The position numbers and the translations under genes are program-made. The notes below the pieces were generated by a model, which worked only from the letters and a program-made list of their open reading frames with translations, searched no databases and was not told the DNA's origin. From positions 2,356,001 through 2,420,000 of the forward strand of contig NZ_JBGNYA010000001.1 of NCBI RefSeq assembly GCF_041477585.1: a stretch of DNA of 64,000 nucleotides. Reading direction: 5' to 3'. This stretch comes from Halobellus sp. MBLA0158 (GTDB taxonomy: Archaea > Halobacteriota > Halobacteria > Halobacteriales > Haloferacaceae). Shown piece after piece: positions 1-64,000 of the stretch. Within the stretch, counting starts at the first letter, position 1, and every line of letters starts with the position of its first letter.

Positions 1-1
1 G

Positions 2-583
2 GGGATGCCGGAGATGCTCGAACACGTCCGGTTTCGGGAGTCGGATCCGGCGGCGCGGTCGCTCGCGGAGGCGTTCGGGACCGAGTTCCTGTTGGCCGAC
101 GAGGATCCGATCGAGGAGCGGGACGGCGACGGGGGGGACGGAGCCGCTGGCGGCGAGGACTTCGCGGGGAAGTTCCGGCAGGCGGCCGCCCGCGCCGGCG
201 TCCCCGCGATCACGGCCGAGCTCTCGAACAGTCGGACGGTCAGCCGTCCGGCGGTGGAGACCGGCGTCGCGGGCGTGTGGAACGTCCTCCGCGAACGCGA
301 CGTGGTGGCAGAGCCCGCGGAGCCGACGGGCACACAGCGGCTCCTCCGCGACGACCTGCCCCGGGTGTTCGGGGAGGCGTCGGGGCTCTTCGAGCTCCGC
401 GCGGACCTGTCGGTCGGCGACGAGGTCGCGGAGGGCGCGGAGATCGGGACGGTGTACGACCCCTCGTCGTTCGAGCACTTGGAGACGATCCGCGCCAGCG
501 GCGACGGGGTGGTCTACTCGGTCGCCCGGGGGCGCGTCGTCGTCACTGGCGAGCGCCTGGCGAGCATCGCGAGCGTCGTCTGA
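2..583 (+). CDS. Succinylglutamate desuccinylase/aspartoacylase family protein (5' truncated by window)
   Basis: The reading frame is open from the first bases of the window, so this is the C-terminal part of a longer gene; the ATG at 5 is probably internal. The visible 193 residues contain the stretch PAITAELSNSRTVSRP, which resembles the zinc-carboxypeptidase-like core of the AstE/AspA family. The end is a beta-rich barrel with RADLSVGDEVAEGAEIG and GDGVVYSVARG, the biotinyl-lipoyl-like C-terminal domain of these enzymes. Family members deacylate N-acyl amino acids, but the metal-binding N-terminal half lies outside the window, so the substrate cannot be inferred. An acidic D/G-rich loop (DGDGGDGAAGGED) is a typical haloarchaeal insertion. 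Confidence 0.75.
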   Translation, partial: GMPEMLEHVRFRESDPAARSLAEAFGTEFLLADEDPIEERDGDGGDGAAGGEDFAGKFRQAAARAGVPAITAELSNSRTVSRPAVETGVAGVWNVLRERDVVAEPAEPTGTQRLLRDDLPRVFGEASGLFELRADLSVGDEVAEGAEIGTVYDPSSFEHLETIRASGDGVVYSVARGRVVVTGERLASIASVV

Positions 584-599
584 GAGTAATCACTATGAG
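582..599 (+). repeat. 18-bp dispersed repeat copy 1
   Basis: This 18-mer starts inside the stop codon of the aspartoacylase-family gene. It recurs at 3044-3061 with a single mismatch (A/G at the eighth base). Both copies end in ATGAG. No function is assigned. Confidence 0.4.
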
Positions 600-731
600 G
601 GCGTCCCGACCGACCGAGCGGGCCGCCCCACTCGGGAAAACACGTCGGGTCAGAACCCCGAGTATTTGAAAACCCTCACCATTCCACACTCACCGTTAAC
701 GGGTCACAATGTGTCGTTTGCTATCACAGAG

Positions 732-2045
732 ATGGCGTTTCAGCCGCACTCCTCGTTCGACGCGCTCGCGTCCGTGATCGAACAGCTCGGGGCTGGCGGG
801 CGGACCGTCCGCCGGGCCGAGGCGGCCGCGGGCGACGAGGACGACGCGCTGTGCGCCACGGTCGAGGTCGCGATCCCGCTTTCTGCCCTCGCCGACGGCG
901 CCGACGGGGGCGGCGTGTCGCTCGAACCGGTCGATGACGGCACGGATTCGGGCGTCGTGTTCGGGCTCGAACTCCCCGGGATCGACGCGGCGGGCGTCGA
1001 CGCCGACGACGGAACGGACGTCTCCGTCCGCGCCGTCGAGGCGACGCTCGGGACGGAGTCGGTGGCGGCGACCCTCGAAATCGTGATCCGGTCGGCCGAC
1101 ACCGACGACGGCTCGGTCGTCGAGGACCGCGTCGGCGGCCGCGACGTCGCGAGCGGTGCCGGCGGGTCGTTCCGCCGCGGGAGCGATCGCCCGCGCGACA
1201 GCGGCGAATCGGCGCCGTCGCCCGAAACGCCCGAGGCGCCCGAGGCGGAGGCCGACGTGTTCGGCGGCGTGGAACCCACGGACGCCGACGATGCGGGCGA
1301 CAGTGAGAGCGGGAACGCCGACGACGAGGCGGACGGGGCCGACGGGCTCGCGGCCGCCCGCGACGAGTCGGTGCCGCCTTACGAGGACGTGGCGTACCTG
1401 GCGCGGCTCTACGAGGTCTGTGACACCTTCGCGGAGATGAGCGAGCGGATCGAGATGGACGTCTCTGCGGAGACGGTGCGCCGGTACATGATCGACGCCG
1501 ACGTCCACTCGCCGACGTCGTACGAACTCGGCGGCGCCGGGCGGACGCCGGACGACAGCGACGACGCCCGGAGCGGTTCAGCCGACGACGGGACCGACGA
1601 ACCGGACGAGAGCGTCGTCGAGACCGCCCCCAGCGACGAAACGCCCCCCGACGAGGACGGGAGCGACGCCGACGGACGCGGGGACGGAGGCGACGGGAGC
1701 CGAAACGCGGAGGCCGCGGCGACGCCGGCCGAGGACCGCACGGAATCGGAGCCCGCCGATCGGGTCGCCCCGGAGTCGTTGCCCGACGAGCAGCTGGTCG
1801 CCGACGGGATCGGGCTTCCCGAGTCGCTGACGCTGCCGGACGTCGTGGCGGCCGTCGTCGACGCGCGGACGGTCTACGACGTCCAGCGCGAACTCGGCCT
1901 GGGCCACGATCGGACCCGGCAGCTGCTCCGCCAGCTCAACGTCCTCGATCTGGTGCTGTGCCGGGCGTCCCAGGCCGCCGCGCGCGAGGTCAGCGTCGAG
2001 ACGGTGACCGCGCGGATCCGCCAGTGTACGCCCGACGGCGCCTGA
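732..2045 (+). CDS. Acidic haloarchaeal protein with two HTH segments joined by disordered linkers
   Basis: This 437-residue protein starts at the ATG at 732; an upstream TTG at 666 is in frame but less convincing. Residues 1-60 form a compact conserved-looking domain (MAFQPHSSFDALASVIEQLG). Two helix-turn-helix-like segments follow at about 216-266 (AETVRRYMIDADVHSP) and 363-413 (TVYDVQRELGLGHDRTRQLL). Long Asp/Glu/Gly/Ser/Pro-rich stretches separate them and are probably disordered. I do not recognise a named family. Two HTH segments suggest DNA binding or a regulatory role, but no target is visible. A 10-bp palindrome (CCGTTAACGG, 693-702) lies about 30 bases before the start and could be a regulatory site. 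Confidence 0.75.
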   Translation: MAFQPHSSFDALASVIEQLGAGGRTVRRAEAAAGDEDDALCATVEVAIPLSALADGADGGGVSLEPVDDGTDSGVVFGLELPGIDAAGVDADDGTDVSVRAVEATLGTESVAATLEIVIRSADTDDGSVVEDRVGGRDVASGAGGSFRRGSDRPRDSGESAPSPETPEAPEAEADVFGGVEPTDADDAGDSESGNADDEADGADGLAAARDESVPPYEDVAYLARLYEVCDTFAEMSERIEMDVSAETVRRYMIDADVHSPTSYELGGAGRTPDDSDDARSGSADDGTDEPDESVVETAPSDETPPDEDGSDADGRGDGGDGSRNAEAAATPAEDRTESEPADRVAPESLPDEQLVADGIGLPESLTLPDVVAAVVDARTVYDVQRELGLGHDRTRQLLRQLNVLDLVLCRASQAAAREVSVETVTARIRQCTPDGA

Positions 2046-2088
2046 CGGCAGGGGCCTGCGCCGATGACGCCCGAGCGGGACGCCGGCC

Positions 2089-2096
2089 CATAAACA
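2089..2096 (+). promoter_or_regulatory. TATA-like box for the MetF-like gene
   Basis: CATAAACA lies 28-35 bases before the ATG at 2124, the spacing of a leaderless haloarchaeal promoter. Confidence 0.5.
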
Positions 2097-2123
2097 AAAG
2101 TGGATCCGCCTCCTTCTGACGGT

Positions 2124-2978
2124 ATGGCATTGGGCGCCCAACGCGGCACGAAGACCGGTGCGGAGTTCCTGCTGACCGAGGCGCGGTTCGAGCTGATGCC
2201 GTTCGACAGCTTCGACGACGAGATCGGAGAACTGCCGGACGGCGCCAGCGTCGCGATCACGACCTCCCCGAAGCTCGGGATCGAGCGGACCGTCGAACGA
2301 TCGGAAGAGGCCGCAGCGGCCGGCTACGAGGTCGTCCCGCACATCGCGGCCCGGTACATCGAAGGGCCCGAACAGCTCGACGAGATCTGCGGCCGGCTCC
2401 GGGACGCGGGGATCACGGACATCTTCGTGCCCGGCGGCGACAAGGAGGAGCCGGTCGGGGAGTTCGAGTCCGCCTACGACCTGCTCGTCGCGCTCGACGA
2501 CCTCGACCACGAGTTCGAGGAGATCGGAATCACGGGCTACCCCGAGGGCCACGACTTCATCTCCGACGCGGAGCTCGCCGAGGCGATGGAGAAGAAGGCG
2601 CCGTACGCGACCTACATCGTCACGCAGCTGTGCTACGATCCCGACACGATCCTGGAGTGGATCGAGGAGATCCGCGACCGAGGCGTCGACCTCCCGATCG
2701 AGGTCGGCATCCCCGGCGTGATGAAGTACCAGCGGCTCCTGAGCATCTCCCAGAAGGTCGGCGTCGGCGACTCCGTGAAGTTCCTCCGGAAGACCACGGG
2801 CATCCTGGGCTTCGTCAAGCAGCTCGTCGGCTCGCGCGGGACCTACAAACCGGACGCCCTCATCGACGGGCTCGCGCCGTACGTCGACGACGAGACCTAC
2901 AACATCCGCGGCGTCCACATCTACACCTTCAATCAGACGCCCGACTTAGAGCAGTGGCGGCGCGGCCGTCTCGACTGA
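2124..2978 (+). CDS. Methylenetetrahydrofolate reductase-like protein
   Basis: The ATG at 2124 gives 284 residues and fits the upstream TATA-like box; an in-frame GTG at 2100 is less likely. The fold-defining features match the FAD-dependent MTHFR beta/alpha barrel: VPHIAARYIEG near the first third, GITDIFVPGGDKEEP, GITGYPEGH, and YIVTQLCYDPDTILEWIEEI with the QLCYD motif of MetF. MTHFR reduces 5,10-methylene-H4folate to 5-methyl-H4folate. Serine hydroxymethyltransferase lies just downstream on the same strand and a DmdA/GcvT-like H4folate methyltransferase lies nearby, so the region looks like a one-carbon group. In haloarchaea a direction towards oxidation of methyl-H4folate is also possible; that is inference. 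Confidence 0.88.
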   Translation: MALGAQRGTKTGAEFLLTEARFELMPFDSFDDEIGELPDGASVAITTSPKLGIERTVERSEEAAAAGYEVVPHIAARYIEGPEQLDEICGRLRDAGITDIFVPGGDKEEPVGEFESAYDLLVALDDLDHEFEEIGITGYPEGHDFISDAELAEAMEKKAPYATYIVTQLCYDPDTILEWIEEIRDRGVDLPIEVGIPGVMKYQRLLSISQKVGVGDSVKFLRKTTGILGFVKQLVGSRGTYKPDALIDGLAPYVDDETYNIRGVHIYTFNQTPDLEQWRRGRLD

Positions 2979-3043
2979 TAGTGTCACTCTCACTGTTTAC
3001 CGTCGAACGCCACCCTCAGTAATGGCCTTCGGCGGTAAGAGAC

Positions 3044-3061
3044 GAGAGTAGTCACTATGAG
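3044..3061 (+). repeat. 18-bp dispersed repeat copy 2
   Basis: This matches 582-599 in 17 of 18 positions. It lies in the 217-base gap between the MTHFR-like gene and glyA. Apart from this and the glyA promoter I see nothing in that gap. Confidence 0.4.
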
Positions 3062-3162
3062 TCCGCAGGCTCTCCCTCGTCGTCTCGGAACGCGGATAGG
3101 ATCTGTGCGGGCCGCGGCGACGAACACAGCCCCTCGGCGGACCGTCAGGTTCTGTCGGAAGT

Positions 3163-3170
3163 AAGATTAT
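3163..3170 (+). promoter_or_regulatory. TATA-like box for glyA
   Basis: AAGATTAT lies 26-33 bases before the glyA ATG, consistent with a leaderless transcript. Confidence 0.5.
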
Positions 3171-3195
3171 CCCGAGCGGGTCCCGAGACGGGAAT

Positions 3196-4443
3196 ATGAC
3201 GTACGAGACCGTCGCGGAGGTCGACCCCGCCGTGGCCGACGCCCTGGAGGGCGAACGCCGGCGGCAGAACGAGACGCTGTCGATGATCGCGAGCGAGAAC
3301 CACGTGAGCGAGGCCGTGATGGAGGCCCAAAGCTCCGAGCTGACGAACAACTACGCCGAGGGGTATCCCGGCGAGCGCTACTACGCGGGCTGTGAGCACG
3401 CCGACGAGGTCGAGGAACTGGCGATCGAGCGCGCGAAGGAGCTGTGGGGCGCAGAGCACGTCAACGTCCAGCCGCACTCGGGCTCGCAGGCGAATATGTC
3501 GGTCTACCTGGCGACGCTGGAGCCGGGCGATAAGATCCTCTCGCTGGACCTGACTCACGGCGGCCACCTCTCGCACGGCCATCCCGCGAACTTCGCGGGC
3601 AAGACCTACGAGGTCGAGCAGTACGAGGTCGACGAGGAGACGGGCTACATCGACTACGAGGGGCTCGCCGAGAAGGCCGAAGAGTTCGAGCCCGACATCG
3701 TCGTCTCCGGGTACTCCGCGTATCCCCGCGAGGTCGAGTGGGAGCGCGTCCAAGACATCGCGGAGTCGGTCGACGCCTACCACCTCGCGGACATCGCTCA
3801 CATCACGGGGCTCGTCGCCGCCGGCGTCCACGAGTCGCCGGTCGGCGTGGCGGACTTCGTGACGGGGTCGACCCACAAGACCATCCGCGCCGGACGGGGC
3901 GGCATCGTGATGTGCGACGAGGAACACGCCGATGACATCGACGCGGCGGTGTTCCCCGGCGCGCAGGGCGGCCCGGCGATGCACAACATCGCGGGCAAGG
4001 CCGTCGGGTTCGGCGAGGCGCTCTCCCCCGAGTTCGAGGCCTACGCCGAACAGACCGTCGCGAACGCGAAGGCGCTGGCCGAGCAGTTGCAGGACCACGG
4101 CTTCAGCCTCGTCTCGGGCGGCACCGACAATCACCTCCTCCTCGTCGACCTCCGGCCCTCGCATCCGGACACGCCCGGAAAGGACGTCGAGTCGGCGCTG
4201 GAGTCGGCCGGGATCGTCCTCAACGCGAACACGGTGCCCGGCGAGACGCGGTCGGCGTTCAACCCCAGCGGCGTCCGGATCGGGACGCCCGGGGTCACGA
4301 CCCGCGGCTTCACCGAGTCGACCTGCCGGGAGGTCGCCGACCTGATCGCCCGCGTCGTCGACGACCCACACGACGAGGAGACCGTCTCCGCCGTCGCGGC
4401 CCGCGTCGACGAACTGACCGACGAGTACGGCCTCTACGAGTAG
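3196..4443 (+). CDS. glyA: Serine hydroxymethyltransferase
   Basis: This 415-residue protein is of normal length for SHMT, which interconverts serine and glycine with transfer of the hydroxymethyl carbon to H4folate using PLP. The PLP Schiff-base lysine is K228 in TGSTHKTIRAGRGG. The N-terminal LSMIASENHVS, the tyrosine-rich YAEGYPGERYYAGC substrate loop, the glycine-rich HSGSQANMSVY cofactor region and ADIAHITGLVAAG are all present. The gene has its own TATA-like box. It lies between the MTHFR-like gene upstream and a DmdA/GcvT-like gene downstream on the other strand, both H4folate enzymes by family. Confidence 0.97.
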   Translation: MTYETVAEVDPAVADALEGERRRQNETLSMIASENHVSEAVMEAQSSELTNNYAEGYPGERYYAGCEHADEVEELAIERAKELWGAEHVNVQPHSGSQANMSVYLATLEPGDKILSLDLTHGGHLSHGHPANFAGKTYEVEQYEVDEETGYIDYEGLAEKAEEFEPDIVVSGYSAYPREVEWERVQDIAESVDAYHLADIAHITGLVAAGVHESPVGVADFVTGSTHKTIRAGRGGIVMCDEEHADDIDAAVFPGAQGGPAMHNIAGKAVGFGEALSPEFEAYAEQTVANAKALAEQLQDHGFSLVSGGTDNHLLLVDLRPSHPDTPGKDVESALESAGIVLNANTVPGETRSAFNPSGVRIGTPGVTTRGFTESTCREVADLIARVVDDPHDEETVSAVAARVDELTDEYGLYE

Positions 4444-4520
4444 GCGCTCGCCGCTCGCGGGCCGTCGACACGCACCGGGCCGCCGACGACTGATCACCGC
4501 GGAGCGCGACCGGCGACCGA

Positions 4521-4527
4521 TTTATTT
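4521..4527 (+). promoter_or_regulatory. TATA-like box for the universal stress protein gene
   Basis: TTTATTT lies 28-34 bases before the ATG at 4555. Confidence 0.5.
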
Positions 4528-4554
4528 GTCAGGCTATCAATATCACCCCCGAGT

Positions 4555-5376
4555 ATGTATCAGGTGCTTGTCCCGATCGACGGCAACGAGGCGCGGGCGC
4601 GCAGTCAGGCCGAATACGCGCTGACGCTCGCAGAGCGCGCGTCGGACGCCGCGGTGACGGTCCTGTACGTGGTCCCGCCGGACGCCCTGGAGACGGACGC
4701 CGGCGTCGATTTCACGGAGATCGGCGCGGCCGTGACGGCCGCGGAGTACCTCGAAGAACACGACGTATCAGTAGACCGACGCGTCGAGGGCGGAAAGACG
4801 ATCGCCGAGGAGATTCTCGACGTCGCCGACGACGTCGACGCCGACGAACTCGTGTTGGGGGGCCGCAAGCGCTCGGGGGTTGCGCGGGTGCTGCTCGGGA
4901 GCACGGTCCACGACGTGTTCGTCTCGACCGAGCGGCCGGTGACGATCACCGGGCGGGAGATGTCGATCGAGCGAGGGTCGCGGCGGTTGGTGCTCCCGGT
5001 CGACGCCAGCGCCGAGCGCGTAAGCCACCAGGTCGACTACGTCACGAGCTTCCCGGACGCGCCGGAGGATGTCGAGGTAACGGTGCTGTACGTCTTCCCC
5101 GAACAGGACTACAAGGGCGCGCCGCCGCACGAGTTCGAAGACGTCGACGCCGCGGTGGAGACCGCAGACGCGCTCGAAGACGCCGGGATCGACACCGAAC
5201 GGGTCGCCGTCGGCGGCGGCGTCGCACGGACGATCATCGACGAAGCGGAGGAGCGCGACGCCACGGGAATCGTGATGGGCGGCCGCAAGCGCTCGGGCGT
5301 CCAGAAGGTGCTCCTGGGCAGCATCACCCAGGACGTGATGCTCTCGGCGGACCGGCCCGTGACGCTCACCGGATAG
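4555..5376 (+). CDS. Universal stress protein, tandem UspA domains
   Basis: This 273-residue protein has two UspA domains, about 1-137 and 140-273. Each ends with the same ATP-binding type loop, GGRKRSGVARVLLGS in the first and GGRKRSGVQKVLLGS in the second, followed by RPVTITG and RPVTLTG. The near-identical loops show an internal duplication. Such cytoplasmic proteins bind ATP or other nucleotides and accompany stress adaptation, but no specific partner is indicated here. The stop codon lies inside a 10-bp tandem duplication (5371-5390). Confidence 0.93.
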   Translation: MYQVLVPIDGNEARARSQAEYALTLAERASDAAVTVLYVVPPDALETDAGVDFTEIGAAVTAAEYLEEHDVSVDRRVEGGKTIAEEILDVADDVDADELVLGGRKRSGVARVLLGSTVHDVFVSTERPVTITGREMSIERGSRRLVLPVDASAERVSHQVDYVTSFPDAPEDVEVTVLYVFPEQDYKGAPPHEFEDVDAAVETADALEDAGIDTERVAVGGGVARTIIDEAEERDATGIVMGGRKRSGVQKVLLGSITQDVMLSADRPVTLTG

Positions 5377-5390
5377 CACCGGATAGCACC
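5371..5390. repeat. 10-bp tandem duplication across a stop codon
   Basis: GGATAGCACC occurs twice in direct succession. The first copy contains the TAG stop of the preceding gene. It is probably a recent slippage event with no coding effect. The rest of the 278-base gap to the next gene shows nothing clear. Confidence 0.6.
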
Positions 5391-5654
5391 TCGGGGACGC
5401 CGTAGAACACGCTCGCCTCCGTCCTCGACGCAGTGCGACTAACGCGGCCGACGGCTGAGGCGCGTCGCGTCATTGGCACTGGCCGCGGTATCAGTAGGAG
5501 TTTTCATCGAGTCGGCGTCGGTGGGGGCGATAGTCGCCGCTGCGGGCGCGTGAAAAGCGAAAGAAAGCGGAGAGAACGGCACTCGAAGGACTGCGGGTCC
5601 CGTCCGGGCAGCCAGGCAGCCGTCAGGTCGGCATCGGACGGGCGGGTCGCGCGC

Positions 5655-7022
5655 TCAGTCGGACTGAGCGTCCTGGCGCGCGTTCAGCTTGGCCTGCTCG
5701 CGGGCGCTCGGGTTGACCGATTCCTTGAACGGCACTTCGGCGACCGTCGCGTACACCGGCTCGCCCTCGTCTTCGGCGTACTCCTCGGGGAGGTGGACCT
5801 GGAACTCGATGTCGAGGTCCTCCTCGTAGATCTCGTCGTTGAGCTGCGCGTCGGTCTCGGCCTGGAGCTTGTCGGCGGGGACGAACCCGAGCCCGATGTT
5901 CGTCTCGAGGTCGGGGTTCCACCACGGCGACGTCATGTATCCGCACTCCTCGCCCGTGTCGGGGTCGGAGACGATCCAGAAGTCCGGCGCGTAGTCGCGG
6001 ATGGGCTCGCCGGCCATCTTGAGGCCCACGAGCTTGAGGTTGAACGGGTACTCGCCGTCTTCGATGAGCTCCTGCTGGCGTTCGAGCTCCTCCTTGCCGA
6101 TGTAGTCGGCGTCCTTGTCGTCGGGGACCTGGTATCCGAGGTTGACCTGGAACGGCGAGGTCTCGTGGTCCATGTCCTGGCCCCACGAGAGGATGCCGGC
6201 GGCGATGCGGCGGTGGTGACCCGGCGCGATCTGCCGTCCGCCGTGGTCCTTGACCGTGTCGAGGACGGGGTCCCAGACGCGCTCGGCGTTCTCCATCGCG
6301 TCGCGCACGTAGATCTCGAAGCCCTTCTCGCCGGAGAAGCCGGTCTGGCTGATGAGCACGGGCGCGCCGTTGATCTCGGCCTCCATCAGGCCGTAGTACG
6401 GGATCTCGCTGACCTCCTCGCCGACGACTTCGACCATCACGTCCTCGGAGAGGGGGCCCTGGATCTGCATCGGGGCGACGTCGATCTCGTCGATCTCGAC
6501 GTCGAAGTCCTTGCCGACGTTGACGCCCTGGAGCCACTGCATCAGCGTCGAGTCCGAGATGGAGAACCAGAACTCGTCTTCCTCGACGCGGAGGAGGATC
6601 GGGTCGTTGAGGATGCCGCCGTCCTCGTTACAGAGGATGACGTACTTGCCGTGCATCGGCTCGATCTCGGTGGCGTCGCGGGTGATGACGTAGTTCGTGA
6701 GCGCCTCCGCGTCGGGACCCTTCACGCGGATCTGGCGCTCGACGGCGACGTCCCACAGCGTCACCTTCTCGGTCAGCGCCTCGTACTCGGCCATCGCACC
6801 GCCGTCTTCGGGCTCGACGAGGCCGCGCGGGTGGTAGGTCCGGTTGTACACCGTACAGCGCCAGGCGCCCTCCTCGTTGAACGACTTGTCGAAGAACGGC
6901 GACTTGCGGACGCGGGTCGAGACCAGCATCTGGATTCCCGGGTCCCCGGTCTGACGGAGATTACGCGGGAGCACTCTGTCGGATTGGTCGATACTCGGGT
7001 GGTTCGGGTGGTCCCCTGACAT
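5655..7022 (-). CDS. DmdA/GcvT-like H4folate-dependent aminomethyl/demethylase family protein
   Basis: This 455-residue protein has the GcvT (aminomethyltransferase T-protein) fold from about residue 40 to 330: WDVAVERQIRVKGPDAEAL, MHGKYVILCNEDGGILND, APMQIQGPLSED, TGFSGEKGFEIYV and a C-terminal GEECGYMTSPWWNPDLE barrel. The opening VYNRTYHPRGL and WDVAVERQ recall DmdA, the dimethylsulfoniopropionate demethylase, more than true GcvT, and no other glycine-cleavage subunit is nearby. Relatives move methyl groups from sulfonium, N-methyl or O-methyl donors to H4folate. Position beside an MTHFR-like gene and glyA fits such a role, with methyl-H4folate as product. The substrate is unknown. It could equally be a dimethylglycine/sarcosine-type or aromatic O-demethylase relative. 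Confidence 0.8.
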   Translation of the reverse strand: MSGDHPNHPSIDQSDRVLPRNLRQTGDPGIQMLVSTRVRKSPFFDKSFNEEGAWRCTVYNRTYHPRGLVEPEDGGAMAEYEALTEKVTLWDVAVERQIRVKGPDAEALTNYVITRDATEIEPMHGKYVILCNEDGGILNDPILLRVEEDEFWFSISDSTLMQWLQGVNVGKDFDVEIDEIDVAPMQIQGPLSEDVMVEVVGEEVSEIPYYGLMEAEINGAPVLISQTGFSGEKGFEIYVRDAMENAERVWDPVLDTVKDHGGRQIAPGHHRRIAAGILSWGQDMDHETSPFQVNLGYQVPDDKDADYIGKEELERQQELIEDGEYPFNLKLVGLKMAGEPIRDYAPDFWIVSDPDTGEECGYMTSPWWNPDLETNIGLGFVPADKLQAETDAQLNDEIYEEDLDIEFQVHLPEEYAEDEGEPVYATVAEVPFKESVNPSAREQAKLNARQDAQSD

Positions 7023-7047
7023 CTTCTAAAAGAACACAACAAACCTC

Positions 7048-7055
7048 AATAAAAG
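7048..7055 (-). promoter_or_regulatory. TATA-like box for the DmdA/GcvT-like gene
   Basis: On the minus strand this reads TTTTATTG, about 26-33 bases before the ATG at 7022. Confidence 0.5.
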
Positions 7056-7130
7056 ATGACCCTGATAGTGACGTACTTTTATCCCGCACCGGCCGAAGCA
7101 CCGTGCTAGACCAACCCTTCCCGCGCATCG

Positions 7131-7138
7131 CTTATGAT
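7131..7138 (+). promoter_or_regulatory. TATA-like box for the small membrane protein gene
   Basis: CTTATGAT lies 22-29 bases before the ATG at 7160. A second candidate (ACTTTTAT near 7075) would instead suit an in-frame GTG at 7103. Confidence 0.4.
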
Positions 7139-7159
7139 TCTCCGCCTCAAAACGGGCCT

Positions 7160-7414
7160 ATGAATCCGTCTCGCCCCGATCCCGGCCCGGACGCCGCCCG
7201 CGCGTTCCGGCTCGGGATCATCGCCGGCGCCATCGTCGGCCTCGCCTTCATCGGGCTGCTGTACTGGACCGGTACGCTGACACTGCTGTTGTTCGCGTAC
7301 ACGCTCACCCTCCTGTTTCCGGTGTATCTTGTGTTGGTTGCGGTCGTGCTCAGCGTCTGGCTCGGCTACGACAGGGACGCGACCGCGCTCCGCCCGGTGA
7401 AGGTCGATCGGTAG
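7160..7414 (+). CDS. Small two-span membrane protein
   Basis: This 84-residue protein has an N-terminal cytoplasmic Pro/Arg/Asp-rich tail (about 1-18), then two hydrophobic segments at about 19-37 (LGIIAGAIVGLAFIGLLYW) and 42-68 (LLLFAYTLTLLFPVYLVLVA), and a short C-terminus. I do not recognise a family. The start at 7160 is preferred over GTG 7103 because of the better placed TATA-like box. It is divergent from the DmdA/GcvT-like gene. Confidence 0.65.
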   Translation: MNPSRPDPGPDAARAFRLGIIAGAIVGLAFIGLLYWTGTLTLLLFAYTLTLLFPVYLVLVAVVLSVWLGYDRDATALRPVKVDR

Positions 7415-7482
7415 GACGACGCCGGCGACGGCACGGAGCGGATCGACGAACGTCGCTCCCTACGCAGGGGCAAGCGCCACCG

Positions 7483-7489
7483 TAAATAC
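7483..7489 (+). promoter_or_regulatory. TATA-like box for the MOSC gene
   Basis: TAAATAC lies 24-30 bases before the ATG at 7513. Confidence 0.5.
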
Positions 7490-7512
7490 GCGTCCCGACA
7501 GACACCGTAGCG

Positions 7513-8292
7513 ATGGCACGACTCGACCGCCTCCGAGTGTATCCGGTGAAGGGTCTCGACGGCATCGAGGTCGACGCCGCGGACGTGCTCGGCGGCGGCA
7601 CGCTTGAACACGACCGCGAGTTCGCGCTCTTCGACGCCGACGGCGACGTCCTCAACGGCAAGCGCACCGACCGCGTCCACGACCTCTCGACGGACTTCGA
7701 CCCCGACTCGGGCGCGTTCGCCGTGGAGACGCCCGCGGGCGAGACCGAGGAGTTCGTGCTCTCCGAGGAGCGGGAACGGGAGCGCGCCGAGGCGTGGTTC
7801 TGCGACTTCTTCGACCGCGACCTCACGCTCGAACGCGACGCCGAGCGCGGGTACGTCGACCGCCGCGAGATGGGGCTGTCGGTGCTGAGTAGCGGCACGC
7901 TGGCGGAGATCGCGTCGTGGTTCGACGACCTGGGCGTCGGGAGCGTGCGCCGGCGGCTCCGCGCGAACGTCGAGGTCGCAGACGTCCCCGCGTTCTGGGA
8001 GGACCGGTTCGTGAGCGCCGACGCGCCGGGGTTCCGCGTCGGCGAGGTCCGGTTCGAGGGGCTCGATCCGTGCGGACGGTGTGTCGTGCCGGCGCGCGAC
8101 CCCGACACCGGCGATGAGCTATCCGGCTTCCGCGAGCGGTTCATTCGACAGCGCGAGGCGACGTTCCCGGCGTGGGCCGACGAGGACGCGTTCGATCACT
8201 TCTACACGGCGATGATCCTCGCGCGCCCGTTCGATGCGGACCGCGGGCGTCGGCTCCGCGTCGGCGACGCGGTGGCCGTGATGGACGAGTAA
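7513..8292 (+). CDS. MOSC domain-containing protein
   Basis: This 259-residue protein has an N-terminal MOSC beta-barrel domain (LDRLRVYPVKGLDGIEVD, residues 4-22) and a C-terminal MOSC domain with RRLRANVEV and the conserved cysteine motif LDPCGRCVVPARDPDTG. MOSC proteins act in molybdenum cofactor sulfuration or as molybdenum-dependent N-oxygenated-compound reductases (MOSC/YcbX/mARC type), where the cysteine coordinates sulfur or the metal. No redox partner or molybdenum-cofactor gene is adjacent, so the role stays general. The start codon and promoter spacing fit a leaderless transcript. Confidence 0.9.
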   Translation: MARLDRLRVYPVKGLDGIEVDAADVLGGGTLEHDREFALFDADGDVLNGKRTDRVHDLSTDFDPDSGAFAVETPAGETEEFVLSEERERERAEAWFCDFFDRDLTLERDAERGYVDRREMGLSVLSSGTLAEIASWFDDLGVGSVRRRLRANVEVADVPAFWEDRFVSADAPGFRVGEVRFEGLDPCGRCVVPARDPDTGDELSGFRERFIRQREATFPAWADEDAFDHFYTAMILARPFDADRGRRLRVGDAVAVMDE

Positions 8293-8308
8293 GAACGGGA
8301 CTCCGACG

Positions 8309-8752
8309 TCAGGCCGCTCCGAGCCTCGTTTCGAGGCGGTCGAGTATCTCCCAGCAGAGCGGGACCGGATGGAGCCCGCCGAACGAGATGGCCTCGTAGT
8401 CGTACGCTTCCTCGTCAGTCGAACGCTCCTGGTAGTGGGCCCAGCCGTCGACGTGTGGGTTCGGCTCGTGGTGCCACCCGCAGTCGAAACCGGATGCGTC
8501 GCTGTAGTGGAAGGCGAACTCGGGGCGGGCGTCGACAGTCTCGCCCGCGTACCAGCGAATCGCCAGCGTCCCCTCGTCGACGTCGCTCCCGAGCGCGGAC
8601 GGGTCGATCGCGGCCTCGACGTGGGTGAACTGATCCGGCGGATCGCCGCGTGCGTGACGGACGGCGGGATGGCCTTCGACCGTCCGGCGGAGCTCGAGCA
8701 GGACGGTGTGGGACGCTGCTCCCGGGTCGTAGCCGCCGTCGAACGCGAACAT
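8309..8752 (-). CDS. Small haloarchaeal protein paired with an HTH protein (possible toxin-like partner)
   Basis: This is a 147-residue soluble protein with no recognised catalytic motif. Visible features are a first third with ELRRTVEGHPAV, a beta-rich middle (TLAIRWYAGE, PEFAFHYSDASGFDCGWH) and many His/Trp/Tyr residues (HHEPNPHVDGWAHYQER). It starts 6 bases after the stop of the HTH gene upstream on the same strand, so the two are almost certainly cotranscribed. The layout HTH first, small protein second, with a palindrome at the promoter, resembles haloarchaeal toxin-antitoxin-like pairs. The toxin idea is inference. Confidence 0.72.
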   Translation of the reverse strand: MFAFDGGYDPGAASHTVLLELRRTVEGHPAVRHARGDPPDQFTHVEAAIDPSALGSDVDEGTLAIRWYAGETVDARPEFAFHYSDASGFDCGWHHEPNPHVDGWAHYQERSTDEEAYDYEAISFGGLHPVPLCWEILDRLETRLGAA

Positions 8753-8758
8753 CGCAGT

Positions 8759-9277
8759 TCAGGCGGGCGTGGGGGCGCCACCGGCGTATTCGGCGTAGTG
8801 TTCGACCGCGTCTTCGACGAGGCGGAGGCGGTACCGGACGATGTCCCAGTCGTTCGCGGTCTGACGGAGATCGCGCGTCTCGCTCGCGGTGTCGGTCTCG
8901 GCGGCCCGCTCGCGGAGGTCGGTCGGCGAGTCGACCTCGTACCGGTCCCGCCAGGTCTCGATCTGTGCCTGGAGGTCCGCTTTGAGCGCCAGGAGGTCGT
9001 CGCGGTCGCGTCCGTCGAGGAGGTCCCGGAGCGCTCGCATCCGCGTGTAGAGGGGATCGGGGGCGTACCGCGTCGCGCCGTCGGTCGCGGTGGTTCGGAG
9101 GACGTCCATCTCGACGAGCCGCTGGAGGTGATCTCGCGCGGTGTTGTCCGCGACGCGGGCCCTCTCGGCGATCCACCCGGCGGACCTGGGCTCCGAGAGC
9201 GTGAGGGCGACGCTCCGGACCCGGTCGAACGCCGTCTGGTGTGCTTTCCAGGAGTCGATCCCCGGCCGGCCGGTCAT
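8759..9277 (-). CDS. Winged-helix HTH protein (DUF7342-like)
   Basis: This 172-residue protein opens with GIDSWKAHQTAFDRVRSVA, typical of a haloarchaeal winged-helix family (DUF7342 by recollection). The HTH is about residues 30-70 (SAGWIAERARVADNTARDHLQRLVEMDVL). The second half is a long helical region (LKADLQAQIETWRDRYEVDS, TANDWDIVRYRLRLVEDAV), probably for dimerisation or partner binding. It is first in a two-gene unit and is likely autoregulated through the inverted repeat at 9300-9315. Confidence 0.85.
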   Translation of the reverse strand: MTGRPGIDSWKAHQTAFDRVRSVALTLSEPRSAGWIAERARVADNTARDHLQRLVEMDVLRTTATDGATRYAPDPLYTRMRALRDLLDGRDRDDLLALKADLQAQIETWRDRYEVDSPTDLRERAAETDTASETRDLRQTANDWDIVRYRLRLVEDAVEHYAEYAGGAPTPA

Positions 9278-9299
9278 ACTGGCCGCTACGCGATCCGTT

Positions 9300-9315
9300 G
9301 CAATAGTTCTATTGC
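9300..9315. promoter_or_regulatory. 16-bp inverted repeat at the HTH-pair promoter (operator candidate)
   Basis: GCAATAG-TT-CTATTGC has perfect 7-bp arms. Its centre is about 30 bases before the ATG at 9277, where the TATA box of a leaderless gene should be. A protein bound here would block the promoter, so autoregulation by the HTH protein is the simple reading. Confidence 0.6.
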
Positions 9316-9343
9316 CGGCTCAAATAATTATGCTCGTATTCTG

Positions 9344-10009
9344 TCAGTCCGTCTGTTCGTGGTCCCGATCCGCGATCGTCGCCGCGATGAGGTTCCGCAT
9401 TCCGCGGCGGAGGCGGCCGCTCATCGCCGTCGAGGAGAGGTCCATCCGGTCTGCGACCTCGCTGAGGGAGATGTCGCGCGGTTCGGAGAAGTAGCCCTCC
9501 GAGAAGGCCAACTGCAGCGCGTCGCGCTGTTCGTCCGTGAGGCCGTACGAGGACTGGCCGCTGGCGTCCTCGTTGCTGTAGATCTCGATGATGTCGAGCG
9601 CGATGTCGTTGGCGATGGCGTACTCCCAGATGGAGTTCAGCGCCGAGCGATCGGGTAAGAGGAGGTGGACGAGCCACCCGCCGTCTTTGGTCTCGGTGTG
9701 GACGAGAAAGCCGTTCTCGTCGGTCACGATCCCGCTGATCAGTCGGGTCTGCGGCGTGTGCTCGATGTAGTAGATGGCGGTGTTGTCGGTGCGGTCGATC
9801 AGCTCGAAGGCCTCGACGGTGACGTCGTCGTCGAGCGCCGCTTCGAGTTCGTCGGGGTCGTCGTATTCGATGAGGAACGGGAAGTACGTCGAGCCCGGAT
9901 CGGTCGTGCCCTGGGTGATCACGCGGATGTCAACGTCGCCGAGCCGCTGGAGGGTCGGGATGAGCGCGAGGTGTTCGTGTTCGATGTGTACCTTAGCTGT
10001 GATCGACAT
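9344..10009 (-). CDS. Bat-type helix-turn-helix regulator
   Basis: This 221-residue protein has the layout of haloarchaeal bacterio-opsin-activator-like regulators: an N-terminal sensing domain of about 150 residues and a C-terminal HTH (HTH_10 type) at about 157-208, with LTDEQRDALQLAFSEGYF and LSEVADRMDLSSTAMSGRL. These control metabolic or stress genes, usually locally. It lies 183 bases downstream of the TRAP transporter genes on the same strand and may regulate them. The gap 10010-10192 holds one GC-rich hairpin (10048-10062) and nothing else clear. Confidence 0.9.
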   Translation of the reverse strand: MSITAKVHIEHEHLALIPTLQRLGDVDIRVITQGTTDPGSTYFPFLIEYDDPDELEAALDDDVTVEAFELIDRTDNTAIYYIEHTPQTRLISGIVTDENGFLVHTETKDGGWLVHLLLPDRSALNSIWEYAIANDIALDIIEIYSNEDASGQSSYGLTDEQRDALQLAFSEGYFSEPRDISLSEVADRMDLSSTAMSGRLRRGMRNLIAATIADRDHEQTD

Positions 10010-10192
10010 AGGTGGTCTCCGTGGTCGGTTCGACGCGGCCGCCGAGCGCCGTCGGCGACGGCGACGTCGGGACCGAGCGTCGGTCGGTGATGCGGTCTCA
10101 GTGCGGTCTTGTGCGTCCGTCTAACGCCCGCCTACGTTTAGTTATCGGTCGGGCGGCCTACGCGGGCGCAGCCACCCCGCGGCTCGGAGCGA

Positions 10193-12913
10193 TCAGGTCG
10201 AAACGCCCCGAGGGTTGGTCCGGGTCGCCCCCGCTTCGCGCTTGTTCTTGGCCGCGAGCGCGACGAAGATGACGAATCCGACGCCGCGCAGCGTGAGGTC
10301 CAAGAGGAGCGCGTTCACCGAGACGGTGACGCCGGCGAAGCCGAGGAGGTCGAACACCGACGTCGAGAGCAGCCGCGGCGCCATGAGCAGGAGCGAACTG
10401 ACTGCGAAGCCCGCGCGCTCGGCGCGGTTGACCGATCCGTAGAGCGTGCCGATGACGGTCGCGCCGAGCGCGACGACGCCGAGGAACACCCCGACGACCG
10501 GCACGAGGATCTCCGGCACCGAGTACGACAGCTCGGCGAGGTCGCCGAAGTTGACGATGCGGTACTGCTCCCGCAGCGGGAGGTCGGCCGCGTCGGCTTT
10601 CCGTCTGAGGAGGACGATGCCGGGCGCGAGGACGAACGCGAAGGGGACGATCGCCTTGTTCAGCGACAGCGAGAACGCCTTCACGCCGGTCTCGAAGGGG
10701 TCGGACTTGGCGACGCCGCTGGCGGCGTAGGCCGCGACCGCGACCGGCGGGGTGATGTCGGCGATGACGCCGAAGTAGAGGATGAACAGGTGCGCCGCGA
10801 GCAGGGGGATCCCGAACTCCACGAGCGGCGTCGCGAGCATCGAGATCAGGATGATGTACGTCACGGTGGTGGGCATCCCCATCCCGAGGATGATGCTGGC
10901 GACGGCGGTGACGAGCAGCATCACGACGATCGAGCCGCCCGACAGCGCCAAGAGCAGCGAGGTGAGGTTCGGCCCCAGCCCGGAGACGCTGATGACGCCG
11001 GGGATGATCCCCGCGGCCGCGACCGCGACGACGACGGGGACGGCCGTCCGCGCGCCCTCCTCCATCGATTTGACGACGAAGGTGCCGACGCGGAACAGCT
11101 GATTGTCGCCCAGGTCCCGCCCGGTCCGGTCGCCCGCGGACTCGGCCGCGCCCTGGACCGTGGGGTTGAGATCGAGGAACTTCGACTGGACGTCGGTGTG
11201 GTACAGCATCGTCAGCGCGGCGGCGAGCATCGCGTACCAGCCGATCCGCGGCCCGACGATTCCGAACGCCTCGGCGACGGGGAGGCCGGCGCCGCCCGCG
11301 CCGCCGACCAGTTTCGTGAACGGCACGCCGGCGACGGCGAAGCTCCCGAGGTCGACGGCGAAGATGGCCGCGAGCGTCCCGAACAGCGTGAGGCGGGTCT
11401 CGTCGCTGTAAGCGGCGATAAAGGAGATGAGCGCGACGAGCGCGACGAGCGTGAACCACGCCGACCGGGAGACCGACAGGCGCTCGACGATGAGATAAAA
11501 GAGGAGCAGGAAGATCGGGACGAGGTAGAACCACCCCGTCTTGAGGTGTTCGATGATCGAGGTGGTCTCGGCGGCGTCGACGCCGCCGATGCCCTCCTGG
11601 ACGGCCTTGAGGTGGACCATCACCCAGACGCCGAAGAAGAAGACGATCGCGGGGATCGTCGCGAGGATGATGATCTCAGCGAACGGCGTCGCGGTGTACT
11701 GCACCATCAGGAACGCGGCCGCGCCCATCACCGGCGGGAGGATCTGCCCCCCGGACGACGCCGACGACTCCACGGCGCCGGAGAACTCCGGCGAGTACCC
11801 GGACTGCTTCATCAGCGGGATCGTGAACGCGCCCGTGGTGACGGTGTTGGCGATCGACGAGCCCGAGATCGTCCCCATAAAGCCGCTGGCGAGGATGCTC
11901 GCCTTCGCGGGGCCGCCCTTTCTCGTTCCGGTGGCGGCGTACGCGAGGTCGATGAACCACTGGCCGGCGCCGCTCATCTCCAGGAAGGAGCCGAAGAGGA
12001 TGAAGATGTAGATGAAGCTCACCGAGACGGTAACGGGGATCCCGAAGACCCCGTTTTCGGTGTTGTACCAGAGGTTCTGGATGATGTCGGGCCAGGTGAG
12101 CTGCGGGATCGCGAGCAGCCCGAGGAACGGCGTGTTGCCGCTGATGAGGTAGCCCCAGCGCGCGTAGACGATGAAGGTGGCGACGATGATCATAAGCGGC
12201 AGTCCGAGGGTGCGTCGGGTGGCTTCGAGCACCAGGAGGACGCCGAGGGCACCGAGGATGAGCGCCCACGAGACCTCGCTGAGGACGGGGACGCCGCCGA
12301 GGACCGGCGCGAGGAAGGGGTAGAGCTCAGTGACGGGAGCGCCGGATTCGAGGCCGAAGACCCGCATGTCCTGGATCTCCGAGAACTCGGTGAGGAAGTA
12401 GTACGCCGACAGCGCCGCCGTGATCATACAGACCACGTCGAACGGCGTGACGCGCGAGCGGTTCGGATCGACGAACGCCCAGCGGAACAGGTCGCGGACG
12501 CCGGTCACGGCGCGGGCGATCGGACTGCCCGCATCGAAGGGGTCGGTGGCGGCGTCGACGACGCGCCCGAGCGCTCGCGAGAGGAATCCGTCGCCCATAC
12601 TCGCGGGGAACATCAGGAACGTCAGCGTCAGCGCGAAGGCGACGTGGACGGCGTTGGCCTGCAGGAGCTGCAGCGAGACCTGCCAGTCGGGGGCCAGCGG
12701 GATGGGAATCGAGAAGGTGAAGCTCCGCGCCGCGAGGAACAGCTGAAAGAGGGAAAACAGGATGCCGATGACCGCGACCGCGAGGGCGGCCAGCCCCTTC
12801 AGGGAGCGTCGACGTTCGATCTCGTCGATGAGCTCCTCGGCTTCTTCCCTGGATAGTTCCTCGACCTCTGCTTCGGGTGGCTCGCCGCCGTCGTCGTGGT
12901 CGTTCGTGCTCAT
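10193..12913 (-). CDS. TRAP transporter fused permease (TAXI type, DctQM fusion)
   Basis: This 906-residue polytopic protein joins the small and large TRAP membrane subunits. An acidic cytoplasmic N-terminus (about 1-35) is followed by several helices of the DctQ-like part. The DctM-like core contains FGSFLEMSGAGQWF, ASGFMGTISGSSIANTV and ESSASSGGQILPPVMGAAAF in the first half and GMGMPTTVTYIILISMLATP and FGVIADITPPVAVAAYAASG in the second, all diagnostic of the fused 4TM/12TM family. It imports a carboxylate or similar solute with Na+ or H+ using the binding protein encoded upstream. Its ATG overlaps the stop of the DUF1850 gene (ATGA), showing an operon. Confidence 0.95.
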   Translation of the reverse strand: MSTNDHDDGGEPPEAEVEELSREEAEELIDEIERRRSLKGLAALAVAVIGILFSLFQLFLAARSFTFSIPIPLAPDWQVSLQLLQANAVHVAFALTLTFLMFPASMGDGFLSRALGRVVDAATDPFDAGSPIARAVTGVRDLFRWAFVDPNRSRVTPFDVVCMITAALSAYYFLTEFSEIQDMRVFGLESGAPVTELYPFLAPVLGGVPVLSEVSWALILGALGVLLVLEATRRTLGLPLMIIVATFIVYARWGYLISGNTPFLGLLAIPQLTWPDIIQNLWYNTENGVFGIPVTVSVSFIYIFILFGSFLEMSGAGQWFIDLAYAATGTRKGGPAKASILASGFMGTISGSSIANTVTTGAFTIPLMKQSGYSPEFSGAVESSASSGGQILPPVMGAAAFLMVQYTATPFAEIIILATIPAIVFFFGVWVMVHLKAVQEGIGGVDAAETTSIIEHLKTGWFYLVPIFLLLFYLIVERLSVSRSAWFTLVALVALISFIAAYSDETRLTLFGTLAAIFAVDLGSFAVAGVPFTKLVGGAGGAGLPVAEAFGIVGPRIGWYAMLAAALTMLYHTDVQSKFLDLNPTVQGAAESAGDRTGRDLGDNQLFRVGTFVVKSMEEGARTAVPVVVAVAAAGIIPGVISVSGLGPNLTSLLLALSGGSIVVMLLVTAVASIILGMGMPTTVTYIILISMLATPLVEFGIPLLAAHLFILYFGVIADITPPVAVAAYAASGVAKSDPFETGVKAFSLSLNKAIVPFAFVLAPGIVLLRRKADAADLPLREQYRIVNFGDLAELSYSVPEILVPVVGVFLGVVALGATVIGTLYGSVNRAERAGFAVSSLLLMAPRLLSTSVFDLLGFAGVTVSVNALLLDLTLRGVGFVIFVALAAKNKREAGATRTNPRGVST

Positions 12914-13422
12914 AGGAGTGTTTCGAGTAGTGTCCGTCGCTCGATGTGGATCCGAACGTCGTTGCCGTTCGTGGCCGCGACTAAGTCATACTGTCGGTCG
13001 CCGACGATAAGCGTGTGGTCCGCGATCCGGCCCGGCGAGACCGCGATGCTCTCCAGTTCGGTGATGCCGCCCGGCGGCTCGTAGACGAGCGTCCCGTTGA
13101 CGTTGGTGACGTTGACGCGGGCGGGAAGCCCCCAGCCGTAGGACTCGAACTCCATTCGGGTGTTGACGAGCGTGTCGCCGTCGACGCGGTACTCGTCGTA
13201 GACGCGCGTCTTCTCGACGCTGTGCATATATTCGAGCGCGACCGTGCTGCCGTCGTCGACGGGCTGGGTGACGTACTCCTCGCCCGTGTCCAGGTCCTCG
13301 ACGACGAGGACCTGCCCGGTCGGGACCGCGACGGCGACGCCGACGGAGAGGAGGAGTACCGCGAGCGCCGCGGCTACGAGAACGCGACCGACTCGTTCGC
13401 CTTCGAGTGTGTTCCGAATCAC
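12910..13422 (-). CDS. DUF1850 domain protein of the TAXI-TRAP operon
   Basis: This 170-residue protein starts with GTG. It has one N-terminal membrane segment (about residues 14-34) and an extracellular domain with ALEYMHSVEKTRVYDEYRVDG and MEFESYGWGLPA, the pattern of DUF1850. This family is regularly encoded with TAXI-type fused TRAP permeases; its molecular role is not known. It lies between the binding-protein gene and the permease gene and shares 4 bases with the permease start. Confidence 0.87.
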   Translation of the reverse strand: MIRNTLEGERVGRVLVAAALAVLLLSVGVAVAVPTGQVLVVEDLDTGEEYVTQPVDDGSTVALEYMHSVEKTRVYDEYRVDGDTLVNTRMEFESYGWGLPARVNVTNVNGTLVYEPPGGITELESIAVSPGRIADHTLIVGDRQYDLVAATNGNDVRIHIERRTLLETLL

Positions 13423-13635
13423 GGGTGTCGTGTTCAGTTCCCGGCGAGACGAGGCCGGGGGGAGCGACCACCGTCACAGAGTGGGCACGGCAGTCGCTGG
13501 AAGCGACGTCAGCCGCCCCGATGGTGCGATGCGGCGGTCCCGCGACCGGTCACGGCGCTCGTGTGGCGTTGTCCCGAGAAGGGTGCGGGTCCGCCTGCTG
13601 CGGTTGCGGTGGTCCGTATGAACTGCCGCGGGCGC

Positions 13636-14670
13636 TTACGCGTCGAAGTACGCGGCCGCGCCCTCGTGGAGTTCGATCGACATCCCGTCCTGTGCGCTGT
13701 CGGCCGAGATGAAGTCGGTCTTGATCGTGAGGTCGTCGACGTTGTCGAAGATGGCCGCGGTGACCGTCTCGACGGTGTCGGCGGAGACGCCGGCGTTGGT
13801 GGCGATCATCGCCTGGACCGCGACGGTCTCGACGGCCTCGTCGACGCCGCTGTAGGTGCCGGCGGGGATGGTATCGTCGGCGAACCACGAGGCGGCGTCC
13901 TTGACGGCCTGGCGGTTCTCGCCCTGGATCGGGACGATCTGGATGTCGTTCGTGGTCGCGAGGTCCTCGATGGCGCCGACGGGCCAGCCGCCGACGACGA
14001 ACGCCGCGTCGATGTCGCCGTTGGCGAGCTGTTCGGACGCCTGCGAGAAGCCGGCGTTCTGCTCGTTGTAGTCGGTGATGCCGACCGCTTCGAGGATCTG
14101 GTTCGCGTTGACCTGGGTGCCCGAACCGAGGTCGCCGGTGTTGATCGTCGCGCCGCTGAGGTCCGAGAGCGTCTCGATGCCCGTGCTCTGGAGGGTGACG
14201 ACGGTGATCGTCTCGGGGTAGAGCGTGGCGACGCCGCGGAGGTTCTCGATCGCGTTGCCCTGGAACGTCTCGATGCCGGTGCCGTTCTTCGCGAAGTACG
14301 CGATGTCGTTCTGGATGAGCGCGAAGTCCGCGGACCCGTCGGCGAGGCTGCCGACGTTCTCGACGCTGGCGCCCGTCGACTGGACGGTCAGCGAGTAGTC
14401 GGTGTTCTCCTCAACGACCGTCTTGAACTCGTTCGAGAGCGGGTAGTAGGTACCGCCGGTGCCGCCGGCGTGCCAGCTGAGGCGCGTGCTCGTTCCACCG
14501 TCGCCGCCGCTGCTCTCGGTGGTGGCGGTGTCGTCGCCGCCGTCGCCGCCGCTCGTCTCTGTGTCGCTGTCGCCGCCGCTGCCACCGTTCCCGCTGCAGC
14601 CCGCGAGGGCCGCGATGCCTGCGATACCAGTCGCTTCGAGGAATCTCCGACGAGTCCGATTGTTCGTCAT
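13636..14670 (-). CDS. TAXI family TRAP transporter solute-binding lipoprotein
   Basis: From the ATG at 14670 the protein is 344 residues; an in-frame ATG 12 bases upstream (14682) is possible, but the TATA-like box spacing favours 14670. The N-terminus is a Tat signal (RTRRRFLEATGIAGIAAL) ending in a lipobox LAGC, so the mature protein is probably a lipid-anchored surface protein. A Gly/Ser/Asp/Thr linker follows. The domain proper begins with LSWHAGGTGGTYYPLSNEF, the TAXI signature, and continues with ADFALIQNDIAYFAKNGTG. It delivers its ligand to the fused permease encoded two genes downstream. The 213-base gap after it (13423-13635) shows no clear feature. Confidence 0.93.
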   Translation of the reverse strand: MTNNRTRRRFLEATGIAGIAALAGCSGNGGSGGDSDTETSGGDGGDDTATTESSGGDGGTSTRLSWHAGGTGGTYYPLSNEFKTVVEENTDYSLTVQSTGASVENVGSLADGSADFALIQNDIAYFAKNGTGIETFQGNAIENLRGVATLYPETITVVTLQSTGIETLSDLSGATINTGDLGSGTQVNANQILEAVGITDYNEQNAGFSQASEQLANGDIDAAFVVGGWPVGAIEDLATTNDIQIVPIQGENRQAVKDAASWFADDTIPAGTYSGVDEAVETVAVQAMIATNAGVSADTVETVTAAIFDNVDDLTIKTDFISADSAQDGMSIELHEGAAAYFDA

Positions 14671-14695
14671 ACGATTCTCCATAGCGCTCTATAGG

Positions 14696-14703
14696 TTTAT
14701 ATT
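14696..14703 (-). promoter_or_regulatory. TATA-like box for the TRAP operon
   Basis: On the minus strand this is AATATAAA, 26-33 bases before the ATG at 14670. Confidence 0.55.
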
Positions 14704-15123
14704 TCTGGTGTTTTTTTCCTGATTGTGAGACATACTCAATCGCTAAAACCAGTTGCTTGAATACCTGAAATAGTACCGTTTCTTATAATAAAATAATACG
14801 TATAGTACTGACCGGGAGTTAATCTCGGATACGCAAAATAGTAATTTTTTCTTCAGTCTGTTTTTATTGCTATTGAATCGAATTCGAATTGCGTCGCACT
14901 CATCGCAAGATTTGGGATGAAATCCAAATCACACGAACACGGGATTCCGCTTGACCCTCAGTAAAGAACCCGGGTGTCGCGAAACTCCTCGGATAGATAT
15001 CCCTTTCCGATGTGTCTGTATGCAAAGAGATGTCGTTACACTCGGTGGGATTCTGGTGTGACAATGGCCGCTGCGGTGGTCGACTCCGCCCTCGAAAAAA
15101 TGGTGCCGCACCCCTTCTCGGGT
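14704..15123. other. AT-rich non-coding stretch upstream of the TRAP operon
   Basis: No convincing gene is visible. The first 200 bases are strongly AT-rich (poly-T runs, TTATAATAAAATAATA). A 10-bp palindrome TCGAATTCGA lies at 14878-14887. The stretch could hold regulatory sites for the TRAP operon, but none can be proven by eye. Confidence 0.4.
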
Positions 15124-15249
15124 TCAGCCGACGACCGGTCGGGGGTCGTCGTCGCCGCTCCCGAGGATATCTTCGACGATATCGTTGATGTCCGGAGCGC
15201 GGCGGTCACGCCGAGGTTCGTCTGTCGGGTAGTGCGGTACGAGGGGCAT
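15124..15249 (-). CDS. Possible 41-residue acidic small protein
   Basis: An ATG at 15249 opens 41 codons ending in TGA. The product begins MPLVPHYPTDEP, contains RRDRRAPDINDIVEDILG and ends with an acidic tail SGDDDPRPVVG. Its composition (Asp/Glu-rich, amphipathic DINDIVEDIL helix) resembles authentic haloarchaeal small proteins, unlike the Ser/Thr/Arg-rich products of the other frames here. No TATA-like box is obvious and no family is recognised. Confidence 0.4.
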   Translation of the reverse strand: MPLVPHYPTDEPRRDRRAPDINDIVEDILGSGDDDPRPVVG

Positions 15250-15372
15250 CCTATCACCCCATCGGGGCTACGATATCGGAACGGAAAATATCTCTGCTGT
15301 CGACGATTTGATCAGGACCTCGTATCGACCTCGTGGGCACATCGAACTCATATTTGATAACTGGGTCGGAAG

Positions 15373-15380
15373 ATTTTATG
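15373..15380 (+). promoter_or_regulatory. TATA-like box for the 65-residue membrane protein gene
   Basis: ATTTTATG lies 23-30 bases before the ATG at 15403. Confidence 0.5.
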
Positions 15381-15402
15381 CACGGTCGGCAGAGGGACGA
15401 GT

Positions 15403-15600
15403 ATGAGCACCGTGACGAACGCACTCCAACACATCACCGGAGTTGGTCGGATCCTTGTGTTATTCGTCGTGTACGTGGCGGCCCTGACCGTGGGGACCGC
15501 GACGGTCAAGGTCAAACGAGGGATCGATCGGGCGCACTTCGGATCCGTCCGTCTGCTGCACCGGCTCGTCGGCACACGGGCAGTTCGCGACGAGACGTAG
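15403..15600 (+). CDS. Small single-span membrane protein (65 residues)
   Basis: An ATG with a well-placed TATA-like box opens a 65-residue product. It has one hydrophobic segment at about 17-33 (ILVLFVVYVAALTVGTATV) followed by a basic region (KVKRGIDRAHFGSVRLLHRL). No family is recognised. It ends 177 bases from the convergent giant surface-protein gene. A TTTTT run just after the stop may terminate transcription. Confidence 0.55.
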   Translation: MSTVTNALQHITGVGRILVLFVVYVAALTVGTATVKVKRGIDRAHFGSVRLLHRLVGTRAVRDET

Positions 15601-15776
15601 GCCGTTTTTCGATAATTTCATTCTCGCCACAGACGCCTCTCGTCCGGCCCGGTCAGCTAATCATCGAACACTCAGCGTCGGCTCAATCCGTCGAGCAGTA
15701 CGAGCTGCTGCCGAGTCGTTGAGAGTGACCGACCAAGGTCGTTGAAAAACTGACGGCGAAAAGCTCTCGGGCTATC

Positions 15777-18700
15777 TCACTGCTGCCGGTAGACGAGGTA
15801 GCCGGCGGCCGCGAGCAGGATGATGACTACCAACGCGACCGGGAGGAACTCGAACCCACCCGGCTCCTGCGGCGTGTCGGTCGGGGTGTCCGTATCCGTG
15901 TCCGGTTCCGGCGTCGGCGTGTCCGGTTCCGCCGTGTCCGTCACCGGCTCCGGCGTGTCCGTCACCTGTTCGCGCGTCGTGACCGCGAACGGCGAGAACC
16001 CGGTCACCGGCGCGCTCAGCGTGACCTGATCGCCGGACTCGCTCGCAGTCGTTTCGAGCTGCTGCCAGGCGCCGTCGCGGTAGTGCTGGATCACCAGGTC
16101 GCCGGCGCTGATTCCCAGATCGTCGAGCCGCGACTGCGAGATGGTAATTGTCACTGTCGCGGTCTGGCCTTCCGGCGGGTCGGGCGCGTCGATGTCGACG
16201 CCGCTGACGTACTGCCCCGTCGGTGCGGGGGCGTCAGTCGGCGGACTGGGTAGCTCTTGGACGTTCACCTGCCCGGTCGTGTCGGGGACGTTGACGGAGA
16301 CGCTCGTCGCGCCGGTGCCGCCCGAGAGCGACACCGTTGCGGTGCCGGTCTCGTCGAGATCGGCTGTCGCCGAGACGGGTTCGGGCGTAGCAGGCTGTTC
16401 GGTGATTACCGGCGCATCGTCGTCACCGTCGCCACCGGTGGGACCGGTCGGGCCGGTCGGACCGGTATCTTCTGGGTCCACCGTGAGCGATGCCGTTTCG
16501 CCCCCAAGGATATAAGTGAACGTTCCGGTCGAACTTGGGTTCACGCTGAAGGAGACGGTGTCGGATCCACCGGCCGAGACCGTCACCGACTGCGAGGTCA
16601 GCGCGTTCCCGTTCTCAGTCGGCGTGAGAGTCGTCGTTCCGCTCACCACGCCGTTGTTGGTGACGTTCGCCGTCAGCGTCGCCGAATCACCGACCGTGAT
16701 CGATGTCGGGTTGACCGTGAGGTCGGTCACTGAGAGGTCCGACTCTCCGACGACGATGGCGAACCGCGACAGCGAGTCAGTGGTACCACGGTAGATGTAA
16801 TCCGTCCGTGTCTCACTCACGCGCGTCGTACCGTCACTGACGGGTTCGTATCCGCTGCCGTTGTACCGGTACAGCCGGACGTCATCGGCCGAGGCACCGA
16901 GATCGTCGAGAGCCGCCTTGCGGACGCGGAACTCAAGGCTGACGTTTGTGATTTCGCTCGGGGTGATGCCTCGGGGAGTCGCCCGCAGGTATCGTACGGC
17001 GGTGTAAGGCTGGTCGCTATCGATGCTGGCTCCACCGAAGGCCGTCTCCTGCCCCTCGAAGAAGAGCTCATAGGTACTCGCCTGGGTCGCGGGCTGGATA
17101 CCCGTTAGCGCGGCGTCAGTCGAGAGCCCCTGATCGAAGGTCCGTTCGGGTTGCAGTCCCGGCGCGACGTTGTCGTAGTCGGCGGTCACGCTTCCGAACT
17201 CAATGTTGATGACGGCCTCCGCGTTCGACAGGAAGACAGACGCGGCCGACTGACGTGGGTCGTTCGTGAGCACGTTGAGCGAGCCGAACCTGACACCGCG
17301 CTCCTCCGGCGACAGTGAGACGTTCAGGGTCTCGGACTCGCCGGGCGCGAGTTCGGTGTCATCCGGGCGATCGACAGAGTACACGTCCTCACCCAGAATA
17401 CCGCTGACCGTCACGGCTTCCAGGCTGAGGTTTGCTGAGGCGTTGATGCCGTTCGTGATCGTCACGGTCCGGTTCGTCGTCGTTCCGGGCGCCGTCGCAC
17501 CGAACTGCACCGCGCCGGGCGCAATGAGGTCCGTCGCCTTGCCGGTGGCAGTGAGGTCCGCACTCACCCTCGTCGCGTCCGGATCATCGCTACGCACTAG
17601 CACCCGTGCCGACCGCGGCTGTTCGTTCTGCGCTGCGGTGACGTTCGTCGGCGTGAACTCAACGGTGACGTCGCGGCTGCTCTGCGGCTGTAACGTGAAC
17701 GGTGCTGCCGACGAAGCCAGTGTGAAGCGACCGGAGTTCTGTCCGAGGACCGAGAGTCTGGTCACGTTCAGCCGCTCGTTGCCAGTGTTACTAACGGTGA
17801 GCGTCGCCGTACTCGTCGTACCGACCCGGGTCTGTGCGAACTGAACCGTCGACTGTTCGAGTTCGATATTCGGTTCCGTTCCAGTGGTGCCGAGGCTTGC
17901 CGTTAGCGTCCCGTCGTCGGTTCTGATCTCGAGCTGCGCTGAGAGACTTCCCGTCACACTCGGCGACGTCTGGACGGTGAAGGGTTCGCCACTGTCGGCA
18001 GGGATGGATGTCGTCGGCAGTCCAGACACGGAGAACGCCGCCTGATCAGCGCCCGTGATCGTGACGCTCGTCACCTGAAGCTCCGCCTCACCGTTGTTCT
18101 GGAGGGTGAGCTGGCGTGACGTATCATCGCCGACGCTCACGCGACCGAAGTCGACTGCGGGCGTCGAAAGCGATGCGTTGGACGTGATACCGGTACCGGA
18201 GAGGCTTCCGATATCTACGTCATTGTCCGCGTTCGTCTCGATCTGGAGACTGCCGGAGAAGGTGCCGGTCGACTCCGGCGAGAACGCCACTGTGTATGTC
18301 TGCGTACTGCCGGGCGCCAGCCGCACGGCCTCGTCGCCGCTGACAACACTGAACGCGCCTCCAGTCACGTCCGGCGCGTCGAGTTCGAGCGTCGCGTTGC
18401 CGGTGTTCTCCACCGTGAGCGACCGTTGCTTCGAGCTGCCCTCTCTGACGTCGCCGAACGTCTCGTTGAGATCGTCCGAGACGTTCAGTTCGGGCGCTGT
18501 CCCGTCTGCCGAAAGCGAGACAGTCTGGTTGTCACCGGGATCGTTGGTGGCGTTAATCGCCAGGTTAGCCTGCGTGGCTCCGGCGCCACTCGGGCTCACC
18601 TGGACGGGCACGCGCACGGTAGCACCCGGAACGAGTGTCGTCTCGCCAGGTCCGAACGCCTCGAAGTCGGAAGCTGCCGGTCCGCTCACCGTGACCCCTG

Positions 18701-21700
18701 AGAGATTCAGCCGAACGCCGCCGTCGTTCGTGACGACGACAGTCCGGTTCTCGGATGTCGTACCGACGGCTTGCTCGCCGAAGTCGATCGAGGAGACGTC
18801 CACGCCCGTATCAGGTGCCGTCCCGACGCCAGTGAGCGTCACGTTTCGGACCGGATCGTCCGTCGCGTTGGTCCGTATCGTCAGGGTGGCAGTTACCCGA
18901 CCTGCGGTGTCCGGAGTGAAGCTCACAGCGGTGGTCGTGGAGAAGTTACCGCCAACCGTCTGTGTCGGCTGATCGGTCACAGAGAAGTTCTCTGCGCCAT
19001 TGCCGCTGATGCTCACGTCTGAGACATTCAGCGTCGTCCCACGGAGCCCGGGGTTGATGATCCGAACGCCTTCGGTCACGGTCCCACCGTTGACATCGAC
19101 GTAGCCGAACTGCAGTGCGGTCGTGTTGAGCGCCACTCTCGGCGGCGTCCCTTCGCCACTCGTCGCGACCGTGAATCGGTTCCTCGTGCCCACGTCGCTG
19201 CCGTTCGCCGCGAACGTGATCGACGCCGACTGCGGACCGATCGCGGTCGGCTCGAACCGGACCGTCACGTTCTCGGAGCTACCCGGTGCGAGCGTGTCGG
19301 GGAGATCGGATACGACGCTGTATGCTCCCCTGGCGCCCGTGACGCTCTCAACCGAGAACTCCTCCAGCGATTCGGCGTTACTCGCGGGGTTCGTGAGAGT
19401 CACCGTCTCTGTCACTTCGTCACCCTGACCGACCTGGCCGAAGTCGACGCTCGACGGGCTACCTTCCAGATCGGTTGCCTCGCTGGTCCCGCTCACGTCG
19501 ATTTCGAGCGTCCGGTTCCCGAGGTCGTTCGTCGTGAGCGTCACCGTGGAACTCGCCGTCCCCGGTGCGATCGGTGCGTAAGTGACCGTCACGGTTCGGG
19601 TCTGGTCCGGCGGGATCCGAACCGTATCGCTCTGACCAGTCCCCGACACCCTGAACGGTGCGCTCACCGGAACGGCGTCGGCGGCGTCGACTTCGAGCAT
19701 CGCCTCGCCGTCGTTCCGGATGGTGATCTGCTCGCTCGCGCTACCGCCCTGCGAGACGCTCCCGAAGTCAAGCGTCCCACTCGGGTCAGTCACGTTCGCG
19801 ATCGGCGTTAGACCGTTCGCAGTGACGGTCAGTGTCGGATCGTCGACGTCCCCAGCGGCTGTGTTGAGCGTGATGTCTGCGGTTGGCGAGGAGCTCGTCG
19901 CATTGACCGTCACGGTCACGAGCGCCGTGCTGCCGGCGGCGATCGTCCCCGGATCCGTGGCCGTGAACTGACCGGTATCTCCAGCAGTTACGTCTGACGT
20001 TACGTCGATCGATTCAGTCCCGTTGTTCTCGACGAAGACCGTCGTCTCCACCGGCTCGCCCTGGGTGACGTTTCCGACATCGATGCTCGAACCTGCCGCG
20101 GGCGAGACGGCGATCGCTCCACCCCGGCCGGTTCCGGAGAGCCGCACCGGTTCTGTCGGGTGGAACGAGTCGTTCGTCTCGATCGTCAAGATCTGGCCGT
20201 ACTCTCTGGGTTCATTCGGAGCGAACTCGATAGTGATCGTCTCCGAGCTGCCCTGAGCGATCGTCAGCGTCTCCGCGGTGGTCCTGGTGAACCCTGCCGC
20301 GGGGCTCGGAACTGTGACGTTGAGCGGCTCGTTCCCGGTGTTCGTCACGTCAATGGAGGCGGTTGAGCTGGAGCCTGTGTTCACCGGGCCGAATCTCAGC
20401 CGCGTCCGGCTGAAGTCGGCCTGTGGTGCTTCGCCGGTCCCGGTGAGGTTCACTGTCCGAATCGGGTCACTCGGCGTATCGGCACGGAACCGGAACGTCG
20501 AGTTCACCTCGTCGCGCGTCGTGGGCGCGAACGCGATCTCCACTTTCCGAGTCGAGTTCGCCGGCAGCCGGCTCGGGAAGGTGGATTCGTTGATGACGTA
20601 CTGGCTGGCGTTGCCGATCGTCTGCGGCAGCGAGAGGGCGATCGCCCGGCCTCCGGTGTTGTTGAGGGTGACGGTTCTCACAGCCGTTGCCGTGTCCGCC
20701 CGCGACTCACCGGTCACCGGTGAGGCGTTGACTGACCCGTAACTCACTGTATCGTTCACTGTCAGCGGATTGGACACCGTCACGGACGTTTGCGCGCTGT
20801 TGTATGCGGTCCCGTCTTCGGTCTGTTTGCTGGCGACCGCCGAGTAGGTGCCGGCGACCCGGATCGACGTGGTGACGAGCCCGTCGTCTCCGGTTGTCAC
20901 CACCGTGTCGCCGACTGAAACCGTCGCGTCGAGCGGTTCGCCGGAGCTCGCGTTCGTGACGTTGAATCGAATCGGCCGACCGGCGGTGACAGTCGACTCA
21001 TTGGCGCTGATATTCAGATCGACGACAGTTTGCGATATCGCCACTTCACGGGGGCCGAACACGGTCGCCGAGTCGTTCACCACGACGCTCGCCGTTCCGG
21101 TCGTAGTGAAGGTGGTATCGTTGGAGACGGTAGCTTCCTCACCTGGTTCGAGTTTCACCTCGGTCTCATTCACGACCGTCTCGTTCGGGCCGTCGATCGT
21201 GACGTTGACGCTCACCGTGTCGTTGACTCCCCCGCGATTCACTACTGTCGAGTTGACGAACAGCGTCTCGCCTGTCTGTAAGGCAGTGCTCGACAGATCG
21301 AAGCCTGTCACGGCCGCAGCCCGTTCGACGGTGACGTCAGCGACAGTGAGGTTCTGCTCGCGGCTTTCCACGGCGAGCGTGCGCGTCACCGTATCATTGA
21401 ACGTAGCGCTCAGCCGGGTGGTGTTTGTGTCTCCGGCGGGGACGAACACGCTCGTGTTGGATTCGACCGTTCCATTAGCGGTCAGATTCACCGTTCTGGT
21501 ATCGCTGCGATCCCCGTCGTTTTGGAGGTCGACCTCGACGGTTATCGAGTTCCCCGCGTAGAACGGCGGTTCACTCACGAGGGTTGCGCCGGTGACCTCG
21601 ATGTCGGCCGGTTCGACGACCTCGACGGTCGTGCTGGCCGCCGTGAAGAATTCCGTTCGGCCCGGAGCTTTCGTTGCCTCTGCGGTGAACGTCCCCGGTT

Positions 21701-24700
21701 CGGTGATGTTCACGGTAACGTTGCCGTTGGGGCCGGTCGTTCTCTCCTCACCGGCGACGATAACCGTCGCGCTTTCAACGGGGGTTCCCGCACGCGTGAC
21801 AGTGAACGTGACGCTCTCTTCTGTCGTTATCGTTGCTGGGGATGCCGTGATGTCGAGTGGGACGGTTTCGCGGGAGACGACAACTGACTTGGGTGTGAGG
21901 TTCCCGACGCGGATCGGCACGTTCCCGATCCGTGCCACCGACAGATTGAGCGTTTGATTGAACGTCACGGTCTTGGTCTGCTGGCGGCCGATCGAATCGA
22001 TCGTAGTGCTGTTTACCCTGGTCTCGTTCACGAACAGGGGTACCACGACGTTCTGATCGGGCGTCGTGCCGCGGTTCCGCACAGTGGCATTCACTACCAC
22101 TGAGTCATTGATGGCGACCGATTTGGGGGCGACGGTGAATCCGGTAACAGCGGACTGCGGCAGGATGTTGACCGTCCCAGCCGTTACCGTGATTCCGTCG
22201 CCCTCGCTAACTACTAGGGTCCGGCTACCCGGACTATCGAACGCCGCTTGAAGGGAGATTGTCGTATTGTTTCCGGGTCCGAGGGTGACGGACCGGTTGT
22301 CGAGGTCGGTCTCGGATCCCTGAAGCGTCAGATTCACCGCCTCAGTCGTCTCTTCGTCGCCGATGTTTTCGAGTGTCACGTTGACCCCGACCGGATCGTC
22401 CGTGAACGTCTCCGACACGTTCACGAAGGCGTCAGTGATCGTAATGTTGCCCGGGGCAAGGACGTCGATCGTCTCGGTGTCCGGCTGGAAGGCAGTTGTT
22501 TCCGTCGACTCTTTGGTCGCAGTGATTTCGTACGTTCCAGGCTCGTCGGGGGCAGGTTCGACGACACTACCGTCGAGAATCCCTGTGTCGATTATCGTCC
22601 CGTTCGGTGCTCTAACTGTAACGTTCGCTGAGGTCAGGTTGCCAGTGTCTTCTCGCCTAACGGTCAGATTCACCGGGTCACCCGGATTCACTTCCGTCCG
22701 ATTCGCGGTGAGATTGAGATCGACGACATCGCGTCTAACAGTAACGGCTATCTCGTCGGTCTGCGCCCCTGCCCGTACTGCATCACGGATCGAGAGAGTC
22801 GTCGTTTGGTTCTCCTCAAGGGTGATGGTGAAACTCACATTGGCCGTCTCTTCGGGTGCCAGAGTGCCGTTCTCCGTCTTGCTTGTCGGCTCTCCACCCT
22901 CAAAGAGTGTCGCGTTGAACGTTCCGTTCACTCCGCCGACGTTTGTCACGGTCGCGTTCGCGGCGAGAGTTGTACCGCTTTCGACGCTGAAATCAGAGGT
23001 GTTGCCGTTGACCGAGAAGTTGCCGTAGCTGAGTATCGCAGGCTGCAGCACGATGACGTTTCGGGTATCTGTGTCGTCCGCGCTTGCGACGGTGAGATTC
23101 AGATCACCGGCGTTGTCATCATTCGTTTCGTATTTGAGGCTGATGGTTTGGTTCTCGCCTCCAGCAAGTGTGAGAGCGGTACTGTTGACCGCCGTTCCGT
23201 TTGCCAAGAGACGGATAGTTTGCGTATCATCCAAGTCACCGAGGTTCTCGATTTCGGCCGTGACGTTGATCTCATCACCTGCCACGACTTCGTCGGTCAG
23301 CTCGCCGATGTCAACGTCGAACTCGGCCGGTCGATTCACGGTAACGTTGGTGGATTCCGAGGCGCCTTGTGTGGTGACGGTGGCCGTGAAGTTACCACGG
23401 TCGTCCGCAGTCGTCAGGTACGTGAACTCGGCTTGCTCTGTTGCTCCGCTTGCAACGTTGACCGTCTGGCTGTCGTTGAAGACCGTCTCCCCGTCCTGAG
23501 TGAGTTCGAACGTGATGGTCCGCTCGGCCGCAACGCCGCCATCGTTCGAGACCGTCGCGTTGATCTGGATCGGTTCAGTCTGGTTGACCTCTGTCACCGA
23601 ATCATCCGCGATACCGAGCGTGATATTTGCAGGCTCAACGATGGTGTAAGTCGTGCTGTTGGCGGCTATCTGTGTGCCGTCGTCTTCCGAGAACTCGGTG
23701 GAGAGCGTGTAGGTCCCGTTGGACGGGTTCTGTACAGCGTCAGCGAGAATCGTGATATCCTCGTCTTCTGTAACGTCAGTACCGATTTCTACCGGTTCGG
23801 GGAGGGGTATTATGAGCTCGCTCTCGCCTCTGATCACACTATCGTAGGACGGTGAGAACTCCATGGAGTCCGGGAGTGTAACCGTCGGCTGAGAGTTGCT
23901 TAGCTCGACCGGAGTACCGAAGTCCACAGTGATGTTCTGTATCGTCTCTCCACCGGCATCACTCGTCACCGTCGCGTTAATCTCGTAGTCAGAGGTCGTA
24001 TTAGCGATATTCGAGGTGGTATCCAGACTGATGTCGATGGCAGTGAGTTGCTCAACGACCGTCAAGTTCCCGGTCGCACTATCGTCCTCACTGAAGACGC
24101 CATACTCGAATGTGCCGGTCGTTTGTCCGACCTGGACGTTGGTGAACGTGACCGTTGTACTATTACCGCCGTCGATCGTTTCGGATTTCGAATCAACGAC
24201 TTCGCCACCGATCCGGAGTTCGATCGTCTGGGTTCCGGTGGCTTCTCCGAGATTTGTCACGTTCGCGGAGACGTCGATGGTATCTCCGGTCGCGACAGTC
24301 GCCTCAGCGGGATCGAGGTTGGTGACGTTGAATTCCGCCGCTTCTCTGATGGTGACATCTGCGGAATCTGTATCGTCCGTACTCGCGACCGTCGCGTCGT
24401 ACGTCCCGGGCGCAGTCTGTGAGGTGTCCCACTCCAGATCGAACGTCGTGGACTCGCCACCGGTGAGAGTGACACTCTTGTTGGCAACGACTTCGTCACC
24501 GACGGTTAGATTGATTTGCTGAGTGTCCCCGTCGATATTGACCGTGTTCTCGACGGTCGTGTTGACGACGACAGTTTCGTCTTCGACGACGTTGAGCGTG
24601 GAGTTTGCTTCGTTGATATTGACGTCGTAGAACGCGTCGTCAACGACGTTAACGTCTATCGAATCCTGAGAATCAAAGCCGTCGTAACTGGTAGCGTCGA

Positions 24701-26804
24701 CCGAAATATCGTACTCTCCTGGTTCTTCCAGAGTAGTATTGAAGGTGATAGTTTGCTCGTTGCCTGAAGTAAGAACCAACTGTTCGTTAGTATCTACAAC
24801 GTTTCCATTAACAGAGAAATCAATGTTACTAACGCCGAGTCCATCGCCGATATTTCTGATTGTTGCGTTGACTGTGACTTCTTCACCGCTAGCTAGCTGT
24901 CTGTCTGTCGATTCTTCAATATCGATAGTGTAATACGCACCAAGACTATTGGTTATTTGAACACTTGTCTTGTTAGTGTACAACTCTCCGGTTTCACTGT
25001 TCTCCGCAACGTGAATGATCCCGTATTCACTCGTGTCGAAACTATCGAGCGTACCTATTTCAAATGTCGTTTCAGTCCCCGTAGCGTTCTTTGCGACTAT
25101 CGATGCGTTTTCTATTTCCGCATCAGTTGAGTTCTGGAATCGATCACCGATACCGCCGCCTATGAAGCCGAACGCATCGTCTATAGTAAAGATGCCAATT
25201 TCGTCACTCTCACCCAAATTTTGGCCCAAGAGTGAGGATCCTTGTTCGATCCTGCGAACACCATTGAATCCGGAAATAGTCGATGTAACATTGATACTAG
25301 CTGGATCGATACTCTGGAGGCTATCAATTTGAGCAGTTATTTCTCCACCAGAGAAGTCGGTTTCATCATAGAGGATAACTGCTTGTGTGATATCTTCTTC
25401 ATCTCCAGGGAGATCTGCTTCCGCGCGGACTGTTACGTTCTCACCTGGACGGTACTCGGGCCGCGAAGCTTGTATCGTCGAACTTCCGCTCTGGACGATA
25501 GCGAAGTCCAGTCCGATCACGCGTGCATTATCGATAGAAGCGTTACCTTCATCGACACTTATGCTTCCGTTGTTGACAGCAAGGAAAATGTAATTCCCGC
25601 TGCCGCGTCCATCGGCTTGTAAGTCGTAGGTTATTTCTTCGTTATCGCCAATGGTGGTAGTCTCGAATACTTCAACGGTCGAACTCTCGTCATTAAGCAG
25701 ATCATCTATTTGTGTGATTTGCGAGAACGCGTCAAGCCCCTCCGAGGAATCAGTCTTGACCGCGACAATATCAGCCTTCGATCCGTCAAATCGCTCAAGC
25801 GAACCAGTATCCTCGAAGTCAAATGTTAGCGTCCCATCTGGAGGGTGAACAGGAACAGTCCCCTTATCGCCCGGATATACTTCGGACTCAATTCCCTCGG
25901 CATTAAGGAATACGCTCGGAACGCCAGTCTCAATACTTACTGGACTATTCTCAACATCCACTTGGAGTCCTTGGAAGAAGAGGTTGAATAGGGCGACGTT
26001 GTTTGATGCCCGAATGAACCCATCCGTCGGGCCACCAGAACCCGTGGTTAACGTTTGAATACTGCCTTCTTCAGTCGTGCTTCCGGACTCTACAACCGCG
26101 CGAAATTCGTAGGTCGTTCCTGGTGTAAGGAATGCCAGCGATTCATTGTAAGTCCCGTTTATCTTTATACTTTGGTTCGGCGTCTTACGGAATTTGTTCT
26201 CTGAAGTTGGACGCCACTCGAAGTACACTACAGCGGAATCCTGAGTCAGATTATCTATTTCACCGTTCAGTGTAGCAGTGTAGTTTCCGACATTGGTCGC
26301 TGCAGACGTGGATACAGTAACACTACTCGTCGCCGCAGGAGATAGCGATGAACTATCCACGCTCAGGGATGAAGGAGCGGTTTCGGTCGAGGTCGACGTA
26401 TCAGTCGGCGTAAGGGTAGGTGTTGGAGTTGGGGTAGGGGTAGGTGTTGGAGTTGGGGTAGGGGTAGGTGTTGGAGTTGGGGTAGGGGTAGGTGTTGGAG
26501 TTGGGGTAGGGGTAGGTGTTGGAGTTGGGGTAGGGGTAGGTGTTGGAGTTGGGGTAGGAGTAGGAGTTGACGTCTCAGTTGGAGCCGGCGTTTCGGTCGC
26601 TGTCGACTCACCCGATGTAGCAGTCGTCTCGTTAGTCGCAGCGTTATACGGTGATCCGAGGTCGGAACTCCCCGATTGCTCGATAGCGCCCGGTTCCTCG
26701 GACGCGAGAGCCCCCGAAACAGGCCCTACTACTACGGACAGAACCATCAGCCCCGCCAGAACCAAACTTAACAGCTTGGTCCTTTTGTCAGACGGTCGTC
26801 TCAT
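15777..26804 (-). CDS. Giant exported surface protein: TP-repeat stalk, CARDB and choice-of-anchor-D repeats, C-terminal membrane anchor
   Basis: The ATG at 26804 begins a Sec signal (KLLSLVLAGLMVLSVVVGP); the frame is open 16 codons further upstream. The mature protein is about 3640 residues. In order I see a Thr-Pro stalk (about 78-135), an FN3-like domain (about 165-245), many CARDB/Ig-like repeats (about 650-2000) marked by VxATVxNxG and NxTV motifs, and ten or eleven choice-of-anchor-D (ASPM/HYDIN-like) repeats (about 2010-3110), each with a DFG or FGxVxxG start and LTGTG-like end. A PGF-pre-PGF-like domain (about 3235-3358), one more CARDB, a GPTGPTGPTG linker, a second PGF-pre-PGF-like domain, an Asp/Thr/Pro spacer and a final hydrophobic segment LPVALVVIILLAAAGYLVY with RQQ at the end follow. 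N-glycosylation sequons are abundant. It is probably a long surface fibre or adhesin. No clear PGF-CTERM tripartite motif is present at the end. Confidence 0.9.
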   Translation of the reverse strand: MRRPSDKRTKLLSLVLAGLMVLSVVVGPVSGALASEEPGAIEQSGSSDLGSPYNAATNETTATSGESTATETPAPTETSTPTPTPTPTPTPTPTPTPTPTPTPTPTPTPTPTPTPTPTPTPTPTPTPTPTLTPTDTSTSTETAPSSLSVDSSSLSPAATSSVTVSTSAATNVGNYTATLNGEIDNLTQDSAVVYFEWRPTSENKFRKTPNQSIKINGTYNESLAFLTPGTTYEFRAVVESGSTTEEGSIQTLTTGSGGPTDGFIRASNNVALFNLFFQGLQVDVENSPVSIETGVPSVFLNAEGIESEVYPGDKGTVPVHPPDGTLTFDFEDTGSLERFDGSKADIVAVKTDSSEGLDAFSQITQIDDLLNDESSTVEVFETTTIGDNEEITYDLQADGRGSGNYIFLAVNNGSISVDEGNASIDNARVIGLDFAIVQSGSSTIQASRPEYRPGENVTVRAEADLPGDEEDITQAVILYDETDFSGGEITAQIDSLQSIDPASINVTSTISGFNGVRRIEQGSSLLGQNLGESDEIGIFTIDDAFGFIGGGIGDRFQNSTDAEIENASIVAKNATGTETTFEIGTLDSFDTSEYGIIHVAENSETGELYTNKTSVQITNSLGAYYTIDIEESTDRQLASGEEVTVNATIRNIGDGLGVSNIDFSVNGNVVDTNEQLVLTSGNEQTITFNTTLEEPGEYDISVDATSYDGFDSQDSIDVNVVDDAFYDVNINEANSTLNVVEDETVVVNTTVENTVNIDGDTQQINLTVGDEVVANKSVTLTGGESTTFDLEWDTSQTAPGTYDATVASTDDTDSADVTIREAAEFNVTNLDPAEATVATGDTIDVSANVTNLGEATGTQTIELRIGGEVVDSKSETIDGGNSTTVTFTNVQVGQTTGTFEYGVFSEDDSATGNLTVVEQLTAIDISLDTTSNIANTTSDYEINATVTSDAGGETIQNITVDFGTPVELSNSQPTVTLPDSMEFSPSYDSVIRGESELIIPLPEPVEIGTDVTEDEDITILADAVQNPSNGTYTLSTEFSEDDGTQIAANSTTYTIVEPANITLGIADDSVTEVNQTEPIQINATVSNDGGVAAERTITFELTQDGETVFNDSQTVNVASGATEQAEFTYLTTADDRGNFTATVTTQGASESTNVTVNRPAEFDVDIGELTDEVVAGDEINVTAEIENLGDLDDTQTIRLLANGTAVNSTALTLAGGENQTISLKYETNDDNAGDLNLTVASADDTDTRNVIVLQPAILSYGNFSVNGNTSDFSVESGTTLAANATVTNVGGVNGTFNATLFEGGEPTSKTENGTLAPEETANVSFTITLEENQTTTLSIRDAVRAGAQTDEIAVTVRRDVVDLNLTANRTEVNPGDPVNLTVRREDTGNLTSANVTVRAPNGTIIDTGILDGSVVEPAPDEPGTYEITATKESTETTAFQPDTETIDVLAPGNITITDAFVNVSETFTDDPVGVNVTLENIGDEETTEAVNLTLQGSETDLDNRSVTLGPGNNTTISLQAAFDSPGSRTLVVSEGDGITVTAGTVNILPQSAVTGFTVAPKSVAINDSVVVNATVRNRGTTPDQNVVVPLFVNETRVNSTTIDSIGRQQTKTVTFNQTLNLSVARIGNVPIRVGNLTPKSVVVSRETVPLDITASPATITTEESVTFTVTRAGTPVESATVIVAGEERTTGPNGNVTVNITEPGTFTAEATKAPGRTEFFTAASTTVEVVEPADIEVTGATLVSEPPFYAGNSITVEVDLQNDGDRSDTRTVNLTANGTVESNTSVFVPAGDTNTTRLSATFNDTVTRTLAVESREQNLTVADVTVERAAAVTGFDLSSTALQTGETLFVNSTVVNRGGVNDTVSVNVTIDGPNETVVNETEVKLEPGEEATVSNDTTFTTTGTASVVVNDSATVFGPREVAISQTVVDLNISANESTVTAGRPIRFNVTNASSGEPLDATVSVGDTVVTTGDDGLVTTSIRVAGTYSAVASKQTEDGTAYNSAQTSVTVSNPLTVNDTVSYGSVNASPVTGESRADTATAVRTVTLNNTGGRAIALSLPQTIGNASQYVINESTFPSRLPANSTRKVEIAFAPTTRDEVNSTFRFRADTPSDPIRTVNLTGTGEAPQADFSRTRLRFGPVNTGSSSTASIDVTNTGNEPLNVTVPSPAAGFTRTTAETLTIAQGSSETITIEFAPNEPREYGQILTIETNDSFHPTEPVRLSGTGRGGAIAVSPAAGSSIDVGNVTQGEPVETTVFVENNGTESIDVTSDVTAGDTGQFTATDPGTIAAGSTALVTVTVNATSSSPTADITLNTAAGDVDDPTLTVTANGLTPIANVTDPSGTLDFGSVSQGGSASEQITIRNDGEAMLEVDAADAVPVSAPFRVSGTGQSDTVRIPPDQTRTVTVTYAPIAPGTASSTVTLTTNDLGNRTLEIDVSGTSEATDLEGSPSSVDFGQVGQGDEVTETVTLTNPASNAESLEEFSVESVTGARGAYSVVSDLPDTLAPGSSENVTVRFEPTAIGPQSASITFAANGSDVGTRNRFTVATSGEGTPPRVALNTTALQFGYVDVNGGTVTEGVRIINPGLRGTTLNVSDVSISGNGAENFSVTDQPTQTVGGNFSTTTAVSFTPDTAGRVTATLTIRTNATDDPVRNVTLTGVGTAPDTGVDVSSIDFGEQAVGTTSENRTVVVTNDGGVRLNLSGVTVSGPAASDFEAFGPGETTLVPGATVRVPVQVSPSGAGATQANLAINATNDPGDNQTVSLSADGTAPELNVSDDLNETFGDVREGSSKQRSLTVENTGNATLELDAPDVTGGAFSVVSGDEAVRLAPGSTQTYTVAFSPESTGTFSGSLQIETNADNDVDIGSLSGTGITSNASLSTPAVDFGRVSVGDDTSRQLTLQNNGEAELQVTSVTITGADQAAFSVSGLPTTSIPADSGEPFTVQTSPSVTGSLSAQLEIRTDDGTLTASLGTTGTEPNIELEQSTVQFAQTRVGTTSTATLTVSNTGNERLNVTRLSVLGQNSGRFTLASSAAPFTLQPQSSRDVTVEFTPTNVTAAQNEQPRSARVLVRSDDPDATRVSADLTATGKATDLIAPGAVQFGATAPGTTTNRTVTITNGINASANLSLEAVTVSGILGEDVYSVDRPDDTELAPGESETLNVSLSPEERGVRFGSLNVLTNDPRQSAASVFLSNAEAVINIEFGSVTADYDNVAPGLQPERTFDQGLSTDAALTGIQPATQASTYELFFEGQETAFGGASIDSDQPYTAVRYLRATPRGITPSEITNVSLEFRVRKAALDDLGASADDVRLYRYNGSGYEPVSDGTTRVSETRTDYIYRGTTDSLSRFAIVVGESDLSVTDLTVNPTSITVGDSATLTANVTNNGVVSGTTTLTPTENGNALTSQSVTVSAGGSDTVSFSVNPSSTGTFTYILGGETASLTVDPEDTGPTGPTGPTGGDGDDDAPVITEQPATPEPVSATADLDETGTATVSLSGGTGATSVSVNVPDTTGQVNVQELPSPPTDAPAPTGQYVSGVDIDAPDPPEGQTATVTITISQSRLDDLGISAGDLVIQHYRDGAWQQLETTASESGDQVTLSAPVTGFSPFAVTTREQVTDTPEPVTDTAEPDTPTPEPDTDTDTPTDTPQEPGGFEFLPVALVVIILLAAAGYLVYRQQ
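26416..26559. repeat. 24-bp tandem minisatellite, 6 units, encoding Thr-Pro stalk
   Basis: The unit begins GTAGGTGTTGGAGTTGGGG on the plus strand and recurs at 26416, 26440, 26464, 26488, 26512 and 26536. The first five are identical and the sixth differs only in its last base. Each unit is 8 codons (four Thr-Pro pairs on the coding minus strand), so unit gain or loss keeps the frame. The plus strand carries GGGGTAGGGGTAGG, a G-quadruplex-capable pattern. Confidence 0.95.
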
Positions 26805-27267
26805 AGTGTGTCGATACAGAAGGAGGGTAATAATACTTAGGCACAGTAACATATTTCATAATCGTACACGGATTGCCCAAATCGGAACTTGTCGATACCG
26901 AAGTTCTCCGCCCTGCTCAGATTTTCATATAGTGATAATCGACGAATTTTTGACCTTCAGACGTCTATTACTGTTTACCGCATTTCCGACATAGATATGT
27001 TGAGATCGAAATTTTTAGCCGATAGAAGAAATATATAATTTATGGTAGGTTCTAAAAACAAAGTATGATAATAGAGCATCTTACCCTGAGCCACAAATAT
27101 CATATTTCGCATATTAACACACGTTTCGACCACAATCAGCGTAACAACGGCAATTCAGTATAACCGACCAGACGACAGCACGCGATCCGGCCACAAGAGA
27201 AGAACCGCTGCGATATGCGCAGCCTTCCGCCGATGGGTTCAAAACATCCGGCCGACGTGATACGCCT
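26805..27267. other. AT-rich divergent intergenic region
   Basis: This separates the giant surface-protein gene from the DUF4350-MoxR block. A TATA-like box for the giant gene is at 26831-26839 and a weaker one for the plus-strand gene near 27237-27247. An inverted repeat AAATAT-C-ATATTT lies at 27095-27107. No gene is supported. The GC content is far below that of regions 1 and 2. Confidence 0.6.
26831..26839 (-). promoter_or_regulatory. TATA-like box for the giant surface-protein gene
   Basis: On the minus strand this reads TAAGTATTA, 27-35 bases before the ATG at 26804, which supports that start over in-frame codons upstream. Confidence 0.5.
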
Positions 27268-27543
27268 ATGGTAGTGTCACGGCGACAACGGTTCGTCCAC
27301 GCGCAGGTCGCCGCAATGGTGGCAGTCGCGTTCGTCCTCTCGCTTTTGGACTCGCTGACGGTCGAACTCTTCTTTGTCGTCTCCCTGATCGCTTTCCTCG
27401 TCAACGTCGAGTTGACCGCGCCGTTTCACGTAACGCCGGAGTGGCGGCGACGGCTCCGCTGGATCATCGCCCTCGGTCTTCTCGGCTTCAGCTATATCGT
27501 CATTCGACGGATTCTGGCTATTCTGCCACCGGGAGTGATCTGA
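27268..27543 (+). CDS. Small polytopic membrane protein heading the DUF4350-MoxR block
   Basis: This 91-residue protein has about three hydrophobic segments (VAAMVAVAFVLSLL, VELFFVVSLIAFLV, WIIALGLLGFSYIVI) and a basic WRRRLR loop. It ends 3 bases before the DUF4350 gene, whose Shine-Dalgarno sequence lies inside this gene's last codons, so the two are cotranscribed. No family is recognised with certainty. Confidence 0.75.
   Translation: MVVSRRQRFVHAQVAAMVAVAFVLSLLDSLTVELFFVVSLIAFLVNVELTAPFHVTPEWRRRLRWIIALGLLGFSYIVIRRILAILPPGVI
27531..27540 (+). promoter_or_regulatory. Shine-Dalgarno sequence for the DUF4350 gene
   Basis: GGGAGTGATC is close to the 16S 3'-end complement (GGAGGTGATC) and lies 6 bases before the ATG at 27547. 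It is one of the few clear ribosome binding sites here and marks an internal operon gene. Confidence 0.55.
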
Positions 27544-27546
27544 CCG

Positions 27547-28591
27547 ATGGCGGACGCCACGACTCGCCACGCGAGATACGCGGTCGTTGGTTTGGCGATA
27601 CTCGTTATCCTCTCGGTTGGCGTAGGATTCGCTACGAGCACGGCCCCGTTCAGTGCGTACAATGCGGCTTGGGACGGATCTACGAACCTCGAAGAGATCG
27701 CCGCCGACAGTGATACCGAGTTGACTGTAGCGACGACCGTCGAGTCGGCCTACGAAGGTTCCGAAAGCCATCTCGCGATCGTACTCTCGCCGGACAGATC
27801 ATATACTGCCGCTGAGCGATCGCGTATTCGAGAGTACGTAATCGACGGAGGGACGCTGTTGGTCGCGGACGACTTCGGCGGTCACGCCACGGGATTGTTA
27901 CGAGGCGTCGGTGCTCGGAGTCGATTCGACGGCCGGCTGTTGCGTGACGAACGCCGATACTACCGCACGCCGAACATCACGCTAGCGACTGCCACGAACA
28001 ACTCGACACTGCTGTCGCCGGGAGAAACGCTCACGCTCAATCACGGGACAGCACTCAGTCCGAACGGGACCACAGTCCTCGCGACCAGTTCCGAGTTTTC
28101 GTACCTCGATACGAACCGTAACTACGCGCTTGACGAGGACGAAACACTCGAGTCGCGACCGGTGGTGACCCGCGAATCGATCGGAGAGGGCACGGTGCTC
28201 GTGGTCAGCGACCCGTCGCTGTTCATCAACGCGATGTCCGAACGTGACGGGAACCGGCGGTTCATCCGGGCGGTACTACAACGCCACGATCAGGTGGCTG
28301 TCGACGCGAGCCACACGGATCGCGTACCACCGCTGTTCGCGTGGCTGCTCTGGATGCGATCGACGCCCCCCGCACAAGTCGTCTTCGGAGTGATCGCCCT
28401 CCTCGGGATCGGCTTGGCAACGACACATCGGCACCTGATCGAGTCACGGCTAGGCGGTGACGAGCCGACAATCGCGATCGACCACGAGGCTATCGTGGCC
28501 TACATCAGCGCTGAACACCCCGAGTGGGACGACGCAGACGTCAACCGGATGATAGCAGGAGTTATCCCTGACCAACATAAAAAGGACGACG

Positions 28592-28599
<8 letters not shown>
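27547..28599 (+). CDS. DUF4350 domain membrane protein
   Basis: This 350-residue protein has an N-terminal membrane segment (about 12-32, VVGLAILVILSVGVGFAT). The extracytoplasmic DUF4350 domain contains AIVLSPDRSYTAAERSRI and EYVIDGGTLLVADDFGG, a glutamine-amidotransferase-like fold without catalytic residues. A second membrane segment (about 277-295, VVFGVIALLGIGLA) precedes a cytoplasmic helical tail (AEHPEWDDADVNRMIAGVI). DUF4350 proteins are regularly encoded with MoxR, DUF58 and DUF4129 proteins, as here. Its stop overlaps the MoxR start by 8 bases. Confidence 0.88.
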
Positions 28600-29689
<1,090 letters not shown>

Positions 29690-30572
29690 GCGGCAGATTC
29701 GTCGTAGCCGAGGGTGATCCGGTGTCCGTCGTCGACGGTATCGACCGACACCACTTCGACCGGCGTATCGAGTCCACGGGCGAGGCCGACCGCGACGAAC
29801 GACACCAGCGGGTGATCGAAGTTCGAGGGGGCGCCGTAAGAGACGTCCTCCACGACGATCGAGATGCGACCGGCCGGTTCGTCGACGTCGGTGTCGGCGG
29901 CGCGTGCAAGCTCGAACTGCTCGACGACGGCTTCGCCGAGCTGGGCGGCCAACTGGTCCGGACTGTCGGCGAGCGTCGCGGTTCCACGGCTGAACGCGGT
30001 CCACAGTCTCAGGCCGGTCGGGGTGAACGCGACGCCGCGTCGGGGGTCCTGGTTCGGAGAGACGAACGTTTCGCGAAGCGACTGGGTGTCCGGGAGCTCC
30101 CAGTCGACGGCGTGGGGAACGAACAAACGCACCCCCGCGTCGGTCTCGCCGGCCGTTTCGAGAGGCACGTATATCGATCGCTCCTGGAGTCCGAGTTCGC
30201 CGCGCAACGCGGTGGCGTGAGAGCGATAGGCGGCGTAAGTCGCCTGGCCAACGGAGGCGGGGACGAGTCGATCGGGCGTGAGGAAGTACAGGAGAGCGCC
30301 GCCGAAACCGCCGGTAGCCGCCAGAATCAGCAGCGTCTCTCGGAGCGCGGGGAGGATCCCGGCGCCGGTGAGCGCCACCGCACCGACGATCGCCATTGCG
30401 ACGGCCGATCGGCGATACTGGGACTGCCTGGCTCGGAGGTATTCCCGACGGAGCCGTCGGTTCTCCTCTTCGAGGACGGCGATCCGTCCGCGGAGTTGCT
30501 CTCCGTCCTGAGTGCGGTCCTGACCGTCCCCGGTCTCCTCGGCCGGTCGTCGGTTCGACTCAGTGTCGGTGC

Positions 30573-31055
30573 TCACGTCGTCTCACCAACCAATCCCATC
30601 CGTACCAACTGGTATCTGTGGATCACATAAAAAGAGCCGGCACTCAACGCGCCGAACGCGAGGACGACCTGCCAGAGCGGATCGAACGCCTCCGCGAGAC
30701 CCCAGACGACGGCGACGGCCCCCAGCGATCCGACAGAGAGGTCACGAACCGCACGGGACCGTGGGCGAGACTCGGCGGTGAAGTCGGCCGCGAGGAGTCC
30801 CCAGAGACCGATCTGTGCGAAGAGGCCGCCGGGGCCACCGAGTCCGGCGTGTGTCGCGGCGAAGGCGATCTGACCGAATCCGAAGGCGAAGTATCCGGGG
30901 ACGAACCACCAGCCGAAGCCGACACAGGCAGCGACGACGACACCGGGAATCCCGATCGAGAGGGTCAGTCCGATCAGGACGAGACCGACGACTCCGGCGC
31001 GGAAGAGCGAGTCCCCGACAGCGAGTCGCGAAAGCGAGACGCGAGTGCTAGCCAT
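30573..31055 (-). CDS. Polytopic membrane protein (160 residues)
   Basis: This protein has about four or five hydrophobic segments (VVGLVLIGLTLSIGIPGVVV, FVPGYFAFGFGQIAFAA, FAQIGLWGLLAADF, SVGSLGAVAVVWGLAEAF, VVLAFGALSAGSFYVI). It begins within the last bases of the DUF58 gene (8-base overlap) and shares 4 bases with the coiled-coil protein gene, so the three form one transcription unit reading 32499 to 29587. No family is recognised. Confidence 0.82.
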   Translation of the reverse strand: MASTRVSLSRLAVGDSLFRAGVVGLVLIGLTLSIGIPGVVVAACVGFGWWFVPGYFAFGFGQIAFAATHAGLGGPGGLFAQIGLWGLLAADFTAESRPRSRAVRDLSVGSLGAVAVVWGLAEAFDPLWQVVLAFGALSAGSFYVIHRYQLVRMGLVGETT

Positions 31056-32499
31056 CGGACGCGCCCTCCGGAGTCGGGGTTCGTGCCTCGTGTGCGCGCA
31101 GGAGGCCCGCGAGCCGGTCCTGCGGTGCGACCTCGAACGCGGAAACGCCAGTGAGTTTGTTCAGGCGCTTCCGGAACGACTCGAACTCCTCGTACTCGGC
31201 ATACGCCGATTCGACGTCCGATAGCGCCGACTCGAAGAACACCGTCGGCGTGATGAAAACGAGCACGGCGCCCTCGCGCCGACGCAGGGCTTTGACCGCC
31301 TCGTACAGTTCGGCCCTCGCGGTGTCGTCGGTCAGAATGACCGCGTACAGCGATCCCTGGATGCGGTCGACGTACCGCCTGACGGTCGCAAAGAGGGGAC
31401 GCGAACTGAATCGGTCCGTGTACTCGTTCGTCGAGCGGTAGTACGGCCGCAGGGTCGCGGCGTACTCCGTTCCGTCGTCTGCGATGATCGGTGTCTCGCG
31501 ACCGGCAGTGAGATTCCTGGTGGTGGATATCGATTCTGTGGACGATCCGTCCGTAGGTTCGAGAGTCCTGAGCCGGGAGCGGACGCGGCGGTGCTGGGAC
31601 TCGCCGGCTTTCGGCGGGAGGACGTTCGTCGCGCCGTCGTCGCCGACGGTGTAGAGTCCCACCGGATCCCCGAGTGCGTCGGCGCTGTTGACGTACGCCA
31701 GCCCGATTTCCCTGAGGAAGTCGAGTTTCGTCTCGCCGGCCGGTCCCGCGGCAGTTGTTCCGCGGTGGTCCAGAATGAGCGTCGTCTGTCTGGCCGACGG
31801 GACCTCGAAGTCGCGAATATGCGGGTGGTTCAGTCGCGCGGTCGCCTTCCAGTCGATCCGTCCGATGTCGTCGCCGTGTTGGTACTGGCGGATCTCCGCG
31901 GGCTCCAGTCCGGGACCGCGCTGGTCCGAACTGTGCTCGCCGAATCCGGCCGAGATCCGTTCGCCGCCCTGTCCGATGTGCATCCGCCGCGGGGCGCGGG
32001 GTTCGACGTCGAGTCGGAGCCGAGCGTCGTCGCCCTGTTCGAACGTTTCCGTGAAGAGGCCGTAGGCGGACTGGGCGGTGACGGACGGACGATCGAACGT
32101 CGTAGCCCCGGCGGTGGGGACCGAGAACTGCACGCGGGCGTGCGATGGGGCGTCCGCTGTGGGCGTGAGCGAACCGTCCGACTCGTCGGTCTCGTCGACG
32201 GCGAGCGGGAGCTGCGCGTCGACGGTCACCCCCAACGCTGTGGGCTCTGCGAGCTGGGCTCGGAGGGTCAACACGACGGGCTGGTCCGTCGGGACCCGCG
32301 TTCGGGACAGGGACTGCTCGACGCTGAGCGTGTCCGAAAGGCGCCCCAGCGCTGCGGCGAAGCGGGCTTGACAGCCGAGCAGGGCGCCGACCAGCACCGC
32401 AGCGGCGCCAACGAGAACGGGCGTGGCCAAGGCGACGCCGAAGAGACAGAGGACTCCGGCTACGCCGACCGCCGCCCAGAATCGAGGTGTCGGCCGCAT
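31048..32499 (-). CDS. DUF58 domain protein
   Basis: This 483-residue protein has two membrane segments at about 8-40. An Ig-like region (QPVVLTLRAQLAEPTALGV) follows, then the DUF58 core around residues 185-225 with GPGLEPAEIRQYQHGDDIGR and IDWKATARLNHPHIRDFE, and then a vWA-like part with TLILDHRG. DUF58 proteins are presumed MoxR partners in envelope assembly. The gene leads the minus-strand half of the block and has a TATA-like box at 32525-32531. Confidence 0.93.
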   Translation of the reverse strand: MRPTPRFWAAVGVAGVLCLFGVALATPVLVGAAAVLVGALLGCQARFAAALGRLSDTLSVEQSLSRTRVPTDQPVVLTLRAQLAEPTALGVTVDAQLPLAVDETDESDGSLTPTADAPSHARVQFSVPTAGATTFDRPSVTAQSAYGLFTETFEQGDDARLRLDVEPRAPRRMHIGQGGERISAGFGEHSSDQRGPGLEPAEIRQYQHGDDIGRIDWKATARLNHPHIRDFEVPSARQTTLILDHRGTTAAGPAGETKLDFLREIGLAYVNSADALGDPVGLYTVGDDGATNVLPPKAGESQHRRVRSRLRTLEPTDGSSTESISTTRNLTAGRETPIIADDGTEYAATLRPYYRSTNEYTDRFSSRPLFATVRRYVDRIQGSLYAVILTDDTARAELYEAVKALRRREGAVLVFITPTVFFESALSDVESAYAEYEEFESFRKRLNKLTGVSAFEVAPQDRLAGLLRAHEARTPTPEGASDG

Positions 32500-32524
32500 C
32501 CGTGCTGTCTCGTCCGATCCGAAG

Positions 32525-32531
32525 CTTAAAA
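32525..32531 (-). promoter_or_regulatory. TATA-like box for the DUF58 operon
   Basis: On the minus strand this is TTTTAAG, 26-32 bases before the ATG at 32499. Confidence 0.5.
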
Positions 32532-32573
32532 CGCTACCCCTTCGTCACGCAGTTGACGTGATATACGAAAGAC

Positions 32574-32580
32574 GTTTTAC
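32574..32580 (+). promoter_or_regulatory. TATA-like box for the DUF4129 gene
   Basis: GTTTTAC lies 27-33 bases before the GTG at 32607. The two divergent promoters are only about 45 bases apart, so the two half-operons could be co-regulated. Confidence 0.5.
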
Positions 32581-32606
32581 TTCCCGCCGTTCCTTGTTCT
32601 GTATCT

Positions 32607-34841
32607 GTGGTGTTGACAGGGGGAAGTGTGCGGATCGTCGTCGCCGCGCTGTTGGTAGTGACCGTCGCGCCGGCCGTTGCCACAGCCGATACGCAGCCGT
32701 CCGACTCCCCGATCGATAGCGATCGATCGGAGCGACCGTCATTCACTGACGTAGGTGTGGGAGGCGACCGAGCACAACAGACAGCGAACAACTCCACGAT
32801 TCAACACGAGAACCCCGAAGAGACCAGCGGCGACGGCGACCTCGAAGCCGTCCAAAACTGGCTCAGCGGTCGGATGGGCGAGACGCTAATCAACTGCACT
32901 CAGCGGACCACGCTGTCGGAAGAAGTCGCGTGTTCGCGGCTCGACGAGGAGTACCCCGAGTGGCTCTCGAACTACGTCACGACGGCGCGCGACACCGACG
33001 GGTCGGGCGACGATCGGCGCGCCTCACAGTTCAACGAGACGCAACAGGCTCACGACGAGTACCGTGATGCGGTCCGGGAGTTCCGGGAGACGCGACAGGA
33101 GTACGAGGAAGCCCGGGAAGACGGCGACAGGGAGCGGGCGCGAGAGTTAGCCCGTGATCTCTCACGGGCTGCGACAGGCGTCAACGAGACCGCGGGGACG
33201 TTGACCGAGCGGTTCGAGCAACTCGAAAACAGCACGGGCATCGAGTTCGGACCCGCAATTCGGAGTACACAGGGGGTGGCCCAGAACGCGACGGCGATCG
33301 CGACGACCGTTCGGGAGCGGGAGTTCGTCGCAACGACCCTGGAGGTAACCGCGAACCGGACATCGATCGCGTTCGACGCGCCGGTCCTGCTCACGGGCCA
33401 ACTGCGCACCCAAGACGCCCCGGTTTCGAACCGGACCGTCACGCTCGCGGTCGGGAGACAAACTGACACGGTTCGCACGGACGCAAACGGTCGGTTCGAA
33501 CTCCTCTATCGCCCGGTGCTGTTACCGCAATCGGCAGACTCCGTTTCGGTCGCGTATCGGCCGGCACCGAGGTCCCTTTACGAACGGTCCGAGGCGGCAG
33601 TTAACATCACCGTGCGAGGGACGGCGTCGACGGTGTCGGCGACGCTCTCGGAGACGACGGCGGTGTACGGTGATACGGTTCGCGTCACGGGACAGCTCCG
33701 CGCGGACGGACGGGGCGTCGGGAATATGCCGCTCCGGGTCGCCTTCGCCGACACCGCGCTGCGAGTCCGAACCGGCCCGGAAGGGAGCTACACCGCATCA
33801 GTCGACGTGCCGGCGGACGTCACTCCGGGGAATCAGTCGGTCTCAGTCGAATTGGCGGTCCGTGAACGCGCTGTCGAGCAGACCTCTGCAACCCGAACGG
33901 TTCGCGTTCGGTCGTCGACGACGAACCTCACGCTTCGTCCCGAGGAGATAACGTCGGAGCGGATCCTGGTCACGGCAGTGCTCGTCACCGACGAGGGTCG
34001 GCAGGTACGCGGCGAACCCGTTCAGTTGACCGCGGAGAACGGTAGCCGTACGGTCACGACGGATGCCGACGGCGCCTCGACCGCAGCGCTCGATGTCACG
34101 AATCAGACCGGGAACCTGACCGTTACGGCCGCGTACCGTCCGTCGGGCGGGAACCTCGATTCGTCGACCGCGCGCCTTCGCGTCAGTGTTCCCGCGAGTG
34201 CGACGACAGCGGACGGGACGCAGACCGAGGGAGCGAGCGACGGAAACGGAGACGGAGCGAACGGCGGCTTCCCCGGCACCAATCCGACCCGATGGATCGT
34301 CGCATTCGCCGCGGTCGGGTTCGTCCTGGCCGGCGGCACCGCCGTTGCGGCGAGAGCCTACGGCATTCGACCCCGTGACGTCCTCGGACGACTCCCCCTC
34401 GGCGCGCTCGGCCTGTTCGGAACCGGCCCCGGTCAGGCGGCCGAGACCGGCGACGGAGACGAGAGTGGGAACGATGAGGAGTCCGCAGAGGCCCCGTCGA
34501 CCACGGACGATGTATCCGGGGCCGGAGACGAGACGTCCGTGGTCAATGACGCCGAGGGACTGTTGGCCGAGGGACGGACTGATGAGGCGGTGATCACGAT
34601 CTACGAGGCAGTTCGTGCCAAGTTCGTCGACCAGTACGAACTGCTCCCCGGCGTGACGCACTGGGAACTGGTGGACCGACTGCGGGGACACGGAACCGAC
34701 GAGGTGGACGAATCAGTCGTCGGGCTCACGACGGCCTACGAGCAGGCGGCGTACGCCCCCGATGCGCTCGAAGCCGACGAGGCGACCGCGGCGATCGAAA
34801 CCGCGGAACGGCTGCTTTCCCAGACCGACCAATTTTTGTGA
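32607..34841 (+). CDS. DUF4129 domain protein with coiled coil and three Ig-like domains
   Basis: There is no ATG start; the GTG at 32607 suits the TATA-like box, and GTG 32628 preceded by AGGGGGA is an alternative. The 744 residues begin with a signal sequence (VRIVVAALLVVTVAPAVATA). A coiled coil follows at about 145-215 (EYRDAVREFRETRQEYEEAR), then three Ig-like domains (about 230-335, 335-430, 430-525), each with an SNRTVTL or NMPLRV type strand and GRFEL/GSYTA/GAST turns. A membrane segment lies at about 560-580 (WIVAFAAVGFVLAGGTAVAA). The DUF4129 domain is cytoplasmic at the C-terminus (EAVITIYEAVRAKFVDQYEL, THWELVDRLRG). DUF4129 usually sits with MoxR and DUF58, as here. It probably links extracellular binding modules to the ATPase side. 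Confidence 0.9.
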   Translation: MVLTGGSVRIVVAALLVVTVAPAVATADTQPSDSPIDSDRSERPSFTDVGVGGDRAQQTANNSTIQHENPEETSGDGDLEAVQNWLSGRMGETLINCTQRTTLSEEVACSRLDEEYPEWLSNYVTTARDTDGSGDDRRASQFNETQQAHDEYRDAVREFRETRQEYEEAREDGDRERARELARDLSRAATGVNETAGTLTERFEQLENSTGIEFGPAIRSTQGVAQNATAIATTVREREFVATTLEVTANRTSIAFDAPVLLTGQLRTQDAPVSNRTVTLAVGRQTDTVRTDANGRFELLYRPVLLPQSADSVSVAYRPAPRSLYERSEAAVNITVRGTASTVSATLSETTAVYGDTVRVTGQLRADGRGVGNMPLRVAFADTALRVRTGPEGSYTASVDVPADVTPGNQSVSVELAVRERAVEQTSATRTVRVRSSTTNLTLRPEEITSERILVTAVLVTDEGRQVRGEPVQLTAENGSRTVTTDADGASTAALDVTNQTGNLTVTAAYRPSGGNLDSSTARLRVSVPASATTADGTQTEGASDGNGDGANGGFPGTNPTRWIVAFAAVGFVLAGGTAVAARAYGIRPRDVLGRLPLGALGLFGTGPGQAAETGDGDESGNDEESAEAPSTTDDVSGAGDETSVVNDAEGLLAEGRTDEAVITIYEAVRAKFVDQYELLPGVTHWELVDRLRGHGTDEVDESVVGLTTAYEQAAYAPDALEADEATAAIETAERLLSQTDQFL

Positions 34842-34862
34842 ACTCTCATCTGAGGGACATTC

Positions 34863-35879
34863 ATGAGTCGGGACTCGGACTGGCGGTTACTTCTCCCAGA
34901 GCCCGTCCGGCATCTCCCCGCAGACCTGGCGGCTGTCGTCGTCCTCGCAGTGGCGACGACGGTGGCCGCGACCGTCCCGGGCGTCCGCGAGACCCCGCTT
35001 CGGATCATTCTGGGGCTCCCGTACGTCCTGTTTGTTCCCGGGTACGCGCTCGTGGCCGCGCTGTTTCCGGAAGCCGGCGACCCTCCAGCGGAGGACGACG
35101 TCGACGACGCCTCGAGCCGTGAGGGAATCGACGGGATCGAGCGCGTCGCGCTCTCCTTCGGGCTGAGTATCGCGGTCGTCCCGCTGATCGGACTCGTGTT
35201 GAACTTCACGCCGTGGGGAATTCGACTGGTGCCGATCCTGGTGTCTGTGACTGGCATCACGATCGTCCTCACGGCGGTCGCGGCCCGTCGCCGAGCCCAG
35301 TTGGACGAGGTCGACCGATTCCGGGTCCCGTATCGGGCGTGGATCGCCGGTGCGCGGCGGGAGCTATTCGAGCCGGAATCCAGGACCGATGCCGCACTCA
35401 ACGTGCTCTTGGTCGTGAGTATCCTGCTCGCGGTCGGCAGCGTCGGCTATGCGGTCGCAGTCCCCGGACAGGGAGAGGCGTTCACCGAACTGTATCTCCT
35501 GACCGAGACCGAATCGGGCGAACTCGTCGCCGACGACTACCCGACCGAGTTCACGCAGGGCGAGACGCGGTCGCTGATCGTCGGCATCGGCAACCACGAA
35601 CACCAGACGGTCCAGTACACGCTGGTGTCGCAACTCCAGCGGGTCGAAATCCAGAACAACACCACGCTCGTCCGGGAACGAAACGAGCTGAATCGGTACT
35701 CGCCGACCGTCGCGGACAACGCCACCTGGCAGGCTCGGGACACGATCACACCCACGATGACCGGCGAGCGCCTCCGACTCACATACCTCTTGTACAAGGG
35801 ATCTGCGCCGCCGAATCCGACGGTCAACAGTTCGTATCGGGAGGTCCACCTCTGGATCAACGTCACCGCAAGCCAATGA
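34863..35879 (+). CDS. DUF1616 domain membrane protein
   Basis: This 338-residue protein has two hydrophobic pairs (LAAVVVLAVATTVAATV with GLPYVLFVPGYALVAALF, and LSFGLSIAVVPLIGLVLNF with VPILVSVTGITIVLTAV), a fifth span at about 182-200 and an extracytoplasmic beta-rich domain ending SYREVHLWINVTASQ. The PGYALVAALFPE motif marks DUF1616. These proteins are common in archaeal surface-glycoprotein and envelope loci, though their biochemical role is unknown. It lies 21 bases after the DUF4129 gene, with a GAGG-type ribosome binding site near 34850. Confidence 0.88.
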   Translation: MSRDSDWRLLLPEPVRHLPADLAAVVVLAVATTVAATVPGVRETPLRIILGLPYVLFVPGYALVAALFPEAGDPPAEDDVDDASSREGIDGIERVALSFGLSIAVVPLIGLVLNFTPWGIRLVPILVSVTGITIVLTAVAARRRAQLDEVDRFRVPYRAWIAGARRELFEPESRTDAALNVLLVVSILLAVGSVGYAVAVPGQGEAFTELYLLTETESGELVADDYPTEFTQGETRSLIVGIGNHEHQTVQYTLVSQLQRVEIQNNTTLVRERNELNRYSPTVADNATWQARDTITPTMTGERLRLTYLLYKGSAPPNPTVNSSYREVHLWINVTASQ

Positions 35880-35958
35880 TCACTGCTAGCTACCCACTAC
35901 GTGTCTGTTCGGCATCCGAGTGCGGGAACCACGCAGTACCGACTGCTTCTCACTGCTG

Positions 35959-38916
35959 ATGGGATATCGACGAGCACTTTCCTTCGGGTGGGCCCGGCGG
36001 GACACCTTGGCCGTCGTGGTGATCGCGTTGACGGTCGCGTTCCTCGTCGGGGCCTCGCTGCTCGGCGTCACCCTCGGCGCGCAGACGACGGCGATCGCCG
36101 CGGAGTTCGAGACCACCTACGAACTCGCGCAGGGGACTGACGCTCCGGCGGGAGAGCAACCGCCCCCGGTCCAGTTCACGCTCGGCACGGTTTCCGGCGC
36201 GGGCCAACGGGTGACGGTGATCGGCATCCCAGCGGATGCGCCGAATATCACGGTCCGCGGACAGCGGATTACGTTCCCGACAGCGGAGCGCGGAACCGTA
36301 GCGGCGGCGACGCCTGAGGGCGATGCCGTGTTTTCGGGGCGCGACGGCGTAGCCGTGCAATCGCGAGCCTCGCATACGCTGTTGCCTGATTCGTGGTACG
36401 TCGCCCACCCGAGCACGGCACGCGAACTGGGGAACACGGAGTCGTATGCGATCCGATCGACGCCGACGCCGCGGACACCGCTTCTGTCCGCGCTACTGTT
36501 CTTCGTCTATGGGTCCGCCGAGTTGGTCGACGTGCTCCGGCTGGCGGCCGTCGGCGGCGGCTTGCTGGTCGGCGTGACGGTGTTCAGCGTCGTCCGAGTC
36601 ACCGTCCGGGAACGCCGCCCGGACATCGCCGTCCTGCGTTCGACGGGCGCGACGCCGCGGCAGATCGTCAGTATGTACGGGCTCCGGGCGCTCGTCCTCA
36701 CGGCAATCGGACTCGCGGTCGGCTACGGGTTCGGCCTCATCTTCGTCCGTGCCGTCGTCAACGTCGCCCTCGCGTACGGCCTGCCGACGACGCTCAACGT
36801 ACAGCTCACGCCGCGAGTGTTGCGGATCCTCGTCCCCGCGGGTGGCCTGTTTCTGGCCGTCGGGGCCGTCTCGGGCGTCGGGGCCGCCTATTCGGCAACG
36901 GCGCACGATCCACAGCTCCGACCGCGGGTGACGAACGACGAGCGCCGCTCGCTGGGGCCGCTGTCCCGAATCCGTCGGCTCGGACGGCTGCGGCTGTTAG
37001 GGTGGAACACGCTCGTCCCGACGGCCGCGACGCTGACAGTGTTTATGTGTGCGCTACTCGTGCTGACGGCGGTCGCAGGCGCGTTCGGACCGTTGGCGTC
37101 AGGAACTGGGCGAACGATCACCGAGCCGGGAACGCCGCATCCGGTCGCCAGCAACGTCCCGGAATCGTACGCGGACGCGCTCCGCGCGCAGGGCGCCGAG
37201 GCCAGCCCCGAGATCCTCCTGTTTGAGGTGTACCGCGGCGATCCGATCGTCGCCCGCGGCGTGAACTTCTCTGCGTATCGGTCGTTTGCGGACATCGAAT
37301 TGCGGACCGGATCGTTGCCGGCCGATCGAAGCGAGGCGTTGATCGGTGCGGACCTGGCGCGGTCGACCGGACTGTCGTCCGGAGAGACGATCGTAATCGG
37401 TGGGAGCACCGCGCCCGCGATGACACGTCTGGAGATCACGGGGACGTTCTCCGGGCGCGGGATCCAAGACGATCAGTTGCTCGTCAGTCTGCCGACCGCG
37501 CGTGACCTCGCGAACCGACCGGCGGATTCGGTCCACTTCGTGCGAGTCCGCGGGCTCGGTGTCGATTCGGCGACCGGCTCGACGGTCGTCGTCACCGACG
37601 CGCGCCTCACGCGGCGGGACGGGCAGACCGGTGTCGTCGTTTCGGTGACGAATCTCGGCCTGCGAGAAGCAACGCGGAGCCTGGATGTGACCGTCGGCGA
37701 GACGACGCGGACGACGTCGATCACGCTGTCGAGTCGCCGGACGACACAGCAGTTCGTGCCGTTCGATCTCCGGGACAGCGAGACGTATCGCCTCGTCGTC
37801 GGCGACATCGACAAACAAGCCGCTCTCGACGACGGCGAGGCGACAGGGGGATCCGCGTCAGCCAGGGGGCTATCGATCGACGTTCCGGACCCAGTTCCGG
37901 TGAACAGTACGCCGCAAATCGTCGTCCTGCGGGGCGGGACTCCGGTCCCGAACGCGACCGTATCAGCCAGTGGTCAAACGGCGGTGACGAACGACCGGGG
38001 AGCGGCCCGCATCCGCTTCGAATCGGTCGGTGAGACGGAAATAACTGCGACGAGCAGCGGGAACCGCACTACAGAGACGGTCTCGGTGACGCGGGACGCC
38101 GCGCGACGTCCGACGCTGTCCGTGGCGATCTCACCTGACACGCCGAGCATCTTCACGCGACCCGATGCGACAGTTCGACTGGCGAACCCGTGGGCGACCG
38201 ATCTGCAGTCGTCGGTAGTCGTCAGCGCGCCGGGCGGTGAACGGTCGCGGAACGTCACGATCCCTGCCGGCGAATCGACCGAGTACGGGATCTCGCTCCC
38301 GCGCCAACCGCCGGGGGGCTACACCGTCACGGTGACCGCGGACGCGGAGAGCCAAGCATCGACGACGTACACGGTCCGCGGCGACGAGCGGTTGGGCGCG
38401 GCGCTCGCCAGCAGCGGTCGCTACACCGCCGGCAGCGGGATCACCCGGGCGATCCAGCTCGTGTTCGGAAACATCGAAGCGCTCGTGTTGGCGATCGTGA
38501 CGCTGCTCGCGGTGATGACCGTCGGTAGCACGACCGCGGCGCTCACCCGCGCCGTCCACACCGCGAAAGACGAGATCGGGATCCGGCGGGCGACGGGGGC
38601 AACCCCGCGGGACGTGTTCGTCGCCGTGTTCGCCGACGCGCTCAAAATCGGCGCCGTAGCGAGCGTTCTGGCTTTCGCCCTCGGCTTCGGCATCGTTCGC
38701 TGGCTGCTGTCGATCGGCGAACTCCGGGTGTTCGGACTGGCTCTCGATCCGGTCCTCGCGCCAAGTATCGTGGCGGGCGCGCTCGGTATCGGTGTCGGAG
38801 TCGCGATCATCAGCGCGCTGTTGGCGGCCGTCGGGACGGTCCGGGCCGCACCGGCGACGCTGCTCGTGGACAGAAATATATCGGTGTCCGAAAAACGGGG
38901 TGATGCGAATGAGTAG
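35959..38916 (+). CDS. Large FtsX-type ABC permease with CARDB/Ig-like ectodomain (copy 1)
   Basis: From the ATG at 35959 the protein is 985 residues. A first membrane span (about 17-37) leads to an extracytoplasmic segment. A first FtsX core (about 180-310) has the motif ERRPDIAVLRSTGATPRQIV. A MacB-like periplasmic-type segment (GSLPADRSEALIGADLARS, GRGIQDDQLLVSLPTARDLA) follows. Next come a CARDB-like domain (VVVTDARLTRRDGQTGVVVS) and an Ig-like domain (NATVSASGQTAVTNDRGAAR). The second FtsX core has KDEIGIRRATGATPRDVFVA. The ectodomains are the same classes used in the two giant surface proteins. It likely pairs with the paralogue at 41389 and the ATPase at 40681, moving or releasing a lipid-linked or exported surface substrate. 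Confidence 0.9.
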   Translation: MGYRRALSFGWARRDTLAVVVIALTVAFLVGASLLGVTLGAQTTAIAAEFETTYELAQGTDAPAGEQPPPVQFTLGTVSGAGQRVTVIGIPADAPNITVRGQRITFPTAERGTVAAATPEGDAVFSGRDGVAVQSRASHTLLPDSWYVAHPSTARELGNTESYAIRSTPTPRTPLLSALLFFVYGSAELVDVLRLAAVGGGLLVGVTVFSVVRVTVRERRPDIAVLRSTGATPRQIVSMYGLRALVLTAIGLAVGYGFGLIFVRAVVNVALAYGLPTTLNVQLTPRVLRILVPAGGLFLAVGAVSGVGAAYSATAHDPQLRPRVTNDERRSLGPLSRIRRLGRLRLLGWNTLVPTAATLTVFMCALLVLTAVAGAFGPLASGTGRTITEPGTPHPVASNVPESYADALRAQGAEASPEILLFEVYRGDPIVARGVNFSAYRSFADIELRTGSLPADRSEALIGADLARSTGLSSGETIVIGGSTAPAMTRLEITGTFSGRGIQDDQLLVSLPTARDLANRPADSVHFVRVRGLGVDSATGSTVVVTDARLTRRDGQTGVVVSVTNLGLREATRSLDVTVGETTRTTSITLSSRRTTQQFVPFDLRDSETYRLVVGDIDKQAALDDGEATGGSASARGLSIDVPDPVPVNSTPQIVVLRGGTPVPNATVSASGQTAVTNDRGAARIRFESVGETEITATSSGNRTTETVSVTRDAARRPTLSVAISPDTPSIFTRPDATVRLANPWATDLQSSVVVSAPGGERSRNVTIPAGESTEYGISLPRQPPGGYTVTVTADAESQASTTYTVRGDERLGAALASSGRYTAGSGITRAIQLVFGNIEALVLAIVTLLAVMTVGSTTAALTRAVHTAKDEIGIRRATGATPRDVFVAVFADALKIGAVASVLAFALGFGIVRWLLSIGELRVFGLALDPVLAPSIVAGALGIGVGVAIISALLAAVGTVRAAPATLLVDRNISVSEKRGDANE

Positions 38917-40552
38917 TCGTCGTCACCAGGTCGGACTCGCGATCGTCGCCCTCCTCGGAGTCGCACTGGCCTTCCGTGCGGGGCCGCTCTACTGGAGCCA
39001 GTATCCCTCGACGTTGGACGGATTCAATTACGCCGCCAGCGCGCAGACGGCGATGGACACCGGCACGCTCGGGCTCACCGGACGGGCCGACAATCTCTTT
39101 TTCACGGCCGTATTCGCAGTCGCCGGTCTGGTGTTCGATACGCCTGCGCTTCGTGTGACCCAGCCGGCGGCGACGGTGATCGGGACCGGAATCTGTCTCG
39201 TCGGGGTGGCGATCGCGCGTCGTGCAGTCAAGGAATCCGCGACAGTTTCGGTGAGCGCGTCCGCGGTCGCGCTCGTGGTCGCCGGGCTTCTGGCCGTCGA
39301 GGGCCTATTCCTCCGTCGGACGACCGTTCCCGACTCCGACTTGGTCGGCATTCTCTTCACGCTGCTCGTCGCCGTCTCGCTCCAGTACGCTTACCGGACC
39401 GGTCGGCGACGGTGGTACGGGATCTCCGGCCTCTTCCTGGTCATTTTCCCGATCCTCCACACGTTCACGTCGTTCGTCGTTGGACTGGTGATCACGGGGC
39501 TGACCGCGCGGCACGTCTCCCGGCGGCTCTCGCTTCGGTCTCTCGTGGGCGGCGTAGTGATCGCGGGCGGATTCTGGGCCTATATGGCGATCTACTACCG
39601 GACGGCCGAGACGTCGCTGTCGCTGGCGGTGCCGTACGTCGATCGCGTCACGGCGTATCCGGGGCTGTTCGTCGCGTGGGCGATCGTGCTGGTCGTCGGG
39701 ATCGTCTGGCTCCAGCACACGAGCCTCCGGATTCGGCGGGCGATCTACCTCGGGACGATCGGTGCCTTCTTCCTCGTCGTCGCGCTCAACGCCTTCACGC
39801 CGATCTACCCCGGGACGGCGAGCACGCCGCAGATCGTCCTCGCTCTCGTCGCGCTCCTAGCATTCGTCGCGCTGAGCGCAGCGGTGTCTCTCGATCTCAT
39901 CAGCGAGGGGGACGGCGGCACGATCCTCCTGGCGCTCTTTCTGTCACCGGCAGTGATCATCGGATTCAGTCTGACTGCCTCCCTCACGGCCGAGTACTTC
40001 GCGACGGCGATGCGCGCACAGACGTTCCTGCATTTCCCCGTCGTCGCTGTCGCCGGCGTGACGCTCGCCCGCTTGCTCAGCCGCGATGGAAGCAGCGGCG
40101 TCCGCCGTTTCCTCCGACTCGCGATCGTCGTCGTGGTCGTCGTCGCGACCGTTACGACGGCGCCGCTCGCGTTCGTCAATATGGACACCGGTTCGGTCCC
40201 GAGCACGACGCTCGGGTCGGAGTACGAGAGCGTCGAGTTCGTGAGCACGGAGTACTCGGGCGCGTGGACGACCGATCACTCCCTGAGTCGGGTCGGAGGG
40301 CACACCTTCGGGGCGAACGTCTCCGTCACGCCCACCGCGTCCTGGCTCTCGGGCGGACCGTCACCGCGTTGTGCCGTCCTCTCCCAGCAGTCGTGGACGA
40401 CGACCGGTGCGCACCTGTTCCCGAGCGGTCCGGAGACGGTCCCGTCCGACGTGTATCGGGAGTGGACGGGTTCCCGAAACGTCGTCTACACCGCTGGTGG
40501 ACTCGACCCGACGGTCGTGTCGCTGCCGCGGTCGAACGCGACGGTATGTTGA
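38903..40552 (+). CDS. Polytopic membrane protein, GT-C glycosyltransferase-like
   Basis: This 549-residue protein has about twelve hydrophobic segments and an extracytoplasmic C-terminal domain from about 440. The first loop, YWSQYPSTLDGFNYAASAQ, has an acidic residue where GT-C enzymes place their catalytic Asp, but no STT3 WWDYG motif is present. The second loop RRTTVPDSDLVGILF also carries acidic residues. The C-terminal domain contains CAVLSQQSWTTTGAHL. It overlaps the FtsX gene by 14 bases (8 if the ATG at 38909 is used), so it is translated from the same mRNA. GT-C glycosylation is a reasonable guess; a transporter is not excluded. Confidence 0.78.
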   Translation: MRMSSRRHQVGLAIVALLGVALAFRAGPLYWSQYPSTLDGFNYAASAQTAMDTGTLGLTGRADNLFFTAVFAVAGLVFDTPALRVTQPAATVIGTGICLVGVAIARRAVKESATVSVSASAVALVVAGLLAVEGLFLRRTTVPDSDLVGILFTLLVAVSLQYAYRTGRRRWYGISGLFLVIFPILHTFTSFVVGLVITGLTARHVSRRLSLRSLVGGVVIAGGFWAYMAIYYRTAETSLSLAVPYVDRVTAYPGLFVAWAIVLVVGIVWLQHTSLRIRRAIYLGTIGAFFLVVALNAFTPIYPGTASTPQIVLALVALLAFVALSAAVSLDLISEGDGGTILLALFLSPAVIIGFSLTASLTAEYFATAMRAQTFLHFPVVAVAGVTLARLLSRDGSSGVRRFLRLAIVVVVVVATVTTAPLAFVNMDTGSVPSTTLGSEYESVEFVSTEYSGAWTTDHSLSRVGGHTFGANVSVTPTASWLSGGPSPRCAVLSQQSWTTTGAHLFPSGPETVPSDVYREWTGSRNVVYTAGGLDPTVVSLPRSNATVC

Positions 40553-40645
40553 GTTCTGACACTCGTCTTTGGCCGTATGTAGCACCGATGCCGCCCATAG
40601 GTCCGGAACGAACAGAGTCAGTTCAATCAGACGACGGGAGCAAAT

Positions 40646-40654
40646 GATATACAT
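40646..40654 (+). promoter_or_regulatory. TATA-like box for the ABC ATPase gene
   Basis: GATATACAT lies 27-35 bases before the ATG at 40681, so the ATPase and second permease may have their own promoter. Confidence 0.5.
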
Positions 40655-40680
40655 ACCGGACCCGACAATCGAGGCACACG

Positions 40681-41370
40681 ATGGCCGGCCCAGTCCTCCG
40701 TGGCGAAGAACTCACCGTCGAACGAGGCGGGACCCGTATTCTCGATTCCGTCTCGCTGTCGGTCGATCCCGATGTCTCGTTGCTCGTCCGCGGCGCCAGC
40801 GGCGCCGGCAAAACGACGCTTTTCAACGTGCTCGGGCTCTTGACCACGCCGACGAGCGGCTCGCTGTTCGTTCGCGGCGAGGACGCGAGCGAGCTCCCAG
40901 AGCGGAAGCGTGCCGTCGTCCGCCGGGACACGATCGGCTTCGTCTTCCAGGATTTCCAGTTGATCCCGGACCTCTCGGCCTGGGACAACGCCGCGTTACC
41001 GCAGGACCACACCGGCAGCCGCGACGAGGACTGGCTCGGCGAACTCTTCGGCGCCTTGGGGATCGAAGACCTCGCGGACCAGTATCCGGCGACGCTGAGC
41101 GGCGGCGAAAAACAGCGAGTCGCCATCGCCAGGGCGTTGGCGAACCGCCCGGCGGTCGTACTGGCCGACGAGCCCACCGGCCAGCTCGATCCGAACACGG
41201 CCGAGCGCGTGCTCGATCTGCTCTTCGAGGTGAAATCACAGACCGACACGGCGCTCGTGTTGATCAGTCACGACCGAGGGCTGGCGCATCGGTTCGACGA
41301 GACGGTCCTGCTTCGGGACGGTCGGCTCGTCGAAGATAGCGACGATATCGACTACTCGCTGCCGGAATGA
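40681..41370 (+). CDS. LolD/MacB-type ABC transporter ATPase
   Basis: This 229-residue protein is a complete nucleotide-binding domain: Walker A GASGAGKT (38-45), Q-loop Q90 in FVFQDFQ, signature LSGGEKQRVAIARAL (from 139), Walker B VVLADEPTG (159-167) and switch H197 in LISHDRG. The short length and QLDPNTAERVLDLLFEV placement match the LolD/FtsE/MacB class that works with FtsX permeases. It is the only ATPase in the block and lies 18 bases before the second FtsX permease, so it probably serves both. Confidence 0.95.
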   Translation: MAGPVLRGEELTVERGGTRILDSVSLSVDPDVSLLVRGASGAGKTTLFNVLGLLTTPTSGSLFVRGEDASELPERKRAVVRRDTIGFVFQDFQLIPDLSAWDNAALPQDHTGSRDEDWLGELFGALGIEDLADQYPATLSGGEKQRVAIARALANRPAVVLADEPTGQLDPNTAERVLDLLFEVKSQTDTALVLISHDRGLAHRFDETVLLRDGRLVEDSDDIDYSLPE

Positions 41371-41378
41371 GATCGTTC

Positions 41379-41383
41379 GGAGG
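41379..41383 (+). promoter_or_regulatory. Shine-Dalgarno sequence for the second FtsX permease
   Basis: GGAGG lies 5 bases before the ATG at 41389, marking an internal operon start. Confidence 0.55.
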
Positions 41384-41388
41384 CTGAA

Positions 41389-44300
41389 ATGCGGTTCGAG
41401 TCCACGCTCGTGGCGTCGTGGTCGCGCCGGGAGTGGCTGAGCGTCGCCGTGATCACCGTCACGGCCGCGTTCCTCGTCGGCTCCGGCGTCTTGTTGCTCA
41501 CGGTCGGCTCGTACACCTCGACGCTCGAAGACGACCTCGGAAGCTCCGCGTCTGCGACGTACTACGGCTCCTACGAGACGGCGCAGACGTCCGCAGACGG
41601 GGACGACATCGTCTTCCCGCTCGTGCGTGTGTCCGTCGACGGCGACGGAGCCCACCGTGCGGTGGGGATTCCGCCCGACGCACCCGAGCGGATCGAGTCG
41701 GCGTCGGTCGCGTGGGAGTCGGCCGCGATCCCGCGGCCGCCGAGCGAGGGTCTCGCTGGCCCGGTGACGCAGCCGACGACACAGGAGGTCGACGGGGCGT
41801 CGATGCGCGTGACGCCGCATTCGACCGATTCACGTCTCTTCGCGTCGACGTGGTACATCGGAAGCGCCGAGACCGTCGCGAGCCTCGGCGACGCCGGCGC
41901 GCTGGTGATCGATTCCGGTACTGCCGGACAGAGCGGTGAGCAGCCGACGTGGCGACTCGACGGAGTCCCACTGATCGCGGCACTTCCGTTCCTTCTCCGT
42001 GGGGTCACTCAGATCATCCGAACGCTCTCGCTGGCAGTCGTCGGGAGCGGTGTCCTGATTCTCGTCGTCGTCTACAACGTCACGCGGATGTCGCTTCGCG
42101 ACCGCCGCCAAGAGATCCGGGTCGCCCGCGCGACGGGGATTTCGCCCCTCCGATTGTTCGGCCTACTGGAGGGTCGGGTCGCGACCGTGACCGGGACCGG
42201 CGTCCTACTCGGATTCGCGGTCGGGCTCATCGCCACGAACGCGGTGATCAACGCGGCCACGTACGCCGGGTTGCCCGTCACGCTGCGGACGGTCCTCACC
42301 CCGGAGATACTCCGGTTCGTTCTCCTCGTCAGTGGATTCTTGTTCGGGATGGGACTGCTCGCGGGTGCGCTGGCGGCGGTGCCGGTGATTCGACGCGATC
42401 CCGCCGCGCTCGATGGGTCGGGTCGCATACGGGGTACCGGGCGCTCGCTCCCCGAGCGGCTCGTGTCGCTAGCGCGCCCGACGTTCGTCACCTGGCGAGC
42501 GCTGGTCCCGACGACGGCGACGCTCGCGGTGTTCGTGCTGATCGTGCTCCTGATCTCGGCGATCGGCGGGGCGGTGGCGCCGCTGGCGACCACCTCCAGC
42601 GGAACAGTCGTCGAAAGCGGCGCGCCGCACCCGCTGAACAGCCGACTCAGCGAAGACTACGCGAGCGTCCTCCGAGGTCAGAACTTCACCGCGAGCCCGG
42701 AGGTCCTCTACGCGCAGACGCTCGACGGCGATCCGTACCTGATCCGCGGCGCGAACTTCACCTCCTTCAGCGCCGTCACGGGTGCCCGGCTACAAACCGG
42801 CCACGCCCCGCGCGCGACCGATCAGGCGGTCATCGGAACGAGCCTCGCAAGTACACTCGATCTCGGCGTCGGCGAGACGATCACGGTCGGCGGCAGTGTC
42901 ACGCCCGGCGTCCGCCGCGTTCGTATCGTCGGAACGTTCGCCGGAGACGGGATCACGGACGATCAGCTCGTCGTCCCCCTAGCTACGGCGCAGGAGTTAG
43001 CCACAGGAACGGGTCAAGTCCACCTTATCCGGACGAACGGAACGACGCAGGCGTTCGACGACTTGGCCCAGGACTCGGGTGGCATCGCCGTGACGGGTCT
43101 GTCGGGACAATCGTCGGTCGCAGCGGGGAGTGACTACACGGTCACGGTGACGACACAGAACCTCGGCGACGAGCGCGACTCCCGTACGGTGACCGTTCGC
43201 CTCGGGAATCGGAGCCAAACAGTCGAGGTCACCGCGGCAGCCGGGAGTACCACGCGGACGGACGTGACGTTCGAGAGCTTGGAGCCGGGTACCTACACCG
43301 TGGCGTCCGACGGGGTTACCAAGTCGCTCGATGTGTACTCTCCGCGTGCGTTCGTCATCCCGCAGGAGTATCCCGATCGCGCACCCCCGGGAGTGACGCT
43401 GATCGTACCGGCCGCGCTCCGGAACGGGACAACGGTCCCGGACGCGACCGTGACGCTGGGGGAACGACGTGCCCGGACCACGGACGAAGGGGTCGCACCG
43501 ATCCGCGTACCCACCGTCGAAGGTGAGTACACCATCACCGTCGAGAAGGAGGGATACGCGACAGTGACTCACACTCTGGTGGTCGAAGACGGGGCCGCAC
43601 AGGAACTGACCGGCCGACTCGACGTCCAACCCACCACTGGCACCAGACTGACCGACCCGACCGTCGAGATCCAGCTCGGGAACCCGTGGGGGACGTTCTT
43701 CGTTCGGAACGTCTCGCTCGTCACGCCCTCGACGGTCGAAACGCGAACCGTCGAGATGGCCGGTGGAAACGTCACGCGAATCACGGTCCCGGCCGCCGAT
43801 GCGGGCTTCGATCGCCGAATTGCGCCCGGATCGTACGATCTGCGATTGGTATCGGACGGCACGGTGCTCGCGACGGCGACGTATCGTGTCAGCGGCGACG
43901 AGCGTGTCGCCGCCACGCTGGCTTCCCAGGGCGAGTATTCCTCGGGCACGGCCATCGGACGCGCGATCGAGAACGTCTTCGGCAACGTTCAGGTCCTGTT
44001 CTTGGTGATCGTTGGACTCGCGGGCCTCAGCACAGTGGGCGGGACGACGGCGACGTTCGCCTACGCGGTCCATACGAGCCGTCGAGAGATCGGTATCTAT
44101 CGCGCGACCGGGGCATCTCCGCGGCGCGTTCTGCGATTGGTGTTCGCCGACGCAATTCGCGTCGCCGTTCCAGCCGCGATAGTCGCGTTCGCTCTCGCGT
44201 ACGCCGTCCTGCGCGGACTGGTGTGGGCGGATCTACTGGTCGTGTTCGGCGTCCGTCTGTCGGTGCCGCTGTCGCCGTTCGCGGTCGGCGCGACCCTACT

Positions 44301-44394
44301 CGGAGCGGTCGCACTCGCCGCAGTGAGTGCGCTCGGCGTCGCTCTGATGATCGCCTACGCGACCCCCGGCAGGCTGCTTGCTGCGGGTCGCTGA
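41389..44394 (+). CDS. Large FtsX-type ABC permease with CARDB/Ig-like ectodomain (copy 2)
   Basis: This 1001-residue paralogue of the 35959 permease has the same domain order. It has an N-terminal membrane span (about 17-40), FtsX core 1 with RDRRQEIRVARATGISPLRL, a MacB-like segment (GHAPRATDQAVIGTSLAST, GDGITDDQLVVPLATAQELA), a CARDB-like domain (SDYTVTVTTQNLGDERDSR), an Ig-like domain (VPDATVTLGERRARTTDEG) and FtsX core 2 with SRREIGIYRATGASPRRVLR. The two copies flank the ATPase and the GT-C-like gene, as expected of a heteromeric complex. Carboxypeptidase-regulatory-like turns in the ectodomain match modules of the giant protein encoded 1.4 kb further on. Confidence 0.9.
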   Translation: MRFESTLVASWSRREWLSVAVITVTAAFLVGSGVLLLTVGSYTSTLEDDLGSSASATYYGSYETAQTSADGDDIVFPLVRVSVDGDGAHRAVGIPPDAPERIESASVAWESAAIPRPPSEGLAGPVTQPTTQEVDGASMRVTPHSTDSRLFASTWYIGSAETVASLGDAGALVIDSGTAGQSGEQPTWRLDGVPLIAALPFLLRGVTQIIRTLSLAVVGSGVLILVVVYNVTRMSLRDRRQEIRVARATGISPLRLFGLLEGRVATVTGTGVLLGFAVGLIATNAVINAATYAGLPVTLRTVLTPEILRFVLLVSGFLFGMGLLAGALAAVPVIRRDPAALDGSGRIRGTGRSLPERLVSLARPTFVTWRALVPTTATLAVFVLIVLLISAIGGAVAPLATTSSGTVVESGAPHPLNSRLSEDYASVLRGQNFTASPEVLYAQTLDGDPYLIRGANFTSFSAVTGARLQTGHAPRATDQAVIGTSLASTLDLGVGETITVGGSVTPGVRRVRIVGTFAGDGITDDQLVVPLATAQELATGTGQVHLIRTNGTTQAFDDLAQDSGGIAVTGLSGQSSVAAGSDYTVTVTTQNLGDERDSRTVTVRLGNRSQTVEVTAAAGSTTRTDVTFESLEPGTYTVASDGVTKSLDVYSPRAFVIPQEYPDRAPPGVTLIVPAALRNGTTVPDATVTLGERRARTTDEGVAPIRVPTVEGEYTITVEKEGYATVTHTLVVEDGAAQELTGRLDVQPTTGTRLTDPTVEIQLGNPWGTFFVRNVSLVTPSTVETRTVEMAGGNVTRITVPAADAGFDRRIAPGSYDLRLVSDGTVLATATYRVSGDERVAATLASQGEYSSGTAIGRAIENVFGNVQVLFLVIVGLAGLSTVGGTTATFAYAVHTSRREIGIYRATGASPRRVLRLVFADAIRVAVPAAIVAFALAYAVLRGLVWADLLVVFGVRLSVPLSPFAVGATLLGAVALAAVSALGVALMIAYATPGRLLAAGR

Positions 44395-44515
44395 GCGTGG
44401 TCACGCGGCTCTTTATGATACATCGATTCCACCACGATCGGGTCGTTGCTGTGCCCGAACGTCGTAGCGATGGAAAAACACTTACCCGCCGTCCCGAGAC
44501 AACGAACCGTACTCG

Positions 44516-45652
44516 ATGCCCTCTGCTCGTGCGATTCTCGCTGTACTCCTCATTGTTTCTCTGAGTATTGCCCCAGTCACGGGGCAGTCCAGCGAGGAAT
44601 ACGAGATCACGCTCGATCAGGAGACCGACATCCCAGAACGGACGCTCGATACTGACTCCGGAGAGTTCACTATCTCTGTTGTCGGGCGATACGCCAAGGG
44701 CGGGACCGTCGAGGTTTCGACATCTGCCCCGTCTGGTACATCGTACGCAATCCGTCTCATCGACAGTCAGGAACGACTCCGAGCGAGCGCATACGAGGAC
44801 GGCGACGGCAATGCACGCTTCTCGCTTGACCGCTACGCGGCCGGCACCTACGCGATCGTCATCACCGATGAAACCGACGCTGACGACGTCCACGCGCTCA
44901 AACCGCTCGTGATATACGGGTACACCGTCACGCAACGCACGCCGAACGAAACGGAGACAGATTCGACCCTCGACGTCGAGTTCAGTCTCACCAAGGCGGA
45001 CGACGTTGATGTAGACGAACCCCCGGCGAGCGTTGAGGTTGGTCTCGGCAACGACTCCACGTCCATCACTACGGAGGCGACACGCACTGAAGATCTCAAC
45101 TATACCGCCGAGATCGACACGAGCGCGCTCTCGCCTGGCGACTACCGTCTCTATACGGGTGTACAACGCGACAACACCATCTACGGGTATCAGGAACTCA
45201 TCGGCGTCAACACCTATCAGGTCTCCGTAGTCGAAGCCTCGACGGAGACTCCGACAGCAACCGACACGCAGACCACGACGGGTGGAGCGGACGGCACCCA
45301 ATCGGGACCGGGCGCGCCACCGGCCGGAGCCCAAACGACAGCACCCGCGGCCACAAACACCCCAGAGAATAGAACAACGACGACCACGATGAGCCCAAAT
45401 TCGACTCACACCGCGACGACGGAACCGATCTCCGTCACCGATACCACGGGAACGTCATCGATATCGACACGACAAACACCAAGCGATGATGACTCGGCGA
45501 GTGCGCCCTCGCCGGCGTCCGACTCGGCTACGTCGGAGGTGTCTCAGACGGAAGATGGATCATCGACGCCGGTGAGTACGCCGGTATTGCCCGACGGTGC
45601 TGTGTTCGGGTTGTGTCTCGTCGCCGTGGCAGTGCTGTCTCGGCTTCGATGA
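44516..45652 (+). CDS. Surface glycoprotein with Thr/Ser-rich stalk (paralogue A)
   Basis: This 378-residue protein has a signal peptide (AILAVLLIVSLSIAPVTG), two beta-rich domains (about 30-145 and 150-240) and a Thr/Ser/Pro-rich stalk of about 100 residues. It ends with a short hydrophobic segment (VFGLCLVAVAVLSRLR). The core phrases KPLVIYGYTV, LSPGDYRLYTGV and RYAAGTYAIVI match QPVVVSGYDF, LQPGEYRLYASA and SLDSGTYLLAL in the protein at 54010-55125, so the two are paralogues. The C-terminus looks like a degenerate PGF-CTERM (LPDGAVFG). A membrane-anchored cell-surface glycoprotein is the best call; the function is unknown. Confidence 0.85.
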   Translation: MPSARAILAVLLIVSLSIAPVTGQSSEEYEITLDQETDIPERTLDTDSGEFTISVVGRYAKGGTVEVSTSAPSGTSYAIRLIDSQERLRASAYEDGDGNARFSLDRYAAGTYAIVITDETDADDVHALKPLVIYGYTVTQRTPNETETDSTLDVEFSLTKADDVDVDEPPASVEVGLGNDSTSITTEATRTEDLNYTAEIDTSALSPGDYRLYTGVQRDNTIYGYQELIGVNTYQVSVVEASTETPTATDTQTTTGGADGTQSGPGAPPAGAQTTAPAATNTPENRTTTTTMSPNSTHTATTEPISVTDTTGTSSISTRQTPSDDDSASAPSPASDSATSEVSQTEDGSSTPVSTPVLPDGAVFGLCLVAVAVLSRLR

Positions 45653-45753
45653 ATCTCGGTCTACAACCGTGACAGCCCGGGAGGACTTGCGATAATTTGC
45701 GCTTTGTCACCGCTTATCCGCTTCGGTCAACGAAATCTGACCCGAGAGAGGAC

Positions 45754-48700
45754 TCAGCGCCGCCTGAAGAGGAATATCACTCCAAACAGCGCTACCACAG
45801 CGGGGACGAATCCGAATCCGGGCGCGCCAGTGCCACTCTCAGTCGTTTCTTCGATGACGGTCACGGTGCCTGCCTGAACCGAGTTATCTCTGTCACTCTG
45901 ATTCACAACGGTGATCTCGTACTCTCCAGCGCTACTGAATGGGATGCCTATCGGCAACTGAACGGTTTTAGTTGAATCTCCGGAGACGTTCACCTCGTCG
46001 CCGAATTTTTGTTGTCCGTTCGCCAGGACTCGGAGGGGTATGTTACCAGGTTCGTCACCGGTGTTTTGCACTGTCACATTGACATAGACGCTTTCGCCGA
46101 CCGTGACGTTCTTCGGAGATACGTCCGCGTCCACGAGTGTGACGTTCGCAGGCTTCGGCACGACAGTCACCGACCCATCCCAAACACTGTCTCCGGCAGC
46201 GGAGAGGGTCAGATCATACGCGCCAGCCGTCTCAACGGTCGTTCGAAGCGTCGTGGTAGCGGTACTACCCGACTCGACTTCCACGTTTTCCGATACCGAG
46301 ATCGTCCCGTCCACCGAAGTCAGTTCGACGGTCGTAGTCCCGACGGCTCCACCCTGATTATTGAGCTCGACATCGACGCTGATCGGATCGCCTGCAGTGA
46401 CCTCAGTCTCCCGGAGGCTTACGTCAGTGATGGAGATGTCCGATTTCGGCTCGGTGGCGTCAGTCTCGTTCAGCGTCACAACGACCGTTTCGTCGCCACC
46501 CTCTTCTGTGACGTTCACTTCTCTGATGTAGGTCTCATCTACGTACTGATCCGCGTTCGGCGGCCGTTCGACCCGAATCGTGTAGTTGCCGGCGGCCTCG
46601 ATACCGCGATGATCACCCGCTGTGAAGTAGCCCTGCTCGTCTGTCAGACTTCCAAGTCTGGCACTCTCGACACCGGGCGTGCCGGACTGATTGGCAAAGA
46701 TGGTCACGAGCGCATCCCCGACTGGATCCCCGGACTCGTTTTCGACGCTGACGTGGAGTATGCCGTGGGAGTCCGGAACCGTTTGTGTCTGCAGATTCCG
46801 ATCCTCAGTATCGACGTCGACTGTGGGAAGTTCGTAGAAGTCGGTCACGCCGTCGCGTGGCGCAACTTCGCCCGTTTCCGAATCCCGCTGGATGACGGTG
46901 AGACTGTGGCTCTGATTGGCTCCAACCCCGACGGTGAACCATCCGGTGTCGTTCGTTTGTCCGGTCGGGAATCCGGCTTGGCTCCGGCCGACGAAGACGT
47001 CGAAGTCGGTCAGGGCAGCTCCCGATTCGTTCGCCAATCGGCCGGTGACGTTGACGCGGTCTCTGACGACGAGAGTGACGTTGCGCTTTTCGCTTACGTC
47101 GATTCTCGTCGCGTTCCACGCGTACTCGTCGGTCTCTCCGACACCGATACGGAGCGTCCCGTTGACCTCGATGCCGGGCGAGTTGCTCCCGTTGAGGATG
47201 ACCTCGCCGTCGTCGTTCGTCGTTCCCGGGTGGTGTGCCGAGGCGGGACCCGAGTACGTGTTCAGGTCGACCGCCGCGTCCGCGACGGGCTCGCCGTCGC
47301 TGGTCTCGACGGTGATGTTCACGAGATGGGCCTGCGGGAGCGTCAGATCACCCACGCTCCGGTCCTCGTCTTGGACTTCGGTCACCCCGAAGGTGTGCAG
47401 ATCGGGACGGCCGTCCTTCGGGAAGTTCGCTCGTCCGTCCTCCCAGTCGGTCTGTTTGAACGCGAGTGCGTAGAACTGGTTCGGTTCGGGATACAGCTCA
47501 AAGTGACCGGTCTCGTTCGTGAGTCGGTGATCGCCGCCATCGCCGAACAGCTCCATCGTGTATCCGGCCGTGTCGTTGCCGTTCCGGTAGTCGACGCTGC
47601 CGAAGACGGTCACGTTGCGGTTGAGCGTGATGTTGACAGTGTCATCCGAGGTCACTTCGATCCGTTCGGTCTCGGTTCTGAGATCCGCCTCGTCGGGAGC
47701 CGCGGCCCGGATGTCGACCGAACCGTTCACCTCGACGGTGAAGCTGCCGTCGTCGACGACCGTCTCGCCGCCCCACTGATAGGCGTCGTTCGCGGTACTC
47801 CAGAGCCGGACCGTCGCGTTCTCGACTAGGTCGTCGTTCGGACCGACGACGTTTACCGTGAGATTGTGCGGTTCGGGGAGCGTGACGTTCCCCAAGTCTC
47901 CCTCCGCGCCGCTCGTCACGGTGGAGATGGCGTAAAAGTCCGGCACACCGTCACGCGGGTAGGGGAGTCTGGCCGGGCTCCCCTCGTCGGCCTGCACGAA
48001 TCCGAGGTGGTACGCGCCCTCTGCCGGGACCTGTGCGTCGAAGAAGCCCGTCTCGTCGGTGTGAACCGTCGCACCGGCAGAGCGGTCTTGCTCTGCCGCG
48101 ACCACCTGAATGCGCTCGTCGCCTGCGGGCGTCACTCCGTCCGGCTGACGAATTGTGCCGTTCACCCTCAGTGCCTCCGCGAGCTGGATGGTGACGTTCC
48201 CGGGCTCGTCGACGACGATGTTCCGACGGTTCGCGTCGGAGAGACCGGAATCGTCGGGGACGTCGACGTAGACGTCGATCGAACCGTTCACTTCGATACC
48301 GGGCTCATCCGCGCCGTCGAAGACGAACGACCCGTTTTCGTTCGTCTCGCCAGCAACTCCGAGAGCGAAGTTCTCCTCGACGTCGTTATCGGACACGTAG
48401 ACGGGGATGTCAGATGCGTTCGTGCCGTCTGGGTTCTTCACGGTGATGTCGAACGGATGGCCGACGCCGAGCTGCTGTTCGGCCACCTGTTTGTCTGTCG
48501 CCTCGGTCTGGATGACGGTCAGTGATTGGACGTCGGGGACTCCGTCCTGTGGGAAATCGACGTCGGTCCCTTCTCCATCCTGTCGGAAGCCAAGCTCGTA
48601 CGTCGAGTTCGGCGCGAGCGTGAGTTCGTACTCCCCGTTGTCGACGATCGGTGATTCATCGTTAATCGCCCCCTCGCGCGACCGGGCGAACACTTCGCCG

Positions 48701-51700
48701 TCAGTTACGGAATCTCCGCTGGCATTGATTACCTGACCGGTGACGTTGATCAGCTTCTCGGCTTCGAGGACGATCGAATCGTTTGAATCCACGATCGTCG
48801 ATCTCTCAGCGTAGTAGCTACGGGAGTCCAATTCGACATCGATGGTCCCGTTGACCTCGACGCCCGAGGTACCGCCGAGTTGGACCCATCCGGTCTCGTT
48901 CGTCTGGGCTTCGACTCCGCTTACGCCTCCGTTCGGGTTCCGATGGACTATCTCAACCGTAGCATCCGCGAGCGGTGCCGTTCCGTTCGTCACCTGAATC
49001 TGCAGCCGATTTCCACGGGGTAACGAGATGTCGTTCCGCGTGCTACCATCGATCGGAACCCCGCCGACACCGTAGATGTCCGGGACGCCGTCGATCGGGA
49101 ACGTGATGTTCTCGCTGTCCTGACGGAACCGGACCTGGTAGCCCTCCGGAAAGAGCTGTGTGCGGTATCTTCCGCTCTCGTCCGTGACCGATCGCGTCCA
49201 GAGCGCCTCGTCCCCGCCGTCAGTCCCGTCGTAGACGACAGAACTGTTCGGCACTGCGTCGCCGTCGGCGTCGGTGACAGTTCCGTTGACCTCGTAGCCG
49301 GGCAGTTCGACGACGATCCGCTCGTTTCCGGTTCGGTCGTCGGTCACGGTCGCATTTGTCGAATTACTGATCCCCCTGAAGCGAGCGTAGACGGTGATGT
49401 TACCGACGAACTCGAACGTTGTGTACTCACCGTCGGTGACGTAGCCGGTCTCGTTGGTGGCGTCGCGCTCTCCCTCTTCGATTATCGCGTCGCCGTTGGT
49501 GTGTGTGATTGCGGCGTCCGCATCGGGGATGGGTTCGCCGTTCGGCCCGACGACCTGAACGGAGACATTGTATGCATTCGGAATCGTAATATCACCCACA
49601 TCAGCGGGCGGGGACACACGCTGAATCGCATAGAGGTCCGGCACGCCGTTCGGGGCCCCTGGGTCGTCGTCACCGAAAGCTAACGTATATGTTTCGTCGG
49701 CCGATCCGCCGCTGATGGTGAAGTTACCGTCGGCACCGACGGTGCTGTCGACACCCTCGATATCGCCTCCGTCAGTCTGTCTGAAGAGCCCGATCGTATC
49801 GTCCTCTAATGAGGCGCCGCTTTCTGCCGAGAGCGTGCCGGAGACGTCCGGTCTGGTCAATGCTATGACGACGCTACGGTCCCCTTTCGTATCGTCAATC
49901 TGCAAGGTCGTCGAATTGTTGACCCCGTTGTAGTTGGCCCAAACAGTTACGTTGCCGACGAGTTCGAGCGGAGCAGAAGCTGCCGAGGAGAGGTAGCCTG
50001 TCTCATTGGTCACGTTTCGCTCCCCTTCTTCGACAACCGCGTCACCGTTCTTGTGACTGATCGCAATATCCGCTCCCTGAATCGGCTCGCCGTTCCGATC
50101 GACGACTCGGACGGAGACGCTGTACGCTTCCGGGATCGTGACGTTACCAACGTCAACGGGCGGGGAAACACGTCGAACTGCATAGAGATCGGGCACGTCG
50201 TTAGAAATGTCACCGGCATCCTCGTCACCGAATGCCAGCGTGTAGTTCTGCTCAGCCGACGCAGCACCGACCGAGAACTGACCGCTTTCGTCAACAATCG
50301 TCTCTACGCCTTCGACCTCGCTATCGTCGGTAAGCCTAAAGATACCGACCCGATCGCTCGCCACTGATCCACCCGAGGCACTGAGATTCCCGGTGACGTC
50401 GGCGCCGGATAGTTCCACGGTGACTGTTCGATCGCTGTCGACCTGGATGTTCGTTGAACCGCCGACGCCACCGAGCGCGGCGTCGATGGTGAGGTTCCCG
50501 ACGAGTTCGAAGGTCGTCGCACCGTCTATCGAAAGGTACCCGCTTTCGTTCGTCGCGTCTCGTTCGCCTTCTCGCAACACTGCTCCATCGTTTCTATGCT
50601 CGATCACGACATCCGCATTCTCGATCGAGTTTCCGTATTGGTCAGTCACCTGGATCGAGACGTTGTGTGCCGTCGGGAGAGTGGCATTGACCGCCACAGG
50701 CGGCGTGACATTCCCAATTGCGTAGAAGTCAGGGACTCTGTTGAATGTGACACCAGCGTCATCGTCGCCGTACACAAGCGTGTGATTGACGCCCGGATGA
50801 TCTGTTTCGATCCGGAATTGCCCGTCGTCGCTGATCTGGGCCTCAAACAGATCAGTACCTCTTTCTACGTTCCCGGTGTATGCAACTACCCTGTCGCCGA
50901 TCAGTGACGTGCCGCTCTCAGCTGAGATCACCCCACCGATTCGGGTCGGCGGGACTGACAGTGGATTCGCACAGGTGACATTGCCGATACAGTCGGCCCC
51001 GTCGACAGCCGGATCACCCCACCAATTGTAGGTAGCGTTGACCCACGGTTCGGGCGATCCATATGTCTCTATATCAGTTGCTGAACCCTGAACCACCACA
51101 CTTTGAGCAATTCGAAGCGTTCCGGAACCGGTAACAAAGACACCTGCTTCGGAATTATTGACAATCTGACTCTGATAAATCTCCCAATTGCCAGAGACAT
51201 TGCCCCATATGCCGTACGTATTGTTTCGAACGACGGTTCGGTAGATCTTCCATCGACTGCTTGATTGTGCAGTACTCAGACCGTCCCGGCCGTTTTGAAT
51301 CGTAGACTCAGAGACGCTCCAATTCCCTCCCGAGTAATCCGCATTGATCGGACCGCTCGTTACATTGTGAAGCAGCCAGTTCGCATTGGAGTCATACCCG
51401 GAGATAGCAATATCTCCATTTAATCCAGACATTCTGACATCTGAAAGAAGCCACCTACCGTCCGAGAAGCGACCATCGAGAGTAGATCCATCCAAGAACT
51501 CAGTACTTTGAATGGACCAGTTCCCAGACGCTGAATCGCCGTTTATTTCGGACCCTTCGCGGAGAGTTACGTTTTTGAGATACCAGTCACTGGCAGAGGA
51601 GTCAGCATAGATTGCTGTACTGTTCGTGAATGTGGTATCTTGAATAGCCCAGACACCTGTAGAATCATCGGATCGAATTCCATTATTCCCGTACGAACGG

Positions 51701-53778
51701 ATAATTACATCCTGAACCGTCCAGTTAGCGGCAGAATCGACAGCATAGATACCAGTTCTTATCGAAGAATTAATGTGTATGTTATGGAGCTGTAAGGTAC
51801 CACGCGAATTCCGCGCCTCTATTCCGTCGCCCTCCGGAATCGAGATATTTCGGAGATATATGCTCCCGGTAGTATATGAGACCTTGATTGCCTGTGAGTA
51901 GTTACTAATTGTGAATCCATCAATAGTCGGTGACACAGCACTCTCTTCAGGAATCGTGATTCCAAATCGGATCGTTCCAATCGGTGTCCCATTCAGAGTA
52001 GCACCTTGCGGAGCAACTACAGAGATGTTCTTATCTACGGTGACCTCTTCGTAGTAAGTCCCTGGCCGAACTTCGACGATTTCACCCTCTGTCGCGTTGT
52101 CGACACCAGCTTGGATACTCGTGTAATTAGCCCCACCATCCGCGTCGACGACTATGTCGCTCTCGGCGGTAAACGAGACAGTCCGTGTCGAGAAGTGCGG
52201 GATATTGAACGCGACCCAGGAGCTGTTTCCGGGACCGGCGTCCTCCCCAACGTCGAAAGCCCGTTGGTCGCCATCGAGGTACATCGTGAGGTTTTCGACG
52301 TCTTGAGACGCCGATATCGCTCGTTCCTGGATATAAAACGTCACATTCTCAGCAGTCTCAGGGGCGGTGATCGCGATCGAGTAATTCGTTGAGCCTTCGC
52401 GGAGTAGCTCAACCGAGGTCTCGGACGCGACTGAGGATTCAACACTGATCCTTCCCGCGAGGCTGGAACTGACCCGCGGTGATGACAGTCGCACCGTGTC
52501 AGTGAACGGCGCGATTCCCGATCCATACGCCGAACCGCCACCACCAGGAGCCGATCCGCCCTGATCGGTAGTCTGCCAGGCGGGGGTCGGATAGTCCCGC
52601 GGCTGTATCATCCAAACGGTGCCGAAAGCTAACCCCTGCATATTCGTTCGAGCCGCTTCGCCAGTCATTTCGGCAGTCTTGAGCGGTGTCCCTCCGTCCG
52701 AGTTCGTCTGGCCGGTGGTATTCACACTCCAGTACGAGTCTGTGATTATACCGCCATCGTTGATCCCGACTAGTCCTCCTACGATATCGGAGTCAGTCAC
52801 AAAACCGACTGCCATCGTCTCCCGTATCGTCCCAAAGTTGACTCCGACGAGTCCGCCTACCTTGACAGAGCCAGCCACATCACCAAAGGCAGATGCGTTT
52901 CGAATCGTGGCTTCGTTCTCACCGACGAGGCCACCCACGTTCACCGAACCCGTCACATTTCCGCGCGCTGATGCTTTCGCGATTGTCCCCTCAAAATTGT
53001 ACCCGACGAGTCCACCGATATCAGTAGAACCATTGACCGACCCCATCGCTGATGTCGCCCGAATCGTTCCGTTAGAATTGTGCCCGACGAGTCCACCGAT
53101 ACTTGTCGAACCGTTCACCTCAACGTTGGTCGACACACTCCGAATCGTGGTCTCTATGTTCATCCCGGCGACTCCACCGACGTTCTCGTTGCCGGACACC
53201 TGACCGATCGTAGACACCTCTTGTACTGCGCTCTGATAGCTATAGCCGATGAGAGCACCGACGTACTTGTGACCGGTCACGTTCACTTCGGTAAGAGAAA
53301 TATCGCGAACCGTTGCAGCGTTTGTTCGTCCGAATAGGCCGACTCGATTCGTCGATGAACGATTTATATAGAGTTGATCGATTTCGTATCCGTTTCCATC
53401 GAGGGTCCCCCCAAACGCTTGGGAGTCGTTGCCGATCGGATCGAATCCACTTCTGCCGTTCCACACTGAGGTATTTGAGGCATTAACATCCGAGACGAGT
53501 TCGTAGTGCGCATCGAGATCATCTTCCATCGCCTGCAGCTCCGAGGCGTTCGAGATTTCGTACGGATCCTCTTCAGTTCCAGATCCGGGCAGTTCCGACG
53601 CGTTGACGTCGACGAGGTCGGCCTGAACGGAACCACCACTCGCGGAAGCTGTCAGCGCCGACTGCTGGCCCGCGTCCGAGAACTGCCCGATTCCGGCCAC
53701 TGGACTCGTCGTGAGAAACAGACAGAATGCGATCACCAGCGCTGTGCGGCCGCTCTGCCGGAGTGTTGAGCCCCCCAT
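45754..53778 (-). CDS. Giant PGF-CTERM surface protein: GLUG repeats, beta-helix, eight long carboxypeptidase-regulatory-like repeats, CARDB
   Basis: This 2674-residue protein has a signal peptide (TALVIAFCLFLTTSPVAG). Residues about 117-373 hold six or seven GLUG-type repeats (VNVGGLVGENEATIRNAS and variants). A PGF-pre-PGF-like stretch follows at about 425-540 (VTFYIQERAISASQDVENL), then a right-handed beta-helix from about 540 to 927 (GEIVEVRPGTYYEEVTVDK) ending at NWWGDPAVDGADCIG. Residues 943-2443 are eight repeats of about 185 residues, each with a carboxypeptidase-regulatory-like strand pattern and a GVPDxYAI-like signature. Two CARDB domains precede the PGF-CTERM tripartite end (GAPGFGFVPAVVALFGV then RRR), the archaeosortase A signal. 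It is probably lipid-anchored and part of the cell coat. The AT-richer N-terminal third differs in composition from the rest. Confidence 0.92.
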   Translation of the reverse strand: MGGSTLRQSGRTALVIAFCLFLTTSPVAGIGQFSDAGQQSALTASASGGSVQADLVDVNASELPGSGTEEDPYEISNASELQAMEDDLDAHYELVSDVNASNTSVWNGRSGFDPIGNDSQAFGGTLDGNGYEIDQLYINRSSTNRVGLFGRTNAATVRDISLTEVNVTGHKYVGALIGYSYQSAVQEVSTIGQVSGNENVGGVAGMNIETTIRSVSTNVEVNGSTSIGGLVGHNSNGTIRATSAMGSVNGSTDIGGLVGYNFEGTIAKASARGNVTGSVNVGGLVGENEATIRNASAFGDVAGSVKVGGLVGVNFGTIRETMAVGFVTDSDIVGGLVGINDGGIITDSYWSVNTTGQTNSDGGTPLKTAEMTGEAARTNMQGLAFGTVWMIQPRDYPTPAWQTTDQGGSAPGGGGSAYGSGIAPFTDTVRLSSPRVSSSLAGRISVESSVASETSVELLREGSTNYSIAITAPETAENVTFYIQERAISASQDVENLTMYLDGDQRAFDVGEDAGPGNSSWVAFNIPHFSTRTVSFTAESDIVVDADGGANYTSIQAGVDNATEGEIVEVRPGTYYEEVTVDKNISVVAPQGATLNGTPIGTIRFGITIPEESAVSPTIDGFTISNYSQAIKVSYTTGSIYLRNISIPEGDGIEARNSRGTLQLHNIHINSSIRTGIYAVDSAANWTVQDVIIRSYGNNGIRSDDSTGVWAIQDTTFTNSTAIYADSSASDWYLKNVTLREGSEINGDSASGNWSIQSTEFLDGSTLDGRFSDGRWLLSDVRMSGLNGDIAISGYDSNANWLLHNVTSGPINADYSGGNWSVSESTIQNGRDGLSTAQSSSRWKIYRTVVRNNTYGIWGNVSGNWEIYQSQIVNNSEAGVFVTGSGTLRIAQSVVVQGSATDIETYGSPEPWVNATYNWWGDPAVDGADCIGNVTCANPLSVPPTRIGGVISAESGTSLIGDRVVAYTGNVERGTDLFEAQISDDGQFRIETDHPGVNHTLVYGDDDAGVTFNRVPDFYAIGNVTPPVAVNATLPTAHNVSIQVTDQYGNSIENADVVIEHRNDGAVLREGERDATNESGYLSIDGATTFELVGNLTIDAALGGVGGSTNIQVDSDRTVTVELSGADVTGNLSASGGSVASDRVGIFRLTDDSEVEGVETIVDESGQFSVGAASAEQNYTLAFGDEDAGDISNDVPDLYAVRRVSPPVDVGNVTIPEAYSVSVRVVDRNGEPIQGADIAISHKNGDAVVEEGERNVTNETGYLSSAASAPLELVGNVTVWANYNGVNNSTTLQIDDTKGDRSVVIALTRPDVSGTLSAESGASLEDDTIGLFRQTDGGDIEGVDSTVGADGNFTISGGSADETYTLAFGDDDPGAPNGVPDLYAIQRVSPPADVGDITIPNAYNVSVQVVGPNGEPIPDADAAITHTNGDAIIEEGERDATNETGYVTDGEYTTFEFVGNITVYARFRGISNSTNATVTDDRTGNERIVVELPGYEVNGTVTDADGDAVPNSSVVYDGTDGGDEALWTRSVTDESGRYRTQLFPEGYQVRFRQDSENITFPIDGVPDIYGVGGVPIDGSTRNDISLPRGNRLQIQVTNGTAPLADATVEIVHRNPNGGVSGVEAQTNETGWVQLGGTSGVEVNGTIDVELDSRSYYAERSTIVDSNDSIVLEAEKLINVTGQVINASGDSVTDGEVFARSREGAINDESPIVDNGEYELTLAPNSTYELGFRQDGEGTDVDFPQDGVPDVQSLTVIQTEATDKQVAEQQLGVGHPFDITVKNPDGTNASDIPVYVSDNDVEENFALGVAGETNENGSFVFDGADEPGIEVNGSIDVYVDVPDDSGLSDANRRNIVVDEPGNVTIQLAEALRVNGTIRQPDGVTPAGDERIQVVAAEQDRSAGATVHTDETGFFDAQVPAEGAYHLGFVQADEGSPARLPYPRDGVPDFYAISTVTSGAEGDLGNVTLPEPHNLTVNVVGPNDDLVENATVRLWSTANDAYQWGGETVVDDGSFTVEVNGSVDIRAAAPDEADLRTETERIEVTSDDTVNITLNRNVTVFGSVDYRNGNDTAGYTMELFGDGGDHRLTNETGHFELYPEPNQFYALAFKQTDWEDGRANFPKDGRPDLHTFGVTEVQDEDRSVGDLTLPQAHLVNITVETSDGEPVADAAVDLNTYSGPASAHHPGTTNDDGEVILNGSNSPGIEVNGTLRIGVGETDEYAWNATRIDVSEKRNVTLVVRDRVNVTGRLANESGAALTDFDVFVGRSQAGFPTGQTNDTGWFTVGVGANQSHSLTVIQRDSETGEVAPRDGVTDFYELPTVDVDTEDRNLQTQTVPDSHGILHVSVENESGDPVGDALVTIFANQSGTPGVESARLGSLTDEQGYFTAGDHRGIEAAGNYTIRVERPPNADQYVDETYIREVNVTEEGGDETVVVTLNETDATEPKSDISITDVSLRETEVTAGDPISVDVELNNQGGAVGTTTVELTSVDGTISVSENVEVESGSTATTTLRTTVETAGAYDLTLSAAGDSVWDGSVTVVPKPANVTLVDADVSPKNVTVGESVYVNVTVQNTGDEPGNIPLRVLANGQQKFGDEVNVSGDSTKTVQLPIGIPFSSAGEYEITVVNQSDRDNSVQAGTVTVIEETTESGTGAPGFGFVPAVVALFGVIFLFRRR

Positions 53779-53874
53779 CTGTCTTCACCGCCGGAGGCGT
53801 TCTGTGATTCGATGCGAAAGGATGGAAACCGCGCCACTATCTGCCGATCGAACTGACTCCGGATGCCCCCTGGA

Positions 53875-53886
53875 TGTCATATGACA
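53875..53886. promoter_or_regulatory. 12-bp perfect palindrome at the giant gene's likely transcription start
   Basis: TGTCATATGACA is its own reverse complement. A TATA-like box of the giant gene (minus strand CTTTTAATT, 53902-53910) places transcription start within or beside this palindrome, so it is an operator candidate. The leader would then be about 100 bases. Confidence 0.5.
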
Positions 53887-53901
53887 CCGAGTATGGTCAA
53901 T

Positions 53902-53910
53902 AATTAAAAG
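53902..53910 (-). promoter_or_regulatory. TATA-like box for the second giant surface gene
   Basis: On the minus strand this is CTTTTAATT, about 25 bases upstream of the palindrome at 53875-53886. Confidence 0.45.
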
Positions 53911-54009
53911 TTTATCGGCTGACAGTTTTATTGTATTTGATAATCGGGCACAAACGCTTATTAGCCAAGTGGCAGACGCTCCGATAGAGGCTCACGCCCC
54001 CGAGCCTCG

Positions 54010-55125
54010 TCAGTCACGCAGACCGGTGAAAAGCAGGACAGCAATCCCGAGGAGCGTCGTAACGGCAGTAAAGCCCGGCGTAGCTACGGGCGTCCCCGAC
54101 AGACGGGACGATCCGTCAGTAGTCGATGCTATGGACTGGGTGTCGACCGTTGGGTTCGGATCAGCGGCACCTCCAGAGGCATCCACGGGATCGGAGGTCC
54201 GTTGAGTGGGCTTCGGAGTCGTCAGTGCCGGAGAGCGCTGCGTCCGCGATGGAGTCACGGGAGACTGGGTCGCAGCCGGCGAAACAGCTGGAGATTCCAC
54301 GCTCGGGGTCACTCCCCCGCCCGATGGTGTCGCTGGCGACTGGCCGGCCAATCCTCCGGACTGCCCGGGGGTCCTCGCCGTGGTTGGTTCGTCGCTGGTG
54401 GTGGTGGGCGTCGGCGTCGACTCGCTCTCCGATTCAGCGATCGTCAGCGTCTGCACGGAGCTGGCACCGGCGATCTGACTGTCGTTGTGGGCGCTGGCGT
54501 AGAGCCGATACTCTCCCGGCTGGAGGTCGCCGACGAGTACCGTATATTCCCGTGTATCGACGAGGTGGGCCATCGTGTATCGGTGCATCGAATCGTTCAT
54601 CACGACGAGTTCGATGTAAGTCGGGAGCGGAGCGTCGCCAGTTAGCTGAACATCCACCGAGACGGATTCCTCGGGCGACGCGTCGGCGGGCGCGTCGACC
54701 GAAAAGTCATAGCCTGAGACGACGACCGGCTGGACCTTCTCGAAGCTTCTATCAATAGAGAGTGCCAGGAGATACGTACCTGAATCCAGAGAGTCCGTCC
54801 CGTCGAGTGTGTACGTCCCGTTTTCGTTGCCTTCGACCGTCGTAATCCGCTCGCCGTCGTAGCTGTATAAGAGGATACGGAAATCGCCGTTCCCGGGGCG
54901 TGCCACGCTCGCGCGGATCACAGAACCCGTCTTGACGCGACCGAGGGACGAGACGTTGAAATCGCGGCCGATGATGGTGAGCGTTCGCTGTGGCGTATCG
55001 ATACTAGTCGTGGCTTCGATTGTATAGTCTGCTGTTGTGTTTTCGTCCGCAACCACACCTCCGGACAGTGCGACGAGTGAGACCACGAAAAATACGAATA
55101 ACACGAACAGATGTCCGCGGGTCAC
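54010..55125 (-). CDS. PGF-CTERM surface glycoprotein with Ser/Thr/Pro stalk (paralogue B)
   Basis: This 371-residue protein has a signal peptide (LFVLFVFFVVSLVALSGGVV), two beta-rich domains to about residue 230 and a Thr/Ser/Pro/Gly-rich stalk of about 110 residues. It ends with TPGFTAVTTLLGIAVLLF and GLRD, a good PGF-CTERM signal for archaeosortase A. The domain shares several phrases with the protein at 44516-45652. It lies 231 bases upstream of the giant gene on the same strand. Likely heavily glycosylated and lipid-anchored at the cell surface. Confidence 0.88.
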   Translation of the reverse strand: MTRGHLFVLFVFFVVSLVALSGGVVADENTTADYTIEATTSIDTPQRTLTIIGRDFNVSSLGRVKTGSVIRASVARPGNGDFRILLYSYDGERITTVEGNENGTYTLDGTDSLDSGTYLLALSIDRSFEKVQPVVVSGYDFSVDAPADASPEESVSVDVQLTGDAPLPTYIELVVMNDSMHRYTMAHLVDTREYTVLVGDLQPGEYRLYASAHNDSQIAGASSVQTLTIAESESESTPTPTTTSDEPTTARTPGQSGGLAGQSPATPSGGGVTPSVESPAVSPAATQSPVTPSRTQRSPALTTPKPTQRTSDPVDASGGAADPNPTVDTQSIASTTDGSSRLSGTPVATPGFTAVTTLLGIAVLLFTGLRD

Positions 55126-55320
55126 ACTGAATAATTGACACGACTTTTGATAGCTCTTTGGTCGACGGACTAGCCCGAGCCACCGGGGGTGTCATTTCGA
55201 CGGTCGTACGTATCGGACATAATCGATAGCCTAGCTTCCCGATTACAACAGCAACAATGGCGACGCGTTGCGGTCCTATCAAACTCAGACATCGACTGGA
55301 GATCCGCGCGGTGCATCGGG

Positions 55321-55328
55321 CTTTTCAT
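55321..55328 (+). promoter_or_regulatory. TATA-like box for the histidine kinase gene
   Basis: CTTTTCAT lies 38-45 bases before the ATG at 55366, placing transcription start near 55350 within the inverted repeat described next. Confidence 0.4.
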
Positions 55329-55332
55329 ACAC

Positions 55333-55355
55333 CCGGTTGAATCGGTACCAACCGG
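55333..55355. promoter_or_regulatory. Inverted repeat before the histidine kinase gene
   Basis: CCGGTTG and CAACCGG are perfect 7-bp arms separated by 9 bases. It lies between the TATA-like box and the ATG, so it could be an operator or a leader hairpin. Confidence 0.5.
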
Positions 55356-55365
55356 ATGAGAGACA

Positions 55366-58212
55366 ATGCGAACCACAACTGAGCCGGTCCGCGTGCTCCA
55401 CGTCGACGACGAGCCGGACTTTGCGGACCTGGCTGCGACGTTTCTGGAGCGCGAAGACGAGCGGTTCGAGATCGAGACCGCGACGAGCGCGGCGGAGGGG
55501 GTCGACCGCCTCGCGGGAGGGGACTTCGACTGCGTCGTCTCCGACTACGATATGCCCGGCCGGAACGGCATCGAATTCTTGGAGGAGGTCCGTGCGGAAC
55601 ACCCCGATCTGCCGTTCATCCTGTTTACCGGCAAGGGGAGCGAGGAGGTCGCCAGCGACGCCATCTCGGCGGGCGTCACCGACTATCTCCAGAAGGAAAG
55701 CGGGACAGATCAGTACCAACTGCTGGCGAAGCGAATCCGCGACGCGATCGAACACCGCTACGCCAAGACGAACTACCGGGAGATCTTCGAGAAGACGCCC
55801 GACGGGATCGTCGTCCACGACCCCGAAGACGGGTCGTTCACCGATATGAACGCACAGTTCGCCGAGATGTTCGGATACGATCGGGCGGAGCTGATGGACG
55901 CCGGATTCGAAGCGATCCACCTCGACGAAGAACCCTACACGCTGGAGCGGGCGCGCCGGCTGGTCGAGGAAGCGGCCGACGAGGAACCGCAGACCTTCGA
56001 GTGGTGCAACGTCACGAAGGAGGGCGAGTGCTTCTGGGTCGAAGTCCACCTCACGCTGACGCAACTCCACGGGCAAAACCGAGTGCTGGCGGTCGTCCGT
56101 GACATCTCCGATCGCAAGGAGCGCGAGCGACGGTTCGAGGCGGTGTTCAACAACACCTACACCTTCATCGGGCTGCTGGAGCCCGACGGCACGGTGGTCG
56201 AGGCGAACGAGACGGCCCTCTCCTTCGTCGGGGCGGACCGGGCCGACGTCCTCGGCAAGCCGCTCTGGGAGACCGCCTGGGTCGACGCGAGCGAAGAAGC
56301 GAAAGCGACGGTCCGCGAGGGGGTGACCACAGCCCGCACGGGTGAGTTCTTCCGCGACGAGATCCGGGTGCGAGGCTCGGAGGAGGACGCGCTGATCGAC
56401 TTCTCGATCCGACCCGTCTTCGACGACCGCGGGGAGGTGACGCTTCTCGTCCCCGAGGGGCGCGAGATCACGGATCGCAAGGAGCAGGCACGTAAGCGAC
56501 GACAGATCATCGACCGGGTGACAGACGCCATCGTCGAGGTCGACGCCGACTGGAGGTTCAGGCTGGTCAACGACCAGGCCGAGGAACTGTACGGGATGGA
56601 AGCAGACGACCTCCTCGGAGAGGACTTCTGGACGGTGTTCTCCGAGGCGATCGATACGCGGTTCGAAGACGTGTTCCGGACGGTGATGGAGACCCGCGAG
56701 TCCGACTCGCTCGTCGAGTACTTCCCGGGGCTCGACGGGTGGTTCGACGTCCAGGTCTATCCCGAGGGAGACGGCGGTCTGGCGTTCTACTTCCAGGAAA
56801 TCACCGAGCGTCGGGAGCAATCTCGCGAGCTCGAACAGACGCGGGCGCTCCTCGATCACACCGAGCAGATCGCGGACGTCGGCGGCTGGGAGATCGATCC
56901 CGAGGCGGAAGACGTCTTCTGGACCGATCACCTCTTCGAGATCTTAGGCGTCGCGTACGAAGACGAACCGCCGCTGGAGGAGGCGTTAGACGTGTACCTG
57001 GAAGCGGACCGCTCCCGTGTCGAAGACGCCATCGAGACGGCACAAAGGCGGGGCGAGCCGTTCGACGTCGACGCCCGGTTCCGACGCCCGGACGGCGAGG
57101 TCAGGTGGCTGCAGATCAAGGGCGAGCCGGTCGTCGAGGGCGGGTCGGTCGTCGCCCTCCGCGGCGCCGTCCAAGACGTCACCGCGCGCAAAGAGCGCGA
57201 ACGGAAGCTCGAACGGACCGAGGCCCGATTCCGAGCGCTGGCGGAGAACTTCCCGAACGGCGGCGTGCATTACTTCGACGAGGACCTGCGGTACCGGCAC
57301 GTCGCCGGGGCCGGCTTCGATGCGGTCGACATCGTCCCGGCGGATCTGGAGGGCAACACGATCTACGAGGTCGAGGCCTATCCGCCGGCCGTCATCGAGA
57401 CGCTCGAATCGGTGATGGAGGCGACGCTCGACGGGGAACACGAGGTGACCGAACTGCGCTTCGAAGACCAGACCTTCGAGCTCCGCACGGTACCGATTCG
57501 CGATACCGAACCGGGAGTCCGAGGTGGGTTCTTCATCACCCAGAACATCACCGATCGACGGCGCCGAGAGGCCGCGCTCGAAAACCAGAACGAGCGATTG
57601 GAGCGGCTCGCCAAAATCATCTCTCACGACCTTCGCAATCCGCTGAACGTCGCACAGGGCCACCTGGAGCTGGCGATGGAAGAGTCCCACAACGGCCGCC
57701 TCGACAAGGCCGCGGAGGCCCTCGATCGGAGCCAGACGCTGATCGACGACCTGCTGGCGTTCGTCCGAAGCGACGAGCAAGTGGGCGAAATCGAGCCCGT
57801 CGATCTGAGCGAATTCGCCCGGACGTGCTTCCGTAGTATACAGACCGGAGACGCGACCCTCACGGCCCGGACCGACCAAACGGTCCGCGCCGATCGGACC
57901 CTCCTGCAACAACTCCTCGAAAACCTCTACCGGAACGCGATCGAGCACAACGACGAGGACATCGCGGTGACGGTCGGATCGCTGTCTGATGGGTTCTACG
58001 TCGCGGATACCGGGACCGGAATCCCCGAGGACATCTGCGAGAGGGTGTTCGAGATCGGGTACTCGACCGCCGATCGGGGAACTGGGTTCGGGCTGAATAT
58101 CGTCCATCAGATCGCCGACGCACACGGCTGGGAGATCGAGCTCACCGAGAGCGCGGCTGGCGGGGCTCGGATCGAAATCACGGGCGTCGAGGGAGCCTCT
58201 ACGACAGAGTGA
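55366..58212 (+). CDS. Hybrid sensor: receiver + PAS/PAC repeats + histidine kinase
   Basis: This 948-residue soluble protein starts with a receiver domain (about 8-120: acidic pocket D14/D15, phosphoacceptor D60 in VVSDYDMPG, T87, K110). About five PAS/PAC domains follow, each closing with an RDISDRKERERR, REITDRKEQARK, EITERREQSRE, VTARKERERK or NITDRRRREA type motif. The dimerisation/phosphotransfer helix has H754 in IISHDLRNPLNV. The HATPase domain has NLYRNAIEHN (N-box), VADTGTGIPED and GTGFGLNIVHQIADAHGW. It carries no membrane segment, so it senses a cytoplasmic or small-molecule signal. The gene is divergent from paralogue B; no separate response regulator is adjacent. Confidence 0.95.
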   Translation: MRTTTEPVRVLHVDDEPDFADLAATFLEREDERFEIETATSAAEGVDRLAGGDFDCVVSDYDMPGRNGIEFLEEVRAEHPDLPFILFTGKGSEEVASDAISAGVTDYLQKESGTDQYQLLAKRIRDAIEHRYAKTNYREIFEKTPDGIVVHDPEDGSFTDMNAQFAEMFGYDRAELMDAGFEAIHLDEEPYTLERARRLVEEAADEEPQTFEWCNVTKEGECFWVEVHLTLTQLHGQNRVLAVVRDISDRKERERRFEAVFNNTYTFIGLLEPDGTVVEANETALSFVGADRADVLGKPLWETAWVDASEEAKATVREGVTTARTGEFFRDEIRVRGSEEDALIDFSIRPVFDDRGEVTLLVPEGREITDRKEQARKRRQIIDRVTDAIVEVDADWRFRLVNDQAEELYGMEADDLLGEDFWTVFSEAIDTRFEDVFRTVMETRESDSLVEYFPGLDGWFDVQVYPEGDGGLAFYFQEITERREQSRELEQTRALLDHTEQIADVGGWEIDPEAEDVFWTDHLFEILGVAYEDEPPLEEALDVYLEADRSRVEDAIETAQRRGEPFDVDARFRRPDGEVRWLQIKGEPVVEGGSVVALRGAVQDVTARKERERKLERTEARFRALAENFPNGGVHYFDEDLRYRHVAGAGFDAVDIVPADLEGNTIYEVEAYPPAVIETLESVMEATLDGEHEVTELRFEDQTFELRTVPIRDTEPGVRGGFFITQNITDRRRREAALENQNERLERLAKIISHDLRNPLNVAQGHLELAMEESHNGRLDKAAEALDRSQTLIDDLLAFVRSDEQVGEIEPVDLSEFARTCFRSIQTGDATLTARTDQTVRADRTLLQQLLENLYRNAIEHNDEDIAVTVGSLSDGFYVADTGTGIPEDICERVFEIGYSTADRGTGFGLNIVHQIADAHGWEIELTESAAGGARIEITGVEGASTTE

Positions 58213-58832
58213 CGGAGGGTCCGGCAGTCGGCTCCGGAAGATATCCAAGCCTGCCGTATCGATTGGGTATGAAGATTTGTTACGCCGAGCGGCTATCACT
58301 CCGACTCGGGAGTGTTCACAAGAACGAATATCAAATCTACTCCCTGACTGAGATAGTGTTCAAACGAACAATATCGATCAGTATTCGATGGCCACACGAG
58401 AATACGCAAGAAACAAACCCAAATTGATTTATTTCATATAATAACATAAATTTTTTATTCTATTTTATATTACTATTCAGTCATCACGCAGTCTAAAATC
58501 GAAAATTATCAGCCGATTATTTCCTTAATTAGGCAGCAACAGCGAAATTTCATCATCAACGGCACACAAGCTAAGGATCTAACTAACGTGAAATATTAAA
58601 TAAAATTAAATTTTAGTTAGAACTATGATATTATTATCTAAAATATAGTGTTTCGACTTCGTCTCCACGCATAAGCGACTTTCAGTGTCCAAATTTCAAG
58701 ATCACTTGCGATCTCCACTATTGAGGTCTGTCTTGAGTAGATTCATCGAAGAATTATACTGCACCAGTGTTCGGCTGGAAAAGGCTCCGACTAAAAGAAC
58801 TGCACTGTTATCAACTACACGTGTGTCACGAC
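58213..58832. other. AT-rich convergent intergenic island
   Basis: This 620-base gap between two convergent genes has no supported gene. The part 58430-58680 is extremely AT-rich. Inverted arms CTAACTAA (58579-58586) and TTAGTTAG (58613-58620) enclose a 26-base AT loop and could form a terminator or be a remnant. I see no transposase or direct-repeat pair. Confidence 0.6.
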
Positions 58833-59900
58833 TCACAGTTCAATCCGTTCGTCCCGCTCGGCGGACTCGTACATCGCAGCGAGAATTCTCATATCAGTCA
58901 GTCCGTGCCGCCCGTCGGCGTAGATCTCCGCTCCGGAGAGGATCCGATCGGCGAAGTAGTCGAACTCCTCACGCATTTCCCGCTCGGCGCCCGCGTCGTC
59001 GTGTTCCACGGTAGCGCGTAGCTCCCCGCGCGAGAGGCGGAGCGTACACGTCCCCTGGAACGCGGGATGGAGTTCGATCTGTCCCTCCGTACCGGTGAGC
59101 TTCAGGTGCGTGTCGTTCTGGGCGTGCTGGCTCGACGTGGTCACCATATGGAGGTCGTCCTCGAACCGGAAGGTCGCCGAGGACCGTTCGTCCGGCACGT
59201 CCGCGAACGCCTCGTCGGTCGAAGTCATCCGCGCGCGGACCGCGACCGGATCCCGCCCCAGGAGGAATCGGGTGGTGTTGATCGAGTAGATTCCCAGGTC
59301 CATCACGGACGTCCCGTAGCCCGTCCGGTCGGGGTCGAGCCGCCACTGGTCCGGGTCGGCGATCATCTCCAACAGCGGCTGGGTGTGGTTCCCGTAGACG
59401 GACACCGGATCGCCGATGAATCCGTCCCCGAGCAGTTCGCGCGCCCGTCGGACCGCCGGGTCCGTGTGCATCCGATAGGCGATCATAAGCGGCACGTCCG
59501 CCCGTTCGCAGGCCTCGACCATCCGTTCGGCGCGCTCGACGGTGGCCTCCATCGGCTTCTCGCAGAGGACGGCCTTCCCGAACTCGGCCGCCGTCTCGGC
59601 GTATTCGAGGTGGTGGACGTTCGGCGTGCAGACGTACACCGCGTCGTAGGCGTCGCTCGCTTCCCCCTCGTGGAACGCCTCGTATGTGATCGCGTGGGGG
59701 ACGTCGTGGCGGTCGGCGACGCGTCGCGCCTTGTGGCGCGAGCCGCTCACTAGTACCGACGCCTCACACAGGTCGGCGTCCGCGACGGCCGGGATCGCAA
59801 CGTCGGTCGTCCACCAGCCGAGTCCGACGAGAGCGAACCGGACGGTCCCGCCGGTCGTGGTCTGCCAGTCCCGCCTGTCGAAATCAGTCAGCGGCAGCAT
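58833..59900 (-). CDS. xacA: Gfo/Idh/MocA dehydrogenase, probable D-xylose (pentose) 1-dehydrogenase
   Basis: This 355-residue protein has a Rossmann motif VGLGWW (G26, G28) and the family EKP motif at 114-116. N-terminal TDFDRRDWQ, TEPAVRRA-like HTDPAVRRARELL and PDQWRLD match, from memory, the Haloferax volcanii NADP-dependent xylose dehydrogenase. It would oxidise D-xylose to the xylonolactone. The three other genes of the same oxidative pathway are adjacent: dehydratase, aldehyde dehydrogenase and keto-acid dehydratase. A separate lactonase gene was not seen. Symbol by pathway match; other aldoses remain possible. Confidence 0.85.
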   Translation of the reverse strand: MLPLTDFDRRDWQTTTGGTVRFALVGLGWWTTDVAIPAVADADLCEASVLVSGSRHKARRVADRHDVPHAITYEAFHEGEASDAYDAVYVCTPNVHHLEYAETAAEFGKAVLCEKPMEATVERAERMVEACERADVPLMIAYRMHTDPAVRRARELLGDGFIGDPVSVYGNHTQPLLEMIADPDQWRLDPDRTGYGTSVMDLGIYSINTTRFLLGRDPVAVRARMTSTDEAFADVPDERSSATFRFEDDLHMVTTSSQHAQNDTHLKLTGTEGQIELHPAFQGTCTLRLSRGELRATVEHDDAGAEREMREEFDYFADRILSGAEIYADGRHGLTDMRILAAMYESAERDERIEL

Positions 59901-59928
59901 CGTTCGTGCGTAGCGACACCGACCGAGG

Positions 59929-59937
59929 TAAGTATTT
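59929..59937 (-). promoter_or_regulatory. TATA-like box for the xacA-like gene
   Basis: On the minus strand this is AAATACTTA, 29-37 bases before the ATG at 59900. Confidence 0.45.
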
Positions 59938-59985
59938 CTCCGGGGTTCGGAGATTCGGATTGGTAGCGGGCTCTGCCTGCGGAGG

Positions 59986-61227
59986 CTACGCCTCTGCGAA
60001 CAGCGTCTCGCCCTCGACCATATGCTCCGCGACGGCGTCGAGATCCAGCGTCAGCCCCAGTCCCGGCTCCTCGGGGATCGTCATACGGCCCTCCTCGATG
60101 AGGCCGTCCTCCTCGACGAGGTCCTCCCACCAGCCGAGTTCGTACGAGTGGTACTCGACGGCCAGCGAGTTCGGGATGGCCGCCGCGACGTGGGCGCTCG
60201 CCATCGTCCCGACGGGCGAGGAGACGTTGTGCATCGCGATGGGGATGTAGAACTGCGCCGCCAGATCGGCGATCTTCCGCGTCTCGCGCATCCCGCCGAC
60301 CCGCGGCAGGTCGGGCGCGAGGATGTCCACCGCCTGGTCGGTGATGAGTTGCCGCTGGCCGTGCGTCCGGTAGACGTTCTCGCCGACGGTGACGGGCGTC
60401 TGCGGCGCCGACTGCGTGACCTCGCGTTGCACGTCGTGGTTCTCCGGCGGGATCGGATCCTCGACCCACCAGACGTCGTACTCCTCGACGGCGGCCAAGA
60501 GGCGTTTTGCCGATCCGGCCGAGAAGGACCAGTGGCAGTCGAACGCCACGTCCGCGCGGTCGCCGACGGCCTCGGTGACGGCCTCGACGATCTCGACCTT
60601 GTGGTCGATCTCCGGGCCGCGAAGGTGGCGGTTCGCGCGGTCCTTCTCGTGGCCCGAGGGCACGTCGAGGTCGAACTTGATGGCGTCGTACCCCAGCTCG
60701 TCGACCACGCGCTCGGCCTCGGCGGCGCACGCCTCGGGGTCGGCCTCGTTCTCGGTGTGGAGGTCGCAGTAGATGCGGACCTCGTCGCGGTACTTCCCGC
60801 CGACGAGCTGGTAGGCGGGCACCTCGAGGATCTTCCCCGCGACGTCGTGGAGGGCGATCTCGATCCCGGAGATGGCCGAGACCACCTTCCCGGAGATGGA
60901 GCCCTCCCCGGACATCTTCTGGATCAGGTGCTCGTAGAGGCGGTCGATGTCGAGGGGGTTCTCCCCGACGACGAACGGCGTCATCCGATCGATGATCTCG
61001 GCGTCGCCGCCGCCCCAGTACGCCTCGCCGGTGCCCACGACCCCCGCGTCGGTGTACACCCGCACGAGGATCCACGGGTAGTTGCCGTCGACGACGGTCG
61101 TCTGCACGTCGGTGATCTCGACGTCGCGACCGCCCCCGCGGGCGTTCGTCACGCCCATCGTCTCGGCGGACAGGTCCCGCATCGTGTACTCGGCGTTCGG
61201 ATCGCGGAGCTGTCGGTAGTCGACCAT
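59986..61227 (-). CDS. xacD: Sugar acid dehydratase of the enolase superfamily, probable D-xylonate dehydratase
   Basis: This 413-residue enolase-superfamily protein has the mandelate-racemase-type barrel. The catalytic lysine region is IKFDLDVP (about residue 180). Metal ligands are in DCHWSF (about 228), EDPIPP (about 256) and GEN (about 282), and a catalytic His lies in IAMHNVSSP (about 331). The length and neighbours fit the archaeal D-xylonate/L-arabinonate dehydratase that makes 2-keto-3-deoxypentonate. A TATA-like box lies at 61253-61260. It is the middle gene of the minus-strand trio. Confidence 0.88.
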   Translation of the reverse strand: MVDYRQLRDPNAEYTMRDLSAETMGVTNARGGGRDVEITDVQTTVVDGNYPWILVRVYTDAGVVGTGEAYWGGGDAEIIDRMTPFVVGENPLDIDRLYEHLIQKMSGEGSISGKVVSAISGIEIALHDVAGKILEVPAYQLVGGKYRDEVRIYCDLHTENEADPEACAAEAERVVDELGYDAIKFDLDVPSGHEKDRANRHLRGPEIDHKVEIVEAVTEAVGDRADVAFDCHWSFSAGSAKRLLAAVEEYDVWWVEDPIPPENHDVQREVTQSAPQTPVTVGENVYRTHGQRQLITDQAVDILAPDLPRVGGMRETRKIADLAAQFYIPIAMHNVSSPVGTMASAHVAAAIPNSLAVEYHSYELGWWEDLVEEDGLIEEGRMTIPEEPGLGLTLDLDAVAEHMVEGETLFAEA

Positions 61228-61252
61228 ATGAACACCGTTAACGAGTCTGTTA

Positions 61253-61260
61253 CATCATAG
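61253..61260 (-). promoter_or_regulatory. TATA-like box for the xacD-like gene
   Basis: On the minus strand this is CTATGATG, 26-33 bases before the ATG at 61227. Confidence 0.45.
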
Positions 61261-61359
61261 TTTCCATCGGTGCGGTGTGCCCGATCTCCGAAGATGGCGG
61301 AGGCGACGGCGACCGAATTGGAGATGAAGAGGGGGAAGGACCGCAGGACAGCGGCGACC

Positions 61360-62805
61360 TCAGAAGTTGTCGTAGACGGTCTTGGTGAGCGTGTAGAAGT
61401 CAAGTCCCCGCCGTCCCTGTTCGCGCCAAGTCTCCGTCGAGGAGTCCTTCACGCCGCCGAAGGGGACGTGGAGCTCCAGTCCGGTCGTCTTCTCGTTCAC
61501 CTTGGCGACGCCGGCTTCGACCTCGTCTATGAACCGATTGGCCGTCGTGTGGTCGTCCGTCACGACGCTCGCGGAGAGCCCGTAGTCGGAGTCGTTGGCG
61601 ACGGCGACGGCCTCCTCGAAGTCGCCGACCTCGATGACGGCGACGACGGGGCCGAACACCTCCTCCTGTGCGATTCGGTCGTCGCGGTCGACGTCCGTGA
61701 ACACCGTCGGCTCGACGAAGTAGCCGTCGCCGAAGCGGTCTCCCGCGGGTCGCCCGCCGCCCGTGGCCAGGGTCGCGCCGTCGTCCGCTGCGACGTCGAC
61801 GTAGTCGAGGGTCCCCTCCAACTCCGTCTCGCTCACCTGCGGGCCCATATCGTACTCGTCGCCGGGGCCGATCTCGATCGGCTCGGCGGCCGCGACGAGC
61901 TCGGAGACGAACTCGTCGTGGACGTCCTCGTGGACGATCGCGCGCGAACAGGCGGTGCAGGCCTGCCCGGTGACCCCGAAGCCGCCGGCGGCGACGATCT
62001 CGGCGGCGGCCGCGGGGTCGGCGTCCGCGGCGACCACCGTCGGATTCTTCCCGCCCATCTCGCACTGCGCTCGCGCGCCGCGGTCGACGGCCGTCTCGTA
62101 GACCTGCGTGCCGACGGCCGTCGAGCCGGTGAACGACACCGCGTCCACGTCCTCGTGGGCGACCATGTACGAGCCCGTCGATCCGCTCGCGGTGACGACG
62201 TTCGCGACCCCGTCGGGGAGGCCCGCCTCGTCGAGCGCCTCGAAGAGCTCCACCGCGGGGCCGGGCGCGAGCGACGCCGGCTTCAGGACCGCGGTCGTCC
62301 CGGCCGCCAGCGCGGGCGCCAGTTTCCAGGCGGGAATCGCGATCGGGTAGTTCCACGGCGTGATGAGCGCCGCGACGCCGACCGGCTCCTCTCGGGTGTA
62401 GAGGTTGGTGTCCGGGCCGCTGGCGGCCTTGCGCTCGCCCGCGAGGTCGCGGGCCTGCTCGGCGAAGTAATAGAAGATGTCGACGGCGCGCTGGACCTCT
62501 CCGCCGGCCTCGGCGTGGGTCTTCCCCTCCTCGGCGGTCAGCCGCTCTGTCAGTTCTTCCGAACGGTCGTCGAGGATGCCCGCGGCTCGTCGCAGTATCG
62601 CCCCGCGCTCGGGGCCGGGCGTCGCCGCCCACGCCGATGCCGCCTCGTTCGCCGCCCGGATCGCCCGCTCGGCGTCCTCGTCGCCGGCGGCCGGGTACTC
62701 CGCGACGACCTCGTCGGGCGCCGCGGGGTTCGTCGTCTCGAACGTCTCGCCGGTGGTCGATCCGACCCACTCCCCGTCCACGTAGTTATGATACGTCTTT
62801 GTCAC
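61360..62805 (-). CDS. xacF: Aldehyde dehydrogenase, probable alpha-ketoglutarate semialdehyde dehydrogenase
   Basis: The start is the GTG at 62805 (MTKTYHNYVDGEWVG), giving 481 residues, normal for the ALDH family. The open frame continues far upstream but that part reads across the promoter and the divergent gene. Landmarks: TPWNYPIAIPAWKLAPAL, SFTGSTAVGTQV, the general base in EMGGKNP, the catalytic cysteine region GQACTACSRAIV, and EEVFGPVVAV. With the dehydratases next door it would oxidise the semialdehyde to alpha-ketoglutarate, the last step before the TCA cycle. Confidence 0.9.
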   Translation of the reverse strand: MTKTYHNYVDGEWVGSTTGETFETTNPAAPDEVVAEYPAAGDEDAERAIRAANEAASAWAATPGPERGAILRRAAGILDDRSEELTERLTAEEGKTHAEAGGEVQRAVDIFYYFAEQARDLAGERKAASGPDTNLYTREEPVGVAALITPWNYPIAIPAWKLAPALAAGTTAVLKPASLAPGPAVELFEALDEAGLPDGVANVVTASGSTGSYMVAHEDVDAVSFTGSTAVGTQVYETAVDRGARAQCEMGGKNPTVVAADADPAAAAEIVAAGGFGVTGQACTACSRAIVHEDVHDEFVSELVAAAEPIEIGPGDEYDMGPQVSETELEGTLDYVDVAADDGATLATGGGRPAGDRFGDGYFVEPTVFTDVDRDDRIAQEEVFGPVVAVIEVGDFEEAVAVANDSDYGLSASVVTDDHTTANRFIDEVEAGVAKVNEKTTGLELHVPFGGVKDSSTETWREQGRRGLDFYTLTKTVYDNF

Positions 62806-62833
62806 ATATACGCTATCAACGGACAGGCATACG

Positions 62834-62841
62834 ATTCTTAC
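62834..62841 (-). promoter_or_regulatory. TATA-like box for the aldehyde dehydrogenase gene
   Basis: On the minus strand this reads GTAAGAAT, about 29-36 bases before the GTG at 62805; it supports that start. Confidence 0.4.
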
Positions 62842-62911
62842 GGTCGATCGGGGGTCGCGCGGACGAGGATCGCCGCCACCCGTGTCGGATTCGGCCACCA
62901 CCCCACCAAAG

Positions 62912-62919
62912 CATAAATA
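62912..62919 (+). promoter_or_regulatory. TATA-like box for the FAH-family gene
   Basis: CATAAATA lies 22-29 bases before the ATG at 62941, giving a leaderless transcript. The 135-base divergent region 62806-62940 is the likely regulatory hub of the pathway. Confidence 0.55.
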
Positions 62920-62940
62920 CCGCGAATGACTTGTTCGGCT

Positions 62941-63810
62941 ATGCGATACTACCAGCTCGGCGACGCCGACGAGTCGCGGCTCGCCGTCAGGACGCCGGAC
63001 GGGCTCTACGACCTGACGGCGGCCAACGCCGACGTCGCGACGTACCGCGACCTCGTCCGGGCCGCCGCCATCGCCGACCTGAACGCCGACGAGATCGCGA
63101 GCGGGATCGTCGCCGACGCGCCCCGCATCGACGAGGCGGCGATCGAGGGCTCGGTCCGGCGGCCGCTGGTCCCCAGCGAGGTGTGGGCGGCCGGCGTGAC
63201 CTACCGGATCAGCGAGGAGGCGCGCCGCGAGGAGAGCGCGATGGAGCAGATCTACGTCGACGTCTACGAGGCCGACCGCCCGGAGGTGTTCTTCAAGGCG
63301 ACGCCGAGCCGACTCGTCGGTCCCGGAGAGGCCGTCGGGATCCGCCGCGACTCCGACTGGGACGTCCCCGAGCCGGAACTGGGCGTCGTGCTCCACCGGG
63401 GCGAGATCGTCGGCTTCACGATCGGCAACGATATGAGCAGCCGCTCCATCGAGGGCCGGAATCCGCTGTACCTCCCGCAGGCGAAGGTCTACGACAGGTG
63501 CTGTTCGATCGGCCCGTGCGTCCGTTCGGCCGCGTCGCTGGAGGATCCCCAGGACCTGGAAATGTGGATGACGATCGAACGCGACGGCGACCGCCTGTTC
63601 GAGGAGTCGACGAACACCGGCGGGATGGTCCGGTCGCTGGAGGAGCTCGTCGAGTGCTACGTCGACCACAATGCCGTCCCGGAACTGTCGGTCCTGTTGA
63701 CCGGCACCTCGCTCGTCCCCTCGGAGGGCTTCACGCTCCGGGAGGGAGACCGGATCGACATCGGCATCGAGGGGATCGGCTCGATCACCAACCCGGTCAC
63801 CGTCGTCTGA
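62941..63810 (+). CDS. xacE: Fumarylacetoacetate hydrolase family protein, probable 2-keto-3-deoxypentonate dehydratase
   Basis: The ATG at 62941 gives 289 residues (an in-frame TTG lies 15 bases upstream). The FAH fold shows VWAAGVTYRISEEAR, EVFFKATPSRLVGPGEAV, the metal-binding PEPELGVVLHRGEIVGFT, and NDMSSRSIEGRNPLYLPQAK. In archaeal pentose oxidation an FAH-family enzyme removes water from 2-keto-3-deoxypentonate to give alpha-ketoglutarate semialdehyde. It is divergent from the aldehyde dehydrogenase gene and completes the pathway. Confidence 0.88.
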   Translation: MRYYQLGDADESRLAVRTPDGLYDLTAANADVATYRDLVRAAAIADLNADEIASGIVADAPRIDEAAIEGSVRRPLVPSEVWAAGVTYRISEEARREESAMEQIYVDVYEADRPEVFFKATPSRLVGPGEAVGIRRDSDWDVPEPELGVVLHRGEIVGFTIGNDMSSRSIEGRNPLYLPQAKVYDRCCSIGPCVRSAASLEDPQDLEMWMTIERDGDRLFEESTNTGGMVRSLEELVECYVDHNAVPELSVLLTGTSLVPSEGFTLREGDRIDIGIEGIGSITNPVTVV

Positions 63811-63876
63811 GGCGTCCGCGCCGCTGGGCCGCGGCGCGAACTGTCGGCGGCGAGAGCGTCGAGTCGCGGACGGGTA

Positions 63877-64000
63877 CTACTCGAGGGCGTACATCCGACC
63901 GTCGGTGCCGCCGAAGTACAGCGTCCCGTCGATCAGCGCCGGGCTGGCCCCGACGCCGCGGCCGCCGATCTCCATGAACCACTCCGCCTCGCCGTCCGTG
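63877..64000 (-). CDS. PQQ-type beta-propeller repeat protein, C-terminal fragment (window edge)
   Basis: The reverse strand carries the last 40 codons of a gene that begins beyond the window. The sequence GGRGVGASPALIDGTLYFGG followed by TDGRMYALE is the classic ASPAL-DGxLYxG-xDGxxYAL repeat of PQQ-like beta-propellers. It ends convergently 66 bases after the FAH-family gene. No function can be given from a single repeat. Confidence 0.8.
   Translation of the reverse strand, partial: TDGEAEWFMEIGGRGVGASPALIDGTLYFGGTDGRMYALE

Follow-up and report, generated by a model that had tools for sequence, protein, structure and literature searches.

A haloarchaeal cassette of two giant FtsX permeases, one ABC ATPase and a predicted GT-C glycosyltransferase

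Introduction

Why should two permeases of about a thousand residues each be encoded together with a single ABC ATPase and a polytopic protein that resembles glycosyltransferases? The question is raised by a locus in the stretch of DNA analysed here (the window, 64,000 nucleotides), which comes from a haloarchaeal genome of 3.29 Mb. The archaeal S-layer is a surface without ATP of its own, and to our knowledge MoxR is the only energy source that has been assigned to the predicted DUF4350/MoxR/DUF1616 secretion island. Our literature searches turned up no account of these giant permeases, and the pathways of archaeal O-glycosylation are unknown (PMC8241124). A preliminary description of the locus had read the two permeases as a heterodimer that shares the ATPase, and had suggested that their ectodomains bind the giant proteins nearby or serve as an extracellular scaffold. 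The data presented here lead us to a different, tentative explanation in which each permease works by itself and is coupled to the glycosyltransferase homologue.

The cassette and its surroundings

The cassette comprises four genes in 8.5 kb (two giant permeases, one ATPase and one GT-C), which are listed here with the genes on its borders.

34863..35879, plus strand: DUF1616 membrane protein, 338 aa; borders the cassette upstream
35959..38916, plus strand: permease A, 985 aa; in the GT-C-adjacent clade A of the permease tree
38909..40552, plus strand: polytopic GT-C-type glycosyltransferase homologue, 547 aa; invariant Asp37 in the first outer loop
40681..41370, plus strand: LolD/YbbA-like ABC ATPase, 229 aa
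41389..44394, plus strand: permease B, 1001 aa; architecture as in A; in the ATPase-adjacent clade B
44516..45652, plus strand: predicted surface protein n378, 378 aa, with a C-terminal TM segment; downstream border of the cassette

The gaps from DUF1616 through the cassette to n378 are 79, -8, 128, 18 and 121 nt, the negative value being an overlap of 8 nt between the stop of permease A and the start of the GT-C gene. Permease A has an alternative start, a GTG upstream at 35920. The n378 protein is TIGR04279-like with a score below the cut-off, and it has a paralogue at 54010-55125. The best named match of the window is Halobellus clavatus, in which permease A is 73% identical. This gene order, together with the profile homology to PMT_2 reported below, agrees with the preliminary description, in which the permeases flank one ATPase and one GT-C-like protein.

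The cassette lies in an island whose remaining part spans 27547..34841.

27547, plus strand: DUF4350 gene (Pfam)
28592, plus strand: MoxR AAA+ gene (Pfam)
29587 and 30573, minus strand: island genes between MoxR and DUF58
31048, minus strand: DUF58 gene (Pfam)
32607-34841, plus strand: DUF4129/MG-like membrane protein (Pfam)

DUF4350, MoxR, vWA/DUF58 and DUF1616 are found together in the window by Pfam (arCOG numbers were not assigned), and DUF4350, MoxR, vWA proteins and DUF1616 have been proposed to form a new complex for secretion or membrane remodelling in archaea (PMC5898192). In Haloferax volcanii, a number of N-glycosylated proteins are encoded by hvo_2160 to hvo_2173, among them the DUF1616 protein HVO_2173 (PMC8241124), and the region hvo_2160-2176, with the HVO_2173 gene and the ABC transporter HVO_2163, has been implicated in cell shape (PMC10869688). 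That this region may correspond to the island in the window is a lead.

The island is collinear in two congeners that are free of the cassette (L187 in G612 and L188 in G607). Their gene order is DUF4350, MoxR, a 329-aa gene, DUF58, DUF4129, DUF1616, n371 and a giant2 homologue, with only about 120 nt from DUF1616 to n371. In a third congener (L185 in G606), the genes after DUF1616 encode a LolD-like ATPase and a pair of ordinary MacB/FtsX permeases of ~400 aa, with no GT-C. Since the slot is empty in two congeners and holds other ABC genes in the third, we regard the 8.5-kb region as a discrete cassette, and the slot as one that can hold different type VII ABC modules. Either this genome acquired the cassette or the congeners lost it; loci with and without the cassette do not form separate groups in a tree of DUF1616. 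The preliminary description had held that close homologues without ectodomains in the same context would refute it. The ordinary pair in the third congener does lack ectodomains, but its members are not close homologues of A or B.

To place the association in a wider frame, 40 permease loci were compared with 40 control stretches drawn from genomes of the same kinds, about 10 kb being taken on each side. DUF1616 was found within 10 kb at 19/40 permease loci and 1/40 controls; MoxR (13), DUF4350 (13), DUF4129 (12) and DUF58 (8) were all found near permeases and in none of the 40 controls. At least two of these five module genes lie within 10 kb at 14/40 permease loci and 0/40 controls. It is possible that the permeases act as FtsEX-like mechanotransducers, a power module driving or gating a MoxR-DUF58-DUF4350-DUF1616 surface complex (the predicted secretion or cell-shape island), with the GT-C merely glycosylating components. 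The enrichment of module genes, the position of the cassette inside the DUF4350/MoxR/DUF58/DUF4129/DUF1616 island and the tie of the Haloferax region to cell shape all point this way. However, the module is absent within 10 kb of most permease loci, G607 and G612 have the island but no cassette, and the tight coupling is with the GT-C, not with the module. We consider this explanation unlikely, if a genuine contender.

Architecture of the permeases

Permeases A and B each contain two FtsX cores (Pfam PF02687; E 7e-22 and 2e-18), as the preliminary description had stated for these proteins of ~1000 residues, and PF02687 is present in 30/30 family members scanned. The chain runs through TM1, ECD1, FtsX core 1 (TM2-4), TM5, a second PCD and three Ig-like domains to FtsX core 2 (TM6-8). 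Hydropathy and the predicted model give about 8 TM segments per permease, TM5 and TM6 being separated by the second PCD and the Ig stalk; in permease A the Ig-like domains lie at about 533-812, between the second PCD and TM6. PDB profile matches of the permeases are YtrF, LolF, LolC, MacB and YbbP.

In the window proteins, Pfam finds PEGA above the cut-off in permease B (4e-7), and CarboxypepD_reg in A and CARDB in A and B below the cut-off. Across the 30 family members CARDB is clear (13/30, best 1.7e-8), CarboxypepD_reg occurs in 12 (best 7.6e-7) and PEGA in 4, while MacB_PCD matches two members at 7e-9 and neither window permease. The AlphaFold model of permease A is weak outside the ectodomain (overall pLDDT 45.8), whereas an all-beta ectodomain at about 637-805 is confidently predicted (pLDDT mostly 80-88). 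In a fold search, residues of about 713-809 matched the CARDB domain of P. furiosus PF1109 (3idu, Z 12.3, 98 aligned, rmsd 2.3; 2kl6, Z 11.5). Residues 1-324 of the model superpose on YtrF (Z 16.8) and LolC (Z 16.1). The family-wide Pfam matches and the fold match of A thus confirm the CARDB- and carboxypeptidase-regulatory-like Ig ectodomains of the preliminary description, and structure prediction does recover such a fold in permease A.

The Ig stretch measures 267-316 aa in 56/56 sequences, and its identity (0.26-0.35) is similar to that of ECD1 (0.31). Constant length and ECD1-like identity argue that the ectodomain is a fixed part of the permease family, and the constant length across the 56 homologues rules out a local addition. 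The inserted modules of the preliminary description are therefore real as Ig-like domains but not as variable insertions, there being three domains of constant total length throughout.

Distribution and clades

The giant permease family is no local oddity; it is conserved across many relatives. In a sample of one genome per species, either of two queries found the permease in 60/293 genomes of the order, representing 22/87 genera, and every full-length homologue in this sample (950-1056 aa) has the ectodomain. Outside the order, a phylum sample of 393 genomes gave no full-length permease, only short matches to the FtsX cores of ~400-aa permeases for the most part and to a few Ig segments. The spread is patchy, the permease being present in G609 and absent from the four other genomes of the same genus in the order sample.

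A tree of 56 permeases sets GT-C-adjacent A apart from a mostly ATPase-adjacent B, with a single-permease group between them. These are two old clades, which rules out A and B as a recent paralogue pair. Some genomes matched the A type alone (for example G075, G143 and G289) and others the B type alone (G040 and G065), whereas three or four copies were counted in G152, G171 and G090, copy numbers being lower bounds because only a few candidates were scored in each genome. At L034, L045, L066 and L073, in genomes with a single permease match, one permease gene stands together with one ATPase gene and one GT-C gene, and in G234 permeases A and B are about 220 kb apart.

These patterns bear directly on the heterodimer of the preliminary description, in which A and B would share the ATPase and their ectodomains would bind the neighbouring giant surface proteins. 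The arrangement of A, B and one ATPase in one gene run would suit it, as would the CARDB-type domains in both giants. However, each chain already contains both FtsX halves and A-only and B-only genomes exist, single-permease genomes being common; these genomes, and the widely separated A and B of G234, led us to reject the heterodimer as an obligate state. Binding of the giants fares no better. Large non-permease ORFs occur near permeases at 6/40 loci against 14/40 controls, the ectodomains show next to no sequence similarity to the giants (best E 0.005, four proteins searched), and giant2 homologues persist in congeners without any permease. Binding was rejected on the first two of these grounds, and a heterodimer with scaffolding ectodomains is, taken as a whole, very improbable.

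The ATPase, the GT-C protein and their coupling to the permeases

The ATPase has intact Walker A, Q-loop, signature, Walker B and H-loop motifs, and its best models are LolD (3.5e-54), FtsE (3e-50) and YbbA (5e-49), all under the equivalog cut-offs. The GT-C-like protein of the window gave no match in Pfam and NCBIfam scans, and PMT_2 (PF13231) was matched by 1/25 family members alone. Profile-profile comparison (hhalign) of the family with haloarchaeal PMT_2 nevertheless gave a probability of 92% (E 6e-7, 371 columns), against at most 0.6% for the controls (DUF1616, an unrelated neighbour family, the permeases and reversed PMT_2). Asp37, after TM1 in the first outer loop, is invariant in 25/25 members and aligns with the conserved DE acidic residue of PMT_2. 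On this profile homology and the aligned Asp37, we assign the protein to a divergent GT-C glycosyltransferase family, with predicted fold and activity. The family has a conserved C-terminal region of its own, with an invariant Cys and Trp. No solved structure was matched when its profile was run against PDB sequences, and the predicted model (pLDDT 37, from three sequences) is too low for fold use.

GT-C was found in 56/293 genomes of the order sample. Permease and GT-C are both present in 55 genomes and both absent from 232; five have the permease without a detected GT-C (G040, G065, G077, G099 and G121) and one has GT-C only (G237, where the gene is split in two), giving a Fisher value of 2e-52 that overstates independence because the genomes counted are related by descent. 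Adjacent permease and GT-C genes share 4-14 nt in 26/29 pairs, the GT-C start lying ahead of the permease stop, and in 6/13 GT-C/ATPase pairs the end of the GT-C gene and the start of the ATPase gene have 4 nt in common. Co-occurrence and gene overlap of permease and GT-C are the strongest functional clue in our data. At least clade B may work without GT-C, since two of the five genomes just named, G040 and G065, have permease B. Glycan-synthesis genes are weakly enriched near permeases (17/40 against 6/40 controls, p 0.013), on a gene list that was picked from the test loci.

The FtsX/MacB fold and the LolD-like ATPase would be expected of an ordinary MacB/YknZ-like pump for efflux or lipid extraction, acting on a peptide, lipid or drug, with the Ig domains as a fixed stalk in place of an adaptor and the GT-C associated but separate. 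The slot in G606, where the ATPase is accompanied by two ordinary MacB/FtsX permeases but by no GT-C, lends this idea some weight. The near-complete co-occurrence with GT-C and the overlaps of 4-14 nt speak against it, and we think such a pump distinctly unlikely.

Proposed mechanism

The cassette suggests an ATP-driven machine that modifies or delivers surface molecules. Our best explanation, to which as a whole we give slightly under an even chance, is that the permeases form a distinct haloarchaeal family of type VII (MacB/LolCDE/FtsEX-class) ABC systems, in which each giant permease is a complete transporter whose outer-face work is coupled to the GT-C enzyme. In E. coli, the partners of type VII ABC systems are an esterase, an amidase activator, a lipoprotein chaperone and an outer-membrane duct. 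Such systems perform mechanical work outside the membrane, with function set by the partner (PMC12646458).

Two FtsX halves per chain and the existence of single-permease genomes argue that each permease is complete. Each would thus act alone as a pseudo-dimeric transporter, like E. coli YbbP, and the single ATPase, as a dimer, may serve either A or B; we infer this sharing, as the ATPase does not adjoin permease A in several genomes. The outer core domains and the three-Ig stalk would be set in motion as ATP is bound and hydrolysed; the stalk may extend toward the S-layer and set the reach. The GT-C, co-inherited and translationally coupled, would be the enzyme partner in a putative complex, by analogy with TesA for YbbAP. 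As GT-C is the most constant partner besides the ATPase, and partners set the function of type VII systems, the permease would hand its substrate to the GT-C. It may extract or present a membrane-embedded substrate, either a lipid-linked sugar or a lipid- or TM-anchored surface protein, and the GT-C would then transfer sugar on the outer face near the S-layer.

It is tempting to go further and see here a previously undescribed ABC class, a type VII mechanotransducing permease joined to a membrane GT-C, in which cytoplasmic ATP powers extracellular glycan transfer or the presentation of lipid-linked sugar at the S-layer. This is possible, and on balance doubtful. A permease family coupled to a GT-C in this island offers a genetic handle on O-glycosylation and on the predicted secretion island.

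Comparison with known systems

The permeases of LolCDE, MacB, YtrEF and FtsEX share the FtsX core fold and a LolD-like ATPase with the cassette. Those permeases, however, are single-core proteins of about 350-650 aa that dimerise, with no Ig ectodomain and no coupled GT-C gene. The ADOP permeases (TIGR03434) resemble ours in their duplicated FtsX, but the matches are weak (26.7 and 28.5 bits, where the cut-off is 622.3) and ADOP is without Ig domains. Haloarchaeal PMT_2 proteins share the 371-column homology and the acidic residue of the first outer loop with the cassette GT-C family, whose conserved C-terminal region with Cys and Trp is its own. The predicted arCOG01314 secretion system resembles the island in DUF4350, MoxR AAA+, DUF58 and DUF1616, whereas an FtsX permease, an ABC ATPase and a GT-C protein are all absent from its Table 2 (PMC5898192).

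The closest parallel in working is YbbAP-TesA of E. coli, which has a long permease chain with two duplicated FtsX halves and outer domains, a LolD/YbbA-like ATPase and a partner enzyme on the outer face, the YbbP fold having arisen from duplication of four-helix halves (PMC12646458). YbbP has about 800 aa, 10 TM segments with a linking pair TM5-TM6, and no Ig stalk, whereas the permeases described here have about 1000 aa, about 8 predicted TM segments and three Ig domains; without ten segments and that pair, they are YbbP-like in their proposed working and are not classed as YbbP. The partner of YbbAP is a soluble esterase, TesA, and that of the cassette a polytopic GT-C; among the conserved permease neighbours examined no esterase was seen, the GT-C standing in that place. 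If our reading is true, the type VII ABC class would gain a glycosyltransferase partner in archaea.

Surface proteins in the window and permease copy number

15777-26852 (-), 3691-aa surface protein with CARDB, many ASH/HYDIN-type Ig domains and a C-terminal TM
44516-45652 (+), predicted surface protein, paralogue of 54010-55125
45754-53778 (-), surface protein of 2674 aa carrying GLUG, beta-helix, Big_1, CarboxypepD_reg and CARDB
54010-55125 (-), predicted surface protein, paralogue of 44516-45652

Homologues of the 2674-aa protein are kept in congeners without giant permeases. Its end is PGF-CTERM-like, and the paralogous pair brackets it on either side; the 3691-aa protein carries a Thr-Pro repeat close to its N-terminus. 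The giant permeases themselves number at least three or four per genome in G090, G152, G171 and G190, all of family f17.

Alternative and broken cassettes, and a GT-C/DUF1616 neighbourhood, in sampled genomes

L185:10679-13867 (G606, a congener), LolD-like ATPase and two ordinary MacB/FtsX permeases
L093:7838-10821 (G237), GT-C homologue in two pieces
G265:C1:1018953-1021817, degenerate giant permease with an in-frame TAG
G158:C3:57289-58603, short remnants of permease and GT-C
L092:8816-12008 (G528), GT-C-like protein, DUF1616 gene and MprF/AglD-type flippase-like protein

The first of these sets occupies the position that follows DUF1616, in place of the giant cassette. G237 yielded no giant permease, and its split GT-C homologue has the appearance of a remnant left by a cassette since lost. 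In G528, a distant member of the same phylum, the DUF1616 gene and the flippase-like protein immediately adjoin the GT-C-like protein, an arrangement suggesting that the association of GT-C with DUF1616 is older.

Follow-up and report, generated by a model that had tools for sequence, protein, structure and literature searches.

The window, a stretch of 64,000 nucleotides from Halobellus sp. MBLA0158, contains the gene of a giant surface protein and, next to it, the genes of two small surface-type proteins (Table 1). The giant protein consists, in this order, of a signal peptide, GLUG repeats, a right-handed beta-helix, eight modules that each have two halves (A and B), CARDB and a PGF-CTERM tail. 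The beta-helix region also matches TIGR04247 (NosD-like; E 7.8e-6, under the cut-off), the CARDB profile matches two stretches (the best being residues 2550-2635, E 1.1e-5) and a Pfam scan found no carboxypeptidase catalytic domain in the protein. The C-terminal tail, PGFGFVPAVVALFGVIFLFRRR, scores just under the curated cut-off of TIGR04126 (E 7.8e-5; 22.2 versus 24.5 bits) and also below that of Pfam PF18204 (16.4 versus 18.8). A passage of PMC7157517 defines PGF-CTERM as tripartite (PGF, hydrophobic helix, basic tail): all three parts are present and the genome encodes ArtA (TIGR04125, 363 bits), as expected for a substrate of archaeosortase A. The protein has 56 N-glycosylation sequons compared with 14.1 in shuffled sequences; none of 2000 shuffles had as many.

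The small protein of 371 amino acids has counterparts beside the giant gene in other Halobellus (tblastn 52% in L039, 49% in L061 and L062), and the protein of 378 amino acids is apparently its paralogue, judged by cross-matches of 26-27% between the two in L039. No RNA elements or tRNAs were found in the 64-kb window.

Table 1. Position of the giant surface protein gene, its parts and its neighbours in the window
Feature	Position	Strand	Evidence
Small surface-type protein, 371 aa, immediately upstream of giant gene	54010..55125	-	tblastn
Giant surface protein gene, 2674 aa	45754..53778	-	ORF list and profile matches
N-terminal signal peptide, approx. residues 1-30	53689..53778	-	hydrophobic stretch, by eye in the sequence
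GLUG repeats, approx. residues 160-370, limits approximate	52669..53301	-	PF07581 E 6.2e-10, 4 stretches
Right-handed beta-helix, approx. residues 550-940	50959..52131	-	PF13229 E 9.3e-5, under curated cut-off
Unit 1 (A+B, 180 aa), motif NRVPDFYAI, motif Asp = residue 1017	50404..50943	-	jackknife E 6.2e-35
Unit 2 (184 aa), motif NDVPDLYAV	49852..50403	-	jackknife E 1.8e-40
Unit 3 (185 aa), motif NGVPDLYAI	49297..49851	-	jackknife E 2.3e-44
Unit 4 (182 aa), motif FPIDGVPDIYGV, modelled singly	48751..49296	-	jackknife E 1.8e-25
Unit 5 (193 aa), motif FPQDGVPDVQSL	48172..48750	-	jackknife E 1.0e-24
Unit 6 (186 aa), motif YPRDGVPDFYAI	47614..48171	-	jackknife E 6.5e-28
Unit 7 (186 aa), motif FPKDGRPDLHTF	47056..47613	-	jackknife E 6.6e-27
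Unit 8 (196 aa), motif APRDGVTDFYEL	46468..47055	-	jackknife E 9.7e-26
CARDB-like domains, approx. residues 2445-2640, outer limits approximate	45859..46446	-	PF07705
PGF-CTERM-type archaeosortase tail, residues 2648-2674	45757..45837	-	PGF, hydrophobic stretch, Arg-rich end
Small surface-type protein, 378 aa, convergent gene downstream of giant gene	44516..45652	+	tblastn 74% L039

The eight divergent units together cover positions 46468-50943 of the minus strand. An earlier note on this DNA had described an eight-fold repeat of about 185 residues with a PD signature at 46450-50950; the repeat is borne out (units of 180-196 residues) and its limits were off by at most 20 bases. In the giant protein, the PD-type motifs begin at residues 1015, 1195, 1379, 1565, 1747, 1945, 2124 and 2311, at a spacing of 179-198 residues. 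When every unit was scored against an HMM of the remaining seven, E-values ranged from 2.3e-44 to 1.0e-24, far below the best of 999 shuffles per unit (0.0058 to 0.11). The PD anchor is indeed nearly invariant: the Asp is present in all eight units and the Pro in seven (Thr in unit 8), and two positions further on from the Asp there is a Tyr, His or Gln. Contrary to the earlier note, the motif does not close the first half: half A continues for about 20 residues past it, through its penultimate strand and then a short final one that ends in LP, and is followed by half B.

An AlphaFold2 model of unit 4, calculated from a 16-row alignment of units from the window and from Halobellus clavatus, has a pLDDT of 84.4 and a pTM of 0.77. 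Its half A (residues 1-95) aligns with transthyretin-like domains of carboxypeptidases N and D (VIA-align, Z 10.2) and its half B (94-182) with 3e8v (Z 11.4) and with SlaB, the membrane anchor of the Sulfolobus S-layer (8qox_B, Z 9.8). Each unit is thus predicted to be a pair of transthyretin-like (CarboxypepD_reg) beta-sandwiches; the carboxypeptidase-regulatory-like nature proposed in the earlier note holds, with the refinement that both halves, and not one, share the fold. The PD motif is in a lengthened loop ahead of the penultimate strand of half A, and loop residues 61-70 are the worst-modelled portion of the unit 4 model (mean pLDDT 49). When units 4 and 5 were modelled jointly (pLDDT 81.6, pTM 0.68), the last strand of B (173-181) led into the first strand of the following A (183-190).

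Foldseek matched the two-unit model best to bacterial tandem-sandwich surface proteins and pilins (6fwv_B, E 1.6e-12). Bacillus anthracis TIE (6fwv), streptococcal pilins and the B domains of SdrD also carry tandem sandwiches on surface proteins, but their identity to the module is only about 8-14% and the rmsd over both domains is large, indicating that the geometry between the domains is not shared: Foldseek rows that cover both halves mostly have an rmsd of about 10 Å or more, and 6fwv_A aligns to the unit model over 151 residues at 13.1 Å. Foldseek and structure alignment gave no close precedent for the A-B orientation, which does not in itself establish that the arrangement is novel. SlaB resembles half B in sequence (E 3.1e-6) as well as in fold; the match reported extends over that half only. 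According to a passage of PMC10903991, SlaB, like the giant protein, lies at the cell surface and has a row of beta-sandwich domains over a membrane anchor; it differs in having three sandwiches and a coiled coil, in being a trimeric part of the lattice and in its type of anchor.

Both halves have sequence matches to CarboxypepD_reg (PF13620) and share the fold of the transthyretin-like C-terminal domains of carboxypeptidases N, D and M. PF13620 matches the whole giant protein with 100 bits (curated score 32.3), but when the units are scored one by one, units 4 and 8 alone exceed the cut-off. Matches to half A (units 3-6) end at profile position 54-61 of 82, ahead of the motif, while matches to half B reach position 72-81 in units 1, 2 and 8. 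Twelve loci with weak, ordinary CarboxypepD_reg relatives were fetched, and alignments were examined for all except L119 and L122: none of these 10 relatives has the PD loop, and the G[IV]E stretch of half B is mostly missing from them too. As the profile matches stop short of the motif and the loop is missing in these 10 relatives, an ordinary CarboxypepD_reg domain does not include the PD loop, which agrees with the earlier note. Moreover, A and B are paired in the modules examined. The absence of a named family that corresponds to both halves end to end was also confirmed: no Pfam or NCBIfam model spans A and B in any of the eight units, and a wider scan of 73 modules, evaluated as family counts, counted only single-domain or weak families. 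In the open-licence literature, a full-text search returned no description of the module in titles or the starts of abstracts, and a letter search for GVPDLY, GVPDFY, DGVPD and GVPDIY returned a single paper, unrelated to it.

Among 391 genomes sampled across the class Halobacteria, 72 have the A-B pair, and they belong to 33 of 86 genera. Carriers are secreted or lipid-anchored proteins with subtilase, beta-helix, NosD, PKD or GLUG domains (n=25: S8 8, PKD 6, beta-helix 6, NosD 5, GLUG 4) and have between one and nine modules (41 loci, chosen from the matches). One set of 113 modules leaves out L052, which is nearly identical to L051, as well as partial matches (profile start >5 or end <165). 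Some proteins have a single module, for example L053 (243 amino acids, a Tat-type start and one module), indicating that the module is able to work outside an array. Between Halobellus species, units correspond by position (51-76% to L039), whereas the best matches among units within the giant protein are 29-53%; judged by these identities, the eight-unit array is old and stable. Elsewhere in the genome there is only one weak match, to the B half. Carriage on a mobile element or phage was rejected, as tblastn found no match in plasmids or phages (single-sequence searches, hence weak negatives).

Conservation was examined in a 154-row alignment of 153 distinct modules and, untrimmed, unit 4 of the window; it includes one non-module row (L109), which the coupling ranking leaves out. 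Three acids are near-invariant: the motif Asp D73 (142 rows), D69 (131, Asn in 19) and E147 (146). Of 15051 pairs, positions 68 and 97 are the most strongly coupled (z 8.3, compared with a largest z of 6.7 in 15 column-shuffled controls); the pair is among the top four in 14 of 15 half-samples and shows a side-chain exchange (R/K68 with V/L97, I/V68 with R97). By this covariation, the PD loop is linked to the start of B, which places it at the A-B junction. Two further pairs, 72-92 (z 5.6) and 59-69 (z 4.9), are within the range of the shuffled-column maxima (4.3-6.7) and fall to rank 143 and 1166, respectively, in their worst half-samples. Residues 59 and 69 are Q-D in 115 rows, D-N in 17 (mostly one orthologue group), other in 22 and never Q-N or D-D; in a permutation test of this pair, which was picked by eye, 0 of 10000 permutations were as extreme at redundancy cuts of 40-60% and 8 of 10000 at 35%. 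D73 and E147 have no coupling signal (z 0.9), as expected of near-invariant positions.

We consider it reasonably probable that the array is a stiff stalk with the PD loop as the joint between A and B. The analysis shows the repeat, its families, the fold predicted for each half, where the module occurs, that the 10 ordinary relatives examined have no such loop, and the statistical 68-97 coupling; the contact between loop and linker, the stiffness, the length, the glycosylation and the role of the head are inferred. The poor modelling of the loop, the weakness of the 72-92 and 59-69 couplings, the existence of single-module proteins and the TIGR04126 score just under its cut-off count against this reading. 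As each unit is an A-B pair, the eight units make 16 sandwiches in a row, which would separate a GLUG/beta-helix head from the membrane anchor (PGF-CTERM). The module seems to be an innovation of the haloarchaea, derived from a tandem array of ordinary CarboxypepD_reg domains in which A gained the long loop (Q...[FY]P[RK][DN]G[VI]PD) and B the G[IV]E insertion. At the A-B junction the PD loop would pack against the linker and the first strand of B and so fix the A-B angle, and B would pass almost linker-free into the next A. The outcome would be a stiff rod, heavily N-glycosylated and about 50-60 nm long (estimated from about 3.5-4 nm per domain), that lifts the head above the S-layer.

Alternatively, the PD loop could be a divalent-cation (Ca/Mg) site at the same junction, with D69/D73 and E147 binding one ion and thereby stiffening the rod; we regard this as rather unlikely. 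All three acids are near-invariant, ordinary relatives have no PD loop and mostly no G[IV]E stretch, and D73 and E147 change together in three rows (L103, L032 and L036), of which L032 and L036 are closely alike, with E147 altered merely to Asp. A passage of PMC8640222 describes the use of divalent cations at haloarchaeal S-layer interfaces. On the other side, D69 is replaced by Asn in part of the rows and D73 is lost in one group of Tat-type single-module proteins. Cadherins have calcium between their domains, and the metal site would be comparable to this, with no kinship implied. The DGVPD string, with its D-G-x-x-D spacing, resembles the calcium loop of TSP3 and EF-hand proteins (DxDxDGxxD), but the module departs from that pattern: at -4 from D69 (n=131) there are 11 Asp and 10 Asn, at -2 there are 78 Pro and 14 Glu, and the module loop sits in a beta-sandwich. 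A TSP3/EF loop was rejected because the required acids are mostly missing, and a calcium site in the module is possible but unsupported. An extended version, in which the acquired loops of an unnamed haloarchaeal rod module (PD in A, GIE in B) come together at the junction and hold a divalent ion, by which the angle between the domains is locked, is unlikely; if true, salt-tolerant, ion-tuned stalks would be common to proteases, beta-helix and other giant surface proteins.

A role of the module as an adhesin domain that binds a ligand or a surface, with the PD loop in its binding face, appears quite improbable. The predicted surface location, the structurally similar domains known in adhesins and pilins and the retention of the motif in some single-module secreted proteins (L053, L057) would be consistent with such a role, but the core of the loop is strongly conserved whereas partner domains vary widely, the strongest coupling is between the loop and the beginning of B, and we infer from the sequence no evident pocket or aromatic platform. 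The many unrelated catalytic or head partners and the junctional position of the loop thus leave the calcium- or ligand-binding surface suggested by the earlier note unsupported; the GVPDxY signature that recurs in the units has the look of an interdomain joint more than of a binding site. Ordinary tandem CarboxypepD_reg domains with a loop conserved by chance are very unlikely: PF13620 matches 64 of the 73 scanned modules at E 1e-3 and the fold resembles known domains, but the A-B pair recurs across more than a third of sampled genera with its motif Asp retained, and ordinary tandem relatives score lower than A-B modules and have no such loop in the 10 alignments examined.

With the PD loop read as a joint, the module would offer a testable case of a common beta-sandwich turning into a paired, rigid module in brine. 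It is a building block that about one in five of the haloarchaeal genomes sampled contain and that Pfam currently reports only as partial CarboxypepD_reg or Big_1 matches; with a proper model of the module, many giant surface proteins and secreted subtilases could be annotated.

The 2674-aa protein has a signal-peptide-like start followed by GLUG repeats, a right-handed beta-helix (a weak match, under the cut-off), the repeat region, CARDB domains and an end of the PGF-CTERM type. Archaeosortase A is present in the same genome (3.29 Mb in 2 contigs); in Haloferax, the enzyme is described as processing and lipid-anchoring proteins with a PGF motif, a hydrophobic stretch and a basic tail (PMC7157517). 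The repeat region divides into eight units of 180-196 aa, and the eight-fold repeat proposed in an earlier note is real: leave-one-out profiles recovered every unit with E 1e-24 or better, compared to 0.0058 for the best shuffled unit. In its own genome, the eight-unit profile found these eight units and one weak match to half B elsewhere. The repeats are rich in acidic residues (17.5%; basic 5.4%), have no cysteine and are predicted to be N-glycosylated: there are 56 sequons, with 14.1 expected from shuffles (as high in 0/2000).

Features of the window and of loci with modules or half-B matches (L, loci; G, sampled genomes; C, contigs)
Feature	Location	Strand	Remarks
Protein of 2674 aa, eight modules	window 45754-53778	-	
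Other giant protein, 3691 aa	window 15777-26852	-	TPTPTP-rich start; PGF-pre-PGF domain
Small surface-type protein flanking the giant gene	window 54010-55125	-	apparent paralogue of the next
Small surface-type protein flanking the giant gene	window 44516-45652	+	apparent paralogue of the previous
FtsX-like permease, ABC ATPase, second FtsX-like permease with PEGA domain	window 35920-44394	+	adjoin the giant gene
Single-module protein	L051 4167-5123		motif Asp replaced by V
Single-module protein	L055 4507-5499		motif Asp replaced by H
Single-module protein	L056 4112-5290		motif Asp replaced by Q
Single-module protein	L058 4277-5245		motif Asp replaced by H
Two modules with insertions	L077 2490-11678		residues about 1195-1854
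Half-B-only match	G104:C1:259157-259426		
Half-B-only match	G209:C2:492351-492683		

In half A of units 3-6, the PF13620 (CarboxypepD_reg) match begins at the start of the domain and breaks off at profile position 54-61 of 82; in units 1, 2 and 8 it runs through half B almost to the end. Matches to PF02369 (Big_1) occur as well. In the predicted model of unit 4, strands extend over residues 2-91 and 96-178. Half A aligns (VIA-align) with transthyretin-like domains of carboxypeptidases and half B with comparable domains, at Z about 10-11, and the unit is therefore a pair of transthyretin-like domains, in agreement with the earlier reading as carboxypeptidase-regulatory-like. The fold is familiar, and no name or description was found for the module, as expected from the earlier note.

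In the model, the GVPDxY-type motif of half A lies within a loop (59-72, numbered within unit 4) and the first part of a strand (73-80); residues 61-70 are of low confidence (mean pLDDT 49). The aspartate of this PD anchor, D73, is present in 142 of 154 rows of the module alignment, and P72 in 102. Other conserved residues are D69 (131; Asn in 19), G70 (132), Y75 (109), P93 (146), E147 (146) and G150 (144). The pair 59/69 is Q-D in 115 rows, D-N in 17 and something else in 22, never Q-N or D-D; D-N occurs mostly in one orthologous group and also at loci L054, L066 and L067. Coupling analysis (one row dropped, 15051 pairs) ranked 68-97 highest with z 8.3, above all 15 column-shuffled controls (maximum 6.7), while 72-92 (5.6) and 59-69 (4.9) did not exceed every control. 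Because residue 68 immediately precedes DG and residue 97 lies in the first strand of B, this covariation suggests that the PD loop packs on the start of half B. The array most likely serves as a stalk in which the PD loop is an internal joint. The proposed calcium binding found no support, as the loop does not follow the TSP3/EF pattern. A less likely alternative is an interdomain metal site of another type; D73 and E147 are altered jointly in three rows, two of which closely resemble each other. A role of the loop as part of a binding face is more doubtful still.

In a tree of units from the window protein, L039 (H. clavatus), L061 and L062 (other Halobellus) and L064, units cluster largely by position and not by protein; the three L064 units are placed with the unit 1-3 group, unit 7 and unit 8. 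Window units match the same position in H. clavatus at 51-76%, compared to 29-53% for the best match inside the window protein. The array is old, with no homogenisation visible within the genus. Neither small flanking protein matches Pfam at 1e-5. Both are represented near the giant gene of H. clavatus, and L061 and L062 also carry a counterpart of the 371-aa protein (window 54010-55125); an 81% identical counterpart of the second FtsX-like permease likewise lies beside the H. clavatus gene. The 3691-aa protein has about nine CARDB stretches and about twelve choice-of-anchor-D/HYDIN-type domains.

With the eight-unit profile at set limits, the module was found in 42/170 genomes (14/28 genera) of the family sample, 72/391 genomes (33/86 genera) of the class sample and 18/392 genomes of the phylum sample, all 18 within the window's order. 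A 73-module profile gave some match at 1e-6 in 69/392 genomes of the phylum sample, ten of them outside the order (best E 1.7e-11). Twelve weakly matching regions were fetched (seven outside the order, five inside); the 10 alignments examined show CarboxypepD_reg-like domains or arrays of the ordinary kind, in which the PD-loop site holds a gap or unrelated residues; in most of them the GIE stretch (the G[IV]E insertion of half B) is missing too. Across the archaeal samples searched, the A-B pair, together with its two insertions, therefore appears to have arisen in haloarchaea from ordinary tandem CarboxypepD_reg domains. In many haloarchaea, the 73-module profile also weakly matched half B alone, in small ORFs whose length is often about 160 aa.

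Among 25 of the 42 module proteins at hand, window protein included, Pfam partners were S8 subtilase (8), PKD (6), beta-helix (6), NosD (5), CARDB (5) and GLUG (4). By a simple pattern, many C-termini have a PGF tail; others are dockerin-like or plain hydrophobic. Several small proteins combine a Tat-type twin-arginine start with a single module. Partners change and the module stays constant, which suggests that it behaves as spacer or stalk. Four Tat-type single-module proteins, at L051, L055, L056 and L058, form one family with a conserved RGF[LFI]SN before a hydrophobic C-terminal tail. In L077, two modules have long stretches inserted between the last two strands of half A, and their loop still has the form PRDGN-VD.

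The closest archaeal parallel seen is SlaB (sequence E 3.1e-6, structural Z 9.8), described as a membrane-inserted coiled coil topped by three beta-sandwiches (PMC10903991). The Haloferax S-layer protein is reported to have six Ig-like domains in a row, with cations at hexamer and trimer interfaces (PMC8640222). A CarboxypepD_reg domain is predicted in capsid protein VP6 of halovirus PH1 (PMC3622292). Viral fold matches of the unit include HHIV-2 VP17. The predicted structures of two halovirus structural proteins, this one and HCIV-1 VP6, resemble the unit fold, so a domain type may be common to host stalks and the surface proteins of virions.
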